Assembly: GCA_003339415.1 (NCBI GenBank)
Contig: PDHQ01000058.1
Location: 1-64,000 of the forward strand
Direction of reading: 5' to 3'
DNA length: 64,000 nt
From: Ophiocordyceps camponoti-saundersi (nom. inval.)
Taxonomy: Eukaryota; Ascomycota; Sordariomycetes; Hypocreales; Ophiocordycipitaceae
Shown: piece by piece, positions 1 through 64,000 of the stretch
Layout: every line of letters begins with the position of its first letter
Position numbering within the stretch: the first letter of the stretch is position 1
The notes under the pieces: generated by a model
Told to the model about the DNA's origin: nothing
The model's input: only the letters and a program-made list of their open reading frames with translations
Databases searched by the model: none
Translations under genes and position numbers: made by a program

Positions 1-28
1 CAACCAACCAACCAAACCCTCAAAGGCC

Positions 29-248
29 GCTCCCGTCCAATCCGTCCGTGCCAAGTGATTATCATACAACGGGGTTTTTTCTGCGTTCCTCTCTCTCCCT
101 CTCTTTCTGTCTTTCTCTCTTGAATTTACATATGTACGCCTCCACGTGGGAAAAAAAAGGGGACTTTCTTCGAAGTGTCCGCCCCCGTTCCTAGTATCTA
201 TGTAAGCTGGTTCTTATACTTGCGAAATGGCGCTTTTACGGCGTCTCG
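29..248 (+). repeat. Diverged direct repeat, copy 1
   Basis: This stretch is colinear with 1996-2175. Shared blocks in the same order: GCTCCCGTCCAATCCGT followed by GTGCCAAGTGATTATCATAC (29-67), GCCTCCACGTG (139-149), TTCGAAGTGTC (169-179) and ATGGCGCT followed by ACG-CGTCTC (227-248). The copies differ by substitutions and several indels. A poly-G tract starts right after this copy. Function unknown. Confidence 0.7.
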
Positions 249-251
249 TCT

Positions 252-252
<1 letters not shown>

Positions 253-289
<37 letters not shown>

Positions 290-319
290 GTTTTGGGGGG
301 GGGGGGGGGGGGGGGGGGG
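253..319. repeat. Poly-G double tract
   Basis: 36 consecutive G, then a six-base TG/T interruption, then 25 consecutive G. Such runs can form G-quadruplexes and are prone to sequencing and assembly error, so their exact length should not be trusted. Confidence 0.9.
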
Positions 320-1995
320 AAGAGGGGGGTTTTTTTTTCTTTCTGTTCGGAGGAGAAAAAAAGAGGTGATGCTGCTTGATTTGTTCTGTTTTTGTTTTTC
401 CAATAGTCGAGACCTGTGTAGAAGAGCGACAGACCAGAGAGGGTGATGATTATTCTTATTTGCCGTCGAGTGCAAATTTTGTGCTGTCGTGTTTAGCCTC
501 TGGTGGGCAGCGGAGGAAGAGGCCGGCTCGGGGGAGGTCCAGGGCAAGGCGGGAGGTGAGAAGGACGCTGAGAGGCAGGCATGTTGGGTAGTAGATTTGT
601 TTTCGTAGTGAAGGAAAGTGAGGAATATGATTGTTGATCTTGAGGTATGTTTATTGCTGGATAGCGGAATGAGTGGGTGAAAGAGAGAGAGAGCGATGCT
701 GATCCTGGAGGTTCAACGGGACGAGAAAGGAAGAGAGGGAAAGGGCTTTATGTACGTCCGTAGACAGGCCTCGGAGAAGGCAATCTGGGAGAGAGAGAGA
801 GAGAGAGAGAGCCAGGACAAGGGAGCTCCATCGCCGGGCACGGTACCTCTTCGGACGGTGTGGGGGGGGGGGGGGGGGGGGGGGAGGAGAAACGGTACGT
901 ACAGGTACATGTAAGGCACCGAACCGCCGCCGCTGCCTCCGCCGCCGTCACCCCTGGCACGTCAGCCCAGCGCTGAAAGAGCCCTTCCCGTCATCCTAAG
1001 ACAGCAGCTTGGTGACGCCCGCCCGAGCAAGGCGGGCAAAAGAAGTTCCGGCCCCCAGCAGAGGAGCGCCCCACACATTGCCTCTCTCTCTCCTCCGCGC
1101 CCCCCCTCCTCTCCAAATTCCCACCTCACTCCATGTCACCCCACCTCACCTCACCCCACCCCTCCCCCCCCCCTGCTGCCCTGGTGCAAGGTACAGCGGA
1201 GGTAGAGGCGTCGTAGCGAGCCCTAGCCGCAGTCGCTACCCTCTAGACTGTAGTGGATACGTCCACTACTAGCACAACATGTGTATGCCCCGATCCGGGG
1301 AGAAGGGGGGAGGGAACACTTAGAGCAGCGTATCATGTAATCTACGTCGTCTTCTTTCTCATTTTTTTTGCCATCACGCGATGGCGTCGGTGGAATGATG
1401 TGAGCGACATGTCGTGTGTATGCAGGAAGAGGAGAGTAAGCTTGTCGGACTCCGACTCTGCCTCTAACATGATTCTTTGCAATCGAAAAGGAGGGAGGAG
1501 TGTGAAAAGAAGAAAGTGGTTTTGACTTCCCTCCTGCTCCGCTCTGGGGCTTTTTTTCCCCTTTCAGCCGGACTCGCTCTCATGACGGCGGCTCATGTTT
1601 CCTTTCTTCTTTTTGTCTCCATGCTTTCTTCTTTGTGCAATTATTTCTCACAGCCGTGTTCCTGTGTTCCTGTGTTCCTGCATATCCCGTACCTACATGC
1701 CTACATACATACGTTAGCAAATATCCGTAGGTAGTAGATCAGGTCAATGCCGGATCCCTTTCTCGTGCATACATATCCGTTCGTACATACATACATACTA
1801 CATTCATGCACCTACTGTATACTCAGTAGTCGTTTATACCTACCTACCTACATACACACTCCATACCTGTAGGACTAGGTAGAGGCAGGCGGCGTTCGCA
1901 GAAATGCTTAGGTATTCATTCCCTCTTCGTCTGGTGTGACGGCGGCAATGGATCGACACTCCACCACCGAATAAAAAACTTGACCACCTCAAACC

Positions 1996-2175
1996 CGCTC
2001 CCGTCCAATCCGTGCCAAGTGATTATCATACGGGGTTGCCGTCTGCGTTCCTCTCTCCCTGTCTTCTTTCCCCTCAATTATGCCTCCACGTGTAAAGAAA
2101 AAAAAAGGACATGTTCGAAGTGTCGACTTAGCTGTCTCTCGTACTCGTCGTGGTATGGCGCTATCACGACGTCTC
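1996..2175 (+). repeat. Diverged direct repeat, copy 2
   Basis: Second, slightly shorter copy of the segment at 29-248: the same four blocks occur in the same order at 1996-2030, 2082-2092, 2115-2125 and 2155-2175. No terminal inverted repeats or flanking duplication were seen, so I do not assign it to a transposon class. Confidence 0.7.
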
Positions 2176-4260
2176 AACCGTGTTTTTTCAACCCTTCTCT
2201 TACATACTTCTCTGAAGGAGGGGCGTGGAAAAAGGACGAAACAAGAAATACTCTAATGGAAGTTTCAGGAAGAAAGGACGGGAAGATGTAAAAAAAAAAA
2301 ACATAACGAGTCGGGACTCTGTCTCTGTAATTTTGACTGGGACTATCCATACAGGCTACTAATGAGGCAGTACGATGGTCCATCCATCTCATTAGCTAGG
2401 TTGCCTAGCGAATCACTCTCTCCCCCCCGTCCCCCTCCACCTCCTCCTACTACTCCAATACCTTTAACCGATGGTGTCACTACAGCCGAGATACCTCTGG
2501 TAAGAGAAAGAGAGCGAGTGTGTGTGAATGGGCCCGTGTCTCGAAGACACACGGAAGATGCCACGATGAAATAAAACAGAAACAGCAACTCTCTTCTTTT
2601 GCTTCAAGACAGACAGCCATGCGCGGTCCAGCGCAGGGATAGTTTCTATCAGTTTTTTTTGGTGGTCTTGGTTTCTTTTTCCTCTTGGTCTTGTCCTTTC
2701 CTTGTCTGCCTTAGCAGCGTCTTGGCACACGCACTATACAACCATACTACGGATACCACACACACCACATCACACCGCAAACACCACACACACACACACA
2801 CGCACACACGTTCAGAAAGCATTCGTAGGGATTACGCATGTGAGAGAGGGGAAAAAAAATCTGAGAATTCCAATCTTCGAAACCCCTGTTCAGCGCCGGG
2901 GCGGGAATTGTATGCACAATGGCCTGACAGCGGCAGCTCTGGAACCGTAGCACGACCGACGGCGGCTTATCCTCTTCTTTCCTTCTTGCTACCCCTTTTT
3001 TCCTATTGCGAAAAAAATGTGACTATTTTCGACCCTGGAAGAAAGCGAACAAGAGATAGACAGAGCACGTAGGCACAGACAAAAAAACCATCAGATAAAG
3101 GGGGAAAAGAAAACAACCAGAAGGTAGCGGCGATCCGTCGATGTCATCATCGCCGATTGTACGCAGCCCGTGCCATGACACGCAAAAAGAGAGAGAGACG
3201 GAGATACGGAGGGAGAGAGAGGGAGAAAAGGCAGGAGCAGAAAACACACACACACTTACGACCCCCTTGGGTAAACTGCGCCCGAGTGCCGTTCCGCCCG
3301 ATCGGCGTCCAGACCGGGGGACTAGATGCCCGATCGTGGGGTGACTCGGACGAACCCCCTTTATTAGAGGGAGGATACAGTTACGTCGGTAACGGCCAAG
3401 TTTGTGTGTGCATGTATGTGTTTTCTTTTCGAGGAGCTGATGATCTCCCGATCGTTGATGTTCTTTTCTTCTTTCTGTTATTGTGCCCTTTTTTTTCCTT
3501 TCATTCTTTTCATTGTTACGTCTCTTCTTCTTTCTTTCTTTCTTTCTCAACAGTAGTAGGTAGGTAGGTATGTACGGATAGCCATGTATGTGTGTATATA
3601 TGTATTTCCCGTGTTTCAGCATCGGGGAGGAGGCTTTGAGCCTTGGGACGGGGGGGCTCCCTGCGTATAATTTGCCCCGGAATGACTCGCGATGAAATCA
3701 TATATGACGCGTGACGAGAGAGAGAGCTGCGTCAATTGCCTCACTTGAGCTCTCTCTTGGTTCTTTAAATACATGCATGCATCGCAGCCTCATCCCTGTC
3801 TACCCTTGCTGACGCCCGTCGAGGGGGGGCTTGCGTCACGCGCTCTTCTTTCTCTTTCTCAATCGTCCAATCCAGGTTGCATGCAGCCTTACGGTGCCCT
3901 CCTCTTTTTCTCTTCCCTGCCCCCCCCCCTCCTCCTACTTCTCGTACCTTTTCCCGGGCCGCACCGTCACGATGCATAAGCGGGCGGACCAAATCAGATG
4001 GTCATGATGCTGAATGCGGAAAGATGATGATGGTGATGATGATGATGCCTTCTTGGATGATGGTTCCACACTGCTCTCTTCTCACACGGGACGGAGGAAA
4101 AACGAACAACAGGATGAAATCATAAGGGTCCTCGAGACAATGCAGCAACTCACCCCCCCATCATCCCCTCCCCTCCCCTCCCCTCCTTCTCCCCCCACCC
4201 GTCTACGGATATGGATAGACATGTTCGTAATCGTACATGTCCGGACTCCTCAAACGGATA

Positions 4261-4263
4261 CAC

Positions 4264-4336
<73 letters not shown>
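4261..4336. repeat. CA dinucleotide microsatellite
   Basis: Almost uninterrupted CA repeat, broken by two AAAC steps. It produces meaningless open frames of Thr-His or Cys-Val repeats on the two strands. Confidence 0.95.
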
Positions 4337-4340
<4 letters not shown>

Positions 4341-6967
4341 TATACCGAGTCAGGTGCTTTCTAGAATCACAGACGCTACGGCATGCAAGGCCACGGAGAC
4401 GGCTCGTCCGTGTCTCGGTCTCGGCTGGCTGGCTTTAGGCTCGACGGCTCGCTCCCATCATTACGGGAGATGAGCTCTGGACTATCCAATCCACCTACAC
4501 AAGTACTGCTGCTTGTGGTCTCGGTCCCGATACAGGTGAATTGGCTACGGACACTACACTCCGTACTCCATACTGGAGTGGATTGAGGCGACGCCACTAA
4601 GTGATCTGGTGTTTGTTGCATCTCCATTCCTGTCTAGCTCGCCCCGTCTCTCCTCTCCACCCCCCATCCTCTCCCATCCTCTCCACCCCTTTTTTCTTCC
4701 GCGCCTCTCGTCCGAATCCCCTTCCCTTCCTCCCCCCCCCCCCTCCACTCTCTTTGTGCCTATCGTGGTGGGGGACCCGCTCTATCCGGATCTGGGGGTT
4801 GAACGAGAACGAAGGGGTGGGGGCTTATCTTTCCTTTTTTCTCGCTCTCTCTCTCTCTCTCTCTCTCATATTATCGTTTTTTTTGCTTTGCCTTTCTAGG
4901 CCCCAAGCCTTTAAAGATAGCAATTCTGCTCTCCCGGGTCAATGCACAGGATCAAGTTCATGAGCCGTGCAGAACGTCTAGACCGACCCGACCGAAGGCG
5001 GACGTTTTGCAAGGGACCTAAAGGGGAACGAGACGAAAAAAGGGCCTGGTCTAGGATCCTTAGGTATGCAGTTGAGGTATGCGTCTGTGAGCCCCGAAAC
5101 GCAACTCGGAGCGGAAGAAGAAGAAGAAGAAGAAGAAGCCTTCAATGGTTTCTAGGGCGGTCAACCCAGCCTACCGGGACGTTACCCACCTGTGTCTCGC
5201 TGGATTCGTTCTACATCCTAAATTGAACCCCGTCTCATGCAATAGGCCTCTCGCCACGCTCAAATGTGTCTACTGAGATGACATAGTCAAACGGCCATCT
5301 TGGGCGACTGGCATCACGCGTTACTGCAGACGATGCCGTGTGACCAATGTCTTCCTTTGTTCTTTGTTCAGGTCCCCTCGCCCCCTGGCTGTGTTCAAAG
5401 CAACAAGACCCTTGCCATTGGAGCACTCGGGCCATCATCTCCCCCCCCCCAAAAAAAGGGCTCTTTCTTTCGCTCGTCAGGGGCATTTACAAATTCGTCA
5501 GGGGTCGTCTTTCTTTTTCATCTCCCAGGATAGGCCTCGACTCCCTTGCCATCTTTTACTACCTTGCCGTCAAGTGAAGCATGGTGATCGTTGGTAAGAA
5601 TAGATTTTTTTCCCTCGGTTCGGGGACCGGAGGCTGTCAGCAGCAGCGAAGGCAGCGCCCAGTCGCGATGCGTCCGGGGATAATAAAAAAACAGAGGGCT
5701 ACCAACTGCTGTCATCTGATGATGACGATGACGACGAGGCGGCGATGCCGGGGAACGCCCATTCAATAACCCTTGTTGCCCTGTTCACCCTCCCAGGTCA
5801 GGCGGACCATATCGGGCGCCTATCACAGTAATTGGCCGGGTCTTCGGAGCCTTCTCTCCTCTTACTGGTGACCGCATTTGGAGGCCCGTACGTACATACA
5901 TGTTGAGCTGGCTGTCAGGCGATCGGCCTCGCCGTAACATCCATACTTACGGAGTACAGTTACAGACAGCCTCAGCACAGGCATACGGACACATACCATG
6001 ATACCACGTACATGCATACAGTCTACATACATACATACATACAGGCATGCATCCTAAATTACACACCGTCGTGCACATCATATACATGTGTCTGTATGCG
6101 TTATGTAGGTAGTACATATGTCCGTGGCATGTCCGCGTGCATGTATGTGCGTACGGACATGTACGATACATTTCATCTGAATAACGAAATTGCCGCCCTC
6201 AGCGCCACGTGGAGGACAAGCACGCGGCCAGCCAGAGATGACAACTTGGGCCAAACATGACCGTCTCCGGAAGGACTTCAGAGATACATACTTACAATGG
6301 TCAGGGAAAGCAGGGAGGCAGGTAGGACAAGAATAACTGACTGCCTCGTCCGGCTTCAGATAGACGACCCTTCGGCAAACCGAGTGAGCTGGGAACGGGT
6401 AGAAAACGTTTCACCATCTATCCCTCTGCCTTATCATCGGCCCATCGTTGATTCATCTATATGGCCCTGTGCCGCGTCGTATCGTGTCATGTCGTGTCTT
6501 TCGGCATTTGAGACGAAGAAAAGCCAAAAAGAAAACTTCCGCAATGGCACGACGTAGGAAGTGGTGTCATTGCCACGTCGACCCCCCCCCCCTCCTCTTC
6601 ACCCCCGAAATCCTCACTCGGTCCCTGCGCAAGCGCCGTTGTCCTTCCGATTGCATCCCTAATAATCCCTTCCATCCTCCTATTCCTTCTTCTTCTTCCC
6701 CCCCCTTGCGTTTTCCCAGCGACCCTTCGAAAACCTAAGCAAGTGTATACATAAACCCTTTTTTCTTGCCCGCCATCGTCATCGAGGGTTCCGGAAAATA
6801 TCGGCTCACCACGGCTCGAATAGGGAAAGGGGAACCACCCCGATGGTGACCGGTCATCTCCAAGTGGCGCGACCCCTTCCCTTATCCCTCCGCGTATGTC
6901 CGTGACCGATACCGCATCTCGTCTATTCGCAGTCCAACTGCCCCCGACATCGGCTGCTGAGACTTGC

Positions 6968-7878
6968 TCACGAATTGTCTTCGCCTACGGGTACCTGGGT
7001 AGATGTGATCCAATTCTCCATCCTTGCTTGCCCTTGACCGCCCGGTTTATTAGTGGCTTCGCTTCTCGCTTGCTGGCTTCGTCTTTTGACGACCAAGCAG
7101 AGGACGCGCCCGTAGATGGCGAAGCCTTCGTACGTCACGTCCATGGCCAGCTTCTTCTTGTCGTCATCCGCTTCGTCTGAGGCGCCAACCCGCCGTCGAC
7201 GTTTCGACGCCGGTTCTTCAGCGTCCGACGTGACTTCGATAGCCGTATTGTCCCCATCCGCGTGCTCGTCGCCCTCGTCTTCGTCGTCATCATCATCTAC
7301 GAGGGCCGTACTTCTATCCCGCTTCTGACGTGTCGGAGGAGGAGCGACGGGGATGTCGGCGAGTCGCACTTCGTCATCGTCGTCGTCCTCCTGAAGCACC
7401 ACCGGCTCGGACGTATCCTGTTTATCATCATCGTCCACCTCGATAGGTGCGCGGTTCGTCTCGCTGATGAGCCTCGTCGAATTGGATCGCATCCGTTCAG
7501 GGGCTTTCTCGCGAAAGTGCTTGTGCTTCAGGAGTAGGGAATGACGAGAGCTGGTTTCCGTCAGAAATATGGACACCTCAAAGTCATCTAGCTCGCCCCC
7601 ATTAGCGAACGGGAGATGAAGAGATAGATTTAGGTCTTCACACCCTGAATAACGACATCTTTGATGCTCTTCTTCTTAGTACCCTTCTTCCTGGCCCGCT
7701 CCCGCTCTTCGCGCAGCTTGGGTACCACAAGCGGGCGGACGCTCTCGATGATGCGCGGGAGGACCGGGTCTCGCGGGTTCAGCAGCCACGATTGCGCCAG
7801 CGACGGGTTATCGAGGTAGATGCGACATTCCAGTACCGAGGATTTGGAGATCCTCAGATACCGCCGCACCGGAGCCAT
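6968..7878 (-). CDS. Conserved acidic fungal protein, function unknown
   Basis: Two exons on the minus strand: 7878-7644 and 7587-6968, joined across a 56-base intron (7588-7643; GTGTGA donor, CTAAT branch site, CTAG acceptor). The product is about 284 residues. The N-terminal 110 residues (starting MAPVRRYLRI) are well ordered and look like a family I have seen in many filamentous fungi without an assigned role. The middle is very acidic, with several Asp runs following hydrophobic residues (IEVDDDD, IEVTSDAEE), which resemble SUMO-interaction motifs. A basic KRRRR stretch may be a nuclear signal. The C-terminus regains a conserved look (YEGFAIYGRVLCLVVKRR). It is divergent from the isoleucyl-tRNA synthetase gene with 240 bases between start codons. 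A nuclear role is inference only. Confidence 0.8.
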
Positions 7879-8118
7879 TTGTTAGCAGATTATCGGACGA
7901 CGAAGAGAGACCCGCCCCCGATGGGCCGGATCTGCCGTCGTCTGGGGTCACGAGACCCTGTTCGGTGGTAGCGGTACTGGTAGAAGTAGACTTCGTCAGA
8001 CCCCTAATAGGGCTGTCTCTACAGGGGGGTTGGGGGAGTGGAACCCCGCTATAGCCCGCTGAAAGCAAATTCTCGTCGTCCGGCTTCAAGCTTCCCCAGA
8101 GCTCCCTTCCACACCAGC
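7879..8118. promoter_or_regulatory. Divergent intergenic promoter region
   Basis: 240 bases separate the start codons of the acidic conserved protein (minus) and the mitochondrial isoleucyl-tRNA synthetase (plus). Both promoters must lie here or overlap the 5' ends. I see no specific binding site that I can name. Confidence 0.5.
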
Positions 8119-11030
8119 ATGAGGTCGTGGAAGGAAACGCTGAGGCTGCCTCGATCGACCTTCAAGTACGGCTAGATAATTGCAAGTCTCGACGTTCAAT
8201 CGCTGACCGACCCGAATCTAGAGCTCGCCCGAACTTACAACTGCTTCGCAACAACCGAGAAGCCGCTGATTTATACCAATGGCAGGCTACCCATCGCCCC
8301 CAAGACGACCTTTTCGTCCTGCACGACGGTCCGCCCTACGCCAATGGGCCGCTGCATCTGGGTCATGCCCTCAATAAAGTCCTCAAGGACATGGTTCTTC
8401 GTCTGCAGGTGCAGAATGGAAAGCGCGTGCTTTACAGGCCCGGCTGGGATTGCCATGGCCTGCCCATCGAGATGAAAGCCTTGGAAGAAGATGCCGCGAG
8501 AGCCCTGAGCCCCGTCAGCATTCGCAGGTCGGCCAAGCGGCTGGCCACGAAGGCTATTGCCGTCCAGCTCAAAGGCTTTCAGTCCTTCGGCGTCATGGCT
8601 GCCTGGTACGATAAGTGGACAACCATGGACCATGCGTTTGAGATGAGGCAATTGCGCATCTTCCAGAAGATGCTACGTCATGGTCTCATCTACCGCAAAT
8701 ACAAGCCCGTGTACTGGTCGACCACGTCTCGTACGGCATTGGCCGAGGCCGAGCTCGAGTACCGCGATGATCACGTCTCCCACGCGGCGTACGTCCGATA
8801 TCCTATCGTCTCCGACTGCAGTGCCATTCCTGGGCTCGCCGACTTCAAACATAGCCTCTGCGCAGCTATATGGACCACGACTCCGTGGACTCTTCCTGCG
8901 AACAGGGCCATCGCAGTTCATCGTCATCTCCTCTACTCAGTACTGCGCGTGGGTGACCATGGCCTTCTTGTCGCGTCAAGTCGCGTCGAGGCGCTGAGAG
9001 AACACTTGCCCCCGTTCCAGGTCGCGGTTGAGGGTATTCCCGGTGAGAAGCTCGCCGGCCTGCAATATCGCAACAAGCTTCGAGGTAAAGCCGCCCCCTT
9101 GCAGCCCATTGTGCATGCAGATTTCGTCTCGGCCGACTCAGGCACTGGTCTGGTTCACATGGCTCCGGGGCACGGCCAGGAAGACTACGAAGCCTGTTCG
9201 GCCTTGGGAATTGCTGCCTTTGCGCCGATAGATGACGACGGCCGCTTCACGCAAGAAGCCTTCCCTGATCACCCCCAGCTCCTGACTGAGGCACCGTCCA
9301 TCCTGCAAGGGGGTAGCCGAGCTGTGCTGGACCTGGTAGGAGACGATGTCCTGGCGGAGCACGAGTTGCGTCACAAGTACCCTTATGACTGGCGGACAAA
9401 GCAGCCGGTGGTGTTGCGAGCCACGGCTCAGTGGTTCGCCGACGTCGGAGGTATCAAAGAGGCTGCTTTGGCGGCCCTGCGTCGCGTCCGCTTCGTGCCC
9501 GAGTCTGGGAAGGCACGCCTGGAGAGCTTCATCAAGAGGCGGCGCGAGTGGTGTATATCGCGCCAACGCTGCTGGGGCGTTCCGATCCCTGCTCTCTACG
9601 ACGCTGATGGGGAAGCCGTCATGACCAACGAGTCGGTCGAGCACATCATCTCCGTCATGCAGGAGCGTACTTGCGAGGCCTGGTTCTCCGACGCGGCCGA
9701 CGATGCGGCCTGGATAGCCCCGTCGCTGAAACAAGGACGCTATCACCGGGGCACGGAGACTATGGATGTCTGGTTCGACAGTGGCAGCAGCTGGACGGAG
9801 ACGACACGGCAGGCCGACGTGTACCTGGAGGGATCGGATCAGCACCGAGGCTGGTTTCAGTCTAGTCTCCTGACGTACGTGGCCGAGCAGAAGCTGGACG
9901 GGAAAACGGACGATGAAGTCGCCGCTCCGTTTAAGACACTGGTCACGCACGGCTTCGTTCTCGATGCTCAGGGGAAGAAGATGTCTAAGTCGGTTGGCAA
10001 CACGATAAGTCCGAACGAGCTCATCCTTGGCCACCTGTCCCCGCAACGAGACAAGACGCAGGTCGAGAAAGGAGGGAAAGCCGATGCCCTGGGGCCAGAC
10101 GCCTTGCGCTTGTGGGTGGCCAGTAGCGACTTCACGACAGACGTCGTCATCGGGCCGTCCATCATGCAGCCGGTTCACAATGCCTTGGTCAAGTACCGTA
10201 CGGTGCTGAAGATGATTCTCGGCTCGCTCCACCAGACCAGTCGGGCGACGACGCTGACCAAGGTGGACCAAATGGCCATCATGCAGCTGAGCGACACGAT
10301 GGAACAGGTACGAGCTGCGATGAACGCCTACGAGTTTTCCAAGGCTACAGCCTTGATCAACAGATGGGTCGCAAACGACCTGTCGGCTTTCTATCTGGAA
10401 GCTCTCAAGGACAGACTGTACTGCGGCGACGGCGGCGGCGCGCTCGAGCCGATACTAGTCGGGTTCCTGCGGATGTTGGCGCCCATGACGCCGCTGTTGG
10501 TCGACGAGGCTTGGAGTAACCGGCCGCAATGGATGGCGAATGACGAGACGCTGCAGCATCCCGGCCGGCAGCTATATGGAGAGCCCATTGTTGACGCCCG
10601 TCGCCTGACCATGGCGCAGAGCAGGTTGAGGCGCGACCTGCCGAGCTTGATGGCGGTGCGCGGCGCCGTCAAGGCGGGATTGGAGGAGGCACGGGCCGCC
10701 GGGGCTCTCGGCAGTTCGCTGCAGAGTTCGGTAGTCATCTCTACAGAGGATAGCGAGCTGGCGACGACAATGGGCTTCTACTTGGACGAGCTCGACGCTA
10801 TGCTAGTGGTTTCGCACGTCGGGCTCAACCAAGGGCCCAAGGAGCAGATGGCCAATCACGGCGACGGCTGGAGGTTTGTCAAGCCATTCGAAGGGGGAAC
10901 GGTGCATGTGCTTCCGCCGAGGCATCACAAGTGCGCTAGGTGCTGGCGCTATCTGGCGACATCGGAACATCAGCTCTGCGGCCGATGCGACGAGGCAGTT
11001 GGACGTCAGGATGGTAATAAGGGATCATGA
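8119..11030 (+). CDS. ISM1: Isoleucyl-tRNA synthetase, mitochondrial
   Basis: Class I aminoacyl-tRNA synthetase that charges tRNA-Ile in mitochondria. The frame is open from about 8127, but no ATG lies there. An ATG at 8119 begins a 47-base exon (MRSWKETLRLPRSTF) joined by a 56-base intron (8166-8221; GTACGG donor, GCTGAC branch, CTAG acceptor) to the long exon, giving about 951 residues. Visible landmarks: HIGH-type motif HLGH (residues about 61-64) within NGPLHLGHALNK, KMSKS motif (about 602-606), the WCISRQRCWG block, and a C-terminal zinc pair CxxC-x11-CxxC (920-938). The short, basic, hydroxylated N-terminus and bacterial-type C-terminal zinc domain fit the organellar rather than the cytosolic enzyme. 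No internal break is seen. Confidence 0.95.
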
Positions 11031-11441
11031 CTCGCTTCACGTTTGTAAGGGTCCCGGTCATGGGGGATGGACGAGCGACCGACGGATTGGGTAAGGCTTC
11101 CACTTTGCTACTGGTAGCGCTGCCGCGTGGTTGTTCCAGCCAGCTATTCGTGGAATGGCCGTCCGCTGGAACAGATACCCCCAACGGCGACCTACAGCGG
11201 GGTCAACGCCTGTAGGTGACCTGCTAAGGTTGGAAATTTGGGGGTGCGACGCTCGCTGGGTTTTAGTGGAGGGCGCCCGGTAAACTTTCCCCACCGCGCT
11301 CGTCATATGCTCGAGCATATCGACCGCCGTCACAACCGTTTGGATCCCCCCTCGATTCTACGCATCTTCTCCGTCTAGCCCCCCCCCAAAGCAAACATGC
11401 GTTGACCCCCCGCCGTCCCAGAATGCAGCGAAACCTGAATC
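11031..11441. other. Intergenic, nothing recognised
   Basis: Holds the 3' end of the synthetase transcript and the promoter of the next gene on the same strand. No feature stands out. Confidence 0.6.
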
Positions 11442-14400
11442 ATGAGTCCTCCAGCGATGCAGGAGGGACTGACGACTCCCGACAGCTTGTCGAGTGCCAG
11501 TTATGAGATGGGCGAGTCGAGCGCTCGTGCCAGTTCGCGGCCCCCCTCGTCCGAAGATGCGCAATCGGTCGACAGTCGCACGCGGCGGGCGCGACACCGA
11601 TCCGCTGGCGGCTTCATGCTGCGCGATCCCGCGCCCGCCGAGCGTCATCTCGCCCGCCGCCGCTTCGCCCATGACGCTCCGCACCCAAAATCGAGGGCGA
11701 AGCCGACGCCCCGTACCGTCGACACCATCGTCAGGCCGAATCGAGGCCTTGCCATGTCTTCGGATCCGGCTATGAGAGACAGCATGGCGGCTCCGCGCCA
11801 TTCGCGCGTCCAGTCGTCGGTCGAGTCCGATTACGGGGCCGGGCCTGACGTCGACACGGCGCAGATCGTCAACATGGCCCTCAGCCTGAGTGAGTCGCGG
11901 AAGATGGCCTCGAGGGGGAACAACAACTTGGCCCGAGGCACGCCGCCTCGACTCGCTCCCCTGCCTGACGGCAGCTCTGCCAGCCACCTGCGGCAGCATC
12001 TTCAACAGCAGCGTCGGTCCTCTGTCACTCAGAGCCCTGTATCCGCGTCAAGCGCTTCGCCTCGGAGAGCGTCGGGCGTGAGGTTCGGCAGTTCCCGGCC
12101 TTCAGAATCGGACTCCGGGCTTGACGGCCATTATCGTTATCATTTCTCGCCCTCGACCCTCGCTAGGGCGCAGAAAGCCAGGGAAACGTTGGAGCTAATG
12201 ACTGAGTATCGACGGCTGTTGCCCGCGCTGCCGCCGCTCAAGTCCCTCGACGCCAGTCCGCCTAGATGCTCGTCTCCCAGCCGGGCCATCAAGCGCAAGG
12301 CCGCGACCCAACCCCATGGCCGCGAATACAATCCTCTTCAGTACATCCGCAACCGCAAGGTCCGCGCACGGGAGCGAATGGTCATCAACGGAGATAGGCA
12401 GGGCTTCGGGGACGTCGAGGACGTCAGACAGTGGGTCGACAAGGTCCGCCAGCGCTCGACTGTCCTCAATCCCGACCCCGAGGACGAAGAGGACGGGCCT
12501 GCTATGCCCCTTTTTCCCGGCGCTGACGGTGGTGCCGATGGTCAGACGTCAACGCAGTCGGCCGCCGCTTTCTCGTCGCCGGCTGCCGCGCGAAGCAGAC
12601 GTCCGAGAGTCGATTGGTTCGTCGAGCCTTGCGACATGATCGCGGATGCCTACTGGCTGGAACAGAATCATCACAAGTTTCTCATCGAGGACAGGAAGTG
12701 GCGCAAGATCCTCCCGCCTCCTGCCGAACCTATCCGACCCGTGTCTAGCGGGAGCGGATACCCGGGGGCCGATACGGCGCAGTCTCTCTCGTTACAGTCC
12801 GAAGGCTTGACGGAATCAACCGCACACGCCATTCCCAAGCTCGACATGGCAGGCAATGGTAAAGGCACGAGGGACCGGGCGAAGCAGAAATTCCAGAACA
12901 TGAAGACGTTTCCTCACCGGCACACCGGCTCTCTGCACGGACACCCTCATCGTCGCCATCACCATCCTCCTCGTCATCCTGGGCTGAAAAGAACTAGAAG
13001 ACACTCGGCCGGAGATGTCTTGGTCCGTGAAGAGCATGAGAATGACCGGACGCGCCATGACCGGAACCAGACGCCGACCAGCAGCGCCAACGACGTGCTA
13101 GAGAGGCAGATGATGGAGATGGTGGCCAACGAAGCGCAAGAATTGGAAATGACCGAGCCACCAGCCGCCGCGGCGGATGAAGACCACGTCATGGGTCCGC
13201 CTCCTGTCGCGGCCCCTAGGAAATCCAACTCCACGACCGACTCGGATCGCAGAGGCGATGGCGGCAAACCGACGATGGACTCGCCCCGGCGAAGACGGCC
13301 CGTTCAGTGGGGTGCAACAGACGTGCCGAGTACTCAAGCCGCTCCCTCGTTTCCCTTGCCTCTGGCATCTGAAGTCGACGCGGCCGAGCAGGCAACCACG
13401 TCGTCTTCCACGTCGGGCCGGCACGAGTCCCCGACCAGGAACGCGCTGTACAAGCTCAAGAATGTCATTCGCGATAGGAACGGCGATGCCGGAGAGGACA
13501 CAGGCAATGACGGGGATCGCTATCCGCCTGGCCGGAAGTCGACATCGTCGCCGGAGAGGGCGGGCCGCTCGAAGCGGCGCCCATCCAGCCCTGCCAAGCT
13601 GCCCGCCTTTGAGCGGCCGTCGGAGAACTCGAGAACGCATAAGAGGTCTAAGAGCCTCCGACACCGGTCAGATAACCCCGGCGTCGGCTTGCGCGGTCTG
13701 TTCAAAGGGCCTCGGCTCGACACCGTCTTCCGAGGCGGCGTCTTCAAGCTCAACGACATGCTCTGGCGAAAGGACGAGCCAGCGGCCGAGCCAGACTCGA
13801 CAGACGAGTCGGAGAGCGAGAGGACGAGAGGAAGGTCAAAAGTGTTATCGCCGTCCAAGAGGTCTCACGACGAGACACGGCCCGGACCGCGGAACTTTCT
13901 CGAATTCATGCCCGAATTCAGCCACGCTCCCGGCGCGCAGTCCCGTAACGCGGGAGACGATTGCGGCAAGGAGACGGCAACCAGTTCCCCCAGCCGGCCG
14001 AGCCGGCCGTCGTCCCAGATCGATGCGCTCAAGCCTCCCCTCAGCGGCATCTGGGGCGAGTACCGCAGCGCCTCGGTCTCGCCCTCGCCTTTCCCTCTCG
14101 ATGTCAGGAGGGTACGCGGCAGCGGCGGAGGCGGCGATTCTGACCTTTGGGACTCGGAATCGTATCAAGGCAGCGGCGGAGGCGAGGGCCTTACAGATGA
14201 GGCGTCGACGGATCCGGCGAGGCACAAACAGCATCACCACCAGCATCAGCATCACCAGCATCACCAACATCAGCATCAGCATCAGCATCAGCGTCGACAC
14301 TGGTCCATCGCCGACCAGACCAGCTCGACGGGCCCTCCGACAAGGCGGGAGATTGCACGTGTCAAGGCATTAATGCTCAGCTCCGGCATCAAGGCGCTCG

Positions 14401-14960
14401 AGATCAACCGACGCTCGCTCGACGTCCCGGCCCCAGGCAGCACGACATGGGCGACGGACCTGCTACAGCGGCTCGGCGGCAGCAAGTTCAACAACGGCAA
14501 GACCATAGCGCTGCCCCCACCGTGCGACCTCTACCCCCTAGCCGGGCGGACGATCAGGACGGCGATGCTCTCGTCCAGCCGCCACTGGCAGGCGTCGGCC
14601 ACGCGTCTGACCAGCCAGACGAGCCCGGAGCTCCACCGACGGATCGGCGAGGTCCGCGCCCGGCTCACGGACGAGCTCTCGGAGATGGCCCGCATGGCGG
14701 CCAACGAGGCGGACGAGACGGGTCAGGAGCTCGCCTTCGGTCAGCCCCTCAAGCTCAAGCACGTCGTCGACATGATGGATCGGATGCTGCGGAGGAGGAA
14801 GAGGCGTTTGCGCTGGCTCAGGCGCGGCCTTTGGCTTATCGTCGAGTGGTTGCTTGTCGGCCTCATGTGGTATGTCTGGGCTGTTGTCATGCTCTTGAGG
14901 GTTGTCTCTGGGGTTGGGAGGGGGTGTTGGAGGGGTGTGAGGTGGTTGTTTTGGTTGTAG
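11442..14960 (+). CDS. Large disordered fungal protein with C-terminal membrane segment
   Basis: Single-exon frame of 1172 residues. The first 280 residues are Ser/Arg/Pro-rich and probably disordered. Two ordered, conserved-looking blocks follow: around residue 295 (YNPLQYIRNRKVRARER) and 390-430 (VDWFVEPCDMIADAYWLEQN), which I associate with an uncharacterised family widespread in filamentous ascomycetes. A His/Gln-rich run lies near 927-952. Residues about 1030-1105 look ordered and helical, and the last 60 residues contain a basic stretch followed by a long hydrophobic, Trp/Leu/Val-rich segment that probably spans or anchors in a membrane. The start chosen is the first ATG of the open frame. 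Role unknown; a tail-anchored peripheral scaffold is a guess from layout alone. It is convergent with SAC1. Confidence 0.8.
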   Translation: MSPPAMQEGLTTPDSLSSASYEMGESSARASSRPPSSEDAQSVDSRTRRARHRSAGGFMLRDPAPAERHLARRRFAHDAPHPKSRAKPTPRTVDTIVRPNRGLAMSSDPAMRDSMAAPRHSRVQSSVESDYGAGPDVDTAQIVNMALSLSESRKMASRGNNNLARGTPPRLAPLPDGSSASHLRQHLQQQRRSSVTQSPVSASSASPRRASGVRFGSSRPSESDSGLDGHYRYHFSPSTLARAQKARETLELMTEYRRLLPALPPLKSLDASPPRCSSPSRAIKRKAATQPHGREYNPLQYIRNRKVRARERMVINGDRQGFGDVEDVRQWVDKVRQRSTVLNPDPEDEEDGPAMPLFPGADGGADGQTSTQSAAAFSSPAAARSRRPRVDWFVEPCDMIADAYWLEQNHHKFLIEDRKWRKILPPPAEPIRPVSSGSGYPGADTAQSLSLQSEGLTESTAHAIPKLDMAGNGKGTRDRAKQKFQNMKTFPHRHTGSLHGHPHRRHHHPPRHPGLKRTRRHSAGDVLVREEHENDRTRHDRNQTPTSSANDVLERQMMEMVANEAQELEMTEPPAAAADEDHVMGPPPVAAPRKSNSTTDSDRRGDGGKPTMDSPRRRRPVQWGATDVPSTQAAPSFPLPLASEVDAAEQATTSSSTSGRHESPTRNALYKLKNVIRDRNGDAGEDTGNDGDRYPPGRKSTSSPERAGRSKRRPSSPAKLPAFERPSENSRTHKRSKSLRHRSDNPGVGLRGLFKGPRLDTVFRGGVFKLNDMLWRKDEPAAEPDSTDESESERTRGRSKVLSPSKRSHDETRPGPRNFLEFMPEFSHAPGAQSRNAGDDCGKETATSSPSRPSRPSSQIDALKPPLSGIWGEYRSASVSPSPFPLDVRRVRGSGGGGDSDLWDSESYQGSGGGEGLTDEASTDPARHKQHHHQHQHHQHHQHQHQHQHQRRHWSIADQTSSTGPPTRREIARVKALMLSSGIKALEINRRSLDVPAPGSTTWATDLLQRLGGSKFNNGKTIALPPPCDLYPLAGRTIRTAMLSSSRHWQASATRLTSQTSPELHRRIGEVRARLTDELSEMARMAANEADETGQELAFGQPLKLKHVVDMMDRMLRRRKRRLRWLRRGLWLIVEWLLVGLMWYVWAVVMLLRVVSGVGRGCWRGVRWLFWL

Positions 14961-15811
14961 CCCTCTCTCTCCCCCCCTTTCTTCCTCGGCCATCTTCCTC
15001 TTTCTCTTTACTCTGTTCTCCTGTGTCTTCTTCTCCTCCTCCTTTCTCTCCATCTTCACCTCTTCGCGACGTTATTCCCGTTTCCTAAGTCCCTCACCTG
15101 CTCATATAACCTCCCACTTCAACAACCCACCTCCCTCTCTCTACCCGTCTCTCTACATACCACTTCCTCCAAACCAAACACCCCTCCTCAACGAACCTTA
15201 CAACCCATATCCGGACACGTCTTTTTTCTTTGCTCCTGAAGCCGAATAGATCTTTCCATTTTCCATCTCAAATTTCTCTTTCTCAACTTGTTCAATCCTC
15301 CTTCTTATGAGAGTCTGCATAGCCGGGACTGGAATGGGTATTTCACTACCTTTATATATTCTTTCGGGGTTCATGGATACCCCTCTTCTTCCCCCTTTTG
15401 GGCGTCGGTTTCTTTATAAGGGGGATGTGGGCGCTTTTCACTGGCTTCAACTCCAACTTGGACTGGCCTTTTTTATATATACATTACTTGGATGAGGGGA
15501 TATATCTCTGTCCTGTTCCATATCTGATGCCCTCATCACGACATACATAACTATTGATGTTTTATTCCTGTACTTCGGCCATACATCTCTGATGATGAAG
15601 AGCTGGCACTCGAGTCAGGCATCATCTCACTTGAAGGACATCTCTTCTCCTCTTCATAAGTGATATCCTCTGTTCATACTCTCCTCTGCTTGTTCTATCC
15701 CTTTTCCACTACTTCCCCTTTTACCCCCTTGACGCGATTCCAGCCCCAGGAAAGCGACGAAGAAAGAAAAAGAAATATAATATACACTGTAGCAATTCCG
15801 TCGAGCTTGGC
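14961..15811. other. Convergent intergenic region
   Basis: CT-rich 3' flank shared by two convergent genes. The short open frames here have no recognisable content. Confidence 0.6.
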
Positions 15812-18096
15812 TCACTCGATCCTCTTCTTACCCTCCTCGGCGTTCAGATACCTCGCGGCACTGAGCCCCCGCTGGTGTCGCGAAACAAAAGGTCCGATGA
15901 CGGCGTCCTTGCGCGCTTGCGAGTAGTGCTCACCGTATCCATCGACGGCGAAGGGCCGCGGGATCAGACGAGGCCAGTTGACCTGCACTAGACGTGAGTA
16001 CGAGACAGACGGAAGAGACCGAGACAGAAGGGGGAGAAGGGAAAGAAAAATAGGGGGCTACAAGTAGGGAGGAAAGGGGACTAACATAGAGCATTCCGTG
16101 GGTCCAGATAAAGTAAAAACACCAAGCGGCGACTGCGGTCCAGAAGAGGACAAAGAGCCGCATCGTCATCGGCCTGGCGTCCGAGTCGCGGCGGGTAAAG
16201 AGACCTATGAGGACGATGAAGACGCTGAAAGCTAGCAGGTAGGGAATGGACTGCAGCAGCAGCGGACGGCTGTCGACGAAGACGAGCTCGGTGCCGACGT
16301 CGGCGGTGCCCGGCTGGTAAGTCCCGAGAAAGAGGTCATAGGCGTCCTGGCGAGGCCCGTCACGGAAGTTGTTTAGGTAGTATCGCGTGATGCCGATGCG
16401 GGCATCCTGCAAGGTGCCAACCTTTGTGCGCTGGCCGGTACGCGTCACGTCCGTCTTCATGGCGCCGGTGCCGGCGTACGACGAGGAGACAACGTCGGCA
16501 TTGTCGGCCCACAGGTTGCGGAAGAGAACCTCAAAGGTAGGGTCCGTGTCGCGGAAAGTGGCGCCGCGCGGTATAAGCCCTGCGTCGTGGAAGATGCGGT
16601 CCAGCATGTGGCGAGCAAACATGCTCTGCACCACGTTCGTCCGATCCAAGCAGTCCATACAGTTGACGCGCATCACGCTCGTCTGCAGGCCGCGCACGTC
16701 GATGCGGCCGTCGACGTTGGCCGGCGTGTCGGTGCCGCGGAAGTAGCCCTGGGCGGCGAGGGCCTCTCGGAGCTTCTCGACCAAAGCATAGGCCCTGTGC
16801 ATTCTCATGCCCTTGGTCTCGTTGTGGTAGTCAAAGTAGACGTAATGTAGCCTGTCAAAGGCTTGCCGCTTCGCCCCGGGCTGGATCGTGGTGAACTTCT
16901 CGTCGGTGAGCCGATCGGCATCGTGGCCCTCCTGCGGTCCCGTCACCAGCGTCTGGACCATATGCTCGTACGACTCCTTGACCTTACACTCGCGGCCCTT
17001 TTGGTTGACGAGGTTGATGAGGTAGTTGTCGCCGTACAGCCGGATCTGCTCGTCAAAGTGCTTTTGCGCCGCCGACAGGGCTGCCTCGGTACTGCGCACC
17101 TGCAGCTTAGGAACGTAGCGCAGACTGTTGATCTCGGCCCAGTACGTCGGCACGCTCCCGCGAGTTTGCACGTAGGACATGACGTGCATCTCCCGGCCTT
17201 GAGCGGGGTCGAAGCGGCCGCTCTGCATATCTGTGCTACCGGCGAAGCCGCCCAAACCGTTGCTGCTGTCATTGAGAATAACGATCTGCTCCGTTTCATT
17301 GTAGTTGGCAACGTGGCCTTCCTCGTCGACGCCACGGGTGAAATAGCGCGTTCCACCGCGGTAGCGAGATCTTCGCGAGATCAAGACGAGCGTAAGGGGC
17401 GTTTTGTTGAATGTCGTCGGCCGAATCTCTAGCATGCCGAATATGCAGGGTAGAATATAGGGATCGACGGCGGATTGAGGGCCAGGCTGGCTCCTGGAAC
17501 CATTTTTGCGGAAGTCGATGAGATCCGACTGGAGATACTTGTTAAAGAAGAAACGGTCGTCGGCTCTCATCCATAGCGGTGCCGAGGTGTCAGACTGAGC
17601 CTGGCGCTGGAACGAGTTGGTGAGATCGACCGAGTAAGAAAAGTACATGGGGCCGCGAAGCAGAAAGGTCTTCATGAGACTGATGAAGGTGTCCTCGTCG
17701 CGGTCGTGAATCTGGCGCTCGCGCATGGGAAGCAGTTCGGCGGCCACAAGCTTATACACCAGGTGACCCTTGAGACGGCCAACGGGACGGGCCTTTGTGA
17801 TGACAACGACATACTTGTCTGAGCTCGACACGGTCAGCTAGGGGATTCGTCACAGGAGCACGTCACGGACCGAGCCTCAGCTGGATGAGGCCCAGGATGC
17901 CGGCAACACTGGAAACCCTCGTAGTGCGCTTTGCGGCTTGCTGGCCAGCATCGGCCGTCCGCAGGTCGCCGGTAGGACGGTCGATGAGCAGGGCGGGCGC
18001 GTCGGGGGACGAGGGCGAGACGAAGACGTAGGCATCGCTCGTGACCCGTAGGTTGATGTCCCGGTAGGGAAGTTTGGCGGCGGCGAGGGGCGCCAT
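15812..18096 (-). CDS. SAC1: Phosphoinositide phosphatase Sac1
   Basis: Integral membrane lipid phosphatase of the ER and Golgi that removes phosphate mainly from PI4P. Three exons: 18096-17871, 17818-16086 and 15982-15812, with introns of 52 bases (17819-17870) and 103 bases (15983-16085, GTTAGT donor, TGCAG acceptor). The product is about 709 residues, normal for the family. The catalytic CX5R loop reads C-MDCLD-R at residues 462-468 (RVNCMDCLDRTN). The N-terminal SAC domain begins LPYRDINLRV. Two C-terminal hydrophobic segments (SIPYLLAFSVFIVLIGLF and a Trp-rich one ending at MLYV) form the membrane hairpin. The long open frame continues past the second donor to 15930, but the spliced third exon restores the expected cytosolic tail (VNWPRL to the stop at 15812). 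Divergent from the Rab5 gene. Confidence 0.95.
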
Positions 18097-19020
18097 GGAG
18101 GGCTGGCGGGGAGGAGAGGACGGGCCTCGCTCAGAGAGGTCTGTTGGCTCGAGGAGGTGAGGTCGTGCTGAGCGGGTTGATGAATGTAAGGTCCTAAAGA
18201 GGACTGATAAGGAAGGGAGCTCTATACTGGGTGAGCTTGTTTAGTCAGCTCATTGCTTGCCTGGCCACGGTGTCGTCTTGATTGTCTACGCGGCCAGCTT
18301 ACGACTTTGAAACGCCTCACTCAGGCGAATACATGCAATCAAATGTCTGTCATTGTGTTACTTTGATCGTCATAGGTTATCAATATTAACCACTGCTATA
18401 TAGCATGGTAAATTGCATGTAGGTGTATCCGTAGACGTAGGTAGAAATCAAATATCCCATCAGGTGCTTCTCGGCTATCAGATTGATGTGCACATACAAG
18501 CCTGCTTTGCCTAGAGCTCCCCATGTCCCTTCGCTGAAACGCATAACACCTCTCTCGGCATCTCAAGTTGCAGTCAAAGGACACACGAGTCTGTCTAGTC
18601 CTTACATACGACCATGCTTATAAAAAGAAGCAACCCTCTCAAGGTCATCACGCCAAGCTGCCGGCCAAGTAGTACCTAGGCTGTTTCATCGTGCTTACCT
18701 CATCCTCCGACACCGAGCCAGCGCCAGCCACACGACTCGGCATCAGCAGACCAATCAACCTCAACAAAGCACCGCCAACCACCAACCACCAACCACAATC
18801 ACCACTCGCCTCTCCAAGCCTTCTGACGTACTGCCTTCGAATCGTCCTACTTCAGCATCATCCTGTCAGCGTTGCCGCTCATCGATCCTAGTCTCCTCAT
18901 CGACGTCGACTGCCTCTGCCTCAGCCTCGACGGACTACGATCCCCGCGCATTCTTTTGCCACTCCCTCTCTTGGATTCGCATCTTTCTCTCCGTCGCCGC
19001 AGCCCTGGAAAAGAATCATC
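18097..19020. promoter_or_regulatory. Divergent SAC1 / Rab5 intergenic region
   Basis: 924 bases between two start codons facing away from each other. The Rab5 side has a CA/CT-rich leader typical of fungal 5' UTRs. No named binding site could be supported. Confidence 0.5.
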
Positions 19021-19904
19021 ATGGCAGCTCGAGGTCCTGCCGCCCCGCGCGGCATCAACAACCGCTTCGCACAGTTCAAGCTCGTTCTGCTTGGTGCGCG
19101 CATGCCTTCAGCCCCATTCTTCTGTCTTTCATGCTGACGCTGACTTACAGGGGAATCCGCCGTTGGAAAGGTGAATGACGAGTGCGCTGCTACCGTCTGC
19201 GGAACGATAAACTGACCGAGAGAGTGCCCATACAGAGCTCGATAGTTTTGCGCTTCGTCAAGGTACGCCCTGTTGCTGTTCATCATGCCGTATCCATCCC
19301 TAATCGGCTTCTAGGATCAATTTGATTCTTTCCGGGAATCCACCATCGGAGCCGCTTTCCTCACCCAGACCATCTCTCTCGATGAGAATACCACAGTCAA
19401 GTTCGAAATCTGGGATACGGCCGGTCAAGAGCGATACAAGTCGCTTGCGCCCATGTATTACCGCAACGCCAACTGCGCTGTTGTCGTTTACGATATAACG
19501 CAATCTGTACGCTCACAATTTGCCGCGCGACGATTTCAGCTGACCCTTTGTTGTAGTCCTCCCTGGATAAGGCGAAGGCGTGGGTCAAAGAGCTACAGCG
19601 TCAAGCCAATGAGAATATCATCATCGCTCTCGCCGGCAACAAGCTTGATCTGGTCAACCAGCAGCCCGACAAGCGAGCCATCTCCACCAACGAAGCAGAG
19701 GCTTACGCGCGCGAGGCCGGGCTTCTGTTCTTCGAGACGTCCGCTAAGACAGCCGAGAATGTTCGCGAGCTGTTCACGGCCATTGCCAAGAAGCTGCCTC
19801 TGGATCAGGTCGGACCTCGGCACGCGAGACCTGGCCAGCGACCAGGCGTAAGCCTGAATCCCGAAAATGCCAACACCAACGTGAGCGGACCCTGCAGTTG
19901 CTGA
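19021..19904 (+). CDS. ypt5: Rab5-family small GTPase
   Basis: Early-endosome Rab GTPase controlling vesicle docking and fusion (Vps21/Ypt5 family). Five exons: 19021-19093, 19151-19170, 19236-19262, 19315-19506 and 19557-19904; introns of 57, 65, 52 and 50 bases with GT donors and AG acceptors. The 219-residue product has P-loop GESAVGKS (25-32), switch I with [15 protein letters not shown] (73-79), NKLD (132-135), an ETSAK motif, and a C-terminal CSC for double geranylgeranylation. The last bases before the stop resemble a splice donor (GTGAGC), but reading straight through gives the expected prenylation motif, so no intron is placed there. The tiny second exon (20 bases) encodes most of the P-loop. 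Confidence 0.97.
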
Positions 19905-20440
19905 AGCTTCCGAGTAGATGATGGCTTCCTTGGACGCGCTCCATACAAATCACCATGCGGCGGGTGATAGACTGGCTGGGGTCGCGGCTTGGCCAATTAC
20001 CTTGTGTGATTCTCGGAGTAGTGGGTTTGGACGGTTTTTCCTGGGCAGACACATCCTTTTCCCTCTCTTGCTTGGGTTTCCATACATAATATTGAAGTTT
20101 CTGTCTCCCATGTTTTTAGCCAGCTGGTCCCAGCGAGTAACTGTCTTTGTTCCGGGGAAGAGACGTGCGTATGGCGTCGGTTGGGCGTCTAGATCAATCT
20201 TCTGATGCTGTCTATCAGGCAATGAGGTCTTTGAAGAGCGCCGACTAACAGAGCGTCGGGGATCACGTCCGGGGAGGTATGCGTGTACGAATACAACGTT
20301 GTGATATAAAATACTATTGGTACATTTTACTCACAACCGAGGTTTAACCCCGGGATTTTGTCCTGCCGCCAGCGTATCTAAGAAAAAGGTCTCTCCTAAC
20401 TCTCAAGTCTATCGAGCCCTCGCTGGCCCAAGAATTCGCC
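19905..20440. other. Intergenic, nothing recognised
   Basis: 3' flank of the Rab5 gene and promoter/leader of MIC60, both on the plus strand. No further feature seen. Confidence 0.6.
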
Positions 20441-22558
20441 ATGCTGCGATCATCGCTTCGGTCGGCGAGGCCGTTGGGCTTCGCGCCCCTTGCGATGACT
20501 GTCCGTCGCCAATTGGTGACACAACGCGCCAGCTTGGCGGGTAACGTATGAGCTCAAGAGCTTCAACGGATGCAGACGGAGCTCTGACAAGCTTGCATAG
20601 AGGTTCTATTCCGATAAGAAGACGCCGGGTCAAGGCGCTTCCGAAACGCCTGTGCTTCCGTCATCGCAGACGCTGACCTCGCAGCGCGGCGCGGTTCCTG
20701 ACGGTCTCGGTGAACCCAAGCTCGGAGCTGCCACGAAGCTGCCGCCGACGCCCCCGACTCCGCAAGAGGCTGCCAGCGGACGGGATCAGCCCCCGACTAC
20801 CATCGACGACGTAGGAGAATCGACAGTTCTTTTGAAAAACACACCTCCTCCGCCAACGCCGCCTCCGCCACGGAAGAGCTTCGCGCGCCGACTGAGAAAC
20901 CTATTTTTCAGCCTCGTACTGCTGAGCATGGCAGGCTTTGGTGGAGGCGTCTTGTACTCGCGGAGTAATGACAACTTCCACGACTTCTTCACCGAGTATA
21001 TCCCTTACGGAGAGCGGGCTGTCTTGTACTTGGAAGAGATGGACTACAAGAGCAAGTTCCCGCAAGGACGAGGGCGTTCCTCGCACGCGTCTGGCGAAGA
21101 AAGCAAGCAAGTCAAGATCTCTGCTCAGAGCGGAGCCTCATGGAGGGTGGCCGACAGTGGCGAGCCCAGCGGGCGACACTCCAACGCCGCCTCCAGGGCC
21201 AGGGAGTCTGCGCCAACTACGCCGAAAGACGAGCCGGCTACAGTCGAACCCAAAGTCTCCGAACCAGCCGTGAAGCCTTCCAAGGCAACCCCGCGAGTCG
21301 TTGACACCACCGAAAAGGCGACCGTGGCCAGTAAAGAGCCCGAGGTCAACGAACCGTCCAAGTTCCTGGCCCTCAAGCCTATCGACCTCATGTCGCTTCC
21401 CGACGCCAAGGAGCCTATCGTCCGAGATCTCGTGCATATGGTGAACGATTTGATTCTGGTCATAAACGCGGATGGTGCGCATGCGAGATATGGCACCAGT
21501 ATCGAAAAGGCCAAGAAGGACGTGGCAAACGTCGGCTCGCGGCTCCAGGCGATGAAGAGCGCCGTAGAGAAAAAGGCTGCGGCCGAGGTCAAGTCGTCGG
21601 TCGGCCAATTCGAGAAGGCGGCGACGGATCTCATCCAACGAGTGGAGAAGACGATGCTGGCACAGGAGATGGAATGGCGACAAGAATTCGAGCAGGAAAT
21701 GAAGGCAGTACGCGATGGCTACGATGAACGAGTCAAGCTCTTACTCGAGCAGGAGAAGAAGCTCAACGACACGAAGCTCGAAAACAAGCTTCTGGAACAG
21801 GCCTTGGCCCTGAAGCGGGCATTTATGCAGGAAGTCAAAGGCCAGGTGGAAGAAGAGCGAAAAGGCCGGCTGGCCAAGCTGGCAGACCTGTCTTCGACCG
21901 TGTCGGAGCTCGAGAAGCTGATGACGGGCTGGAACGAGGTGCTGGAGAGCAACTTGAAGACGCAGCAGCTACACGTGGCTGTGGAGGCAGTTCGGGCCAG
22001 CCTGGAGGACGGGCATAACCCAAGACCTTTTGTCAGGGAGCTGGTAGCGCTCAAGGAGATTGCTGCGGACGACGCGGTGGTGGACGCGGCCATCGGTTCG
22101 GTTAATCCGGTTGCCTACCAGCGAGGGATCTCGACGTCATTGCAGCTGATGGACCGGTTCCGGCGGGTGGCGAGCGAGGTGCGAAAGGCGTCGCTGTTAC
22201 CGGATGACGCCGGTGTGGCGAGCCATGCGTCCAGCTGGGCGCTCAGCCATCTTCTCTTCAAGAAGCAAGGGCTGGCCGAGGGCGACGACGTGGAGAGCAT
22301 CCTGACGCGGGCGCAGACGCACCTAGAGGAGGGCGACCTCGACTCTGCCGCGCGGGAGATGAACGGCCTGCAGGGATGGGCCAAGACGCTGAGCAAAGAC
22401 TGGCTCGGCGAGGTGCGCAAGGTGCTGGAGGTGCAGCAGGCGCTCGATGTAAGTTGTGCTGCTCCGCGTTGACGCATGTGCGTTCTTGGCTGACGATGCA
22501 CGATCTGATACAGGTCATTGCGACGGAGGCGCGGTTGCAGAGCCTGAGGGTGGATTGA
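20441..22558 (+). CDS. MIC60: MICOS complex subunit Mic60 (mitofilin)
   Basis: Inner mitochondrial membrane protein that shapes crista junctions. Start ATG at 20441 encodes a basic presequence (MLRSSLRSARPLGF). A first intron ends at 20600 (CTGAC branch, CATAG acceptor); the only donor that keeps frame is GTGACA at 20516, but a better-looking GTAACG at 20541 is out of frame, so this junction is uncertain. A second intron (22449-22513, GTAAGT donor, ACAG acceptor) joins a last exon ending at 22558. The product is about 655 residues: presequence, Pro-rich stretch, one membrane segment (NLFFSLVLLSMAGFGGGVLY), a Ser/Pro-rich linker, a long coiled coil rich in Glu/Lys, and the conserved C-terminal mitofilin domain ending IATEARLQSLRVD. 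Confidence 0.92.
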
Positions 22559-22871
22559 GGTCGTTTCTTCTGTCCATACATATTATATATCTCCTTTGTG
22601 CCGTGGACTCGTTGTATCTGTATGTACGAAGATGATAGACGTCTGAGAAGTAGGCTGTAGACGAGATGTGCGGTGTCAATGCCTGTAGTGGATATATGAT
22701 GTCGTCGGTTCATGAAAAGGGGGTTGAAGGGGGTGAAGATATACGGAGTACGGATAGTGGTGTATCAATCATTATCCGATTACTTAATCCCGTGACGAAC
22801 TTCACCTCCATCCACCTCCTCCTACATCTCTCAAACTCTCGCCCATCTCATCCCCCAATCCAACGTCCAAG
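22559..22871. other. Short intergenic spacer
   Basis: 313 bases between MIC60 and the next plus-strand gene. CT-rich leader immediately upstream of the ATG at 22872. Nothing else seen. Confidence 0.6.
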
Positions 22872-24320
22872 ATGGCCTCGCTCTACAGAACAAAATGGCG
22901 AAGCACAGCAACTAGCAGAAGAGCACTGCACACACAATCCCGCACCTACAACGACGCACTCCAAAAGCTCGAATCCCTCCCAACAAACCAATCCGCCACA
23001 ACGCTCTTCACCAGCAGCCAAAACACCAATTCCCTAAACGAGCAGTCACTGAAAGAGATGCGCCTCTGGCTACGGAGATCAGGCTACGACCTGTCGGACC
23101 TGACGCGCATGCGAACGATCCACGTCGCCGGCACAAAGGGAAAAGGTTCGGTGTGCGCCTTCGCGACGGCGATGCTGCTACGTGCCGGTCGTAGGGTCGG
23201 CACCTACACCAGTCCGCACCTTACCTCCCCCCGGGAGAGGATCGCGATCGATGGGAGGCCCTTGGGGAGGCGGGATTTTACCGATGCTGTCTTCGAGTTG
23301 GATGAGAGGCTGGGGGAGGCTTCTGCGGATAGGCCTTTTTTCTTTCGCTTTATGACGTTGCTTGCTTGGCATGTTTTCCTCAAGCTTGGCATCAATGACG
23401 TGGTTATGGAGTGTGGTATTGGAGGCGAGTATGACGCCACTAATATCCTCACCGGCTCGGCTGTGTCGGCGACGGTCATCTCACAACTGGAAAAGGACCA
23501 CGTTGCCATGTTGGGAGACTCCATCTCTTCCATAGCCTGGCACAAGGCTGGCATTATGAAGGAGGGGGTACGATGCTTCGCACGTCATCATCCCCTCGCA
23601 AGCCCTGTGCTTCGCAAGCGAGCCGTGGAAAAGAAGGCCGCGTCCCTGTGCGAGGTCGACGACGAGCATCTACGTCTCTGGCCAGGGGTAAAGGAAGGTC
23701 TTGGCGCCGCCGCCTTTCAGAAGGCGAATCAGGCTTTGGCCGCCCTCGCCGTCCGCGAACATCTCGGTCTAGAGATTTCCGATGACCATGTTCTTGATTC
23801 TCTGCTTGATCTGGATCCCAGCCTCGTCGCCGGCCTGCGCGAAGCCCATCTCCCAGGTCGGTGTCAACGTCTGGATCAAGATGGCATCACTTGGCTTCTC
23901 GACGGCGCTCATACGGCCGAGAGTCTCGCCGCCGTAGCCCAATGGCTCGCCTCCTCTCTGACATGTCCGAAAGAGCAGGTCGTTCTCGTCTTTAATCAGC
24001 AGGATAGAGATCCGGCTCCGCTGCTGGTAGCGCTCGTCGCCGCCGTCGCACAGCAGACGCGCCGGTCCGACGTCTTCCGCGAAGCCTTATTCACCCGCAA
24101 CGATCGGCTTCGCAACGTGGCCGATCAATCGGTTCAGAGGAGGGCCTCCACCACCATGAATCTGCTGGCTCCAAGCCGTAGGTCCAAGACGGTCAACAAC
24201 GTCTCCGAAGCGGTATCTTGTATCACGCAAATGCCTCGTCCAGTCAAGGTCTTGGTGACGGGGAGTCTGCATCTCGTCGGCAATGTCCTCCGTCTTCTGG
24301 ACCCGGATGTGCCTTTGTGA
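22872..24320 (+). CDS. Folylpolyglutamate synthase-like protein (intronless copy)
   Basis: Mur-ligase-fold enzyme family (FPGS / dihydrofolate synthase) that adds glutamate to folates using ATP. 482 residues in one exon. Visible: P-loop HVAGTKGKGS (84-93), substrate loop TSPHLTSPRERI, the ECGIGGEYDATN metal-site block, LDGAHTAESL, and the C-terminal VTGSLHLVGNVL. The N-terminus (SRRALHTQSRTYNDAL) could be a mitochondrial presequence or just the family's leader. It is convergent with a second family member, with 74 bases between stop codons. The folate-binding GIDH block of the neighbour is altered here (SQLEKDHVAML), although the His is kept. It may be a diverged paralogue with changed specificity; enzyme activity itself is likely but unproven. 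Confidence 0.88.
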   Translation: MASLYRTKWRSTATSRRALHTQSRTYNDALQKLESLPTNQSATTLFTSSQNTNSLNEQSLKEMRLWLRRSGYDLSDLTRMRTIHVAGTKGKGSVCAFATAMLLRAGRRVGTYTSPHLTSPRERIAIDGRPLGRRDFTDAVFELDERLGEASADRPFFFRFMTLLAWHVFLKLGINDVVMECGIGGEYDATNILTGSAVSATVISQLEKDHVAMLGDSISSIAWHKAGIMKEGVRCFARHHPLASPVLRKRAVEKKAASLCEVDDEHLRLWPGVKEGLGAAAFQKANQALAALAVREHLGLEISDDHVLDSLLDLDPSLVAGLREAHLPGRCQRLDQDGITWLLDGAHTAESLAAVAQWLASSLTCPKEQVVLVFNQQDRDPAPLLVALVAAVAQQTRRSDVFREALFTRNDRLRNVADQSVQRRASTTMNLLAPSRRSKTVNNVSEAVSCITQMPRPVKVLVTGSLHLVGNVLRLLDPDVPL

Positions 24321-24394
24321 AGTTTTCTTCGAGCCTCTGCTAGTCTTGCTCTTCTCCTACGAAGAGGAAAAGGAGAAAACTGGCACGTGTCCGC

Positions 24395-26019
24395 CTACAG
24401 CGCATCCGCCTTGGTCAGGACACTCAAGACGCCCCCGACCAGATGCAAGCTGCCCGTCACGTAGGCCACCGCCTTCTCCGTCCTCCCGACCCGTCTCGTG
24501 AAGTCAATCGCCTCGTCAATTGACGGCGAGACGACAACTTGGGCTTCCGGATCCAATTCGGACCACCTTTCGCCCAAGCGCCGCTGCACCGTCAGCTGGC
24601 CGATGGCGTCGCCGTCGACTTGACGGTTGACGAGGTCTCGTCGGCTTTGTTGGCCCCGAACCTCGTTAGTGCAGAAGATTGCGTAGTCAAAGCAGGGCTT
24701 GCCTGCCGCCCGACCTTGGCTTGCGGCCGCGTGTATGGAATCGAGAAAGTTGACGGCTTCCGACCGGCTCTGCTGATTAAATATGATGATTCTCGGGTCG
24801 GAGCTTGCGGCGGCTACTGTCAGCAGCTGTCGCCGCCCGGACGACATCCGGTCACGCTGAGGGGAAAACGCACCTATTGGCTGTCTCATCAGCGAACCAG
24901 GCCGAAGACACTTTCAGGCTGTCTGCAGAGTGTGCACCGTCGATATACCACGTCACCTCATCCTCGACCATGACCTCACATCGCCCGCGGAGCACCATCT
25001 GCTCCAGCCCATCAATGAACTCTGGCGTCAGCGTTGTGCCAGACGGCAGAAATATTTGCAGGTTGTCGAGCGCCTGCTCCGCGAGGGCAGTCGCTAGCGT
25101 TGCGTTCTTTCGTTGAAACTCTGTATCTGGCTTGATGCATACGTCGTCCAGCCGGCGGATATCGACATCGTTGAGCTCTTGAAACTTGGCTCCCGTCTCT
25201 ATCGCACGCTTTCGCAGCACATCAGCGGCTTCCGGCGCTTGAGGGACGGTGAAGGCCGGCCTGCCATTTTTCATGATGCCGGCTTTATGCCACGCGATCT
25301 TATCCAAGGTGTTGCCAAGGGTAAGGGTGTGATCGATGCCGATGGTGGTGATGCCGCACGCTACCGGGCTATCAATCACGTTTGTCGCATCGTATGCACC
25401 CCCTATGCCGGTCTCGTAAACAGCCACGTCGACCTTCTCGCTCAAGAAGACGTGCCAGCTCATGAGAGTCAGAAAGCGGCTGTAGATGGGTCGTGACCCT
25501 AAAGGCACTAGATCGGCCCCTTCCGCTGACGATCCCAGTCGATCCCAAACTTGAAACAGGAACTTGGCGAAAAGCTCCTCCGAAATGGGCTTCGAGTCAA
25601 TGCGGATGCGCTCGCGAACGGCGACGAGATGAGGCGAAGTAAATAGACCCACTTTCTTGGGTATGCCTCGTTTTCGCCGATACTGGTCGAGAATGGAGTT
25701 GACATAGGCGCACGTACTGCCCTTGCCCTTGGTGCCAGCGACGTGGATGATGTTGAGCTTTGCTAGATCCGCCGGCTTTTTGTTTATTTCCCCATCTCGT
25801 CAGTCAATGCCTGAGGTCTGTAGGGGGATGGAGAAGGGGGGGGGGGGGGGGGGGGGGGGAGGGGGGGGGAAGGCCCAAAACCCTCGTCCCCAACCCGTCG
25901 GCGGGAACCGCGCGTTTCTGTTCTCCCTCTCCCTAGAGCCCCCCTCGCTTCCCTCCCNNNNNNNNNNTGTTTTGCTGTCGGCTCGTGTGGTGGTGTTTGT
26001 GCGGCCGCGGGCGGGGGGT

Positions 26020-26071
<52 letters not shown>

Positions 26072-26451
26072 AGGAAGTGGATAGAGAGCCCACAAACCTC
26101 GTAGCCAATCCGTCGCAGGTAACAGCGCATTTCTGTTAGGCTTCTCTCGTTAGGCACAATGCCTTCCTTCCGCCTCGCTTCGACGAGTGCATGAGGCGTC
26201 TGCAGCGAATTGAGGGCATCGAGAGCGTCCTGCTTCTGATGTCAGGAGCAGCTAGGAGGAGGAGGACAAGGACAAAATCGCTCTCGCCGCACATTGTATG
26301 ATCTAGATGAGGTCCCGCTGGAATAGCTTGCTATCGACCTCTGCTCAGTCGGCCATTGAAGGAGTTGCGACCTGTTAGGCACACGTTGATGCGGCGCGCG
26401 GCAGACTTTGATGGAAAGGTGGCGAGGGGCTATACGATTCATGAGAGGCAT
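24395..26451 (-). CDS. Folylpolyglutamate synthase-like protein (four-exon copy)
   Basis: Second FPGS-family gene, minus strand. Four exons: 26451-26293, 26235-26098, 25775-24874 and 24803-24395, giving about 535 residues. Intron 1 is 57 bases (GTGCGG donor, ATCAG acceptor); intron 2 is 322 bases and contains the assembly gap and long homopolymers; intron 3 is 70 bases. Introns 2 and 3 end in AAG, which is unusual, but these junctions alone keep frame and rejoin conserved blocks. Landmarks: SRSYN leader, HVAGTKGKGS (110-119), TSPHLVAVRERI, YETGIGGAYDATN, TTIGIDHTLTLG, YIDGAHSADSL, FNQQSR, and VTGSLHLVGGVL. All expected motifs are present, so this looks like the orthodox synthase (Met7-like). 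Start at 26451; a second in-frame ATG lies at 26442. Confidence 0.88.
25836..26070. repeat. Poly-G tracts and 10-base N gap inside an intron
   Basis: Within intron 2 of the minus-strand FPGS-like gene (25776-26097). Poly-G at 25836-25859 and 25861-25869, ten N at 25958-25967, and 51 consecutive G at 26020-26070 as given on the plus strand. On the gene's sense strand these are poly-C. The gap marks an assembly failure, so intron length is not reliable. Confidence 0.95.
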
Positions 26452-26669
26452 ACATAGAGGAAGGTGAAGTCGGAGGTTGTGAAAGGACGGAGCAAAGGTA
26501 GGAAGGAAGTCGAGATAGAGTGCCTGAGGCAATAATATGTTGTGTGAATAGCATTGCAGATTTACATTCGTACCTTTACTCGCACATACACTCTCGTCAA
26601 CGTCATAATTCATTATATTCATCATAATATTCATCATGGAATAGAACCAAAGACTAGCCTCTCTTCCCA

Positions 26670-27749
26670 TCACATAGTATCGAATTCGACCACCTTGCCA
26701 TACTTTTCTTCGTTCCAGGCCTTCATGCCGTTGTTCAAGGCCTCGCCAAAGTCAGCATCAAAGGCGAGCCCGCTGGCGGCATGAGCCGGCCTCGCGCGCC
26801 AGGTGAGCCAGTCCTCGGCCATGACGCCTTCCGGGGCGCGAAGGATACCGGCAGCAAGATCTACGACGGCCTGCCTCTCGGTAGGCTGTCGCTTCTTGCA
26901 GGAGAAGAAGACGGTAGCGCCGCAGACGCGACAGAAGGAGCGCAGCACGCCGTCTGATGAGGCGTACGTCTTGGCGGTGCCGATGGCGAGGTCGACGCCG
27001 ATGGGGGGTTCGCATACCGCCAGCGGAACAAAGGCCCAGCCGATGAGGTGGGTGCCCGTGACGCGGCGGCAGTCGTCGCACGAGTCCAGCACGGCTTTCC
27101 ACTTGCGGGCGTCGAGCGGAGAGACGAAGCGCGACATGTAGGCGTCTTCGATGACTTCGGTCGTCGGTCGCGACACCGTAAACGACACGCCGCCGCACCA
27201 GCACTGGGCGCGTAGCCTCTGCTTTCCGTTCCTGTCTGCCTCGGGCTGACACTCGACCAGCTGAGCGGCCGGTTCATCATGCGCAGGGTTCCAGCTATTC
27301 ATTTCTTCCCCGGCCACTCGGGTGATCACGGAAGAGAGTCCACCTCCCTTTGCGCTCTCACTGAAGACGTGCTGTCGTATCTGGAACGTTTCGGGACCGT
27401 GGTCCTTGAAGATGGATGACGCTACCGTCCACAGCTTGCGATCCTGACTCACGCCAGCTACATGGCAGCCGCAAGTAGAGCAGAAGTCGTAGGTATACTT
27501 GGCGCCGGGAGCCAGGTACGAAGTTAGGTTAGCTTCGCTTGAACCGCCCAGGAACCTCGGCGGCGGGCCCTCCCTGGTTATGATGGTGTGGAAGATGCAG
27601 AGCGAGCCGGTGCCGTAGCGACACTTGCTGCAGTGACACAGATAGACCCGCAGCGGGAGTCGGGAGATGGGCACGTCGAAGGCCAGGTGCACCTTGCCGC
27701 AGAAGCATTCAGCCTCGAGCGTCTTTGTTGCCTCCATTGCTTCAGTCAT
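26670..27749 (-). CDS. Double GFA-domain zinc protein
   Basis: 359 residues, one exon, with two tandem GFA (glutathione-dependent formaldehyde-activating enzyme-like, Mss4-fold) domains. First domain: CFCGKVHLAF, CHCSKCR and CSTCGCH. Second: CWCGGVSF, CDDCRRVTG and CRVCGA. These are the CxC, CxxC and CxxC zinc ligands of the family. The open frame extends upstream to 27875, but the ATG at 27749 (MTEAMEATKTLEAEC) gives the usual distance to the first CxC, while the upstream part is Pro/Ser-rich and looks like leader. Substrate unknown; many fungal GFA proteins have no proven formaldehyde role. Confidence 0.85.
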   Translation of the reverse strand: MTEAMEATKTLEAECFCGKVHLAFDVPISRLPLRVYLCHCSKCRYGTGSLCIFHTIITREGPPPRFLGGSSEANLTSYLAPGAKYTYDFCSTCGCHVAGVSQDRKLWTVASSIFKDHGPETFQIRQHVFSESAKGGGLSSVITRVAGEEMNSWNPAHDEPAAQLVECQPEADRNGKQRLRAQCWCGGVSFTVSRPTTEVIEDAYMSRFVSPLDARKWKAVLDSCDDCRRVTGTHLIGWAFVPLAVCEPPIGVDLAIGTAKTYASSDGVLRSFCRVCGATVFFSCKKRQPTERQAVVDLAAGILRAPEGVMAEDWLTWRARPAHAASGLAFDADFGEALNNGMKAWNEEKYGKVVEFDTM

Positions 27750-28420
27750 GGTTGGTTTGAAGGGGGAGGAGGAGGGTGAGGGGTCTTGGTGAGGAGGCCT
27801 CGTCAGCGCGCCCAATATCCGTGTGGGAAGCCAATCAGAGTGCGGTTTCGGCACTTGCACGCACGGTCTTGTCATACCCAGAAGAACCTAGTAGGCTACT
27901 AGTACTAGCACCCAGACGTCGGAAGACAGCCTGTTGGCGTAGTAGGAGGCGACGCCTGCAGCCTAACCGAGGTGCCTACTAAGAAACGCGCCGCCTCCTA
28001 GCCCCACAGGCTCACGAGCTCTGTGTATGCCCACCTAGGTAGGTGCCTTGGAGTTGGACCAACCTAGGTAAGCGCCATGACGTGACTGCCCTACTAGAAG
28101 CCAAGAGGGCTGTTCCTTTCACAGTCTAGAAGAGGTGGGGCGGCGGGACTTAGTACAGCCGCAGTAGCTCCTAGCTGGGTAAAAGCGGGCGGAGGGTGCC
28201 ATGAATAGTAGTACCCTATTTCAACCACATACCTCGTCTACTGGTACCTCACCACGTCTTGTTCTCTCTAGAAATCAAATCCTTCACCCATCTTTCACAT
28301 TCAACGTAGGAAAACAGAATAGACTCATCTGTAAAGCAAAGAACTCCAATCATAGCATAAATAGGTAGCTAGCGCAAGGTCAGGGGCTTCTGTGACCCTT
28401 TTTACCCCGAGCCTTGAATC
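27750..28420. other. Intergenic with CCTAGGTAGG-type motifs
   Basis: Contains several short palindromic CCTAGGTAGG / CTACTAG-like words (for example near 28033-28045 and 28060-28070), which recur at other intergenic points in the window (near 34425 and 36160). No gene is seen. Confidence 0.6.
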
Positions 28421-31137
28421 TCAACTTCCTTTAGGTTTGGGTTCACGATCCGAACTGGTTGAATCTGTTCTCGGCACCGATGGCGAGGTCTTCTTTTTCG
28501 GCGGCAGCGCCGGCGGTTGATCCTCTGTCTGCGGCACCGGTCGCACATTCTCATACGGAGGTGAGTCCGTTCTCGACGGCGCCGGTGGCGGAATCTTTTT
28601 TCTCGGAGGCAGCGGTGGCGGTGGTGCCGGCTTCCAGGGTTCATTCCCATAAGCCCCGTTGTTAAAAAGTCTTTTTGCCGGCGTCCGTTGGCGATTATAC
28701 CTACGCAAAGCGGGGACATGCTCGTTCGTAGTCAGAACTTTGACGTCATCCTGAGCCATGTCCATAATAGCATCCATGACGCCCTTCGGTCCGCTGACTT
28801 TACCCTGGCCCAAGAGGTAGAGGGCCATGCCGGCAACGTGAGGCGCAGCAGCAGAGGTGCCGGATACCAGTTTGTCGCCTCCATCCGGATTCGACGCATC
28901 TGCAGCCAAAATGCGGACGCCAGGGGCGAGAATGTCGACTGCGGGACCATAGTTGGAGAATTGTGCCTCGTTGAGTCCTTCGTCAAAGGCACCGACATTT
29001 AAGAACCCAGGGTTTTTGGTGCTCGCCCAATCCGCGGGGGCTCCATCATTGCCTGAGGCCGCGACGGGCACGGCGCCCGCTTCGAATAGTCTTTCGAGGT
29101 AAAACTCCGGTACCTTACTCTGACGACAAGAATAATTTACACCATCTTCGTGCCACGTCACAGAGCCGCCTGAGGTAAAGATGGTCAGACTGAGTAGAGG
29201 AAGATGAGGAGTAGGAGGAGGAGGATGATGATGATGATGAGGAGGAGGAGGAGGAGGAGGAGGAGGAGGAGGAGGAGGAGGAAAAGATGGATTCATACCA
29301 ACAGAGTAATTGACGACAGATTTGCCCTGTCTGCCCTTTTCTTTGATATCTGATAAGACCCAATCCATGGCGTTCACCGTTGCTGCAAGTATACCCTGCA
29401 CTTTGAATTTGTTGTCTCTAGCATCCAAGACGCGATCAAAAATTGCCACGTCTATGATGGACGCTTTTTTGGCCACGCCAAATCTGTAACCAGCCAAGAT
29501 AGAGGCAACGGAGGTGCCGTGACCACCTTCAAAGTCCCTGTCGCGATTCAATCTGGCGCTTATCGGTCCTTTCCTTACGCAATCGTATGCGAAACATTGG
29601 TTGTCCACGACGCGGTCGCCGAAGTCTGTATGCCTCGCATTGATACCGGTATCCAAGACATAGGCAAATGTACCTTGGCCGGCGCTGGAGTCGTATCTAT
29701 AACCAGGTCCAAGCTTGTCATCACGCGGTATCAGCTTGTTGAGGTTCCAGCGGCTATCCTTCTGATGTTCTATCGACTGAACGGTGTGACATCCGTTTTG
29801 TATGACGAATTGAACCTTCAACCTCGATCTGATTAGCAACAGGTAGGCCAGTTGTACATCGACCGAGAGGGGCTTGTCTTACGTCTGGCCGAGATCTGAT
29901 TTGCTCCGCGGCCGTGTCATCGAAGTTTCCGCTGTAGCCTCGGTACTTGCCGTGCTTGTAGATGCGCTGTGCACCCGCGGGCCCGCGACTGACCGGGAGC
30001 TTTTTGACCCAGTCAAAGTGCTCTTGTGCTTTGCTGTCGCTCAAGCCCGGCTTCAACCTGACGATCCATTCGGCCACATCTTTCTGCACGCATAGCGAAA
30101 CAGGACGGCGAGGACATTTGCTCTCAAGAATGGAGGGCCCGGAAACTCCGATTGACGAGTCAGAAGCCGGCTGGGGTCTTCTGGTCTCTTCGGTGGACGG
30201 AGTAGGAGCTGGCTTGGGTCTTCTGGTCTCTTCTGTAGACGAAGTAGGATCCGGTTCCGGCCTTCTCGAGCCCTCGGTCCGCTGCGGATTTGGTGCTTGC
30301 TTTGTTGGTGTTGGTGTTGGCGTCCAGAGTGTGACGTGGTCTCGTGTGTTTCTCAAGGGGTTCCTACTCCTCATCTCGACCAACCGAATCACGTCCATCC
30401 GGTTCTTATTGAAGACAAGGGCCATCGTCCACCCTACGTTCCGACCCTAGTCAGTACGGGTCAAGAAGCCAAGGGGCTAGAAGGCCTATACCTTCTTTGC
30501 TCGACGGAATCCGAACAATGTAGTCATTGCCCAGCCTATCGGGATACCGGGAGCCCGGGGGTTTTTCGTCGATGTAGGTTCCAAGGACGGCACGCTCAAC
30601 GGTCCTCCCATCGCTGAGGGTGATGGTTTCGTCGATGGAGCCGCCATTGAGATAGTTACCGGCCAGCTTCGCTTTTGCTACGTCAAGAATAACGGTATTC
30701 TTGGTCCGGCGATTTTCAGTCGACTGCTCGACAATGCCCACCAGCCGCTTTTTGTCACTCGATATGATGGCGCGATACTTGCCAGCCTCCTCGCCTATAC
30801 GCTCAAAGTTCAGTACTCCTGTGTCCCGTGAATACTAGGTGAGGGTCTCACTTGTTGATAGATCGAGTTCAAGTAAAGAGTCTCTGACATTGAACACTTT
30901 TCCCCGGCCGCCCGCAGCGACGTTGTTGAATCTTCGGCTGCCAGGTCTGCCACCCCCATTCTCGGGCTGCTCCATCTTGCTAGCAATCATCTGAGGCGTC
31001 CAATCGACAGCGCCAAGCTTGACTGAATATGGCGGTATACCGGCCGAGGCGTCTGCCAACAGCGCTCTCTTGGAGATGGCCGTGGCAGCCGAGACGGCGG
31101 CTAAGCCGATCAGAAGGACTCTTTTCAGACCTGTCAT
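28421..31137 (-). CDS. Secreted subtilisin-like serine protease (S8) with novel N-terminal region
   Basis: Five exons: 31137-30852, 30794-30492, 30433-29883, 29815-29299 and 29169-28421; introns of 57, 58, 67 and 129 bases, each with a GT donor and frame-keeping acceptor. About 801 residues. Order: signal peptide (1-20, VLLIGLAAVSAATA), an unrecognised region to about 230, a linker with three imperfect RRP-P-STEET repeats, an inhibitor-I9-like propeptide (about 300-390), the S8 catalytic domain, and a Pro-rich tail. Catalytic residues: Asp435 (VLDTGIN), His479 (GGHGTS), Ser658 (GTSAAAPHVAG); oxyanion Asn593 (SGND). All are intact. The last intron carries a CCT/CAT microsatellite; read through it would insert a Pro/His run, so splicing there is required. 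Divergent from the MACPF-like gene. Family assignment is firm; target unknown. Confidence 0.9.
29215..29281. repeat. GAG/GAT trinucleotide repeat within the protease intron
   Basis: Plus-strand GGA/GAT repeats (CCT/CAT on the gene strand) occupy much of the fourth intron (29170-29298). The period of three keeps the frame open and gives a false Pro/His insertion. Confidence 0.9.
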
Positions 31138-32485
31138 TGCAAAGGAATGTGTTGGTAGAGGGTTGTAAGCTAAAGCGTGCTGATGATGACAACGACCAAG
31201 TGCGCGAGCCCCTGTTTCTAAGAGGAACTTGAAGACGACAACAGGATCGGGGTCACAGCCATCGAACAGCTAGGCGCTCATGGATCCGGGATCTGCCTCG
31301 TCCTTTGCACATGATTCAATAATCTTAAGTTCTAGGCGTACTCGACAACGTTGAGAGAAGCTTTGACAATCTGAGCCTTCATCATCGAATCAGCCAGCTA
31401 GGCAGAATATGACTCTCACTGCATAACGCTCTTGACTAGGTACGCATGAGAGTGAAATGAGGGTTCAATAATTCCAGAGAAAGCCTTGAGATATGGATCT
31501 CAGTTGCCGTAGCCCCTGGAACAGCTAGATAGATGATAGGGTATCATAAAGGCCAGTGAAGGCTTATAGCAGGATGCATTAAATATTCACTTTGATCCAT
31601 TCTATAGTATGGCTCTACTGGAACTCCACATGTACTGGATAATCCCGGGAAATGCTCTAAAAATCCAAGACCCGAAGATGGGATTGGCAAATTGTGCTTG
31701 CCCTTAACCAAGTTCCCGTCATTGAGACGAGTCATGGACATCCCTCTCCAGAGAAAGCCTACAGGATCTACACCCTAGCTAAAGTGGCCCCGGATCAGCA
31801 AGCTAGATGGCAGTATTACATACATATGTATGTGCCAAGAGTCAGTGGAGGCTCTCTATGCATAAATCAACGACTTCTTCGGGGCACTAAGCAACCTCCA
31901 ACGTCGTGAACCCTAGCTAACCTCGAGTCAACCACCGGGAACAGGTACGCCCTGGAGGTGCCAGCCACCCAAGTACCACTGTTACTTGGATCGTGACGTC
32001 AGGATTTCGACCAAAGGCCATGCTTGAGCCAGGAGTCATTGAACTTTGTTGTAGCAAGTCAGTATGCCTCTTATTATGAGGCATTCAAGGATGTCCCTGC
32101 TCGTCACTCGGGCAAGCAGACGGTCGTTCTTGGAGGGGTATCAAGATTGAGGATATCCCTGTGCAGTCCACGCCTGCGGCCGAGTAACTGTGTAAGTCGG
32201 AGCCCGTTGCCGCCTGAATCAGTGAAGGCGAAATGGAAGTGGAATCTCTGTTCGTATTCGCAGTCTGCCTTGAGCTGAAAGGTGTACGATAGTTCATTTC
32301 CCAAGTCATGCACGGTCTGATCTCGTCACTCGAATCATCAACTGGTTATCAGTACAAGGTCCGTCATTGGGTATAAATATCAAGCTATTCGCTCTGGCTC
32401 CCTCTTCTTCAACCGCAGAGCAAACTTCAGCTTCTTTCGTTGGTCTCCCTACATTCATTCATTACATACTAGTGACGTTACCATC
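31138..32485. promoter_or_regulatory. Shared upstream region of two secreted-protein genes
   Basis: 1348 bases between the start codons of the subtilisin (minus) and the MACPF-like protein (plus). The stretch near 32355-32460 has a TATAAAT (32372) and CT-rich leader directly upstream of the MACPF-like start. Other open frames here are short and unrecognised. Confidence 0.5.
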
Positions 32486-34324
32486 ATGAAACTCATCAAT
32501 CACCTCACCGCCCTTCTCGGGCTCGCCGGACCTTCGCTGGCGTCGATTTATGTAGCTCCCTTCCACGAGAGGCAACAGGTCGGCCAAGGGTAAGAAGAGC
32601 CCTTCGTTTTTCATCGTCAGCTCTAACCCCGTTTCTTAGTTACAATACCTTCCTAGGTAAGGCAGTACTCAAGGACGTCATTTTGATAGAGCCGAGAATC
32701 AAGAGCATCAAAAGAGACGTCGGAAGCGCCGGCACCAACGTCACGGAGGAAAGCGTGGAGAAAGCGCCCATCAAGCCATTCACTGCCGAGGAAATCGATT
32801 TCCTCTCGAAGCCCATTGACTTGGCCAAGTATGCCAAGATGGTAAAAGAATACCGTGATGCTCCTGAACCATACGAGCCTCTCTTTAATAGCAAACTTCT
32901 GGACATCAGAGTCAACGGTACCCAAGTCAACGGCACCATCTCACGTATCTTCAGGAAAAAAAGACAAGGAAATCCGTATGCGGTGGATGGCCAGACACAA
33001 GAAGACATCAAATGCGCCAAAGGTGGCGACGGCACGATGACGAGGTGGACCGAGCATCACACGTCGTTCGCTACGTACGCAAAGTCTACGCAGATCGGTG
33101 CCGAGGCCTCCGTCTCCGGCTGGGGCGCAAGCGTATCTGCTTCGGCCAAACACCTCAGCCAATCATCCTTCTCGGAAAACAGCTTGACCTCCGTTTCAAC
33201 CATCGAAATCGACAGGCAGTTGAGTTCCGACGACGAACATAGATGGAACGTAGACATGATAGAGAGGGAGCTTGTTAGGAATCCCCGAGCAGATTACGGG
33301 GACAAGTATATCATCGGTAAGGCTGCCGAGATAATCTATCCAGCATCGCTAACGCCTATTGTCAGGCTTTGCCACCGGCGGGAGGATCAGAGTGGAAACG
33401 ACCATCGTGTCCACAAGCTCTGGATCGTCGACTGAAACTTCAGCCAGTCTTCAAGCTGCTGCCGCTTATTTCGGAGTGACTGGCAGCGCGGGCGCCTCTA
33501 CGTCAGTATCGTCGAGCGACTTGCAGGGAAAGGTGAAGGTTAAGACGCACGTGCGTTTCAGCGGTGATTTGGGCCGAGATATTTTCCCCGCGGCAACAAA
33601 CGATGGATCAGACCTAAGTGTTGCCGAGGCGGAAATTGCCGAGGCCAAGAGGATAATCGACCAGTTTCTTAAGCGACCTTGCCGGCACAGCTTGAAATTC
33701 AAGGCCCTTCTCGATGACTACGAAACGGTTCCCGGCCGGCCTGAAGGATTGGTCATCCCCGACTACAGGAATGCAAAGGCCGATGCCTTCGGCATCAGCG
33801 AGGAATTCGAGCGCATCACGCGAAAGGCCGACTTGTTGAAGCTCAAGGGCCATTTCACCAAGGACCAGACTCGGGAACTTACATGGGCCGTCCGGAGGAT
33901 GCAGAATGCTGCTCTCGATTGGCTGAAATCTCTTATTGCGCAACCTCACAAGTCGGAGGAAACGTCAAAAGCACTCATCGACCGCTTCAACAAAGAGTTC
34001 CACGATAAGTACCAGGACGACATGCATATAATCCAGATACGTGATGCCCTGGCAAGGGATTCCTTGTTCGCCACGGGAGAAGTTGAAGGGCCATGGTGCA
34101 AGCTTAGCATCGGATCGACCAAAAGCAACAACACCGGGTGGTATGATCCAGTCGCCAAGAAGTACACGTTGCGACCGGGGTTGGAAACCTGGGACGCACC
34201 GCAGCCCACGTCTATGGTACGATGTCCCCTCAGCGTAGCCAAGGCTACGGAGCAGGTGTATGGGACAAGCTTGACCCAGGTGGTATCCCCGACAAATATC
34301 CCTTATGTTCGACATTCCCCGTAG
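32486..34324 (+). CDS. Secreted MACPF-like (perforin-fold candidate) protein
   Basis: Three exons: 32486-32589, 32640-33316 and 33366-34324; introns of 50 and 49 bases. About 579 residues with a clear signal peptide (residues 1-20). A dibasic RKKR at 140-143 looks like a Kex2-type processing site, and NGT sequons precede it. The central part is Ser/Thr/Ala/Gly-rich with alternating polarity (about 180-330), and includes YGDKY followed after six residues by GG (254-266), which matches the spacing of the MACPF signature Y-G-x-H/K-Y/F-x6-G-G; the flanking Ser/Thr-rich runs sit where the two transmembrane-hairpin regions of that fold occur. The second intron cuts exactly inside this motif. Assignment rests on motif and pattern only; a pore-forming function is inference. 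Alternatives: another beta-rich toxin fold or a non-toxic adhesin. Confidence 0.75.
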
Positions 34325-34952
34325 CTAGGCAGCTTAGCTTAGCTTCTTTGTTATCACATATACGGATTGCTTAGGTATAAATTTATGCTCGTTCTTTGCC
34401 TCCTACATACATATGTATACCTACCTACCTAGGTAGTGGTGAAGCTGCGTGCTCGACAACGGCGCAGAATAGATCCCCTACAGTTCACTGGGTGTTCCGG
34501 TTCGCAAGTCTGGTCCCCCGCATCCAACGCCACTCGGCATTGAAGAGTTTATTACGACAAGCTTATTGAATTTTTTTAGAGCAGCAGAAGCAAGTTGAAA
34601 ACATAAATAGCACTCCCGTGGCCTAGTTTATGCCGCTTTTCTTCTTCTCCGTAACCACCTAGGCAAACTAGTTTAGTCTTTCTTGTGAGATTATTGGAGA
34701 TTTATACACGTTATTACCCCCCCAGTATTTACAGTAACACCTTATAGGTTGTAAGATATTATATCCGGCTTGCCCTGAGGAGGCTGAGGGTGAACTGTTC
34801 TTGTTCTAAATTTTCCATCTATTCATTTATGCAGTCGCAATTTCAAGTCACAGGTCTGTTGCTCGGAGACTCTTTTACACTCAAGACTTGTTCGCGGGAA
34901 TGGCCTATCAGCCCCATGTCTCGAATCTGATACCCCTTTCTTCTCCAGATTT
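34325..34952. other. AT-rich intergenic spacer
   Basis: Noncoding, AT-richer than neighbouring genes, with a CCTACCTACCTAGGTAGT motif near 34420. No gene recognised. Confidence 0.6.
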
Positions 34953-35516
34953 CTAGCAATAGTAATCTCGGAGGTTGGAGACGCCGTAAGAAACGGCCTC
35001 TTTCGCGAGAAAGAAGAAGCCGGTATTGCCTTTCCCGCAAGCATGCTGCAGCCCCCTCAAGAAGCCCGTGGCGTTGTACGCCCCGTGAGCACACGTCACC
35101 CCCGGGTTTCCGTAGCTGCAGCCGTAGGCGACGGCGGTCCCGACGGCGTAGGCCATGACACTCTCGAACCGACGTCCGTTGCCGCACAGACCAGCAAAGC
35201 CCTCGACCGCTTCCTCCGCATCCTTGGCTTTCACTTTCCAACCGGAACAAAAGTATGCATCGCCAGAAGGTGGCCCGTCTAGTATCGCCTTGGTTACGCT
35301 GCTTGTTATTTCGACACCTCGTCTCTGGGACTGGGACTGTTTGGGGCCGAGGTAGGACCATTCCGTGTTTCCGTTTGGCAAAAGACTCCCCTCGTACCAG
35401 CCGTCTCCGGACCCTTCAGGAAGTGGTCCGAATCTCGGCTTTCGCCCAGTTATGCTGGCGGGGTTTGCCTCTGTGATGATGGCAAACAGAGTTGCGAGGA
35501 ATATGGATGGTTTCAT
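34953..35516 (-). CDS. Small secreted six-cysteine protein
   Basis: 187 residues in one exon. N-terminal signal peptide (MKPSIFLATLFAIITEA). The mature part has exactly six cysteines at 90, 111, 133, 142, 160 and the final residue 187, consistent with three disulfides, and Gly/Tyr/Trp-rich segments. No family recognised. The profile (small, secreted, even cysteine number) is that of fungal effector candidates, but it could equally be an antimicrobial or wall-associated protein. It lies beside two other secreted-protein genes. Confidence 0.75.
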   Translation of the reverse strand: MKPSIFLATLFAIITEANPASITGRKPRFGPLPEGSGDGWYEGSLLPNGNTEWSYLGPKQSQSQRRGVEITSSVTKAILDGPPSGDAYFCSGWKVKAKDAEEAVEGFAGLCGNGRRFESVMAYAVGTAVAYGCSYGNPGVTCAHGAYNATGFLRGLQHACGKGNTGFFFLAKEAVSYGVSNLRDYYC

Positions 35517-36471
35517 GATGGGAAGAAGCCTGATGATGGATAGCCTATAGGTACCCAGATAGTTGCGAAAGAAGCAGAGGGAGGTTACAACGAGTTATAA
35601 GGAAACTGTCTGACAAGAGACTTTTGATCACCTTGGAAGTCCTCGTCTGTTTTCTCGTATAAGTAGTCAAGTTCGTAAGACTAAAGAGTTGAGCCGGAAT
35701 CGTACCATGGCAGCCTTATATGCCATCATCTCAACCTCTCTGAGGCGATCGATCGGTGCATCATCGCCAATACTTGAGGAAATCTCGTGAATGCAGCTAA
35801 CGAACAGACCAGGAAGGTCAAGCCTTGTTGCAGATAACAGGAAATTGAGTATCAATCGTATTGTTCTGTCTTACCCTCGTAAAGTCTAATGCCGCCGTTG
35901 GCTCTCGACACTGCTACCCTCTGTGCCTTCCATAACATCAATCCAGAACAGAGTGCTTCGAAATCGAAGTGGCACGACCTTGATCTATTCCTAGGACAGA
36001 TCGAGCACTGTAAACTAAACTTCGACCACAGTACTTACCATCTCGCCTCAGCAATCTCCCGTCGACATCGTAAGAGGTCAGACGTTGGTAAGAATCATCT
36101 GCCGTTGTACAAGGATGTCGTATTCGTATTAGGCCATTGCTTCGAGGACCGTTACCTACCTAGGCAGGACAGTCATGATTTGGTAAACTGCCGGGCCGTC
36201 TATCGGAAAAACACATGTACGCTTCGAGATATGATGCTTCAGCCTTCGTGTACATACGGAGTGCGGATAGATGGTTCGTCTTATTACGGTTAAACGCCTA
36301 CATAGCCTTATGCGATTCAAAGCTTAGTAAGACACTAGTCATCTTAGCCGGCATTCAGCCGGTGACACAAATCTTCAGCCCAACGCCCTAATTCCGTCAT
36401 CCGCGTGACTTCCCTTGCCTAGCAGTAACATTCGTTTTTTTTTTCGCGAGGTCCGGATTTCGCTGATCGAC
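35517..36471. other. Intergenic spacer
   Basis: 955 bases. A 134-codon open frame at 35889-36293 (plus) has no recognisable motif and ordinary chance composition; I do not annotate it as a gene. Contains a CCTACCTAGGCAGG word near 36158. Confidence 0.5.
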
Positions 36472-38199
36472 ATGGCCGATGCCGGTGACGATCTCAAGAT
36501 ACAGCAGCTCAGCAACTCTCTTCAACATTGGCTGACCTGGGACGCCGAGTACGAGGCTCTAAAGGAGGAGGTCGAGGCAGTCCCGGACAACCAGCCGGAG
36601 GCGTTGCACCGCATCCACAATAATTACGAGGGCGACCTTCTCCGTGATAGGGAGCTCGACGAAATTTTTGGGTTGCAGGATCCGCGGTCGAAACGGCAGA
36701 TCGTCAATATCTTGCAGCGGCGGATAGATTATGTGACGCAGAACCTCGAGACTTTGCGCAAGCAACTTTACGCCGAGCAAGCCGAGCGTGTCGAGGCAGA
36801 GGCACCCGCCGATGATGGCGAGACCATAACAGACGTCGTAGAGCAACTCGACGACGACGATAATGTTGTTTCATTTCGCCTAAGTCAATCGGGTGACGCA
36901 ATACCTGAGGTCTACGAGGCCCTAGAGAAGGCAGGTGTCGATGTCGTTGGAGGTGAAAAGCCAAATGGCACTTCGTCGCATTCAGATCCTCCAAGATCGC
37001 AACCGACATCACCACGCGCTTCTTCAGATTCACCATCAGTGCCCAAAGAAAATGCGACGGCCTCACAAGACGCGCTTCCTCAACCGCCGACCGAAATATC
37101 AAATTCACCTTCAGCGCCCAAAGAAAATGCGACGACCTCACAAGACGCGCTCTCTCAACCGCCGACCGAAATGTCGCGAAGAGCCAGACGTGTCGATGAA
37201 ATCATGAACAGAGCAAAGCAGCAAGAAAGCGTCAGCAAACAGGATCCAATTCTACCCGACGACGAGGATTCGGAAGACGCGGAACTGCGGCGGGAGATGA
37301 TCCAGTATGGCATGCGTGACATTGGCGCCGTCGTTGCTGAACTCCAGTTAGAAGAAGGAGAAGAGTCCGACTTTGACGAAGACATGGATGATACAGAGGA
37401 CGATGCCGAGGATCGTTATGGACGCTCCACTGGTCGCCTCGTCGACGATAGCTATCGGCAACGCATGCTCGAACTGGAGAGGAAATATGGCCTCAAGTCA
37501 CGCTTCACACTCCCTGCTGACGGCGAAGACCAGCAGTCTGAAACCGAAGACGACGAGGGCATCGGTCGCATCAAGGTGAAACGACAAGTCTCACCCTCGG
37601 CCTCGAAAGCTCTGCCGCGCAAGTCGAGCATCAGGGACAAACAAAGCGACGCCAAGAAGGGCGTGCGGTTTGCGGAGAGCTTGGATGTCGCTCCAGACGA
37701 CGAGCCTGCCGCCTCTACGACGGCGAAGAAGGAAGAGTCTGTGGCGGACCCCCTCGGCGATGTCGTTGAGCGATCAAGTTCCGGTGACAGCATCAAGCCC
37801 ACTCCGAAACTGAAGGCGCCTCACAAGCCATCGTGGTTCAAACAGGCGCGAGAATTGGCTGCTTCGAGTGAAGCAGTGCCTCTGAGTCCCTTCGATGCCC
37901 CTTCTCGTTTCATGGACGAAGAAAACCAAGACGCACCTGCGTGGCCCGATGATACTATCATGGTAGAGCAGCTGGTCGAGAAAGACCCGAGCTCCAATCC
38001 CAGGCCGCCCGATGAGCTTGATGATTTTATGAGCAGCAGCACTGTAGCCGACGAGCACCAGCGACTGCGCAAACGATTCATCCAACGTCAAGGCGGCTTC
38101 CTCGAGAAAGACTCGTCGCCCGTTGAGTATATGGACGACCCCGAAGAGATGGCCGCGCCCGTTAGCCGGTTCAAAGCGGCGCGGCTGTCCCGCCGATAG
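36472..38199 (+). CDS. URI1: URI/Bud27-type unconventional prefoldin
   Basis: About 575 residues, one exon. The frame is open upstream of 36472 but has no ATG there; the first ATG (MADAGDDLKIQQL) is used. The N-terminal 120 residues form the alpha-prefoldin-like coiled coil (HWLTWDAEYEALKEEVE, then a second helix QNLETLRKQL). A long acidic, Ser/Pro-rich region follows with the block MSRRARRVDEIMNRAKQQE and a very acidic run (EEGEESDFDEDMDD), which correspond to the RPB5-binding part of the family. The C-terminus (VSRFKAARL) fits the DUF3835 region. It acts as a cytoplasmic assembly factor for RNA polymerases and translation in known relatives. A 75-base tandem duplication sits inside (see repeat). 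Confidence 0.85.
   Translation: MADAGDDLKIQQLSNSLQHWLTWDAEYEALKEEVEAVPDNQPEALHRIHNNYEGDLLRDRELDEIFGLQDPRSKRQIVNILQRRIDYVTQNLETLRKQLYAEQAERVEAEAPADDGETITDVVEQLDDDDNVVSFRLSQSGDAIPEVYEALEKAGVDVVGGEKPNGTSSHSDPPRSQPTSPRASSDSPSVPKENATASQDALPQPPTEISNSPSAPKENATTSQDALSQPPTEMSRRARRVDEIMNRAKQQESVSKQDPILPDDEDSEDAELRREMIQYGMRDIGAVVAELQLEEGEESDFDEDMDDTEDDAEDRYGRSTGRLVDDSYRQRMLELERKYGLKSRFTLPADGEDQQSETEDDEGIGRIKVKRQVSPSASKALPRKSSIRDKQSDAKKGVRFAESLDVAPDDEPAASTTAKKEESVADPLGDVVERSSSGDSIKPTPKLKAPHKPSWFKQARELAASSEAVPLSPFDAPSRFMDEENQDAPAWPDDTIMVEQLVEKDPSSNPRPPDELDDFMSSSTVADEHQRLRKRFIQRQGGFLEKDSSPVEYMDDPEEMAAPVSRFKAARLSRR
37027..37176 (+). repeat. 75-bp tandem duplication within the URI1 coding region
   Basis: Two adjacent 25-codon copies, beginning SPSVPKENATASQDAL and SPSAPKENATTSQDAL. 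They are nearly identical at DNA level, which indicates a recent in-frame duplication in the disordered linker. Confidence 0.9.
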
Positions 38200-38663
38200 T
38201 AGAGTTCTTCTTGCAGTGGTTATAACAATCGACTTACATACCTTGCCCAGGTGCCGGCTCAAGATGTAGGGTGCCACTGTTTCTCACCATGACGGCATGT
38301 CCGTGAAGCTATTGATGATAGCCATGTACCGGAACGCGCTACGTTTTCAAAAAACAATAACGACAGATGGGCTGCAGCTTCTCAGTCTGCTTCCCTTCAC
38401 GATGCGGTTCCGAGATTGATCGTTGCTGGAAAGGGCTTCTCTGACGCCAGGCGTTTGCGTCTGCAACATGATGGCCTCGGCGTTCTTTATATCCCTTTAC
38501 ATTTATGAACGAGTATCGGTTCAGGAGGATTCAAGTCTCTAGAGATTATGGGGGAAACCCTACGACCTTGTAAGTTTAGAAGTTTAGCATTTCCTTGCGG
38601 CTATCGAGCTGTCTGACAAGATCGATCCTGAGGTGGTGTAGCCTTGTAGGTAACCGGCAGAAG
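38200..38663. other. Intergenic spacer
   Basis: Not AT-rich and not RIP-like, in sharp contrast with the retrotransposon that follows. No gene. Confidence 0.6.
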
Positions 38664-38668
38664 ACTTC
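38664..38668 (+). repeat. Target-site duplication, left
   Basis: ACTTC directly before the left LTR, identical to 44616-44620. Confidence 0.9.
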
Positions 38669-38812
38669 TGTTAAGGGGGTCCACGTGACCAGCCCCGCCC
38701 GACCTCGCACACGACCTAGCCTAGCTATCCTAGCCTAGACCTAGCATACACATATAATACACATATATCAGTGCACCTACCCGATAGCCTATGCCTACCT
38801 TATATTACTATA
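38669..38812 (+). repeat. Left LTR of the Copia element
   Basis: 144 bp, begins TGTTAAGGGGG and ends ACTATA (the expected terminal CA probably mutated to TA). Contains CCTAGCCTAGCTATCCTAGC. Differs from the right LTR mainly by transitions. Confidence 0.92.
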
Positions 38813-38850
38813 GGTTATGAGCGCCTATTACACGCTTCTGCTACGCTAAA
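38813..38850 (+). other. Primer-binding site matching initiator tRNA-Met half molecule
   Basis: Begins GGTTATGAGC immediately after the left LTR. This is complementary to the anticodon stem-loop GCTCATAACC of fungal initiator tRNA-Met. The following bases (ACGCTTCTGCTACGCTA) resemble the complement of the rest of that tRNA's 5' half if RIP-type changes (C to T, G to A) are allowed. Priming by an internal tRNA fragment is established for Drosophila copia. The tRNA sequence used for comparison is from memory. Confidence 0.7.
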
Positions 38851-41800
38851 GTTTACGATACCTTTATTTTCCTACTTTTAGGCTTATTTAATTAATTCGG
38901 AGCGCTATAGTATAACGGAAAATTCTATATATAAAATAAAAACGAAGAAAATTATTTTATATTAATTTTAGTAGCGAAAAATTTAACTAGCTTTCTTAAT
39001 CTAGAGGTATAATATAAAATAATAAGAAAAAGCGTAAAATACGATAAATAAGAATAGATAATTATATTTTTATCTTTTAGTAATACGAAGCTTAAGGGTA
39101 TTATAAGCTATATTAAGTAATATAAATCTCTTATAGTAATAGCCCGAATTAATAAGGTAAAATTATTTATCTTTAATAATAAAGTTCTAACTTAACTTAT
39201 CGATAAAAACGAAGCTATTAAATATAACGATAAAATAAAAATTATTATAGGAATTATTTTATAGTCCTTTTCCGGTAAAGTTATTAGTAATATTACCCGG
39301 CTTAGCTAGGATAAAAATACTATAATATATAATATTTATCTTTTAGCTAAGAAATAAGCTAAAATATTAACGAAGATATAACCTCGATATATTTTTTAAT
39401 ATTAATATTAGCTTAAGCTAAAAGATAATATAATTAAAAATTAGAGAGCTTTTAAAAAGGACTTTTAAGGCCTTTAAAATTAGATTATTATAGATAAAGA
39501 TATAGGGGCTAATTTTAAAAAAATACTATATATCTACGCTTAGAAAGCTATTAATATTATCTAAACCCTATACCCCGTTATTACTAAGAAGTAAAATTAT
39601 AATATAAATAACCTTTCTAAGTTATCTTTTAATAATATTAATATATATATTTTATTATAAATTACTAATTTTAAAATAACCTGCGATTTATTAAGCGGAA
39701 AAGCTTTTTCCGTAACTTAAAGCTAACTTTAGAAAAAGAAGCTAAAAAATAAAGGTAACGGTAATAATAATAATAAGCTAAAGCTATTATTATCGAACTT
39801 AGAGATATATATTATACTTTATATACCGAAGCGTACGAATATAATAAATAAGATTATAACCTTTTTTTATTATAGCTATAACGTTTATCTAAGAGGTTAT
39901 ATTTACTTAAAGGAGTAATATTAAGTTCTTTACTCTAAGCTCCGGCTACTACCTATTCTTAGGTAATATAAGAATAGTAACGCGAGTTCCGTAAATAATA
40001 GCACGGATATAATATTAATAGGGAAAAGTACTATAGCTTATATTATTAATATTACCCTTAAAAGTTATAATAGCTTTATTTTATAAAACGCTATAGTTAT
40101 CGATATTAGCTATATTTTATACTTTTTTAATAATAAGGGATAGTTTAATTAATATAAAGAATTTAATAGCCCTTATTATCTTATAGTATTAAATAGTAAG
40201 CTTTTATTTTATTACGGTTAAGGTATTATTATAATTAACGCTTCTAATAACTATTCGATTATATTTAAAAAGGTATTTTATAGTATAAATATCTTAGTTA
40301 ATCTTATCTCCGCTAATTAGCTTAATCGTAAGGAAATCTATATTAATAGCGAAAATATACGCTTTTAATAATAAGGACGTACTATCTATTACCTCTCTTA
40401 GATAAGAGGCGTAGCTAATATTATAAGCGCTAAGGCTTAGAAGCCTCTTATAATAGCTACCTTACTTAAGATAAAATAGGAAGTTAACTTCGCCGTAATA
40501 TATTACCGCCTCGGGCACGTAAGTAAAGATAAGATTCTTAAAGCTTATTATAAGTTTAGCTTTATAATTAATAAGAAGAGTATCTTTAAGTTATTTTACT
40601 ACCGCGCGTGCTAACTTAAAAAAGTAAATACTATAATTAGTTAAAATCTTACTATTTTACTTATAAGTTTCCTATAATATATTTTCTAAGATTTTATTTA
40701 ATATTCTCTAATAGCTTATAAAAGTTATCGGTATATATTTTACGGAATCGATACTTATACTAACTATTACTAAGTTCTTTTTATAAAAACTTATAATAAA
40801 GCTTTTAAATAGCTTAAAGCGTAAAAATATAGCGTTAACGCTACTATTAGCGGCTACCGTATTTAAGTAATAAGCTTCGATAATATTTTTAAATTTATAT
40901 AATAAAAGATTAAAGCTTAGGCTACTAACGAGGGCTTTATCTTACGATTTTATACCTCTTATACTCTTACTTAGAATAGTAAAGCCGAGCGTGCTAGCTA
41001 TACCCTTATAGAAGCTATAAGAGCTATTTATATTAAGATAAAGCTACCCGAGAAGCTATAGCTATTTTTTATCGACTTTAGCGCCTATATATAGAATATA
41101 TTACTATTATTAACTAACCTAAAAAATTAGAGCCTTATTAAGATAATAATAGCCGCGATCCGCGTTCTATATAAATATTTAATTAAATATATATAATCGT
41201 AAAGTTATAAGGTATATATTATTATCCCTCCTTAATATAGGATTTAGAGCGCTAAAATAGCCCCTCGAGCTAAGGAAAGCCGCCTTATCGGTATAGAAGG
41301 CCTTTACGGGCATATTTATAAGATATATCTACCTAAAGAAAATAAGATTATTAAGGCTAAAGATATTAGGTTTTATAACTTAGCTAATTTAAAGCTCGAT
41401 TAAATAGTTAAATACGTTATAAAGCCTAAAATTAAAAAAGATTAAGAAAATTAACTTAATAAAAATAAATTCTTCCGATTCGGACCTAATAATATTAATA
41501 ATAATAATAATAATAACGATAATAATTATAATTATCTTAGCGATTAAGGCTTATAAGAGCCTACTAATAACCTTAAAGTAGGAAATATACCTAATTTAAG
41601 TAATAAAACCGTAAGCCCTTTTTAATTTAAAAAACTAGCTACGCCTCCGAATACGATATAATTCCTTACGCCTAATTAAACGCCTTATAGTACTTAATTT
41701 AATAATCTAGCTAATAAAAAAGCTCCTCCGTAAGCTAAGCTAAGGAATAAGGTTATAATACTTATAACTAATCGGAAAACCTATTCTATAATAGCCGCTA

Positions 41801-44142
41801 TAGCTAAATTTACTACTAATACCGTTTTTAAAAATATTAATAAAGAAGAGGTAAAGATTCCTAACTTTATCTTACTAATTAACGCTATATTTAACGTTCT
41901 AATACTATTAACGCCTAAAAGCTAGTAGGATATTTATAAATAATCTAATTATCTCTCCTATTAGCGCTTAGTAATAAATACGGAAATTAAAGCTTTATAT
42001 AATCGATAAACTTAAGATTTTATTAATTAACTTATTAGTAAGTAAGTTTTACCTAATAAATAGGTATTTATAATAAAAACGCCCGAGAATAAAGCTATAA
42101 TTATTAAGGCATATTAGTACGTAAAAGGGGATAAAGAAAAGGCTTTATACTCTATTAAGGACCTTTACGCCGCTATTATATATCTCTTTTCCGTTTAAGT
42201 ATTCCTATCGATTATAGCCTCCTAAGATTTTAAATAGTAATAATTTAATATCGTAAATATATTTATTAACGCTCCTTATTAGGAGGAATTTTTCGTTAAT
42301 TAGCTATATCTCTTCGAAAATAGAATAAATCGAGTATATAAGCTTAATCGAGCTTTATATAGCTTTAAGTTATCTCCTACGATATAGTTTATATATATAA
42401 GTAAGGCCCTTAAACGCTATAGATAATAATAACTTAAATCTAAGTTTTATATCTATACCTATCTTAAGGGATTTATTATACTCCTTTATATTAATAATAT
42501 TATAATTATAGCGCTTATAGCTATTTTTATAAATAAGGGAAAAGGTATTTTAAAAAAATTATAAGATTTATATAATTTAAGTAAACTTACTACCTTCTTA
42601 AGCTTATAATTTTATAAAAACCGTACTATATATATAATTTATATATATTAAGAGAAATATATTACTAAAATACTCGAATTATTCGGCAAAGGCGTTACGA
42701 ACGCCGTATAAATACCTTAGCCGCTTAAGGTTAAAATATCCGCTAATTAGAAAATATAGCCGCTTACGATACCTTAAAAAGAATAGCTAAAGAGGATAGG
42801 TAATATAAATTATCTCTCTAATAATATAAGGCCTAACTTAGCTTTTACGAATAGTAAATTATACGAAGGTAACTTTAATCTAACCGCCTTATACTTTTTT
42901 ATATAGAAGAATTTAATATAATACCTTTATAATATAAAAAGCTTAAGCTTTACGCTTAAAGGTGCTTATAACTTTTAAGATTTAAAACCTTATATTTTCG
43001 TAAATACCTTCTTTATAGATAATTTATATATAAGATATTCGATAGCCGGATATATCGTTTTCGTTAGTATAAGCTCCGTATATTAGAAATTAAAATAATA
43101 AACGCTTATAATACTATCGTTAATAAAGGCCGAATTTATTAATTTAACGCTTATAAGTATAAGCTTAATTTAGATAAATAAGATTCTTAAGAACTTAAAG
43201 CTACTATAATAATAAACGCTTATAATTATATTTACTAATAGCTTTAACGCTAAAGCTATCGCCCTTAATAAGTTTAAAATAGCCCGAATAAGGTATATTA
43301 ATATATAATATAAATAAGTTATTAATCGCGTAGAAAAGCGATTCTTTATAATCTAATATATTAGCATAGCCGATATAGTTATAGATAGCTTTATAAAGCC
43401 TTTATAGCGTCTCTAATATACTAAATTTATTTATATATTATATTTTTCTAACTTAAAAATTATAATCTTACCCTCTAAGGCTAAAAATAATATAAAGGGT
43501 AGCTTTTATACGCTATTAGATAAGCTTAAGGCGCCCGATAATAAAGCCCGCGATACCCTTATATTACCTAATAATAAAAGCACTAATATTAAATAAACTA
43601 ATCGATCGAATTAATAACCTAATAAATAATATAATATAAGATTTCTATTACTAAGGGATCCTATACTTAAAGGGGGGATCTTAAGGAAGAAGAGTAATTA
43701 ATATCGCGTTATAGCTATTAATTAAGATAGGATAGATTATTTTAAAAAGGTAGGTATCGATTAAGAGAGGATAGATAAGGTATATCGCGATTAACGCCTT
43801 AAAAAGGCCTATCGCGATTATTAACCTTACTATTAGCTTAGCTTCGTGCTACCGCTAATCTTACGATATATGCCCTTTAATACGCCTCTAAGCGATTATT
43901 TCGGCCTTAAAAATATTAATAGTAGGCACTTTTAAGCCCCTTACTATTAAATATATTAATTTATATAATTTTAGCGGTATTTCCTTACTAAGCGATACGA
44001 ATAACGATACCTCTCTCTATATATATATATAGCTATAAGGCTTATAGCTTATTTTTAGCCCCTTATAAGAAGAGGAATTTTCCTTTAAATTAGGCCTCTT
44101 AATACCCTTTATATAAGCGTTTTAACCCCTTTTAATAGCTTA

Positions 44143-44212
44143 ATTTAACCTTCTTAATAGCTTAATTTAACCTTCTTAATAGCTTAGATTAGCTTATTTA
44201 AGGCCTTTTAAG
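44143..44212 (+). repeat. Short tandem repeats near the 3' end of the element
   Basis: About three head-to-tail copies of a 22-base unit containing AATAGCTTAATTTAACCTTC in the noncoding part before the right LTR. Confidence 0.75.
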
Positions 44213-44462
44213 AGCGGCTTAAAAAGGCTTATTTCTACTATTTCCTACTATTTCCTATACTAATCGACTAATCTAAAATAGAATAACTACTTCCGGGACC
44301 TAATTTTAATTTATCGGATTATTTTTTTATTATATTTTTAAGCTATTTAAGCCCTTTACCGGCCTCGTTAAGAAAAGCCTAAAAACGCTATTTTCTACTA
44401 TTTTATTATTTTCCGCGCTTTACGGTGCGGGATAACTATTTTCCGCTCGCTTAAGCGGGCCT

Positions 44463-44471
44463 AAAGGGGGG
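44463..44471 (+). other. Polypurine tract of the Copia element
   Basis: AAAGGGGGG directly abutting the right LTR, the standard place for plus-strand priming. A similar AAAGGGGGG occurs at about 43671, near the end of the coding remnant. Confidence 0.85.
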
Positions 44472-44615
44472 TATTAAGGGGGTCCACGTAACTAGCCCCG
44501 CCCGACCTCGCACACGACCTAGCCTAGCTATCCTAGCCTAGACCTAGCATATATATATAATACACATATATTAGTGCACCTACCCGATAGCCTATGCCCA
44601 CCTTGTGTCACTATA
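44472..44615 (+). repeat. Right LTR of the Copia element
   Basis: 144 bp, same length as the left LTR. Begins TATTAAGGGGG (the first TG changed to TA) and ends CACTATA. Confidence 0.92.
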
Positions 44616-44620
44616 ACTTC
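44616..44620 (+). repeat. Target-site duplication, right
   Basis: ACTTC directly after the right LTR, matching 38664-38668. Confidence 0.9.
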
Positions 44621-44797
44621 TATGTGTATCCGTAGTATTAACTGTTTTACGGTGACTTTACTAACCGAATTAACGAAAACGTTTTCCTCGTAGAAAAGAT
44701 GCGCAAAAAGAATACGACGCAGGACAATACACACCCGTCCCAACGCAAAAAGTGATAACCTGATTTGTGGATACAGTCAGATGGGAGGCAAAAAACG

Positions 44798-44871
44798 TGG
44801 TTTCGCCCGGGCTCGAACCGGGGACCTTCTCGGTGTTAGCGAGAAATCATGACCAACTAGACCACGAAACC
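44798..44871 (-). tRNA. tRNA-Val (anticodon AAC)
   Basis: Complete cloverleaf on the minus strand. Acceptor stem GGTTTCG with CGAAACC, anticodon stem TCTCG / CGAGA around the loop CTAACAC (anticodon AAC), T-arm CCCGG-TTCGAGC-CCGGG, discriminator A. No intron. It lies 182 bases right of the Copia element, which sits on its 3' side. Confidence 0.95.
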
Positions 44872-45128
44872 GCTTGTTATGAGAACTGGCTCTAAAGTAT
44901 AATATCAAGGAAACATTTGACTGGTGACGTTTTGTGCAAAGACAAATGCCAGGAATCGCAGTGGGCAGTTGCACTTGATTGACAGGTAGGTCAAACCATA
45001 GTCGCTTGTTAAAGAGCTAATACAGTTTTACGCCGTTTACAAGAGGAATCAAAACGTCGCAATCACACAAGGAAAAGGGGAGAGGAACTTGTAAGTATAT
45101 GATTTCATTTGCAAAGCCCATTGCTTCA
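44872..45128. other. Intergenic between tRNA-Val and the CX9C gene
   Basis: Upstream flank of the tRNA gene and 3' flank of the minus-strand twin-CX9C gene. Nothing else seen. Confidence 0.5.
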
Positions 45129-46147
45129 TCACTTCCCTCCACTCCAAAGCATAGCCATGATCGAATCGACAAACGTTCCCTTCCCCTCCGCCAACCTCGC
45201 CTCCCTGCTCTCCTTCTGCGACTGACGAAGCTCCATGACGGTGGAGGCGACGTCGGTCTTTGCCTGCAAGTCTGCTCGGAGGGCTGCGGCCTCGATGGCT
45301 CGTTCGTCCTCGGGTAGGTCTTGCAGCTTGCGGTCCCAGGCTTGCTCTTCTTCTGGGGTGGGAGTTCGCTTTGGCGCTGAGGAGGAAGGTTTGGGTATGA
45401 TGATTTCGAAGACGGGGATTGGCGTTCCGTCTTTTTTGGCTTGTTCTACGGCTGCTTCGTGCTTTATCATTCTTTGGTAGAGGGCGTCGGCGTGCATTTG
45501 TATGCTTTCGTCTATCTCGGCAGATCGACCTAGGATAGAGCCGTATCCCATGGCTCTCAAGAATCGCTGAGAAGGTAGAACGGTTAGTGAACGAGACAAG
45601 ATACGAACGAAGGACGAGAGCGACGAGAGGATATCAAGGAAGATGGTTTCTGCCATACCGACTGCATCATGTAGCACCTCTCAAAGCGCCTCACCTGATG
45701 CCTACACATCTGGAACCGATCCTCCCAGCTCCCACTCTTCATACACTCGATCCACTCCTCCTGCTGCAGCGCGCAATTCTCCAAAGCCGCCGCCGCGAGC
45801 GCCGCCTTCCGATCCTTATACCCCTCCAGCACGGCAGCCATCCTGTCGTGGTCGGTGGCATTCTCCGACTCCTGCTGCGACAGCGGCTGGTAGTTCTTCC
45901 ACAGGTGGGCGTACCGTCCGTCTTGATAAAGGCTGGCTGAGGGGACGAGGCGCTCCTCTGGCTTCGGCTCTTTCGTCGGCGCCGGCGTCGCAGGCGGTTG
46001 AGCTGAGGCTGAGGTTGGTGGAGATGGCTTCTTCGGTTCGTACTTTACGGGTGACTCTCTCTCGAGGAAGGCGCGGAGTTTCGGATCGAGCTTTTCGACT
46101 GGATCGCTGCCGCTGCCGGAGCCGAAGATGGAGGATAGCCAGCCCAT
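45129..46147 (-). CDS. Twin CX9C protein (probable mitochondrial intermembrane space)
   Basis: Two exons, 46147-45659 and 45566-45129, with a 92-base intron (GTATGG donor, CACTAAC branch, CTCAG acceptor). 308 residues. Residues 125/135 and 148/158 form two exact CX9C pairs (CALQQEEWIEC and CRHQVRRFERC), the hallmark of coiled-coil-helix-coiled-coil-helix proteins imported and oxidised by the Mia40 pathway. The N-terminus (MGWLSSIFGSG) and a Pro-rich linker precede it; the C-terminal half is charged and helical. The pattern resembles fungal proteins grouped with yeast Emi1, but I am not certain of orthology. Confidence 0.85.
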
Positions 46148-47164
46148 TTCGCTTTTGTGAATGGGCTGAGGAGAAAGTCGCGTTGCCGTCCGACGATGAT
46201 GGCCGTCTTCTCTTCGGCTGAGTGGATGTTGAGTGATAAAGTCGCGAAATGTACTGCCGAAGCTCCCACGACTCGCTAAAGCGGCAGAAAGCTCTAGTTT
46301 CGAGAAGTAGACTCTATAGTAGAGTACATGTAGAGTACTTCTGCTCTCAACGGCCTGATGAAGCATCATTGCCTCTCTTCTCTCGCCATGATGTGATATT
46401 TAACTCCGGCTTTTACTGCAAATCACTACTTTTCTCTTCTGCTATTTAGCATCCTTGCTAATATACCAAGTATCTATCTCATGTAGTTCATGAAGATGCC
46501 ACCAAGTGACAAGCCCGTTAAAGCACCGTTCTCTTCCTGATGAGCTATAGGGTAGCTTCAGCCGTAAAAATTGATCAAAACATCAATTTAATACCGTCAA
46601 TCCAGTTCAAGGGCTATCCAACGGAGTATCTGTATCAATGCATGTGTGATCCTCAATTATTCGGCCCTTTAGCTCAACACATACATACACATTCTTTGCC
46701 TATTACCATACAGTCTTTCTTCTGTCACATTGATGAAAGCTTTTGCTGTCTCACTCCAGTTCTGCTGTGCCGGCATGGAGTCGAGAAGTGCAGCCGAATT
46801 ACCTTACACAATAAAGCAACAGCACTTTACCAAGAGTACGCGACAAGTGCTGCGGCAGGGAGGTGAAAGAGGCTCCCAGTTTGCCAAAAAGTCGCGATTG
46901 CACCCCTTGAGAAACATTGATAGGCAGAAAAAATCACCTCGGCTTTACAATTCATAATGCGGGCCTTCTCAGATGCCCGTCATTGCAGACCCCGTTGCGG
47001 CAAGTAGTGACGCTCGTAGCCACATGACGATGTGATATTTTACCGGGTTGAAGACCCCTATTCTTGGTCGCAGTCGAAACAGACCCTTCTCCGTCCGTTC
47101 TCCGTTGGTAAGATGACCTATCCCTCCAGACATCACCACGCCGAAAATGCCAGAAAAGTCCGAC
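46148..47164. other. Intergenic spacer
   Basis: About 1 kb between two minus-strand genes. Contains a small imperfect inverted repeat at 46310-46350 (AGTAGACT to AGTACTTCT). No gene recognised. Confidence 0.6.
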
Positions 47165-47867
47165 TCAAAACTTGCTGAACTTCTTCACCGCCTTGCCCGT
47201 CCGGGGCAGCACGCGCAACACATTGAAACGGATCTGTCTCCTGTCAGTCTACCGTAATCCTGATGCTTATTGGCTCGCAACGTGACATACGGTCTTGCTG
47301 AGGGGTCGGCATTGGCCAACGGTGACCTGATCGCCCTCCTCGACACGGAAGGCAGGAGAGACGTGTGCAGCGAGGTTCTTGTGACGCTTCTCGTAACGAG
47401 AGTACTTGGGGATGAAGTGAAGGTACTCTCTTCGGACGATGACAGTTCGGTGCATTTTCGTGGAAACGACGGTACCGGTCAAGATACGACCGCGAATCGA
47501 GACGAGACCGGTGAATGGGCATTTCTTATCTGCACGGCAGGTTAGCGTACCTGTGCGCCACCGGAGCCCATCGCCAGCCCATGATCCATTGCGCTACTCT
47601 GTCTCCTCACAAGGCCACACATACCGATATAGCTGCCCTCGATCGCCGTCTTGGGCGTTCGAAAGCCCAAACCAACGTCCTTATACCATCGTCGTCCGTT
47701 CTTGCCAGGCCGGCTGCTCTTGGTCTTGACCTTGGCGTTTTGGAAGATATGCGGCTGCTTTTGGAAAGCACGCTCCGATTGAACGGTCAGTTCGGTCGCC
47801 CTGGGCCAAAGTGTCAGCTGCAAAGAGCGCAGGAGTCGAATGAAGAGGCGTATCACGAGACTGACAT
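47165..47867 (-). CDS. RPS11: 40S ribosomal protein S11 (uS17)
   Basis: Small-subunit ribosomal protein of 161 residues. Exons: 47867-47866 (only AT of the start codon), 47800-47625, 47529-47291 and 47233-47165; introns of 65, 95 and 57 bases. The second exon starts with G then GCG ACC GAA, so splicing rebuilds ATG GCG ACC ([16 protein letters not shown]). Donor GTCAGT, branch GCTGAC and acceptor CCCAG all fit, and no other ATG gives the conserved N-terminus. Family blocks are intact: [68 protein letters not shown] and the C-terminal RFNVLRVLP. Divergent from SPC7. Confidence 0.95.
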
Positions 47868-48200
47868 GTTGATTGATCTTGCTCCGAAGAGGCGTCGTTG
47901 CAAGAGGCGTATCGAGAGTGCTGTGGCAGGACGTGAAGTTGCTCGGCGAAAAGCAGGATAGGGCTTGTTCGTTAGGGCTTGCAAAATTCGGATTGGCTGA
48001 CGGGCTCCACTGCCGGCGCATGGTTGAACCGCGCCGAATCTACCACGTGATCTGGCGTTTTAGGATTCTCCCGTTGAGAGAGGGACCTAAGATACGTACC
48101 CGTTCCCCGCCTCAACGGTCAGATGGAAAGTAAACAAACAGTCATCGCGATCGCGCTTTTCTTCCGTTGATGTCATCCGTCGTTCGACAGCGTCACCGAC
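47868..48200. promoter_or_regulatory. Divergent RPS11 / SPC7 promoter region
   Basis: 333 bases between the start codons. Contains the 5' leaders of both genes. No named element identified with confidence. Confidence 0.5.
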
Positions 48201-51200
48201 ATGTTTCCTACAGCTAACAGTGCTTCGCTTCCGGCGCGTCGCAGTCGCAAATCCTTAGGCGCAAGCTCGGATGTGCGAAACACAATGGACCTTGAGAGCT
48301 TAACGCTTAACTTGGGCAGCTCCCGAGCTGCCAGTCGCAAATCCAGGAGCAAGAGCATGGGCCCCGGCGGGCTGGAAGCTCTGAAGCAGATTAATGGGAA
48401 TCGACGCGCGGTATGAGCATAAATCTCATAGCTTCGAATCGCTATTGACCATGTTGCAGTCTTTGGCGGCCCCCGTGAAGCTTCCACGATCCATCCTCAA
48501 GCCCACCATACCCTCTCTTCCCAAGAATCTCCCCTTGAAGAACGGCAAGAATAAAGCGAAGCAAAACAGCCCGGATAGCCAAGATTCTTCTCGTTCCTTG
48601 AACTCGTCCAGCGACGAAGATCCCACCGCATCCAGGGCTGCCGATCGCACCGAAGAGGAAAAGCAAGCCGACACAAAGGAGAGGGAAGAGCGTGAGAGGC
48701 GCGATGCTCGCCGCAAGTCGCTCGCCAATCGGAGAGTGTCCTTTGCGGCCGAAGCGACGCTTCATACCTTTCATGAAATCGAATACCTGCAGGATTCGAC
48801 GACATCCACAGATTCGACCCGAAGAGCCTCGTCCGTTGCAAATAAAACCCCCAGCAGGCCTGCCGCCGCAGATGGCCGGGAGGACGCGCCTATAATCAAG
48901 ACGGACAGCACAGCAGGCTCTCCGGAAAAGCAGTCAGACTCGAATCAACAGCGCCGGCGGCGCAGGAGCTCCGGAATGCAACCTGTGAACTCGAGTGGCC
49001 CAGACGATGATACTGTGGCATCAACTGCTTATAGCTCCGACTCTGAGCCTGCAGACATCGTTGAGGAAATTGGAGAAGAAGACGAAGAAGAAGAGCCATC
49101 TGGAAGCGACTCAGACGACGGGACTATGATGACCATCGATACAGAAGAAGTGACTGGTGTCTCGGTCGCCTCAGACCGATCGACCGCTACTGACGATGAC
49201 TCGACTCTGGACGAGGCGCTAAGAATTGCGGCGCGCAGGGCGGGGACGCAAAACATGGAGACTGGCAACGGCGATGAGGAAGATGACGATGGAGAGGAGG
49301 TTATCCCGTCGTTTGGTTGGGTGAAGAAGACTGTTCAGCCAGTCGACGAGCCAAAGGCGACCCAGAGTGCGGATGAGCCCAAACCTGATGGCGATGCAGA
49401 TGTCGACATCGAGATGGACGTGGACATGGACACGGACATGGACATGGAAATGGACATGGACGTGACGCAAGCCGTCGGGCGGATCTTGAAGCCTACTACC
49501 GAACCAGAGACGGATCTCCTTGGCGACATGTCGATGGAAGTTACTCAAGCCCTCGGAGGTATTCTGTCGCACAACAACGCACCTCGATTCTCGAACCATC
49601 AAGGGCAGGTCGAGTCAGAGGAGGCTACCATGGAGTTTACGACCGCACTCGGCGGGATACATACCGTCCAGACAGAGGACCCGGACGACGTGCTGGACGA
49701 CGAAGATATGTCGATGGAGCTGACGGCCGTTGTCGGTAAAGTTCTCTCCCGTTCTAGGGATGAGCATGCAGCAACGGGACAAGCGAATGAAGCATCTCAA
49801 ACAGATGAACCGGGCTTCAAGGAACCACTCACGGATGCCACATCCGGCATGGGCAAGTTGGTTGATGCTGCCACATCCGATGACGAGGCCCGAGGAGACG
49901 CAACCGTAGACATGGACATGACGGCTGCCCTTGGAGGCATCATGGAGAGCGATGAGGAGAAGCAACGGGATGTCAACAAGCGCATCATGGAAGAGGAAGT
50001 CAACAGGCCCAACGACGCGGCGCAGGCTATTGTCGAGGCTGTGGCACGATCACCGACGCGGAGGGCAGTTGGAGACTCCCAGGAGGTTGAAAAGGCGCCA
50101 GCGGAGAGTCCTGGACTGTCAGCCTTCAGAGGAAAAGGTCTGCGACGCAGCACACAGAGACGGGCATCGGTCACCCCGAAACGTGATGTTCGATCGCGGA
50201 CGCCATCTCCCGTCAAGACTGCGACGCCATCTCCCGCCAAGACTGTGGCGCCGTCTCCCGCCAGGGCTGCGGCGTCGTCTATCGTCAAGGCTGCGGCGTC
50301 GTCTTCCGTCAAGCCTGCGACGCCAACTCCTGTCAAGACCGCGACACCGCAACGACGACCAGCTTCAAGCCCCAAAAAGCAGGTACAGAGGTCCGCTTCG
50401 TCGCCTACGAGACGCATACTCGAGAGGTCAACGAAGACGCCCTCGCCCGCCAAGGCTACTCGAGACATCTTCCGCAACGACCCGCAGACGGGCGACAGAA
50501 CACCACATGTGGTCTTGACGCCCCCTCATCGGGCGCTCTCTGGTCTGGGCATCGATCGACCTGGCCTGGGATCTCCCAAAGTTTCTGCACTATGCAATCG
50601 CCGCGGTTCCATCGGCGAGTCAGCATCCGAATTCGTCCTAGGCAAGCGAACAGTGGCCTTTGAAGAGCCGAAGAAGATTGAGGAGGAGGTCGACAAGATG
50701 CGACAGGAGGAGAAGGATAGAGAAGACCCAATCAAGATTCTCGAGCGCGAAGCCGACGGATCGCAAGAAGATAAGGATGCGACGCTTAACCTCCGTGAGA
50801 TGATCAACAGCTTAAGCCCGAAGTGGAAGCCGTTGAGAGGCCGCAAGAGCCTGCATGTCGGCAGTGCCAAGGGCCTCCTGGGCAAGCGCCCTGCTGAGCT
50901 GGACGAGGACGAACAAGGTGAAGATGACGACGGGGTGAAGAGGCTTAAGGGACACCAGAGCAGCCCCGTGAAGAACGTCTTGCTCGAACAACCAGATGTC
51001 GGTCGTCTGACGAGATCGGCGCGAAGAAGCCTCGAACAGCAGGCGAAGATTAACACGACACCCTCACTATCGTCGCCAGTCAAGAAGCCGACGCGTCGGA
51101 CCTCGGAGCGACTGGAAGACTTGGAAAACAAGCAGACAGTGGACGAGATTAAGCTGGATGAGGCCGATCATGGGCAAGAAGTCGAAGAGGACAGGATTCA

Positions 51201-52661
51201 TTTGCAGGACTTTCTCAACATGATCTCAATTCGCTTCATGGAGCTGAACACAACCAAACGTCGCCACACGATGGCACCTGGAGGCGGAGCCGACGGAAGC
51301 ACGACCGAAGGACAAGACGGTCTGACTCTGGAGCGCTGCGTGGTAGCCGGCGCTTGCACGGTGCCCATGCTCGAACTATACCAGCATTCGTGTCGGGAGC
51401 TGAAGAAGTACATTTCAGAGGGAAGAAAGATGGTCAAGGAAATTGAAAAGGAGACGCTGGAGGAGAATCCACCGCTGTTCCGCGAGTACATGTCTGCGAG
51501 CCCGGATGTCAAGGCACTCATGGATCACCAGTTCAAGAACGTCAAGACGCACGCCCGGCTTCTCAGCAAAGCCATGTGGTACGAATGGCGGATGAAGCTG
51601 CAGGAGGGTCTCAAGGAAGGACTCGTCAGTGTCGGCGAGGGGATGGACAAGGACGACAGAGTGCTGAGGGAGCAGCAAGACGTGGTGGCATCTGTCCTGC
51701 CCGGAGCCGTGGCGCGCTACGAGTCTCTAAAGGAGGAAAGCAGCAGGCTGCAAGACGCCGCTCGAGAACTGGCCGACTGTGATGCGGACGAGCTCGCGTC
51801 GGCACGAGAGGAATTGGTGAACCTGGACGCGGACGTGGCGGCCAAGAAGCAGCAGATTGCCGAGCTTCGGCGACAACTTGAGGACTCGTCTGCTCAAGTG
51901 CAGGAGTTGACGTCGAGGAAGGCGGAATGCCTGCAAGCGATGGAGGCTTGCGACAGGACGAGGGAGAAATATCGCGGCTGGAGCAGCAGAGAGGTGAAGG
52001 CGCTCAAAGGTAAGTTGTGTATTAATGATCTAATAGCAAGAGGACTAGCTAACATGAATTTGGGGGGACAGCACGCGTCGAAGCTATGGAGAAGAAGCAC
52101 GGCTGGGCCATTTCAGGACTCTCCGGAAGCAGTCTTTTGATGACGTACCGGCGAGAACTGGAGTTGTTGATCGACGTCGGCTCGCTGCGAGCGGTTGACG
52201 TGAGGCTCGCCCGGCAGCCACAGCAGACCAAGGAGTTTATGCTGCATTGCATCCGCGAGCAATTGAAGAGCCAAGACCAGCTTTCGGAGCTTCTACGAAC
52301 GGTGGGAAAGGGATGGGACCAGGCACGGATGATCACACGGCAGGTCAACCGGGTCAACATGGTGTTCCCCACGGCCATGACCAAGACGTCGGACTCGAGC
52401 ATCTCGGTGACGAGCAAGCTGCTGCTGGTGCCCCTAAAGACGCTCATCGAGATTCAGCTGAGGCTGGATGGCGGCTGTGGCGGAGTGGCTGTCTCGGTCG
52501 AGGCTCGGGTCGTCTACGGAGAGCCCTTTAACGTGGGCAAGATGGGGGAATTCCTGGCTGCGAGGATTGGCGATAGGGTAGGCGGCGAGGAGGACTGGAG
52601 CGATGCTCTGTTGGAGCTGCAGAGGAGACTGATTGCGAAGGGGAGCAAGATGAAGGCGTGA
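48201..52661 (+). CDS. SPC7: Kinetochore scaffold Spc7 (KNL1)
   Basis: KMN-network protein that binds PP1 and, when its MELT repeats are phosphorylated, the Bub checkpoint proteins. Exons 48201-48410, 48460-52009 and 52072-52661; introns of 49 and 62 bases. About 1449 residues. PP1 docking motifs are visible: SILK (81-84) and RVSF (162-165). Five MELT-like repeats sit between about 49445 and 49945, each ending in a GGI/GKV-type tail (DMSMEVTQALGGIL, DMSMELTAVVGKVL, TMEFTTALGGI, VDMDMTAALGGI and a Met/Asp-rich one). A basic Thr/Pro/Ala repeat region follows (50200-50350). The C-terminal third is the conserved Spc7 coiled coil and RWD domain (HGWAISGLSGSSLLMTYRRE). Complete and intact. Confidence 0.95.
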
Positions 52662-54925
52662 GGATGGAGGGGGGTGGGATGTTGATGTGGGGGGTCTGGT
52701 GATGGTTGTGTGGGGCGGTCGTTTGTGGATCATGATGATTGGCTGCGCTGTCTGGGTTAGCTAATGAGAACTGGTGTGGGTGGGTCGACAGCAGACTGTG
52801 GTGTGGGTGGGTAGGTACCTGGGTGGGTATGTGTGGGTACCTGGGTGGTGCCTGAAAGGTGTGGTGAATCACGAACTCCATGAGCTTACATACTACCCTG
52901 TACATATATCTTTTGCAGTACTCGATGAGGGAGAGAGAGAGAGAGACATGGCGAGGGCTCCGGGGAAAATATAGGGACAATAATGACTTATCTGAAGAGA
53001 TGTATTTCTCACAGCATCTACTACTCTAGGTACTAAGGAGAATGATTCAGAGAAGGCAGACGGCAAGATATTTTTTATTACACAAAGACCTTAGCACTAT
53101 AGCACGGGAAGCAGGATTACGGATATTGAAAACCATTTGCTAGCAGAAGCAACGCGAGTATTGCTTTGCTATGCATCCTCTCTTCTAAGTCTCAAGCTCT
53201 TTAATTCTTCTCATTCAGCCTCTGTCAGAGAGTGTTCTCATGTTCCCAGTTCTGCTTAGTACACGAAGAAGGGCAAAGGAGACGATTGAGGTGCAGTCTG
53301 CATAAGAGGGTGCGCGAACAGACTACTTACTGTTCCTACTACTATAGTTCACGGGACCTAACCTGTGGGCTTTCAACGGGCGGCCCCGCTGAAACATGAA
53401 ACAGCAATTCTCCGCGTGTGGAGGGGTAGAGGGAAGATCCAGACCCCGCCTAGGACCTGGGGTGTGAGTGGAGAGCTGTCACTAAAAACAACGTCAGTTC
53501 GTCTCCTACGAGTGCTACCTAGTAATTTGAAAAAGCGGTAAACTGGTGGTTTCTGAATCACAGACAAAGAGAGAAAGTGGTGGAACAGAGCACGGTCCAG
53601 GTAGTCCGAGAGATGAGCTGTTGATTTTTCCCTTCTCCTCGGCGACGACGGTAAAAGTCTGGAGAAATACAGAATTCAACCTCACATTACCCGAGCGGGA
53701 ACCGTCATTGGTTGACTCTGATCGAGGAGTTACCGACTAATGCACCTGTTCATGCACGTACATGCAGGTAGGTACGTGCATGAGGTGTGAGTGGGGACTG
53801 TACGTACCTATCGTTGAAGATTTCAACGACGACGTTGGACATGGCCTTGAAACGACTGACTTTATATGGAGGAAGAAGCGTCCAATTTATAGCTATTTCA
53901 GAGAGAAAAGAATATGCAGAGAGAAGAGAAAGAAGGGAAGGAAGTAAAGGGAAAAAAAGAATGAGTTGAAAGCAAAAGGGCAGCCCTTAATCTCACTTCT
54001 TCCAGCCATGTAGCTTCTCTACAACGTCTCCTGGAGTCTGCACCAAGTTCGTGAATCACAGACTCGGGCACACTCGAAAAATCTTCCCATTCGCCTGTCC
54101 GTCCAATAGGATGGAGAACAGCGCTTACCATATCGAGTGGGTCCAGCTTTGCAAGCTGCTGTGTTATTTACTCGACTTTGAATAGAGAGGCATAGCAGAG
54201 GGAAGCTCACCATTGGAAAATGTATGAGGAATATAGCTTCAGAAATAGAGACAATAGCTCTCTAGCATCTAGTATAGTCAAGTCTATTATCATCATACTC
54301 ATCGTACGTGTAGAGATTCATATAAAAATCAAAATCAAAAAATCACCAACTTGCTTCCTCACCATCTCCATCCTCCTCCTCCTCCTCCTACTCCCTCCCC
54401 CCTTTCCCCACACCCCCCTTTCAATGGATATCAACGAGCACTGATCACATTGCTCTGCCCATATGCACGATAGTGGAGCCCTTCGAGGCAGCTGTCGACC
54501 TGATGATTGCCAGCCGTCGAGATATCTCCGCCAAGTCACTCCGTACCTCTCTTCCCCCCCCCCAGACCGGGCTATAAAATTCTCTCCCTCTTCTCTTCTC
54601 TCTTCCTCTTCTTTTCTCTCTCCTCATCTTTACAGTCCGCTTTGTGACTTTTTGTTTTCGTACGACAGCATCGTCTCTCAGCTTGCGTTCAGCCTTCCTC
54701 AGCTACCTCTCCCAAGCTCTTTTCTTCACACAGATCGATCTTCTTCTTCTTGATTCTTCGCAACGATCTCGTGCAGAGACGTCTTGCTGTTCTTGTCCTC
54801 GATTTTTATCATCTTCCTTCGACTCCAAGCAGTCGTAAGTTCTTCTCCTCCTCAGACATTCGGCCTGCCCTCTTTCTCTTCTCCTCTCTGCTAACTTCTC
54901 TTCTCCTCCCTTCCAACGAGTCAAG
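52662..54925. other. Intergenic, nothing convincing
   Basis: 2.26 kb. Near 52775-52860 there are repeated GGTGGGTA / GGTACCTGGGTGG words. Short open frames elsewhere show no recognisable content. The last 100 bases form a CT-rich leader of the next gene, with a possible 5' UTR intron donor GTAAGT at 54835. Confidence 0.55.
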
Positions 54926-57706
54926 ATGATGATGTTCTGGGATGTCAACGTCGACGGGCCTTTCTGGTTCCTGGCTTGCATGCTCTATGAGCTGTTTTTT
55001 TATCTCCTCTCACTCCTCTTCAAGCTCGCCACATACCTTCTCATCGACGTTTTCTGCGGATCGCTCCTATGGAGTATGACCGCCATTTTCATCCCCATGG
55101 CAACAGAGATTGCCATTGCCCTCCTCATGGTTGTCCCGTCTCTTCTTATGACGGTGTCGCCCACCATGTTGGCATGGGCCATTTTATCGATCCTCGGTTC
55201 TGCCGCCTCTTCGGTTTCACGCAGCGCACGCCGCATGTTCATCTCAGTCTCGGCCAACGCCGTCCGTAGCCTTGCCAAGCTTCTCTGCGGATGGGTCAGT
55301 TGCGCCTCAGACCAGATGCTCCTTATGTTGGGCGCCCGGGTTGCCGAAGACAGGGCCGAGGATCTTATTACCATCGCGGAGGACCCGGAAGAGCAGCTCG
55401 CCCCATCGGTCACAATGGGGTCGCGAAGCCAGCTGCAGACGAATCTCCCCGGGAGACTGCAGCACCTCCTCCGGGAAAGGGACGACAGCCGACTTCTCCC
55501 CCAGGATCAGCGAAGACTCCATGAGCTCGAGTGCCTTATTGAGGACCTAACCACCGAGTATGGGAGTATCCTGGGTTCGGCTCCTTGTCGTTCGATCCCT
55601 CCGCGCCGTTTTGCGTCTACTTTCGACCAAGTTTCTATGGATCGACTGCCGTGCCGTCACGATGACGAGGACGTAAATACGGAGCAGCATAACCAGAGTC
55701 AGCTGATGGACGCACCGACGTCCTGCCCCGCGGTTTGCCATGCTGCCAAACCGGTACTGACGTTTCCAGCCTCTGATGAAACCGAGAGCCCGCCCCAGAT
55801 GGAGGACGAGGTGGTGGAGGAGACGACCCATGAGCCGGCGAGCTCTTTGGAGCCAACCGAGGACTGGGCATCGGTAAGTTTCTCCCATGCCTCGGATTTG
55901 CACACGCCTGAAGAGATGATTGACGACTCCCAGATCCCACAGGAGCCGCAACCGGACATTGGATCCGTTGCATCGCCCGCGCCTGAGATTCCGGACGGGG
56001 AAGAGCCCGAGGAAGTAGTAGAGGATGCCGACCTGGAGGCTCAAGAGGAAGCCCAAGGACCCGGCCATTTCGACCCGCCTGTGATGACCGACATCGGAGC
56101 GGACGGCGTGGTTGCTGGCGTCAACCGCCGGCTCGAGCGTTCTCCGGAGCGTGACGGTCGGATGGCGAAGCGTCAGCGCCATGTCGCACCCGCCTCGGTG
56201 GAGGAACCAGTCAGCGACGAGGATTCAACTGTCGATGCCATGCTGGACGTGGAGACGACAGATCCTGCGATCGCCACTGACCGCGCCCAGGAACTTGAAG
56301 TGCCCATGGACCTTGACGAGGTCATGGATGTCCCGGACGCGGACCAGATGGACTGGACACAGGACGGGGACCAGGACCAGGAGGAAGAAACGCTCGCAGA
56401 GTTGGTGGCCAAACTCCAACGTTGCACTCTTGGGGACGGAGAAGAGTCGGACGTGGCCATGACGGGCGTTCCTGAGACAGTACCGGAAGTTGTGCAGGAT
56501 GGACACGACGATACCGGACGCCAGGCCTCCGAGATGAACCTGGACGAGCCGATACAGGCTCCCGACGAGGAGATGAGCGACTACGACTTCGACTCCGGTT
56601 TTCTGGAGGCGCTTGTCGAAGAGGGACTCCAGTGGGATACCTCAGCGCCCGGAACCGAGGTCGCCTCTCTCGAATACCCTCACTTCGGCGATATCGTGCC
56701 GCAGAGGGTTGCAACGGCATCCGCCGCGGGACAAGAACCGGTGCCGGAAACGGACAATAACGACGACGAGTTCTACAGGGACATGGACGAGGCATGGGCA
56801 ATTTTCGAAGCCAGTCCTGGGCCCGCGTCGAGCGCCGCCGCTGCTGCCCGGAACGAGGTCAGCACGGCGATCCGATCCGACACCCGGCCGGAAGAGACAG
56901 AGCCCGCCTTTTCCTACCCTTCGCCTCCCCCGCCTCACCACAGCGACTCGTACCATCCTTCGCCCGTCTCGTCAGTATCGAACGGGAGCGTCGGAGCGAT
57001 CGCAGGTGAGCCGTTCTCCGGTCCGCTGCCGGGAATGTCAGATGCGGAGGAGGGTAGAGAGGAAGAGGAGAGAGAGCCGGAGCTTCCGGAACCCGCCACG
57101 GACAAGAAGGGGAAGGGCAAGGAACGAGCGACATTCGAGGTACCAGTCGACTTTCAACAGGGAGCGTGGTTTCGCCACCTCCCTCTCGACCCTCGGGTGG
57201 CGTCAGTTTACGAGCCCACTGGAGGCGACGGTCCTAGTCGCCTGCATTACCCTCCCGACTTTGGCAACGAGGACAAGCTGCCAACGACTCCTGGAGGAAG
57301 CGCCAAGCCCGGACCGACGCCCGCGCCAGCCTCGATCGAGGAGGCTTCCTCTGTCACCCCGTCCACCCCGGCCACCCTCCCGGCGAGTCAAGTCATAGGC
57401 TCGTCGGCGGCCGGCGGGGGGCAGTCCAAGGAAGTTCCCGACAAGCCTCAGAGGAAGGGCAAGGCGTCCAAGGCCAAGAAGCCGAGCTTGTTCCACCAGA
57501 AGAAGGGTGGGCCGCCGTCAACGCCATATGGGACCCGAGCTCCAGGATCTGCCGAGAGGGAACGACAATTCAAGTCCTCGCAGACCTTGGAAGGCATCGA
57601 CACCATGGCGCTGGACGAGAAGGATGGTGAGGTGAGCAAACCCGTCGCTAGGGAGCTCGCCATAGCCCCCATCTCGTTCGTCAAGACACGGCCGCCCCAG
57701 GAGTGA
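54926..57706 (+). CDS. Unrecognised multi-pass membrane protein with long acidic tail
   Basis: 926 residues in one open frame. Residues 8-100 contain three or four hydrophobic stretches (FWFLACMLYELFFYLLSLLF, YLLIDVFCGSLLWSMTAIFI, a third around IAIALLMVVPSLLM, AWAILSILG). After a short coiled part near 180-230, the rest is acidic, Pro/Glu/Asp-rich and probably disordered, ending in a Lys-rich segment. I recognise no domain. Reading on in the same frame past the TGA at 57704 gives more coding-like sequence and a consensus intron (57764-57834; GTGAGT, CTGAC, TTACAG) before a stop at 57951; an in-frame 78-base alternative intron (57632-57709, GTGAGC donor, AAG acceptor) would remove the TGA. 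So the true C-terminus is uncertain. Confidence 0.65.
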   Translation: MMMFWDVNVDGPFWFLACMLYELFFYLLSLLFKLATYLLIDVFCGSLLWSMTAIFIPMATEIAIALLMVVPSLLMTVSPTMLAWAILSILGSAASSVSRSARRMFISVSANAVRSLAKLLCGWVSCASDQMLLMLGARVAEDRAEDLITIAEDPEEQLAPSVTMGSRSQLQTNLPGRLQHLLRERDDSRLLPQDQRRLHELECLIEDLTTEYGSILGSAPCRSIPPRRFASTFDQVSMDRLPCRHDDEDVNTEQHNQSQLMDAPTSCPAVCHAAKPVLTFPASDETESPPQMEDEVVEETTHEPASSLEPTEDWASVSFSHASDLHTPEEMIDDSQIPQEPQPDIGSVASPAPEIPDGEEPEEVVEDADLEAQEEAQGPGHFDPPVMTDIGADGVVAGVNRRLERSPERDGRMAKRQRHVAPASVEEPVSDEDSTVDAMLDVETTDPAIATDRAQELEVPMDLDEVMDVPDADQMDWTQDGDQDQEEETLAELVAKLQRCTLGDGEESDVAMTGVPETVPEVVQDGHDDTGRQASEMNLDEPIQAPDEEMSDYDFDSGFLEALVEEGLQWDTSAPGTEVASLEYPHFGDIVPQRVATASAAGQEPVPETDNNDDEFYRDMDEAWAIFEASPGPASSAAAAARNEVSTAIRSDTRPEETEPAFSYPSPPPPHHSDSYHPSPVSSVSNGSVGAIAGEPFSGPLPGMSDAEEGREEEEREPELPEPATDKKGKGKERATFEVPVDFQQGAWFRHLPLDPRVASVYEPTGGDGPSRLHYPPDFGNEDKLPTTPGGSAKPGPTPAPASIEEASSVTPSTPATLPASQVIGSSAAGGGQSKEVPDKPQRKGKASKAKKPSLFHQKKGGPPSTPYGTRAPGSAERERQFKSSQTLEGIDTMALDEKDGEVSKPVARELAIAPISFVKTRPPQE

Positions 57707-57951
57707 AAGGAGCCTCCCCCGGACCCGGACCCGGAATGGTGGCACAGAAGAAGTGGTTGGGAGGTGAGTTTTTTTCTTGTGATTTTCCTCTGGGGACGAG
57801 ACTTTTGAGTTGCTGACGAGTTTGCATCTTACAGAATCGCCTCATGTTCGATCTCCCCAGTGAGCCAGGCGAACCCGGACCATTCAAGACTGCACGACAG
57901 AAACTGCGCGAACATGACTTGATTTTTTTTCTTTGTCTTGTTCATCGATGA
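57707..57951 (+). CDS. Possible C-terminal extension of the membrane protein
   Basis: In frame with the preceding gene after its TGA. Segment 57707-57763 (rich in Pro/Asp, then EWWHRRSGWE) is followed by a consensus 71-base intron (57764-57834) and segment 57835-57951 (begins NRLMFDLPSEPGEPGPF). A consensus intron with the same frame on both sides would be unusual in random sequence. It could be reached by splicing out 57632-57709 or by stop readthrough, or it could be a relic left after a nonsense mutation. Confidence 0.35.
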
Positions 57952-58779
57952 CGACGACCGATGAGAGAGAGAGAGTGTGCTTTTTGATTGTCTTTACCAA
58001 GCACGCATGGACGACTCTCTTCCTTTTTCTTCTTGTTCTTTTGGCTTTCCCTCTTTTTTTTTCCCTTCTCTTTTCTTGGCAGAAGATGATGATGATGACG
58101 ACGACGACGATTCTCTTCGCGACTCATTTCGTTCATTCTTTCACGAGTCACGTCACAGTTGTCCTTCACATGGGAATTTCAGCCAGCCCGGTCGTACGAA
58201 GCAGATTTCATGCCCGGATTGATCGTCTCCCCCTTCATGATACAGACCAGACACTTTTTTTTTTGACGCAGCAGATGGCCAATTTTTCTTCTGACGACAG
58301 ACTCTATCAAGCAATTCGATGAGCGAGTCTTGTCCAGGCCTTTGCTCTGTCTGGTGGGAGACGCGGGTAAGTGCAGCGCAGCAATATTGATATCCGGTTC
58401 CAGCTCCTCGTCCTAGAGGATTGTCCTTCCTTCCTTTCTTCACAAACAGACACGATCTTGCAGTTGACTACAGAGAAACAACGGGACGGACTCGATTCAT
58501 TCTTTACACACGAGTCTCTCTCTGGTCAAACTCAGTCAGAAAGCGAAAAGGACGAGGGAAAGCTGGTGCCAGGATTCTTTGGGGATTTTTTCGACTCGGA
58601 TCCAGGCCTTTGGACTCGTCGTCCTCGTTCAGCATTCAGATCAAACCACATTCAGCAGACAACTACCGCACGCATGAGGAGAATGGCAGACTCATCATAT
58701 AAACCAATCAAGAGTCTCGCCTGCGATTGCGAATTCCTGCTTTGCATCTCGAACGAGGACAGACCTAGCCAGGTCATGG
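57952..58779. other. Noncoding leader of the hairpin-rich region
   Basis: CT-rich and AG-rich alternating segments with a GAT/GAC run at 58084-58112. I see no gene. It grades into the inverted-repeat region. Confidence 0.5.
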
Positions 58780-60470
58780 ACATGCGGCAAATGGCCTCTC
58801 TATCTCTCTCCCCTTTCTTCTTCTTCTTTGGCCTGACACAACTCAATCGTCACGCTCAACAAGGGAGAGAGAGAAGCCGAGCTCTTTCGACTGGACCGAC
58901 GCCAGGGGAATCTTTTTTTTTTTTCGACAATTCCGACGGAGAAGCTTGACTTTCATTTCCAACTTCTGCTCTCCGTCGATGCAAAAACTTAATCTACAAA
59001 CAAAAACTCGGGGCTTGTCACCCCTTCCAACCCCCCTTTGGCCGGTCACAAACACACACACATTTCAGTCATCCAGACACTCTGGGGAGATGGTCTCTCT
59101 CCCCACGCGCATGAGGAGGCGCTCACAATCAACAGTCTGGAAAGAGCTCACTTTCTACTCGGCGACAGGGGGGATTTCGACGGGCAAGACTCAACAAACA
59201 AACTCTTTTCTTCTGCCCGTCGACTGCCTTCGTCTTGGCTCCTCCCTGTCGCCGGCCGCACATCGAGTCACATTAACACACACACAGATCTGAGGGGGGG
59301 GGAAGGGAGGTCCTATTTTCGAGAGGACTATTATAAGCATTGGCCTCTCTTCCCTCCCCCCTTTTCTTGCGTCAGAGGAGGACGCATCATTGAGACTTTT
59401 TACCTTGAGCGGTGGGGGAGGATCTGACTGACGGGGAAGCCTGAACAACAAAGTTCCAAACCAAACCAAACAACTCTTTGGCTTCCTCGTCAGCGATTCA
59501 ACTTCATTCACAACTTGTTGCCAGGCATGTCTGTCGCCAAACAAAACACTCGGTTCACACATCAGGGGGGGAGAGAGGTCAACTTCTTCTTTCAGCCATC
59601 TTTTCAAACGGCTACGACCTTCTCTCCCGTTTGCGCTTGAGGAGGCGCATTTTTTTTCCCTGACCGATTGGCGACAGACAGACCGACGGGGGAGTCGGAC
59701 ATGAATTTTGAGAGGACTTCTTCCGACTTCCCCGTCGGTCACCAAACGCAAACCACAACGCCTTTGCCTGGCAACCCCCCACCGCCAAAAACACAGGACT
59801 GGTCTCAACTTAGGGGGAGAGGGCTCAACTTCATTTTCAGCCATCTTTCAACGGCAACAGCCTCTCTCCCCCCATGCGCTTGAGGAGGCGCATTTCTTGG
59901 TCGATCGGCGACAGACCGACGGGGGAGTCTGACACGAAACTGAGAGGACTTCTTCGACTTCCCCGTCGGTTATCAAACTCAAATCACACACATTGCCTGG
60001 CACCCCTGTCATCGAACGCACAATTTCATCACACACTCACTGGGGGGGAGAGAGGCCAACTCTTTAAGCCATTCTTCAACGGCTATGGTCTTCTTCTCTC
60101 CCCCTCTCTTGCGCTTGAGGAGGCGCATCATCAGTCGTTCGATGGCGGGGGGACTCGACAGAGGGGGGAAGTTCGACACTGACTTGAGAGGACTCCATCG
60201 ACTTCCCCCTTCGCTCGACAAACTGATTCACATCTTTGCCAGGCATCACTGTCGCCGATCGCACCTTGATTCGATCATCGGGGGGGAGGGAGGCCGCATT
60301 CTTTTTTTTGCCATCTTTCAACGGCAGCGGCCTTCGCTTCCCCCCAGCGCTTGAGGAAGCGCCATCAACATGAGACGGGAAACTTGATCGGCAGCAGGGA
60401 ACTCGACCGAAAGGGGAAGTCTGACAACTGCAAAAAGGACTCTTCAGCTTTCCCCGGTCATCATTCTTCT
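58780..60470. repeat. Tandem hairpin array, period about 245 bp
   Basis: Six or so diverged units, each with three inverted repeats. (a) GGGGGAGAG-type / CTCTCTCCCCC-type arms, e.g. 59813-59825 with 59859-59872. (b) A compact GCGC-(TTGAGGAG)-GCGC hairpin at 59107, 59369, 59633, 59874, 60111 and 60347. (c) A longer stem around a conserved GAGAGGACT-rich loop: 59177-59186/59214-59223, 59428-59441/59480-59493, 59682-59699/59724-59741 (17 of 18 paired), 59915-59929/59956-59970, 60164-60176/60198-60209. Spacing of equivalent stems is 233-264 bases. No protein frame is conserved between units. Confidence 0.85.
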
Positions 60471-60543
60471 TTACATGGCATCTTCCCTGCTGCCGACCCG
60501 ACTCTTTGGACTTGAGCCTTTCAAAACATCGGCATCTCGTTCA

Positions 60544-61097
60544 ACCCGGCGACGAGGGGACGACTATTGGGCGGGAGACGACTTTGATTCGAATCCGACA
60601 GTCTCCTGCCCCTCGTCCAAAAGGCAAACATCTCTTCGCCTTACATAGCCCTCGTCGCCGGGTAAAATTGCCATCAAACAAAGCTCATTTCGGAGAGGAA
60701 AAGAGGGCTCTCCTTCATCTGAGCAGGCGACGGTAGGGGGTAAGAAGCTTGAACGACTCACTGACGGGAGGCATCTTAACGCAAAGCATGCCAGCCTCCC
60801 ATACAAAACAGTCCCGGAGTCAATTTCCCCCCTACCGTCGCCACTTCGACAAGCTTTGGTCTTCAAACAAATTTCACGACCAATCAACATCTTGTGTCTA
60901 CATCGGCGGCGAGGTTGAGCAAAACGAATAAACAAAAATCACCTTCAGTTCAAACCTCGTCGCCGGTTTTCTTCTATTTTTGCCCAAAGAGTTTCCATTC
61001 GTTCTTTAGAAACTCGGAATTTTCTTTCTCAACACCTCGATCGACGGCAGGGAAACAAGTAAACTGTTTCATCATCGTTCTTTCTCCCTGCCGTCGA
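60544..61097. repeat. Series of long nested inverted repeats
   Basis: Perfect or near-perfect arms: ACCCGGCGACGAGGG 60544-60558 with 60649-60663 (15/15), enclosing GGGCGGGAGAC 60569-60579 with 60601-60611 (10/11) and a GATTCGAATC palindrome; GGCGACGGTAGGGGG 60726-60740 with 60828-60842 (15/15), enclosing GGGAGGC 60766-60772 with 60794-60800; 60904-60918 with 60950-60965 (one mismatch, one bulge); TCGACGGCAGGGA 61041-61053 with 61085-61097 (13/13). Many arms share a GACGG core. Confidence 0.88.
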
Positions 61098-61439
61098 CTC
61101 TTTTCTTGGTCTTCCCTGACATTCATCGCCTACTTCATTCTTTTCTTGGCTGCCACACTTCATCGGCACATTGGCGAATTGACCAGCTGCGAAAAAGAGC
61201 CCTGACGACAACTGCCCTTACGTCTTTGGGTCGAGGTTGTCTTCTTCTTTGACGGAGAGAGAATTCACTTTTTTTTTGCTGCAGGCCTGTTCTTTCGACT
61301 TTTCAGGTTCCCTCTTTGAATCAAATGATCATCACCTGGATGGGAGAAATAGACACAAACAGTGCCTGTGGCGACAATCTTCTTCTTTTCTTTTGTCTTT
61401 GGTTTGGTATGGATGGATGAGGTTTTTTCAAGGGTCGGC

Positions 61440-63130
61440 AAAAATCGCTGGACCGGAACGGAGGAATTCAGTGAGGTCGACAAAAGATGTCAGACCGGAA
61501 AACAAGGGATTCAAGAAATGGTCGGCAAAACGACCAAGAGAGGTTTGTCCCCGACCAAGGCTGATGATGATCCATGACGGAAACTAGTCGACACAACTCA
61601 AGAAGCGATCCTCCCAGAGCAAGGTTCAACATCACACCGTTGGACGGGAAGGCATCAGTCGACGCAGCTCAAGAGCGGTTCCAACTCGATCAAGGCCGAT
61701 GAAGATGCCCGGCGGAACAAGGAAGCGATCCTCTCTCCCACAGCAAGGTTTCATCAAACAAAACCACGGGAGTGATCAACAAACAGCTGTTCCATTTCCA
61801 ATTTTTCAAGACCGGCATAACTTCTGGCGGGGGAAAGAATATAACAAACCGGGGAATTTGAGCTCGAAAAAATAGAGCTCTTTGTCTTCGTACCAAGGTC
61901 AACTTCATGAGTCGAAAGGGTTGAGCTCATGACAACAATTCAAGTCAGCTCCTTGTGTCAGAGCGAAAAATAAAGCAGGGAATCATGAAACGGCAACAAA
62001 CGAAAAAGCCATCAACGACCAGCGGGCACAACTCTTTGCCATAGCGGTCACAAACCTGCGCTCTGACAGCCCCTTCTCTTCTTTCAAGGCCGACACTTCT
62101 TCTGGCGGGAGGACTAAGCGATTCATCTTTTGCCGTTCTCCTTGTCCATGGCCGATTCTCATGAGCGGGAAGTGATCACCTCACAAAAAAAAAGATGGTG
62201 ATCTTCCTGGACCAAGGACGAGACAATCTTTAGGAGAGACCAGCTGATAAACACACAAAGAAAGGCGGCTCTCTTTCATCTTGGCCGATAAATTGGCGGG
62301 AGGACTTGGCGAATTAACTAGGCGGTTCTCCTCGACCAAGGCCAAGATTCATCAACTTGAGGATCATTCAAAATCACTTTGATCCTCTTTTTTTCATGGG
62401 AGCCCTGCCGACAAATCTCAAGAGGCGGCTCCTCTTTGATCATCAAGGCCAGCATTTCTGGCGGGAGGAACGAATCGCTACAACCTTTATGCGATCCTCC
62501 TCGACCAAGGTCAACATTCACAAACGGGAGGATCAGTCAACACAATTTAGACGGTCCTCCCTTCGACCAAAGTCGATACACATTCATTCTCAAGCACAAG
62601 AGGCCAGCCGACAACACTCGAATAGGCGGCTCTCTGCTCTCTTCAATCGAGCACATCTGGCCGGAGGACTCATCAACTCATTCAAGTTCGTCCTCTGCGA
62701 CCAAGCTCGACACTCATTCACACGGGGGACCAGCAAAAACTCAAGAACGGTTCTACCCCAATCTCATGCCGGCGACTGGCGGGACGAGCAATCGACATCA
62801 CTCAAGTCGTCGTCCTCGACCAAGGCCGACACATCTGGCGGGAGGACCATCGACACGATTCAAGAGGGTCCCTCCTCGACCAACTTTCGCGAGGAACGCA
62901 GCCGACACACTTCAAGAGGCCGTTCTCTCCTCATCAAGGCCGACACTCATCGACGAGAGGACCTGCCGACTAAACTTGCGCGGTCCTTCTCAGAGGCCAA
63001 CATCTGACGGCAGATTGTTCGACGCAACTCTTGCCAGCACCTGGTCACTCACGATTGGGAGAGGGTCATTGGCAAAATGCCGAGAGATCCTCTCCAGACA
63101 AGTCCGGCAGACGCGCAGGGAGGACTGACC
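61440..63130. repeat. Tandem hairpin array, period about 60 bp
   Basis: Degenerate units of the form GGCGGGAGGAC, about 20-25 variable bases, a G(G/A)TCCTCC-type complement, then CGACCAAGGYCGACA. The CGACCAAGG word or a close variant occurs at 61550, 62335, 62508, 62562, 62699, 62817 and 62878; with the related CAAGGCCGACA-type words at 62937 and 62996 the late spacing is 59-61 bases. Example stems: 62398-62404 with 62427-62433; 62526-62534 with 62553-62561; 62840-62848 with 62867-62875; 63059-63067 with 63086-63094. The earlier part (61.4-62.2 kb) is more degenerate. Confidence 0.75.
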
Positions 63131-64000
63131 CGACATCTTTCACACACGAAGAAAACAACTCGAGGAGTCCTACCCAGGCAAACAACAGCGCGTAGGGACA
63201 CTGTCTGTCGACCAAAACACAAAAGAGGTCATCACCAAGCTCAAGCTCAAGAAGAAGACCAGTCGACGCAACATCATCCACACAAACAGTCATTCAGACA
63301 AAGGAAACGATCAGGTGCAACAAATCATCACTTCAAAGTCGAGGGAGAGGGAAACAATATCCAATCGAGACGACGGGCCATCAAACCAAATCCTTGGCAT
63401 TCAAAGCAAATGAGCCATGGTCAACTACATCAAGAGGCAAAGCATAAACTGCAACCTCGGCCTCCAAAGCAAACAAGGCACGGTCAACCAACATCAAGAG
63501 TCAAGCATAAAACTGCTACCTCAAAAAACATGACCAAAAAAAATAACAAAGCCACGTCGTCCGATTCTCAAACTCCGAAAGGGCAAGCCAAAGAAACAAC
63601 AACAGCGACAGCATAAATTGCTTCATCGCTTTCGAGAGACTGGAACAACTGTCACGCCTAATAACACCAAGGGGGGTGGGGGGTGAATGGCAGCCGGTCT
63701 CTCAACAACCAAACTCACAGGCTTGAAAAACCCTCTTCAACTAGAAAACAAAACACCTTGGAATTGAGCTGCTGCTCGAACTCGACCGCGAACTCATTCT
63801 TGCTCTGAGATAGCCGCGCGTCTTGAGCAATGCAAGCCAGCTCTTCTAAAGGAAACCCTCTCCCTCGCAGTCAAAGCAAAGAAGAAAAGAAAACAAGCGA
63901 AGAAAAGAAAGAAGAAACGAAAGAAAAAAACCCACCCCCCGACTAACCAAAGAAACACACAGCGTTGAAGTGAAGACGACGAAACAGCGACATCAAGAGT
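63131..64000. other. Noncoding right end
   Basis: A-rich, CA/CAAG-rich sequence without recognisable genes. An open frame to 63616 (Lys/Gln/Thr/His-rich) reflects composition and the upstream repeat, not a known protein. Hairpins fade out here. Confidence 0.5.

Follow-up and report, generated by a model that had tools for sequence, protein, structure and literature searches.

A densely folded locus with arm-swapped tandem modules in Ophiocordyceps camponoti-saundersi, a candidate gene for a large noncoding RNA

The window analysed here is a stretch of 64,000 nucleotides from the zombie-ant fungus Ophiocordyceps camponoti-saundersi, in which a structured locus of about 4.5 kb is located between genes (Table 1). 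The Spc7 gene is a neighbour of this locus; Spc7 is 82, 81 and 69% identical in O. polyrhachis-furcata, O. camponoti-leonardi and O. camponoti-rufipedis, respectively. Both flanking genes, a 926-codon frame upstream and a beta-mannosidase gene downstream, reside on the + strand, as does the proposed RNA. The sequence TATAAA occurs at 58698, close to the start of the locus, which is a weak sign. A first-pass annotation of this DNA had described three adjoining arrays, A with units of about 245 bp, B with nested perfect inverted repeats of 15 bp and C with units of about 60 bp, and all three are present far above chance. The locus, in its view almost wholly hairpin repeats, is folded unevenly: neither the roughly 940 nt between 61.14 and 62.08 kb nor positions 62655-63000 inside array C (z -1.2) show significant folding. 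Beyond the limits it had set at 58780 and 63130, significant folding extends into 58601-59060 (z -3.3), 63000-63330 (z -5.2) and 63330-63700 (z -3.2). The outermost stem used for the locus is 63037-63046/63309-63318, and significant folding may reach about 63700.

Table 1. Positions of the predicted structural features within the 64-kb window.
Feature	Position	Strand	Remarks
Whole structured locus (proposed large RNA)	58601..63318	+	fold z, stem excess
Unit 1	59072..59262	+	hairpins I, II; self-closing S1-E1 (16 bp, 2 G-U) enclosing H4(1) and a small hairpin; z -5.4
Unit 2 hairpins I and II, ahead of module 1	59290..59386	+	held-out match, E 0.0012
Module 1 (units 2+3)	59405..59794	+	z -14.3
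Unit 4 hairpins I and II, separating modules 1 and 2	59809..59896	+	
Module 2 (units 4+5)	59892..60268	+	z -11.1
H4(4), 5' arm	59914-59929	+	
M4 of module 2	59993-60002	+	
Unit 6	60270..60502	+	hairpins I, II; self-closing domain S6-E6, 14 bp; z -6.5
Array B	60538..61102	+	more S/E-type stems
Array B stem t7	60538-60668	+	
Array B stem t8	60720-60846	+	
Array B stem t9	60902-60967	+	
Array B stem t10	61041-61097	+	
Stretch of little structure, with degenerate motifs resembling those of array C	61140..62084	+	z -1.2, -0.5, -1.7
Array C	62103..63180	+	16 hairpin units, ~60 nt each

The amount of structure clearly exceeds that of background sequence. Watson-Crick stems of at least 9 bp number 15 in 4.8 kb, whereas 40 background pieces from this genome average 1.85 such stems and none has more than 6. 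A second scan identified 17 strong helices, versus one to four in six dinucleotide shuffles and zero to ten in seven other regions of the contig, the piece at 5000 being the one with ten. Except for 61140-62084 and 62655-63000, the fold is more stable than that of dinucleotide shuffles across the locus. Its unpaired bases are rich in A and poor in G (0.385 and 0.097; control 0.288 and 0.171). The longest uninterrupted Watson-Crick run in the scans is 15 bp, or 19 bp if one G-U is allowed; near-perfect long duplex arms, as in a long hairpin RNA that acts as a source of siRNA, are absent, and the locus was not assigned to that class.

In array A, whose units measure ~240 bp, copies are spaced by 246, 231 and 238 (family D1) or 243 and 235 (family D3), and each unit begins with hairpins I and II, followed by the arms S and E which flank a GC-rich hairpin, H4. 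An initial model in which every unit closes on itself was rejected because cross-unit arms score higher: S2-E2, S3-E3, S4-E4 and S5-E5 reach 5.6, 6.0, 8.6 and 7.0, as compared to 10.0, 13.0, 13.0 and 14.8 for S2-E3, S3-E2, S4-E5 and S5-E4. The predicted pairing is nested (S1-E1, S2-E3, S3-E2, S4-E5, S5-E4, S6-E6) and ranks at the top of all 720 assignments, with a score of 79.6 versus 74.0 for the runner-up and no more than 50.2 for shuffled arms (60 trials). Accordingly, units 2+3 and 4+5 form two arm-swapped two-unit modules, an arrangement that is absent from the first-pass annotation. Their fold energies are -184 and -177 kcal/mol, respectively, and the z of both lies below the lowest value (-10.1) among 68 control windows. 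Module 1 comprises S2-E3 (10 bp), H4(2), M2-M3 (11 bp) and H4(3) (19 bp, one G-U), while E2-S3 (13 bp) encloses hairpins I and II of unit 3; module 2 comprises S4-E5 (13 bp), H4(4), M4-M5 (9 bp) and H4(5), with E4-S5 (16 bp, two G-U) enclosing hairpins I and II of unit 5. Two loops recur, UUGAGGAG in hairpin II and UGAGAGGACU in H4 of units 3-5. Plain alignment of the unit sequences misplaces the stems, and the units were therefore compared through shorter alignments with anchors; a model built from units 3-6 recovers the held-out units 1 and 2 (E 6e-4 and ~1e-3).

In array B, stems without interruption in the Watson-Crick pairing occur at 60388/60496 (14 bp), 60544/60663 (15 bp), 60726/60842 (15 bp) and 61041/61097 (13 bp). 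In array C, 11 of the 15 spacings fall between 57 and 66 bp, the remaining four being 50, 72, 100 and 101. The regular units share a bulged lower stem, TGG-CG-GGAGGAC, with TCAAG in the loop, and the single-base bulges are conserved among them. A model of array C recovered only two of 11 held-out units at E < 0.01.

According to the first-pass annotation, the arms differ between units and yet pair with their partners. This stands for the array B/P1 stems, for H4 and for array C, where own arms beat swapped ones, but not for hairpin I. Equally good pairing was reached by one of 720 permutations for array B/P1, by one to two of 720 for H4, and by 179 (Watson-Crick only) or 514 (G-U included) of 20000 for array C, while the own-arm preference of hairpin I is not significant (164 and 134 of 720). 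The test uses fixed 30-nt windows, as tight arm borders favour own pairing by construction; the change from tight borders to such windows weakened array C and abolished the significance of hairpin I. Among S/E-type stems both sides have changed in 10 of 16 pairs, a count reached by none of 500 shuffles. Alignment of the units by position yields few two-sided changes (3/25, 2/12 and 1/12 pairs), and shuffles matched 3/25 in 70 and 1/12 in 108 of 500 cases. Comparison of the units within the locus points to strong covariation for the S/E and H4 stems and modest covariation for array C, with none that is significant for hairpin I. A preference for one strand is also apparent. In a strand-neutral count of the stems, G-U and A-C occur at 16:5 versus 40:57 in shuffled units (Fisher p 0.004), and of 26 windows in the locus, 18 have the lower fold z on the + strand (p 0.019; controls 22/44). 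In raw energy, however, the - strand equals or undercuts the + strand in four cases (unit 1, module 1, unit 6 and t8), and t8 also has its lower z on the - strand.

Rfam 15, in which OLE, GOLLD and ROOL are represented as families, gave no match at gathering score across the whole window, in agreement with the annotation, whose author knew of no named fungal element of this kind. A description of this element was likewise not found in the openly licensed literature among the matches listed. Tandem Repeats Finder listed nothing between 58780 and 63130, indicating that the units are strongly diverged; a satellite was rejected as tandem units of high identity are absent. A second such locus was not found in the genome by sequence queries and three patterns (best candidates scored, very common words skipped), and a transposon or MITE was rejected because these queries and scans returned no dispersed copies. 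A dispersed transposon or satellite, which the annotation had named among the findings that would speak against its reading, was not encountered in these searches. Four template patterns of about 1.5 telomere repeats are absent from either strand of the locus, with a sole match at 72736 outside of it, and telomerase RNA was rejected. The 16-base pattern of hairpin II matched at least 120 stretches in viral contigs, with one match each among the matches listed, and these are taken as chance.

Alongside the pairing, the topology, the strand preference and the failure to find a second copy, which emerge directly from the computations, we infer that the locus is transcribed and that selection acts at the level of RNA. 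The annotation's reading, a structured noncoding RNA or a small-RNA precursor, is partly supported overall, in that structure is kept as the sequence drifts and one strand is favoured; the short stems weaken its precursor version. We consider it reasonably probable that the + strand of the locus encodes a single large noncoding RNA, some 4.5-4.7 kb long and composed of tandem modules. In such an RNA, some units would close on themselves while units 2+3 and 4+5 would swap arms into nested two-unit modules, and stem sequences would drift with pairing kept while the loops UUGAGGAG and UGAGAGGACU recur. It might be speculated that the molecule serves as a multivalent scaffold, its stems acting as rigid spacers that repeatedly offer identical loops to a binding partner or to one another. 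The UUGAG loops of array A could, for instance, pair with the CUCAA loops of array C. This complementarity looks overwhelming against shuffled loops, but among 48 relabellings that preserve loop conservation, hairpin II ranks first and H4 only third, and loop-loop contacts thus remain speculation.

Alternatively, the structured stretch might be an untranslated region acting in cis on the messenger of a neighbour. In the simplest case it would form the 3' end of the mRNA that carries the 926-codon frame, or else it would be the beta-mannosidase leader. The common orientation of both genes and an intron-like GTGAGT at 57764, 3' of the stop of the upstream frame, are in line with this. However, that stop is about 0.9 kb away from the locus, with unstructured sequence in between, more than 1 kb, partly purine-rich, lies between the locus and the beta-mannosidase frame, and a UTR of 4.6 kb is very long for a fungus, so that we regard this explanation as unlikely. 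Even less probable is a small-RNA precursor from whose hairpins Dicer would release milRNA or siRNA. Many hairpins do follow each other, and 17 of the 18 matches in a relaxed Rfam search of 58400-63700 are miRNA precursors; all 18 stay far below the gathering score (best E 0.011, 28.1 bits versus 95.5). Yet the stems are short, with the run lengths given above, and a Dicer substrate would presumably need no specific nested plan between units.

Covariation and own-arm preference, taken alone, are also compatible with a foldback satellite in which complementarity is kept by copying from arm to arm at the DNA level, RNA playing no part, as palindromic arms are able to correct each other. The G-U excess on one strand and the folding preference for the + strand argue against it, and a contrasting AT-rich case in the same genome (L022) folds alike on + and -. 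So do the conserved single-base bulges in the regular units of array C, the pairing of arms across units by a nested plan rather than with the nearest arm, and the lack of a second copy in the genome queries and patterns; we consider this origin very doubtful. A protein-coding gene with internal repeats, suggested by three open frames that overlap at 62.36-63.62 kb (216, 249 and 179 codons), is most improbable, as none of five frames of the locus has a Pfam match above cut-off (top sub-threshold match VASt, frame 63077-63616, E 0.0037, 18.1 bits versus 27), a homologue search with the 249-codon frame gave no match at E 1, in keeping with the earlier statement that no gene is supportable, and two overlapping frames open simultaneously point to an effect of composition.

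Ribosomes and viruses aside, the proposed RNA would, if transcribed, rank with the larger and more densely folded noncoding RNAs known to us, and it would clearly illustrate how tandem duplication, followed by arm exchange among units, can give rise to a giant RNA. It would also bear on the detection of such loci, since a tandem-repeat finder misses repeats as diverged as these and the fold emerges only with pairing between units allowed. As the modules measure about 390 nt, each structural claim is open to direct probing and deletion.

With respect to known systems, CsrB-type sponge RNAs resemble the locus in their repeated hairpins with a GGA-containing loop, but are bacterial and far shorter, and a partner protein of that kind is not known to us from fungi. 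Two studies describe the Drosophila lncRNAs roX1 and roX2 as carrying repeated stem-loops with a short repeated motif, as evolving rapidly in sequence and as depending in function on stem-loop number (PMC6301720, PMC4719309). The predicted long RNA would share the repeated stem-loops, the short recurring motif and the quick turnover; the parallel is one of anatomy, without a claim of common sequence, and nested arm exchange is the feature of array A. Another report indicates that kissing loops stabilise the complexes of GOLLD, ROOL and OLE (PMC12286853), with which the locus appears to share a large, dense multi-helix fold and, through its UUGAG and CUCAA loops, a possibility of kissing. Those RNAs are bacterial, whereas the present locus is fungal and has no Rfam match at gathering score. 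As a long shot, the bacterial ornate giant RNAs might have a eukaryotic equivalent here, a fungal RNA some 4.6 kb long and made of arm-swapped tandem modules, in which the array A loops lock onto those of array C within or between molecules and thereby assemble a large particle or scaffold based on RNA. Fungal screens for conserved structured RNAs, as far as portions of their reports convey, yielded RNAs that are likewise structured and noncoding, but as single motifs in introns, UTRs and intergenic regions (PMC8216456, PMC5640933); the words "tandem" and "Ophiocordyceps" are absent from the main texts of both. If the cell does make a large folded RNA from this locus, the molecule would be of an unusual kind.

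The excess of stems and of folding at the hairpin locus exceeds chance. In a 4.8-kb piece covering the locus, 15 Watson-Crick stems reach 9 bp or more and 5 reach 12 bp or more; in 40 background pieces from this genome the means are 1.85 (maximum 6) and 0.15 (maximum 3), respectively. A looser scan yielded 17 strong helices in the locus versus 1-4 in six shuffles; elsewhere in the window, the region at 5000 reaches 10. Fold energies, expressed as z against dinucleotide shuffles, averaged -2.39 (+ strand) and -1.23 (- strand) in 21 windows of 200 nt within the locus and -0.17 and -0.06 in 38 windows outside; with 180-nt windows and 60 shuffles, the means were -2.15 and -1.48 (n=26) versus 0.00 and -0.02 in controls (n=44). 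The abundance of hairpins described in the first-pass annotation is thus borne out, but its wording that the locus is made almost entirely of them is too strong, as 61.14-62.08 kb is weakly structured.

Each unit of array A comprises hairpin I, hairpin II, arm S, hairpin H4, motif M and arm E. Hairpin I has one G-rich and one C/U-rich arm, with an inner GCC..GGC hairpin in units 3-6; hairpin II is of the type GCGC-UUGAGGAG-GCGC and H4 of the type GACGGGGGAGUC, the H4 loop of units 3-5 containing UGAGAGGACU. Array B is a succession of additional S/E-type stems, and array C consists of 16 hairpins of about 60 nt each, the regular ones having in common UGG-CG-GGAGGAC as their lower stem, which is bulged by single bases on its 3' side; UCAAG is present in several of its loops.

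When the S and E arms of array A were scored all against all, the top assignment among the 720 possible was S1-E1, S2-E3, S3-E2, S4-E5, S5-E4, S6-E6, with a score of 79.6 (runner-up 74.0), or 74.4 (runner-up 67.6) with Watson-Crick pairs only; in 60 trials, shuffled arms averaged 41.9 and never scored above 50.2. In this plan all pairings nest without crossing, as they must within a single folding strand; arithmetically, 132 of the 720 assignments do so. The M motifs agree with it, M2-M3 pairing over 11 bp and M4-M5 over 9 bp, and self-pairing never exceeds 4 bp for any of them; the alternatives M2-M4 (9) and M3-M5 (10) are possible and would cross. Units 1 and t7, which are self-closing, have a separate small hairpin at the M position. 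From this pairing plan, units 2+3 and units 4+5 are therefore predicted to fold as modules. Module 1 (390 nt) has an MFE of -183.8 kcal/mol and a z of -14.3, module 2 (377 nt) -177.0 kcal/mol and -11.1 (60 shuffles each); the minus strands gave z values of -10.9 and -7.6, respectively. In the control set (68 windows of 385 nt, with 25 shuffles per window) no z fell below -10.1, the value for a window in the background stretch L022 (G000:C100:20001-30000), the second half of which has 23% GC. The strands of that window are alike (-10.1 and -8.8), as expected for AT-rich inverted repeats, and the second-lowest value, -6.3, again falls within L022.

A G-U pair on one strand is A-C on the opposite strand. 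With a strand-neutral stem finder, which treats every mismatch type alike, the locus (50 stems, 616 pairs) had 16 G-U, 5 A-C and 23 other, versus 40, 57 and 198 when the units were shuffled (six sets of 27-37 stems each; G-U versus A-C, Fisher p 0.004). The 13 named array A helices contain 164 Watson-Crick, 9 G-U, no A-C and 2 other pairs, a count that is biased because these helices were chosen from RNA folds. Of 26 locus windows, 18 had the lower z on the + strand (p 0.019), versus 22 of 44 controls; the same held for six of the seven array A/B pieces (the exception being t8) and, clearly, for three of four array C segments. By raw energy, the two strands were equal for t9-t10, and the - strand was as low or lower for unit 1, module 1, unit 6 and t8.

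In the S/E-type stems t1, t6, t7, t8, t9 and t10, 10 of 16 pairs had two-sided changes, amounting to 22 cells versus 7.4 in shuffles (reached by 0 of 500), bearing in mind that stems selected for pairing covary wherever they differ and that t7-t10 are grouped with S1/S6 on the basis of a common core, joined in t7 and t8 by a similar layout. The number of further pair types in these stems was unexceptional (59/500 shuffles); a hand count of two-sided changes in another register gave 11 of 17 columns, with three G-U and no A-C in 84 cells. In position-aligned units, two-sided changes occurred in 3 of 25 pairs of hairpins I and II (70/500 shuffles as high), 2 of 12 of H4 and 1 of 12 of array C (108/500 as high). 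Comparison of own and swapped arms in fixed windows gave 1/720 for array B/P1, 1-2/720 for H4 and, for array C, 179/20000 (Watson-Crick) or 514/20000 (with G-U). The earlier statement that arms differ between units yet still pair accordingly holds for these three, but not for hairpin I, where own-arm preference was not significant. Of the models built from subsets of units and searched in 204 kb, R2 (units 3-6) recovered the held-out units 1 and 2 (E 6.4e-4 and 1.2e-3; best off-locus match 0.2), and R1 (5 of the 16 array C units) found 2 of 11 held-out units below E 0.01 (5.8e-7 and 1.8e-3).

The 64-kb window opens a contig of 169,889 bases. Its Spc7 gene shares 98% identity with CP533_1336 of Ophiocordyceps camponoti-saundersi, and three further Ophiocordyceps give matches of 82%, 81% and 69%; the window therefore belongs to that fungus or to a nearly identical one. 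The hairpin locus is flanked by an orphan frame of 926 codons, without a Pfam match and with only a self-match among 7996 candidates scored, and by a beta-mannosidase gene followed by ATG14. An intron-like GTGAGT lies downstream of the orphan frame's stop. Immediately beyond the locus, a 63-bp repeat (1.9 copies) carries a GCC..CAAGA-GGC stretch similar to an array C loop; the surrounding segment folds with a z of -3.2. A strongly purine-rich tract separates the locus from the beta-mannosidase gene. Elsewhere, two G runs of 62-67 (93% matches) are unusual or an assembly artefact, and an AT-rich island (26-34% GC), which we take to resemble RIP, adjoins a 22-bp tandem repeat. Two opposed adjacent frames are presumably related folylpolyglutamate synthases; Pfam returned Mur_ligase_C alone for the first and no match for the second. 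A GAG-repeat tract, read as a proline run, lies inside a Peptidase_S8 (subtilase) frame.

Features of the hairpin locus and its surroundings (window numbering)
Feature	Position	Strand
G run	253-319	
Folylpolyglutamate synthase-like frame, first	22872-24320	+
Folylpolyglutamate synthase-like frame, second	24852-25652	-
G run	26009-26070	
Subtilase frame	28421-29839	-
GAG-repeat tract	29197-29282	
AT-rich island	38000-44000	
22-bp tandem repeat	44128-44186	
Spc7 gene	48394-52140	
Orphan frame, 926 codons	54926-57706	+
Hairpin locus	58601-63318 (as a proposed RNA)	+
Array A	59072-60502	
Module 1	59405-59794	
Module 2	59892-60268	
Array B	60.54-61.10 kb	
Array C	62103-63180	
Segment with z -3.2	63330-63700	
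63-bp repeat	63402-63522	
Purine-rich tract (120-700 of L003, a stretch beyond the window)	64120-64700	
Beta-mannosidase gene		+
ATG14		-

As to dispersal of the same sequence, raised in the first-pass annotation, no second copy of the locus was found in genome searches (45.69 Mb, 733 contigs) with queries and patterns. Scoring was limited to the best candidates and very common words were skipped; among the candidates scored, a 751-base query matched itself and its tandem neighbour, and a 5-kb query itself alone. All five genome occurrences of the hairpin II pattern are in the locus. CTCCTCGACCAAGG has three genome matches, one of them off-locus within a 221-codon open frame, and the H4-loop pattern likewise three, one off-locus with 3 mismatches.

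Most likely, a + strand RNA would form a chain of rigid modules displaying repeated loops, namely UUGAGGAG in hairpin II, UGAGAGGACU in H4 and UCAAG in array C. Since the loops recur and the stems change, a loop-binding partner would be the simplest explanation for loop conservation. Of 72 pairings of the hairpin II loop with array C loops, 20 show complementarity across 5 bases or more and 12 across 6 or more, and the count of 20 ranks first when the array C loops are relabelled in 48 ways. This lead is narrow (20 versus 18 for the next), and the H4 loop ranks third among 48; a contact between the loops of arrays A and C is therefore no more than possible. No Rfam family reached its gathering score for the locus, and none of the open-licence papers listed in literature searches describes such an element. 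Its closest parallels are the roX RNAs with their repeated stem-loops (PMC6301720, PMC4719309) and the bacterial ornate RNAs (PMC12286853).
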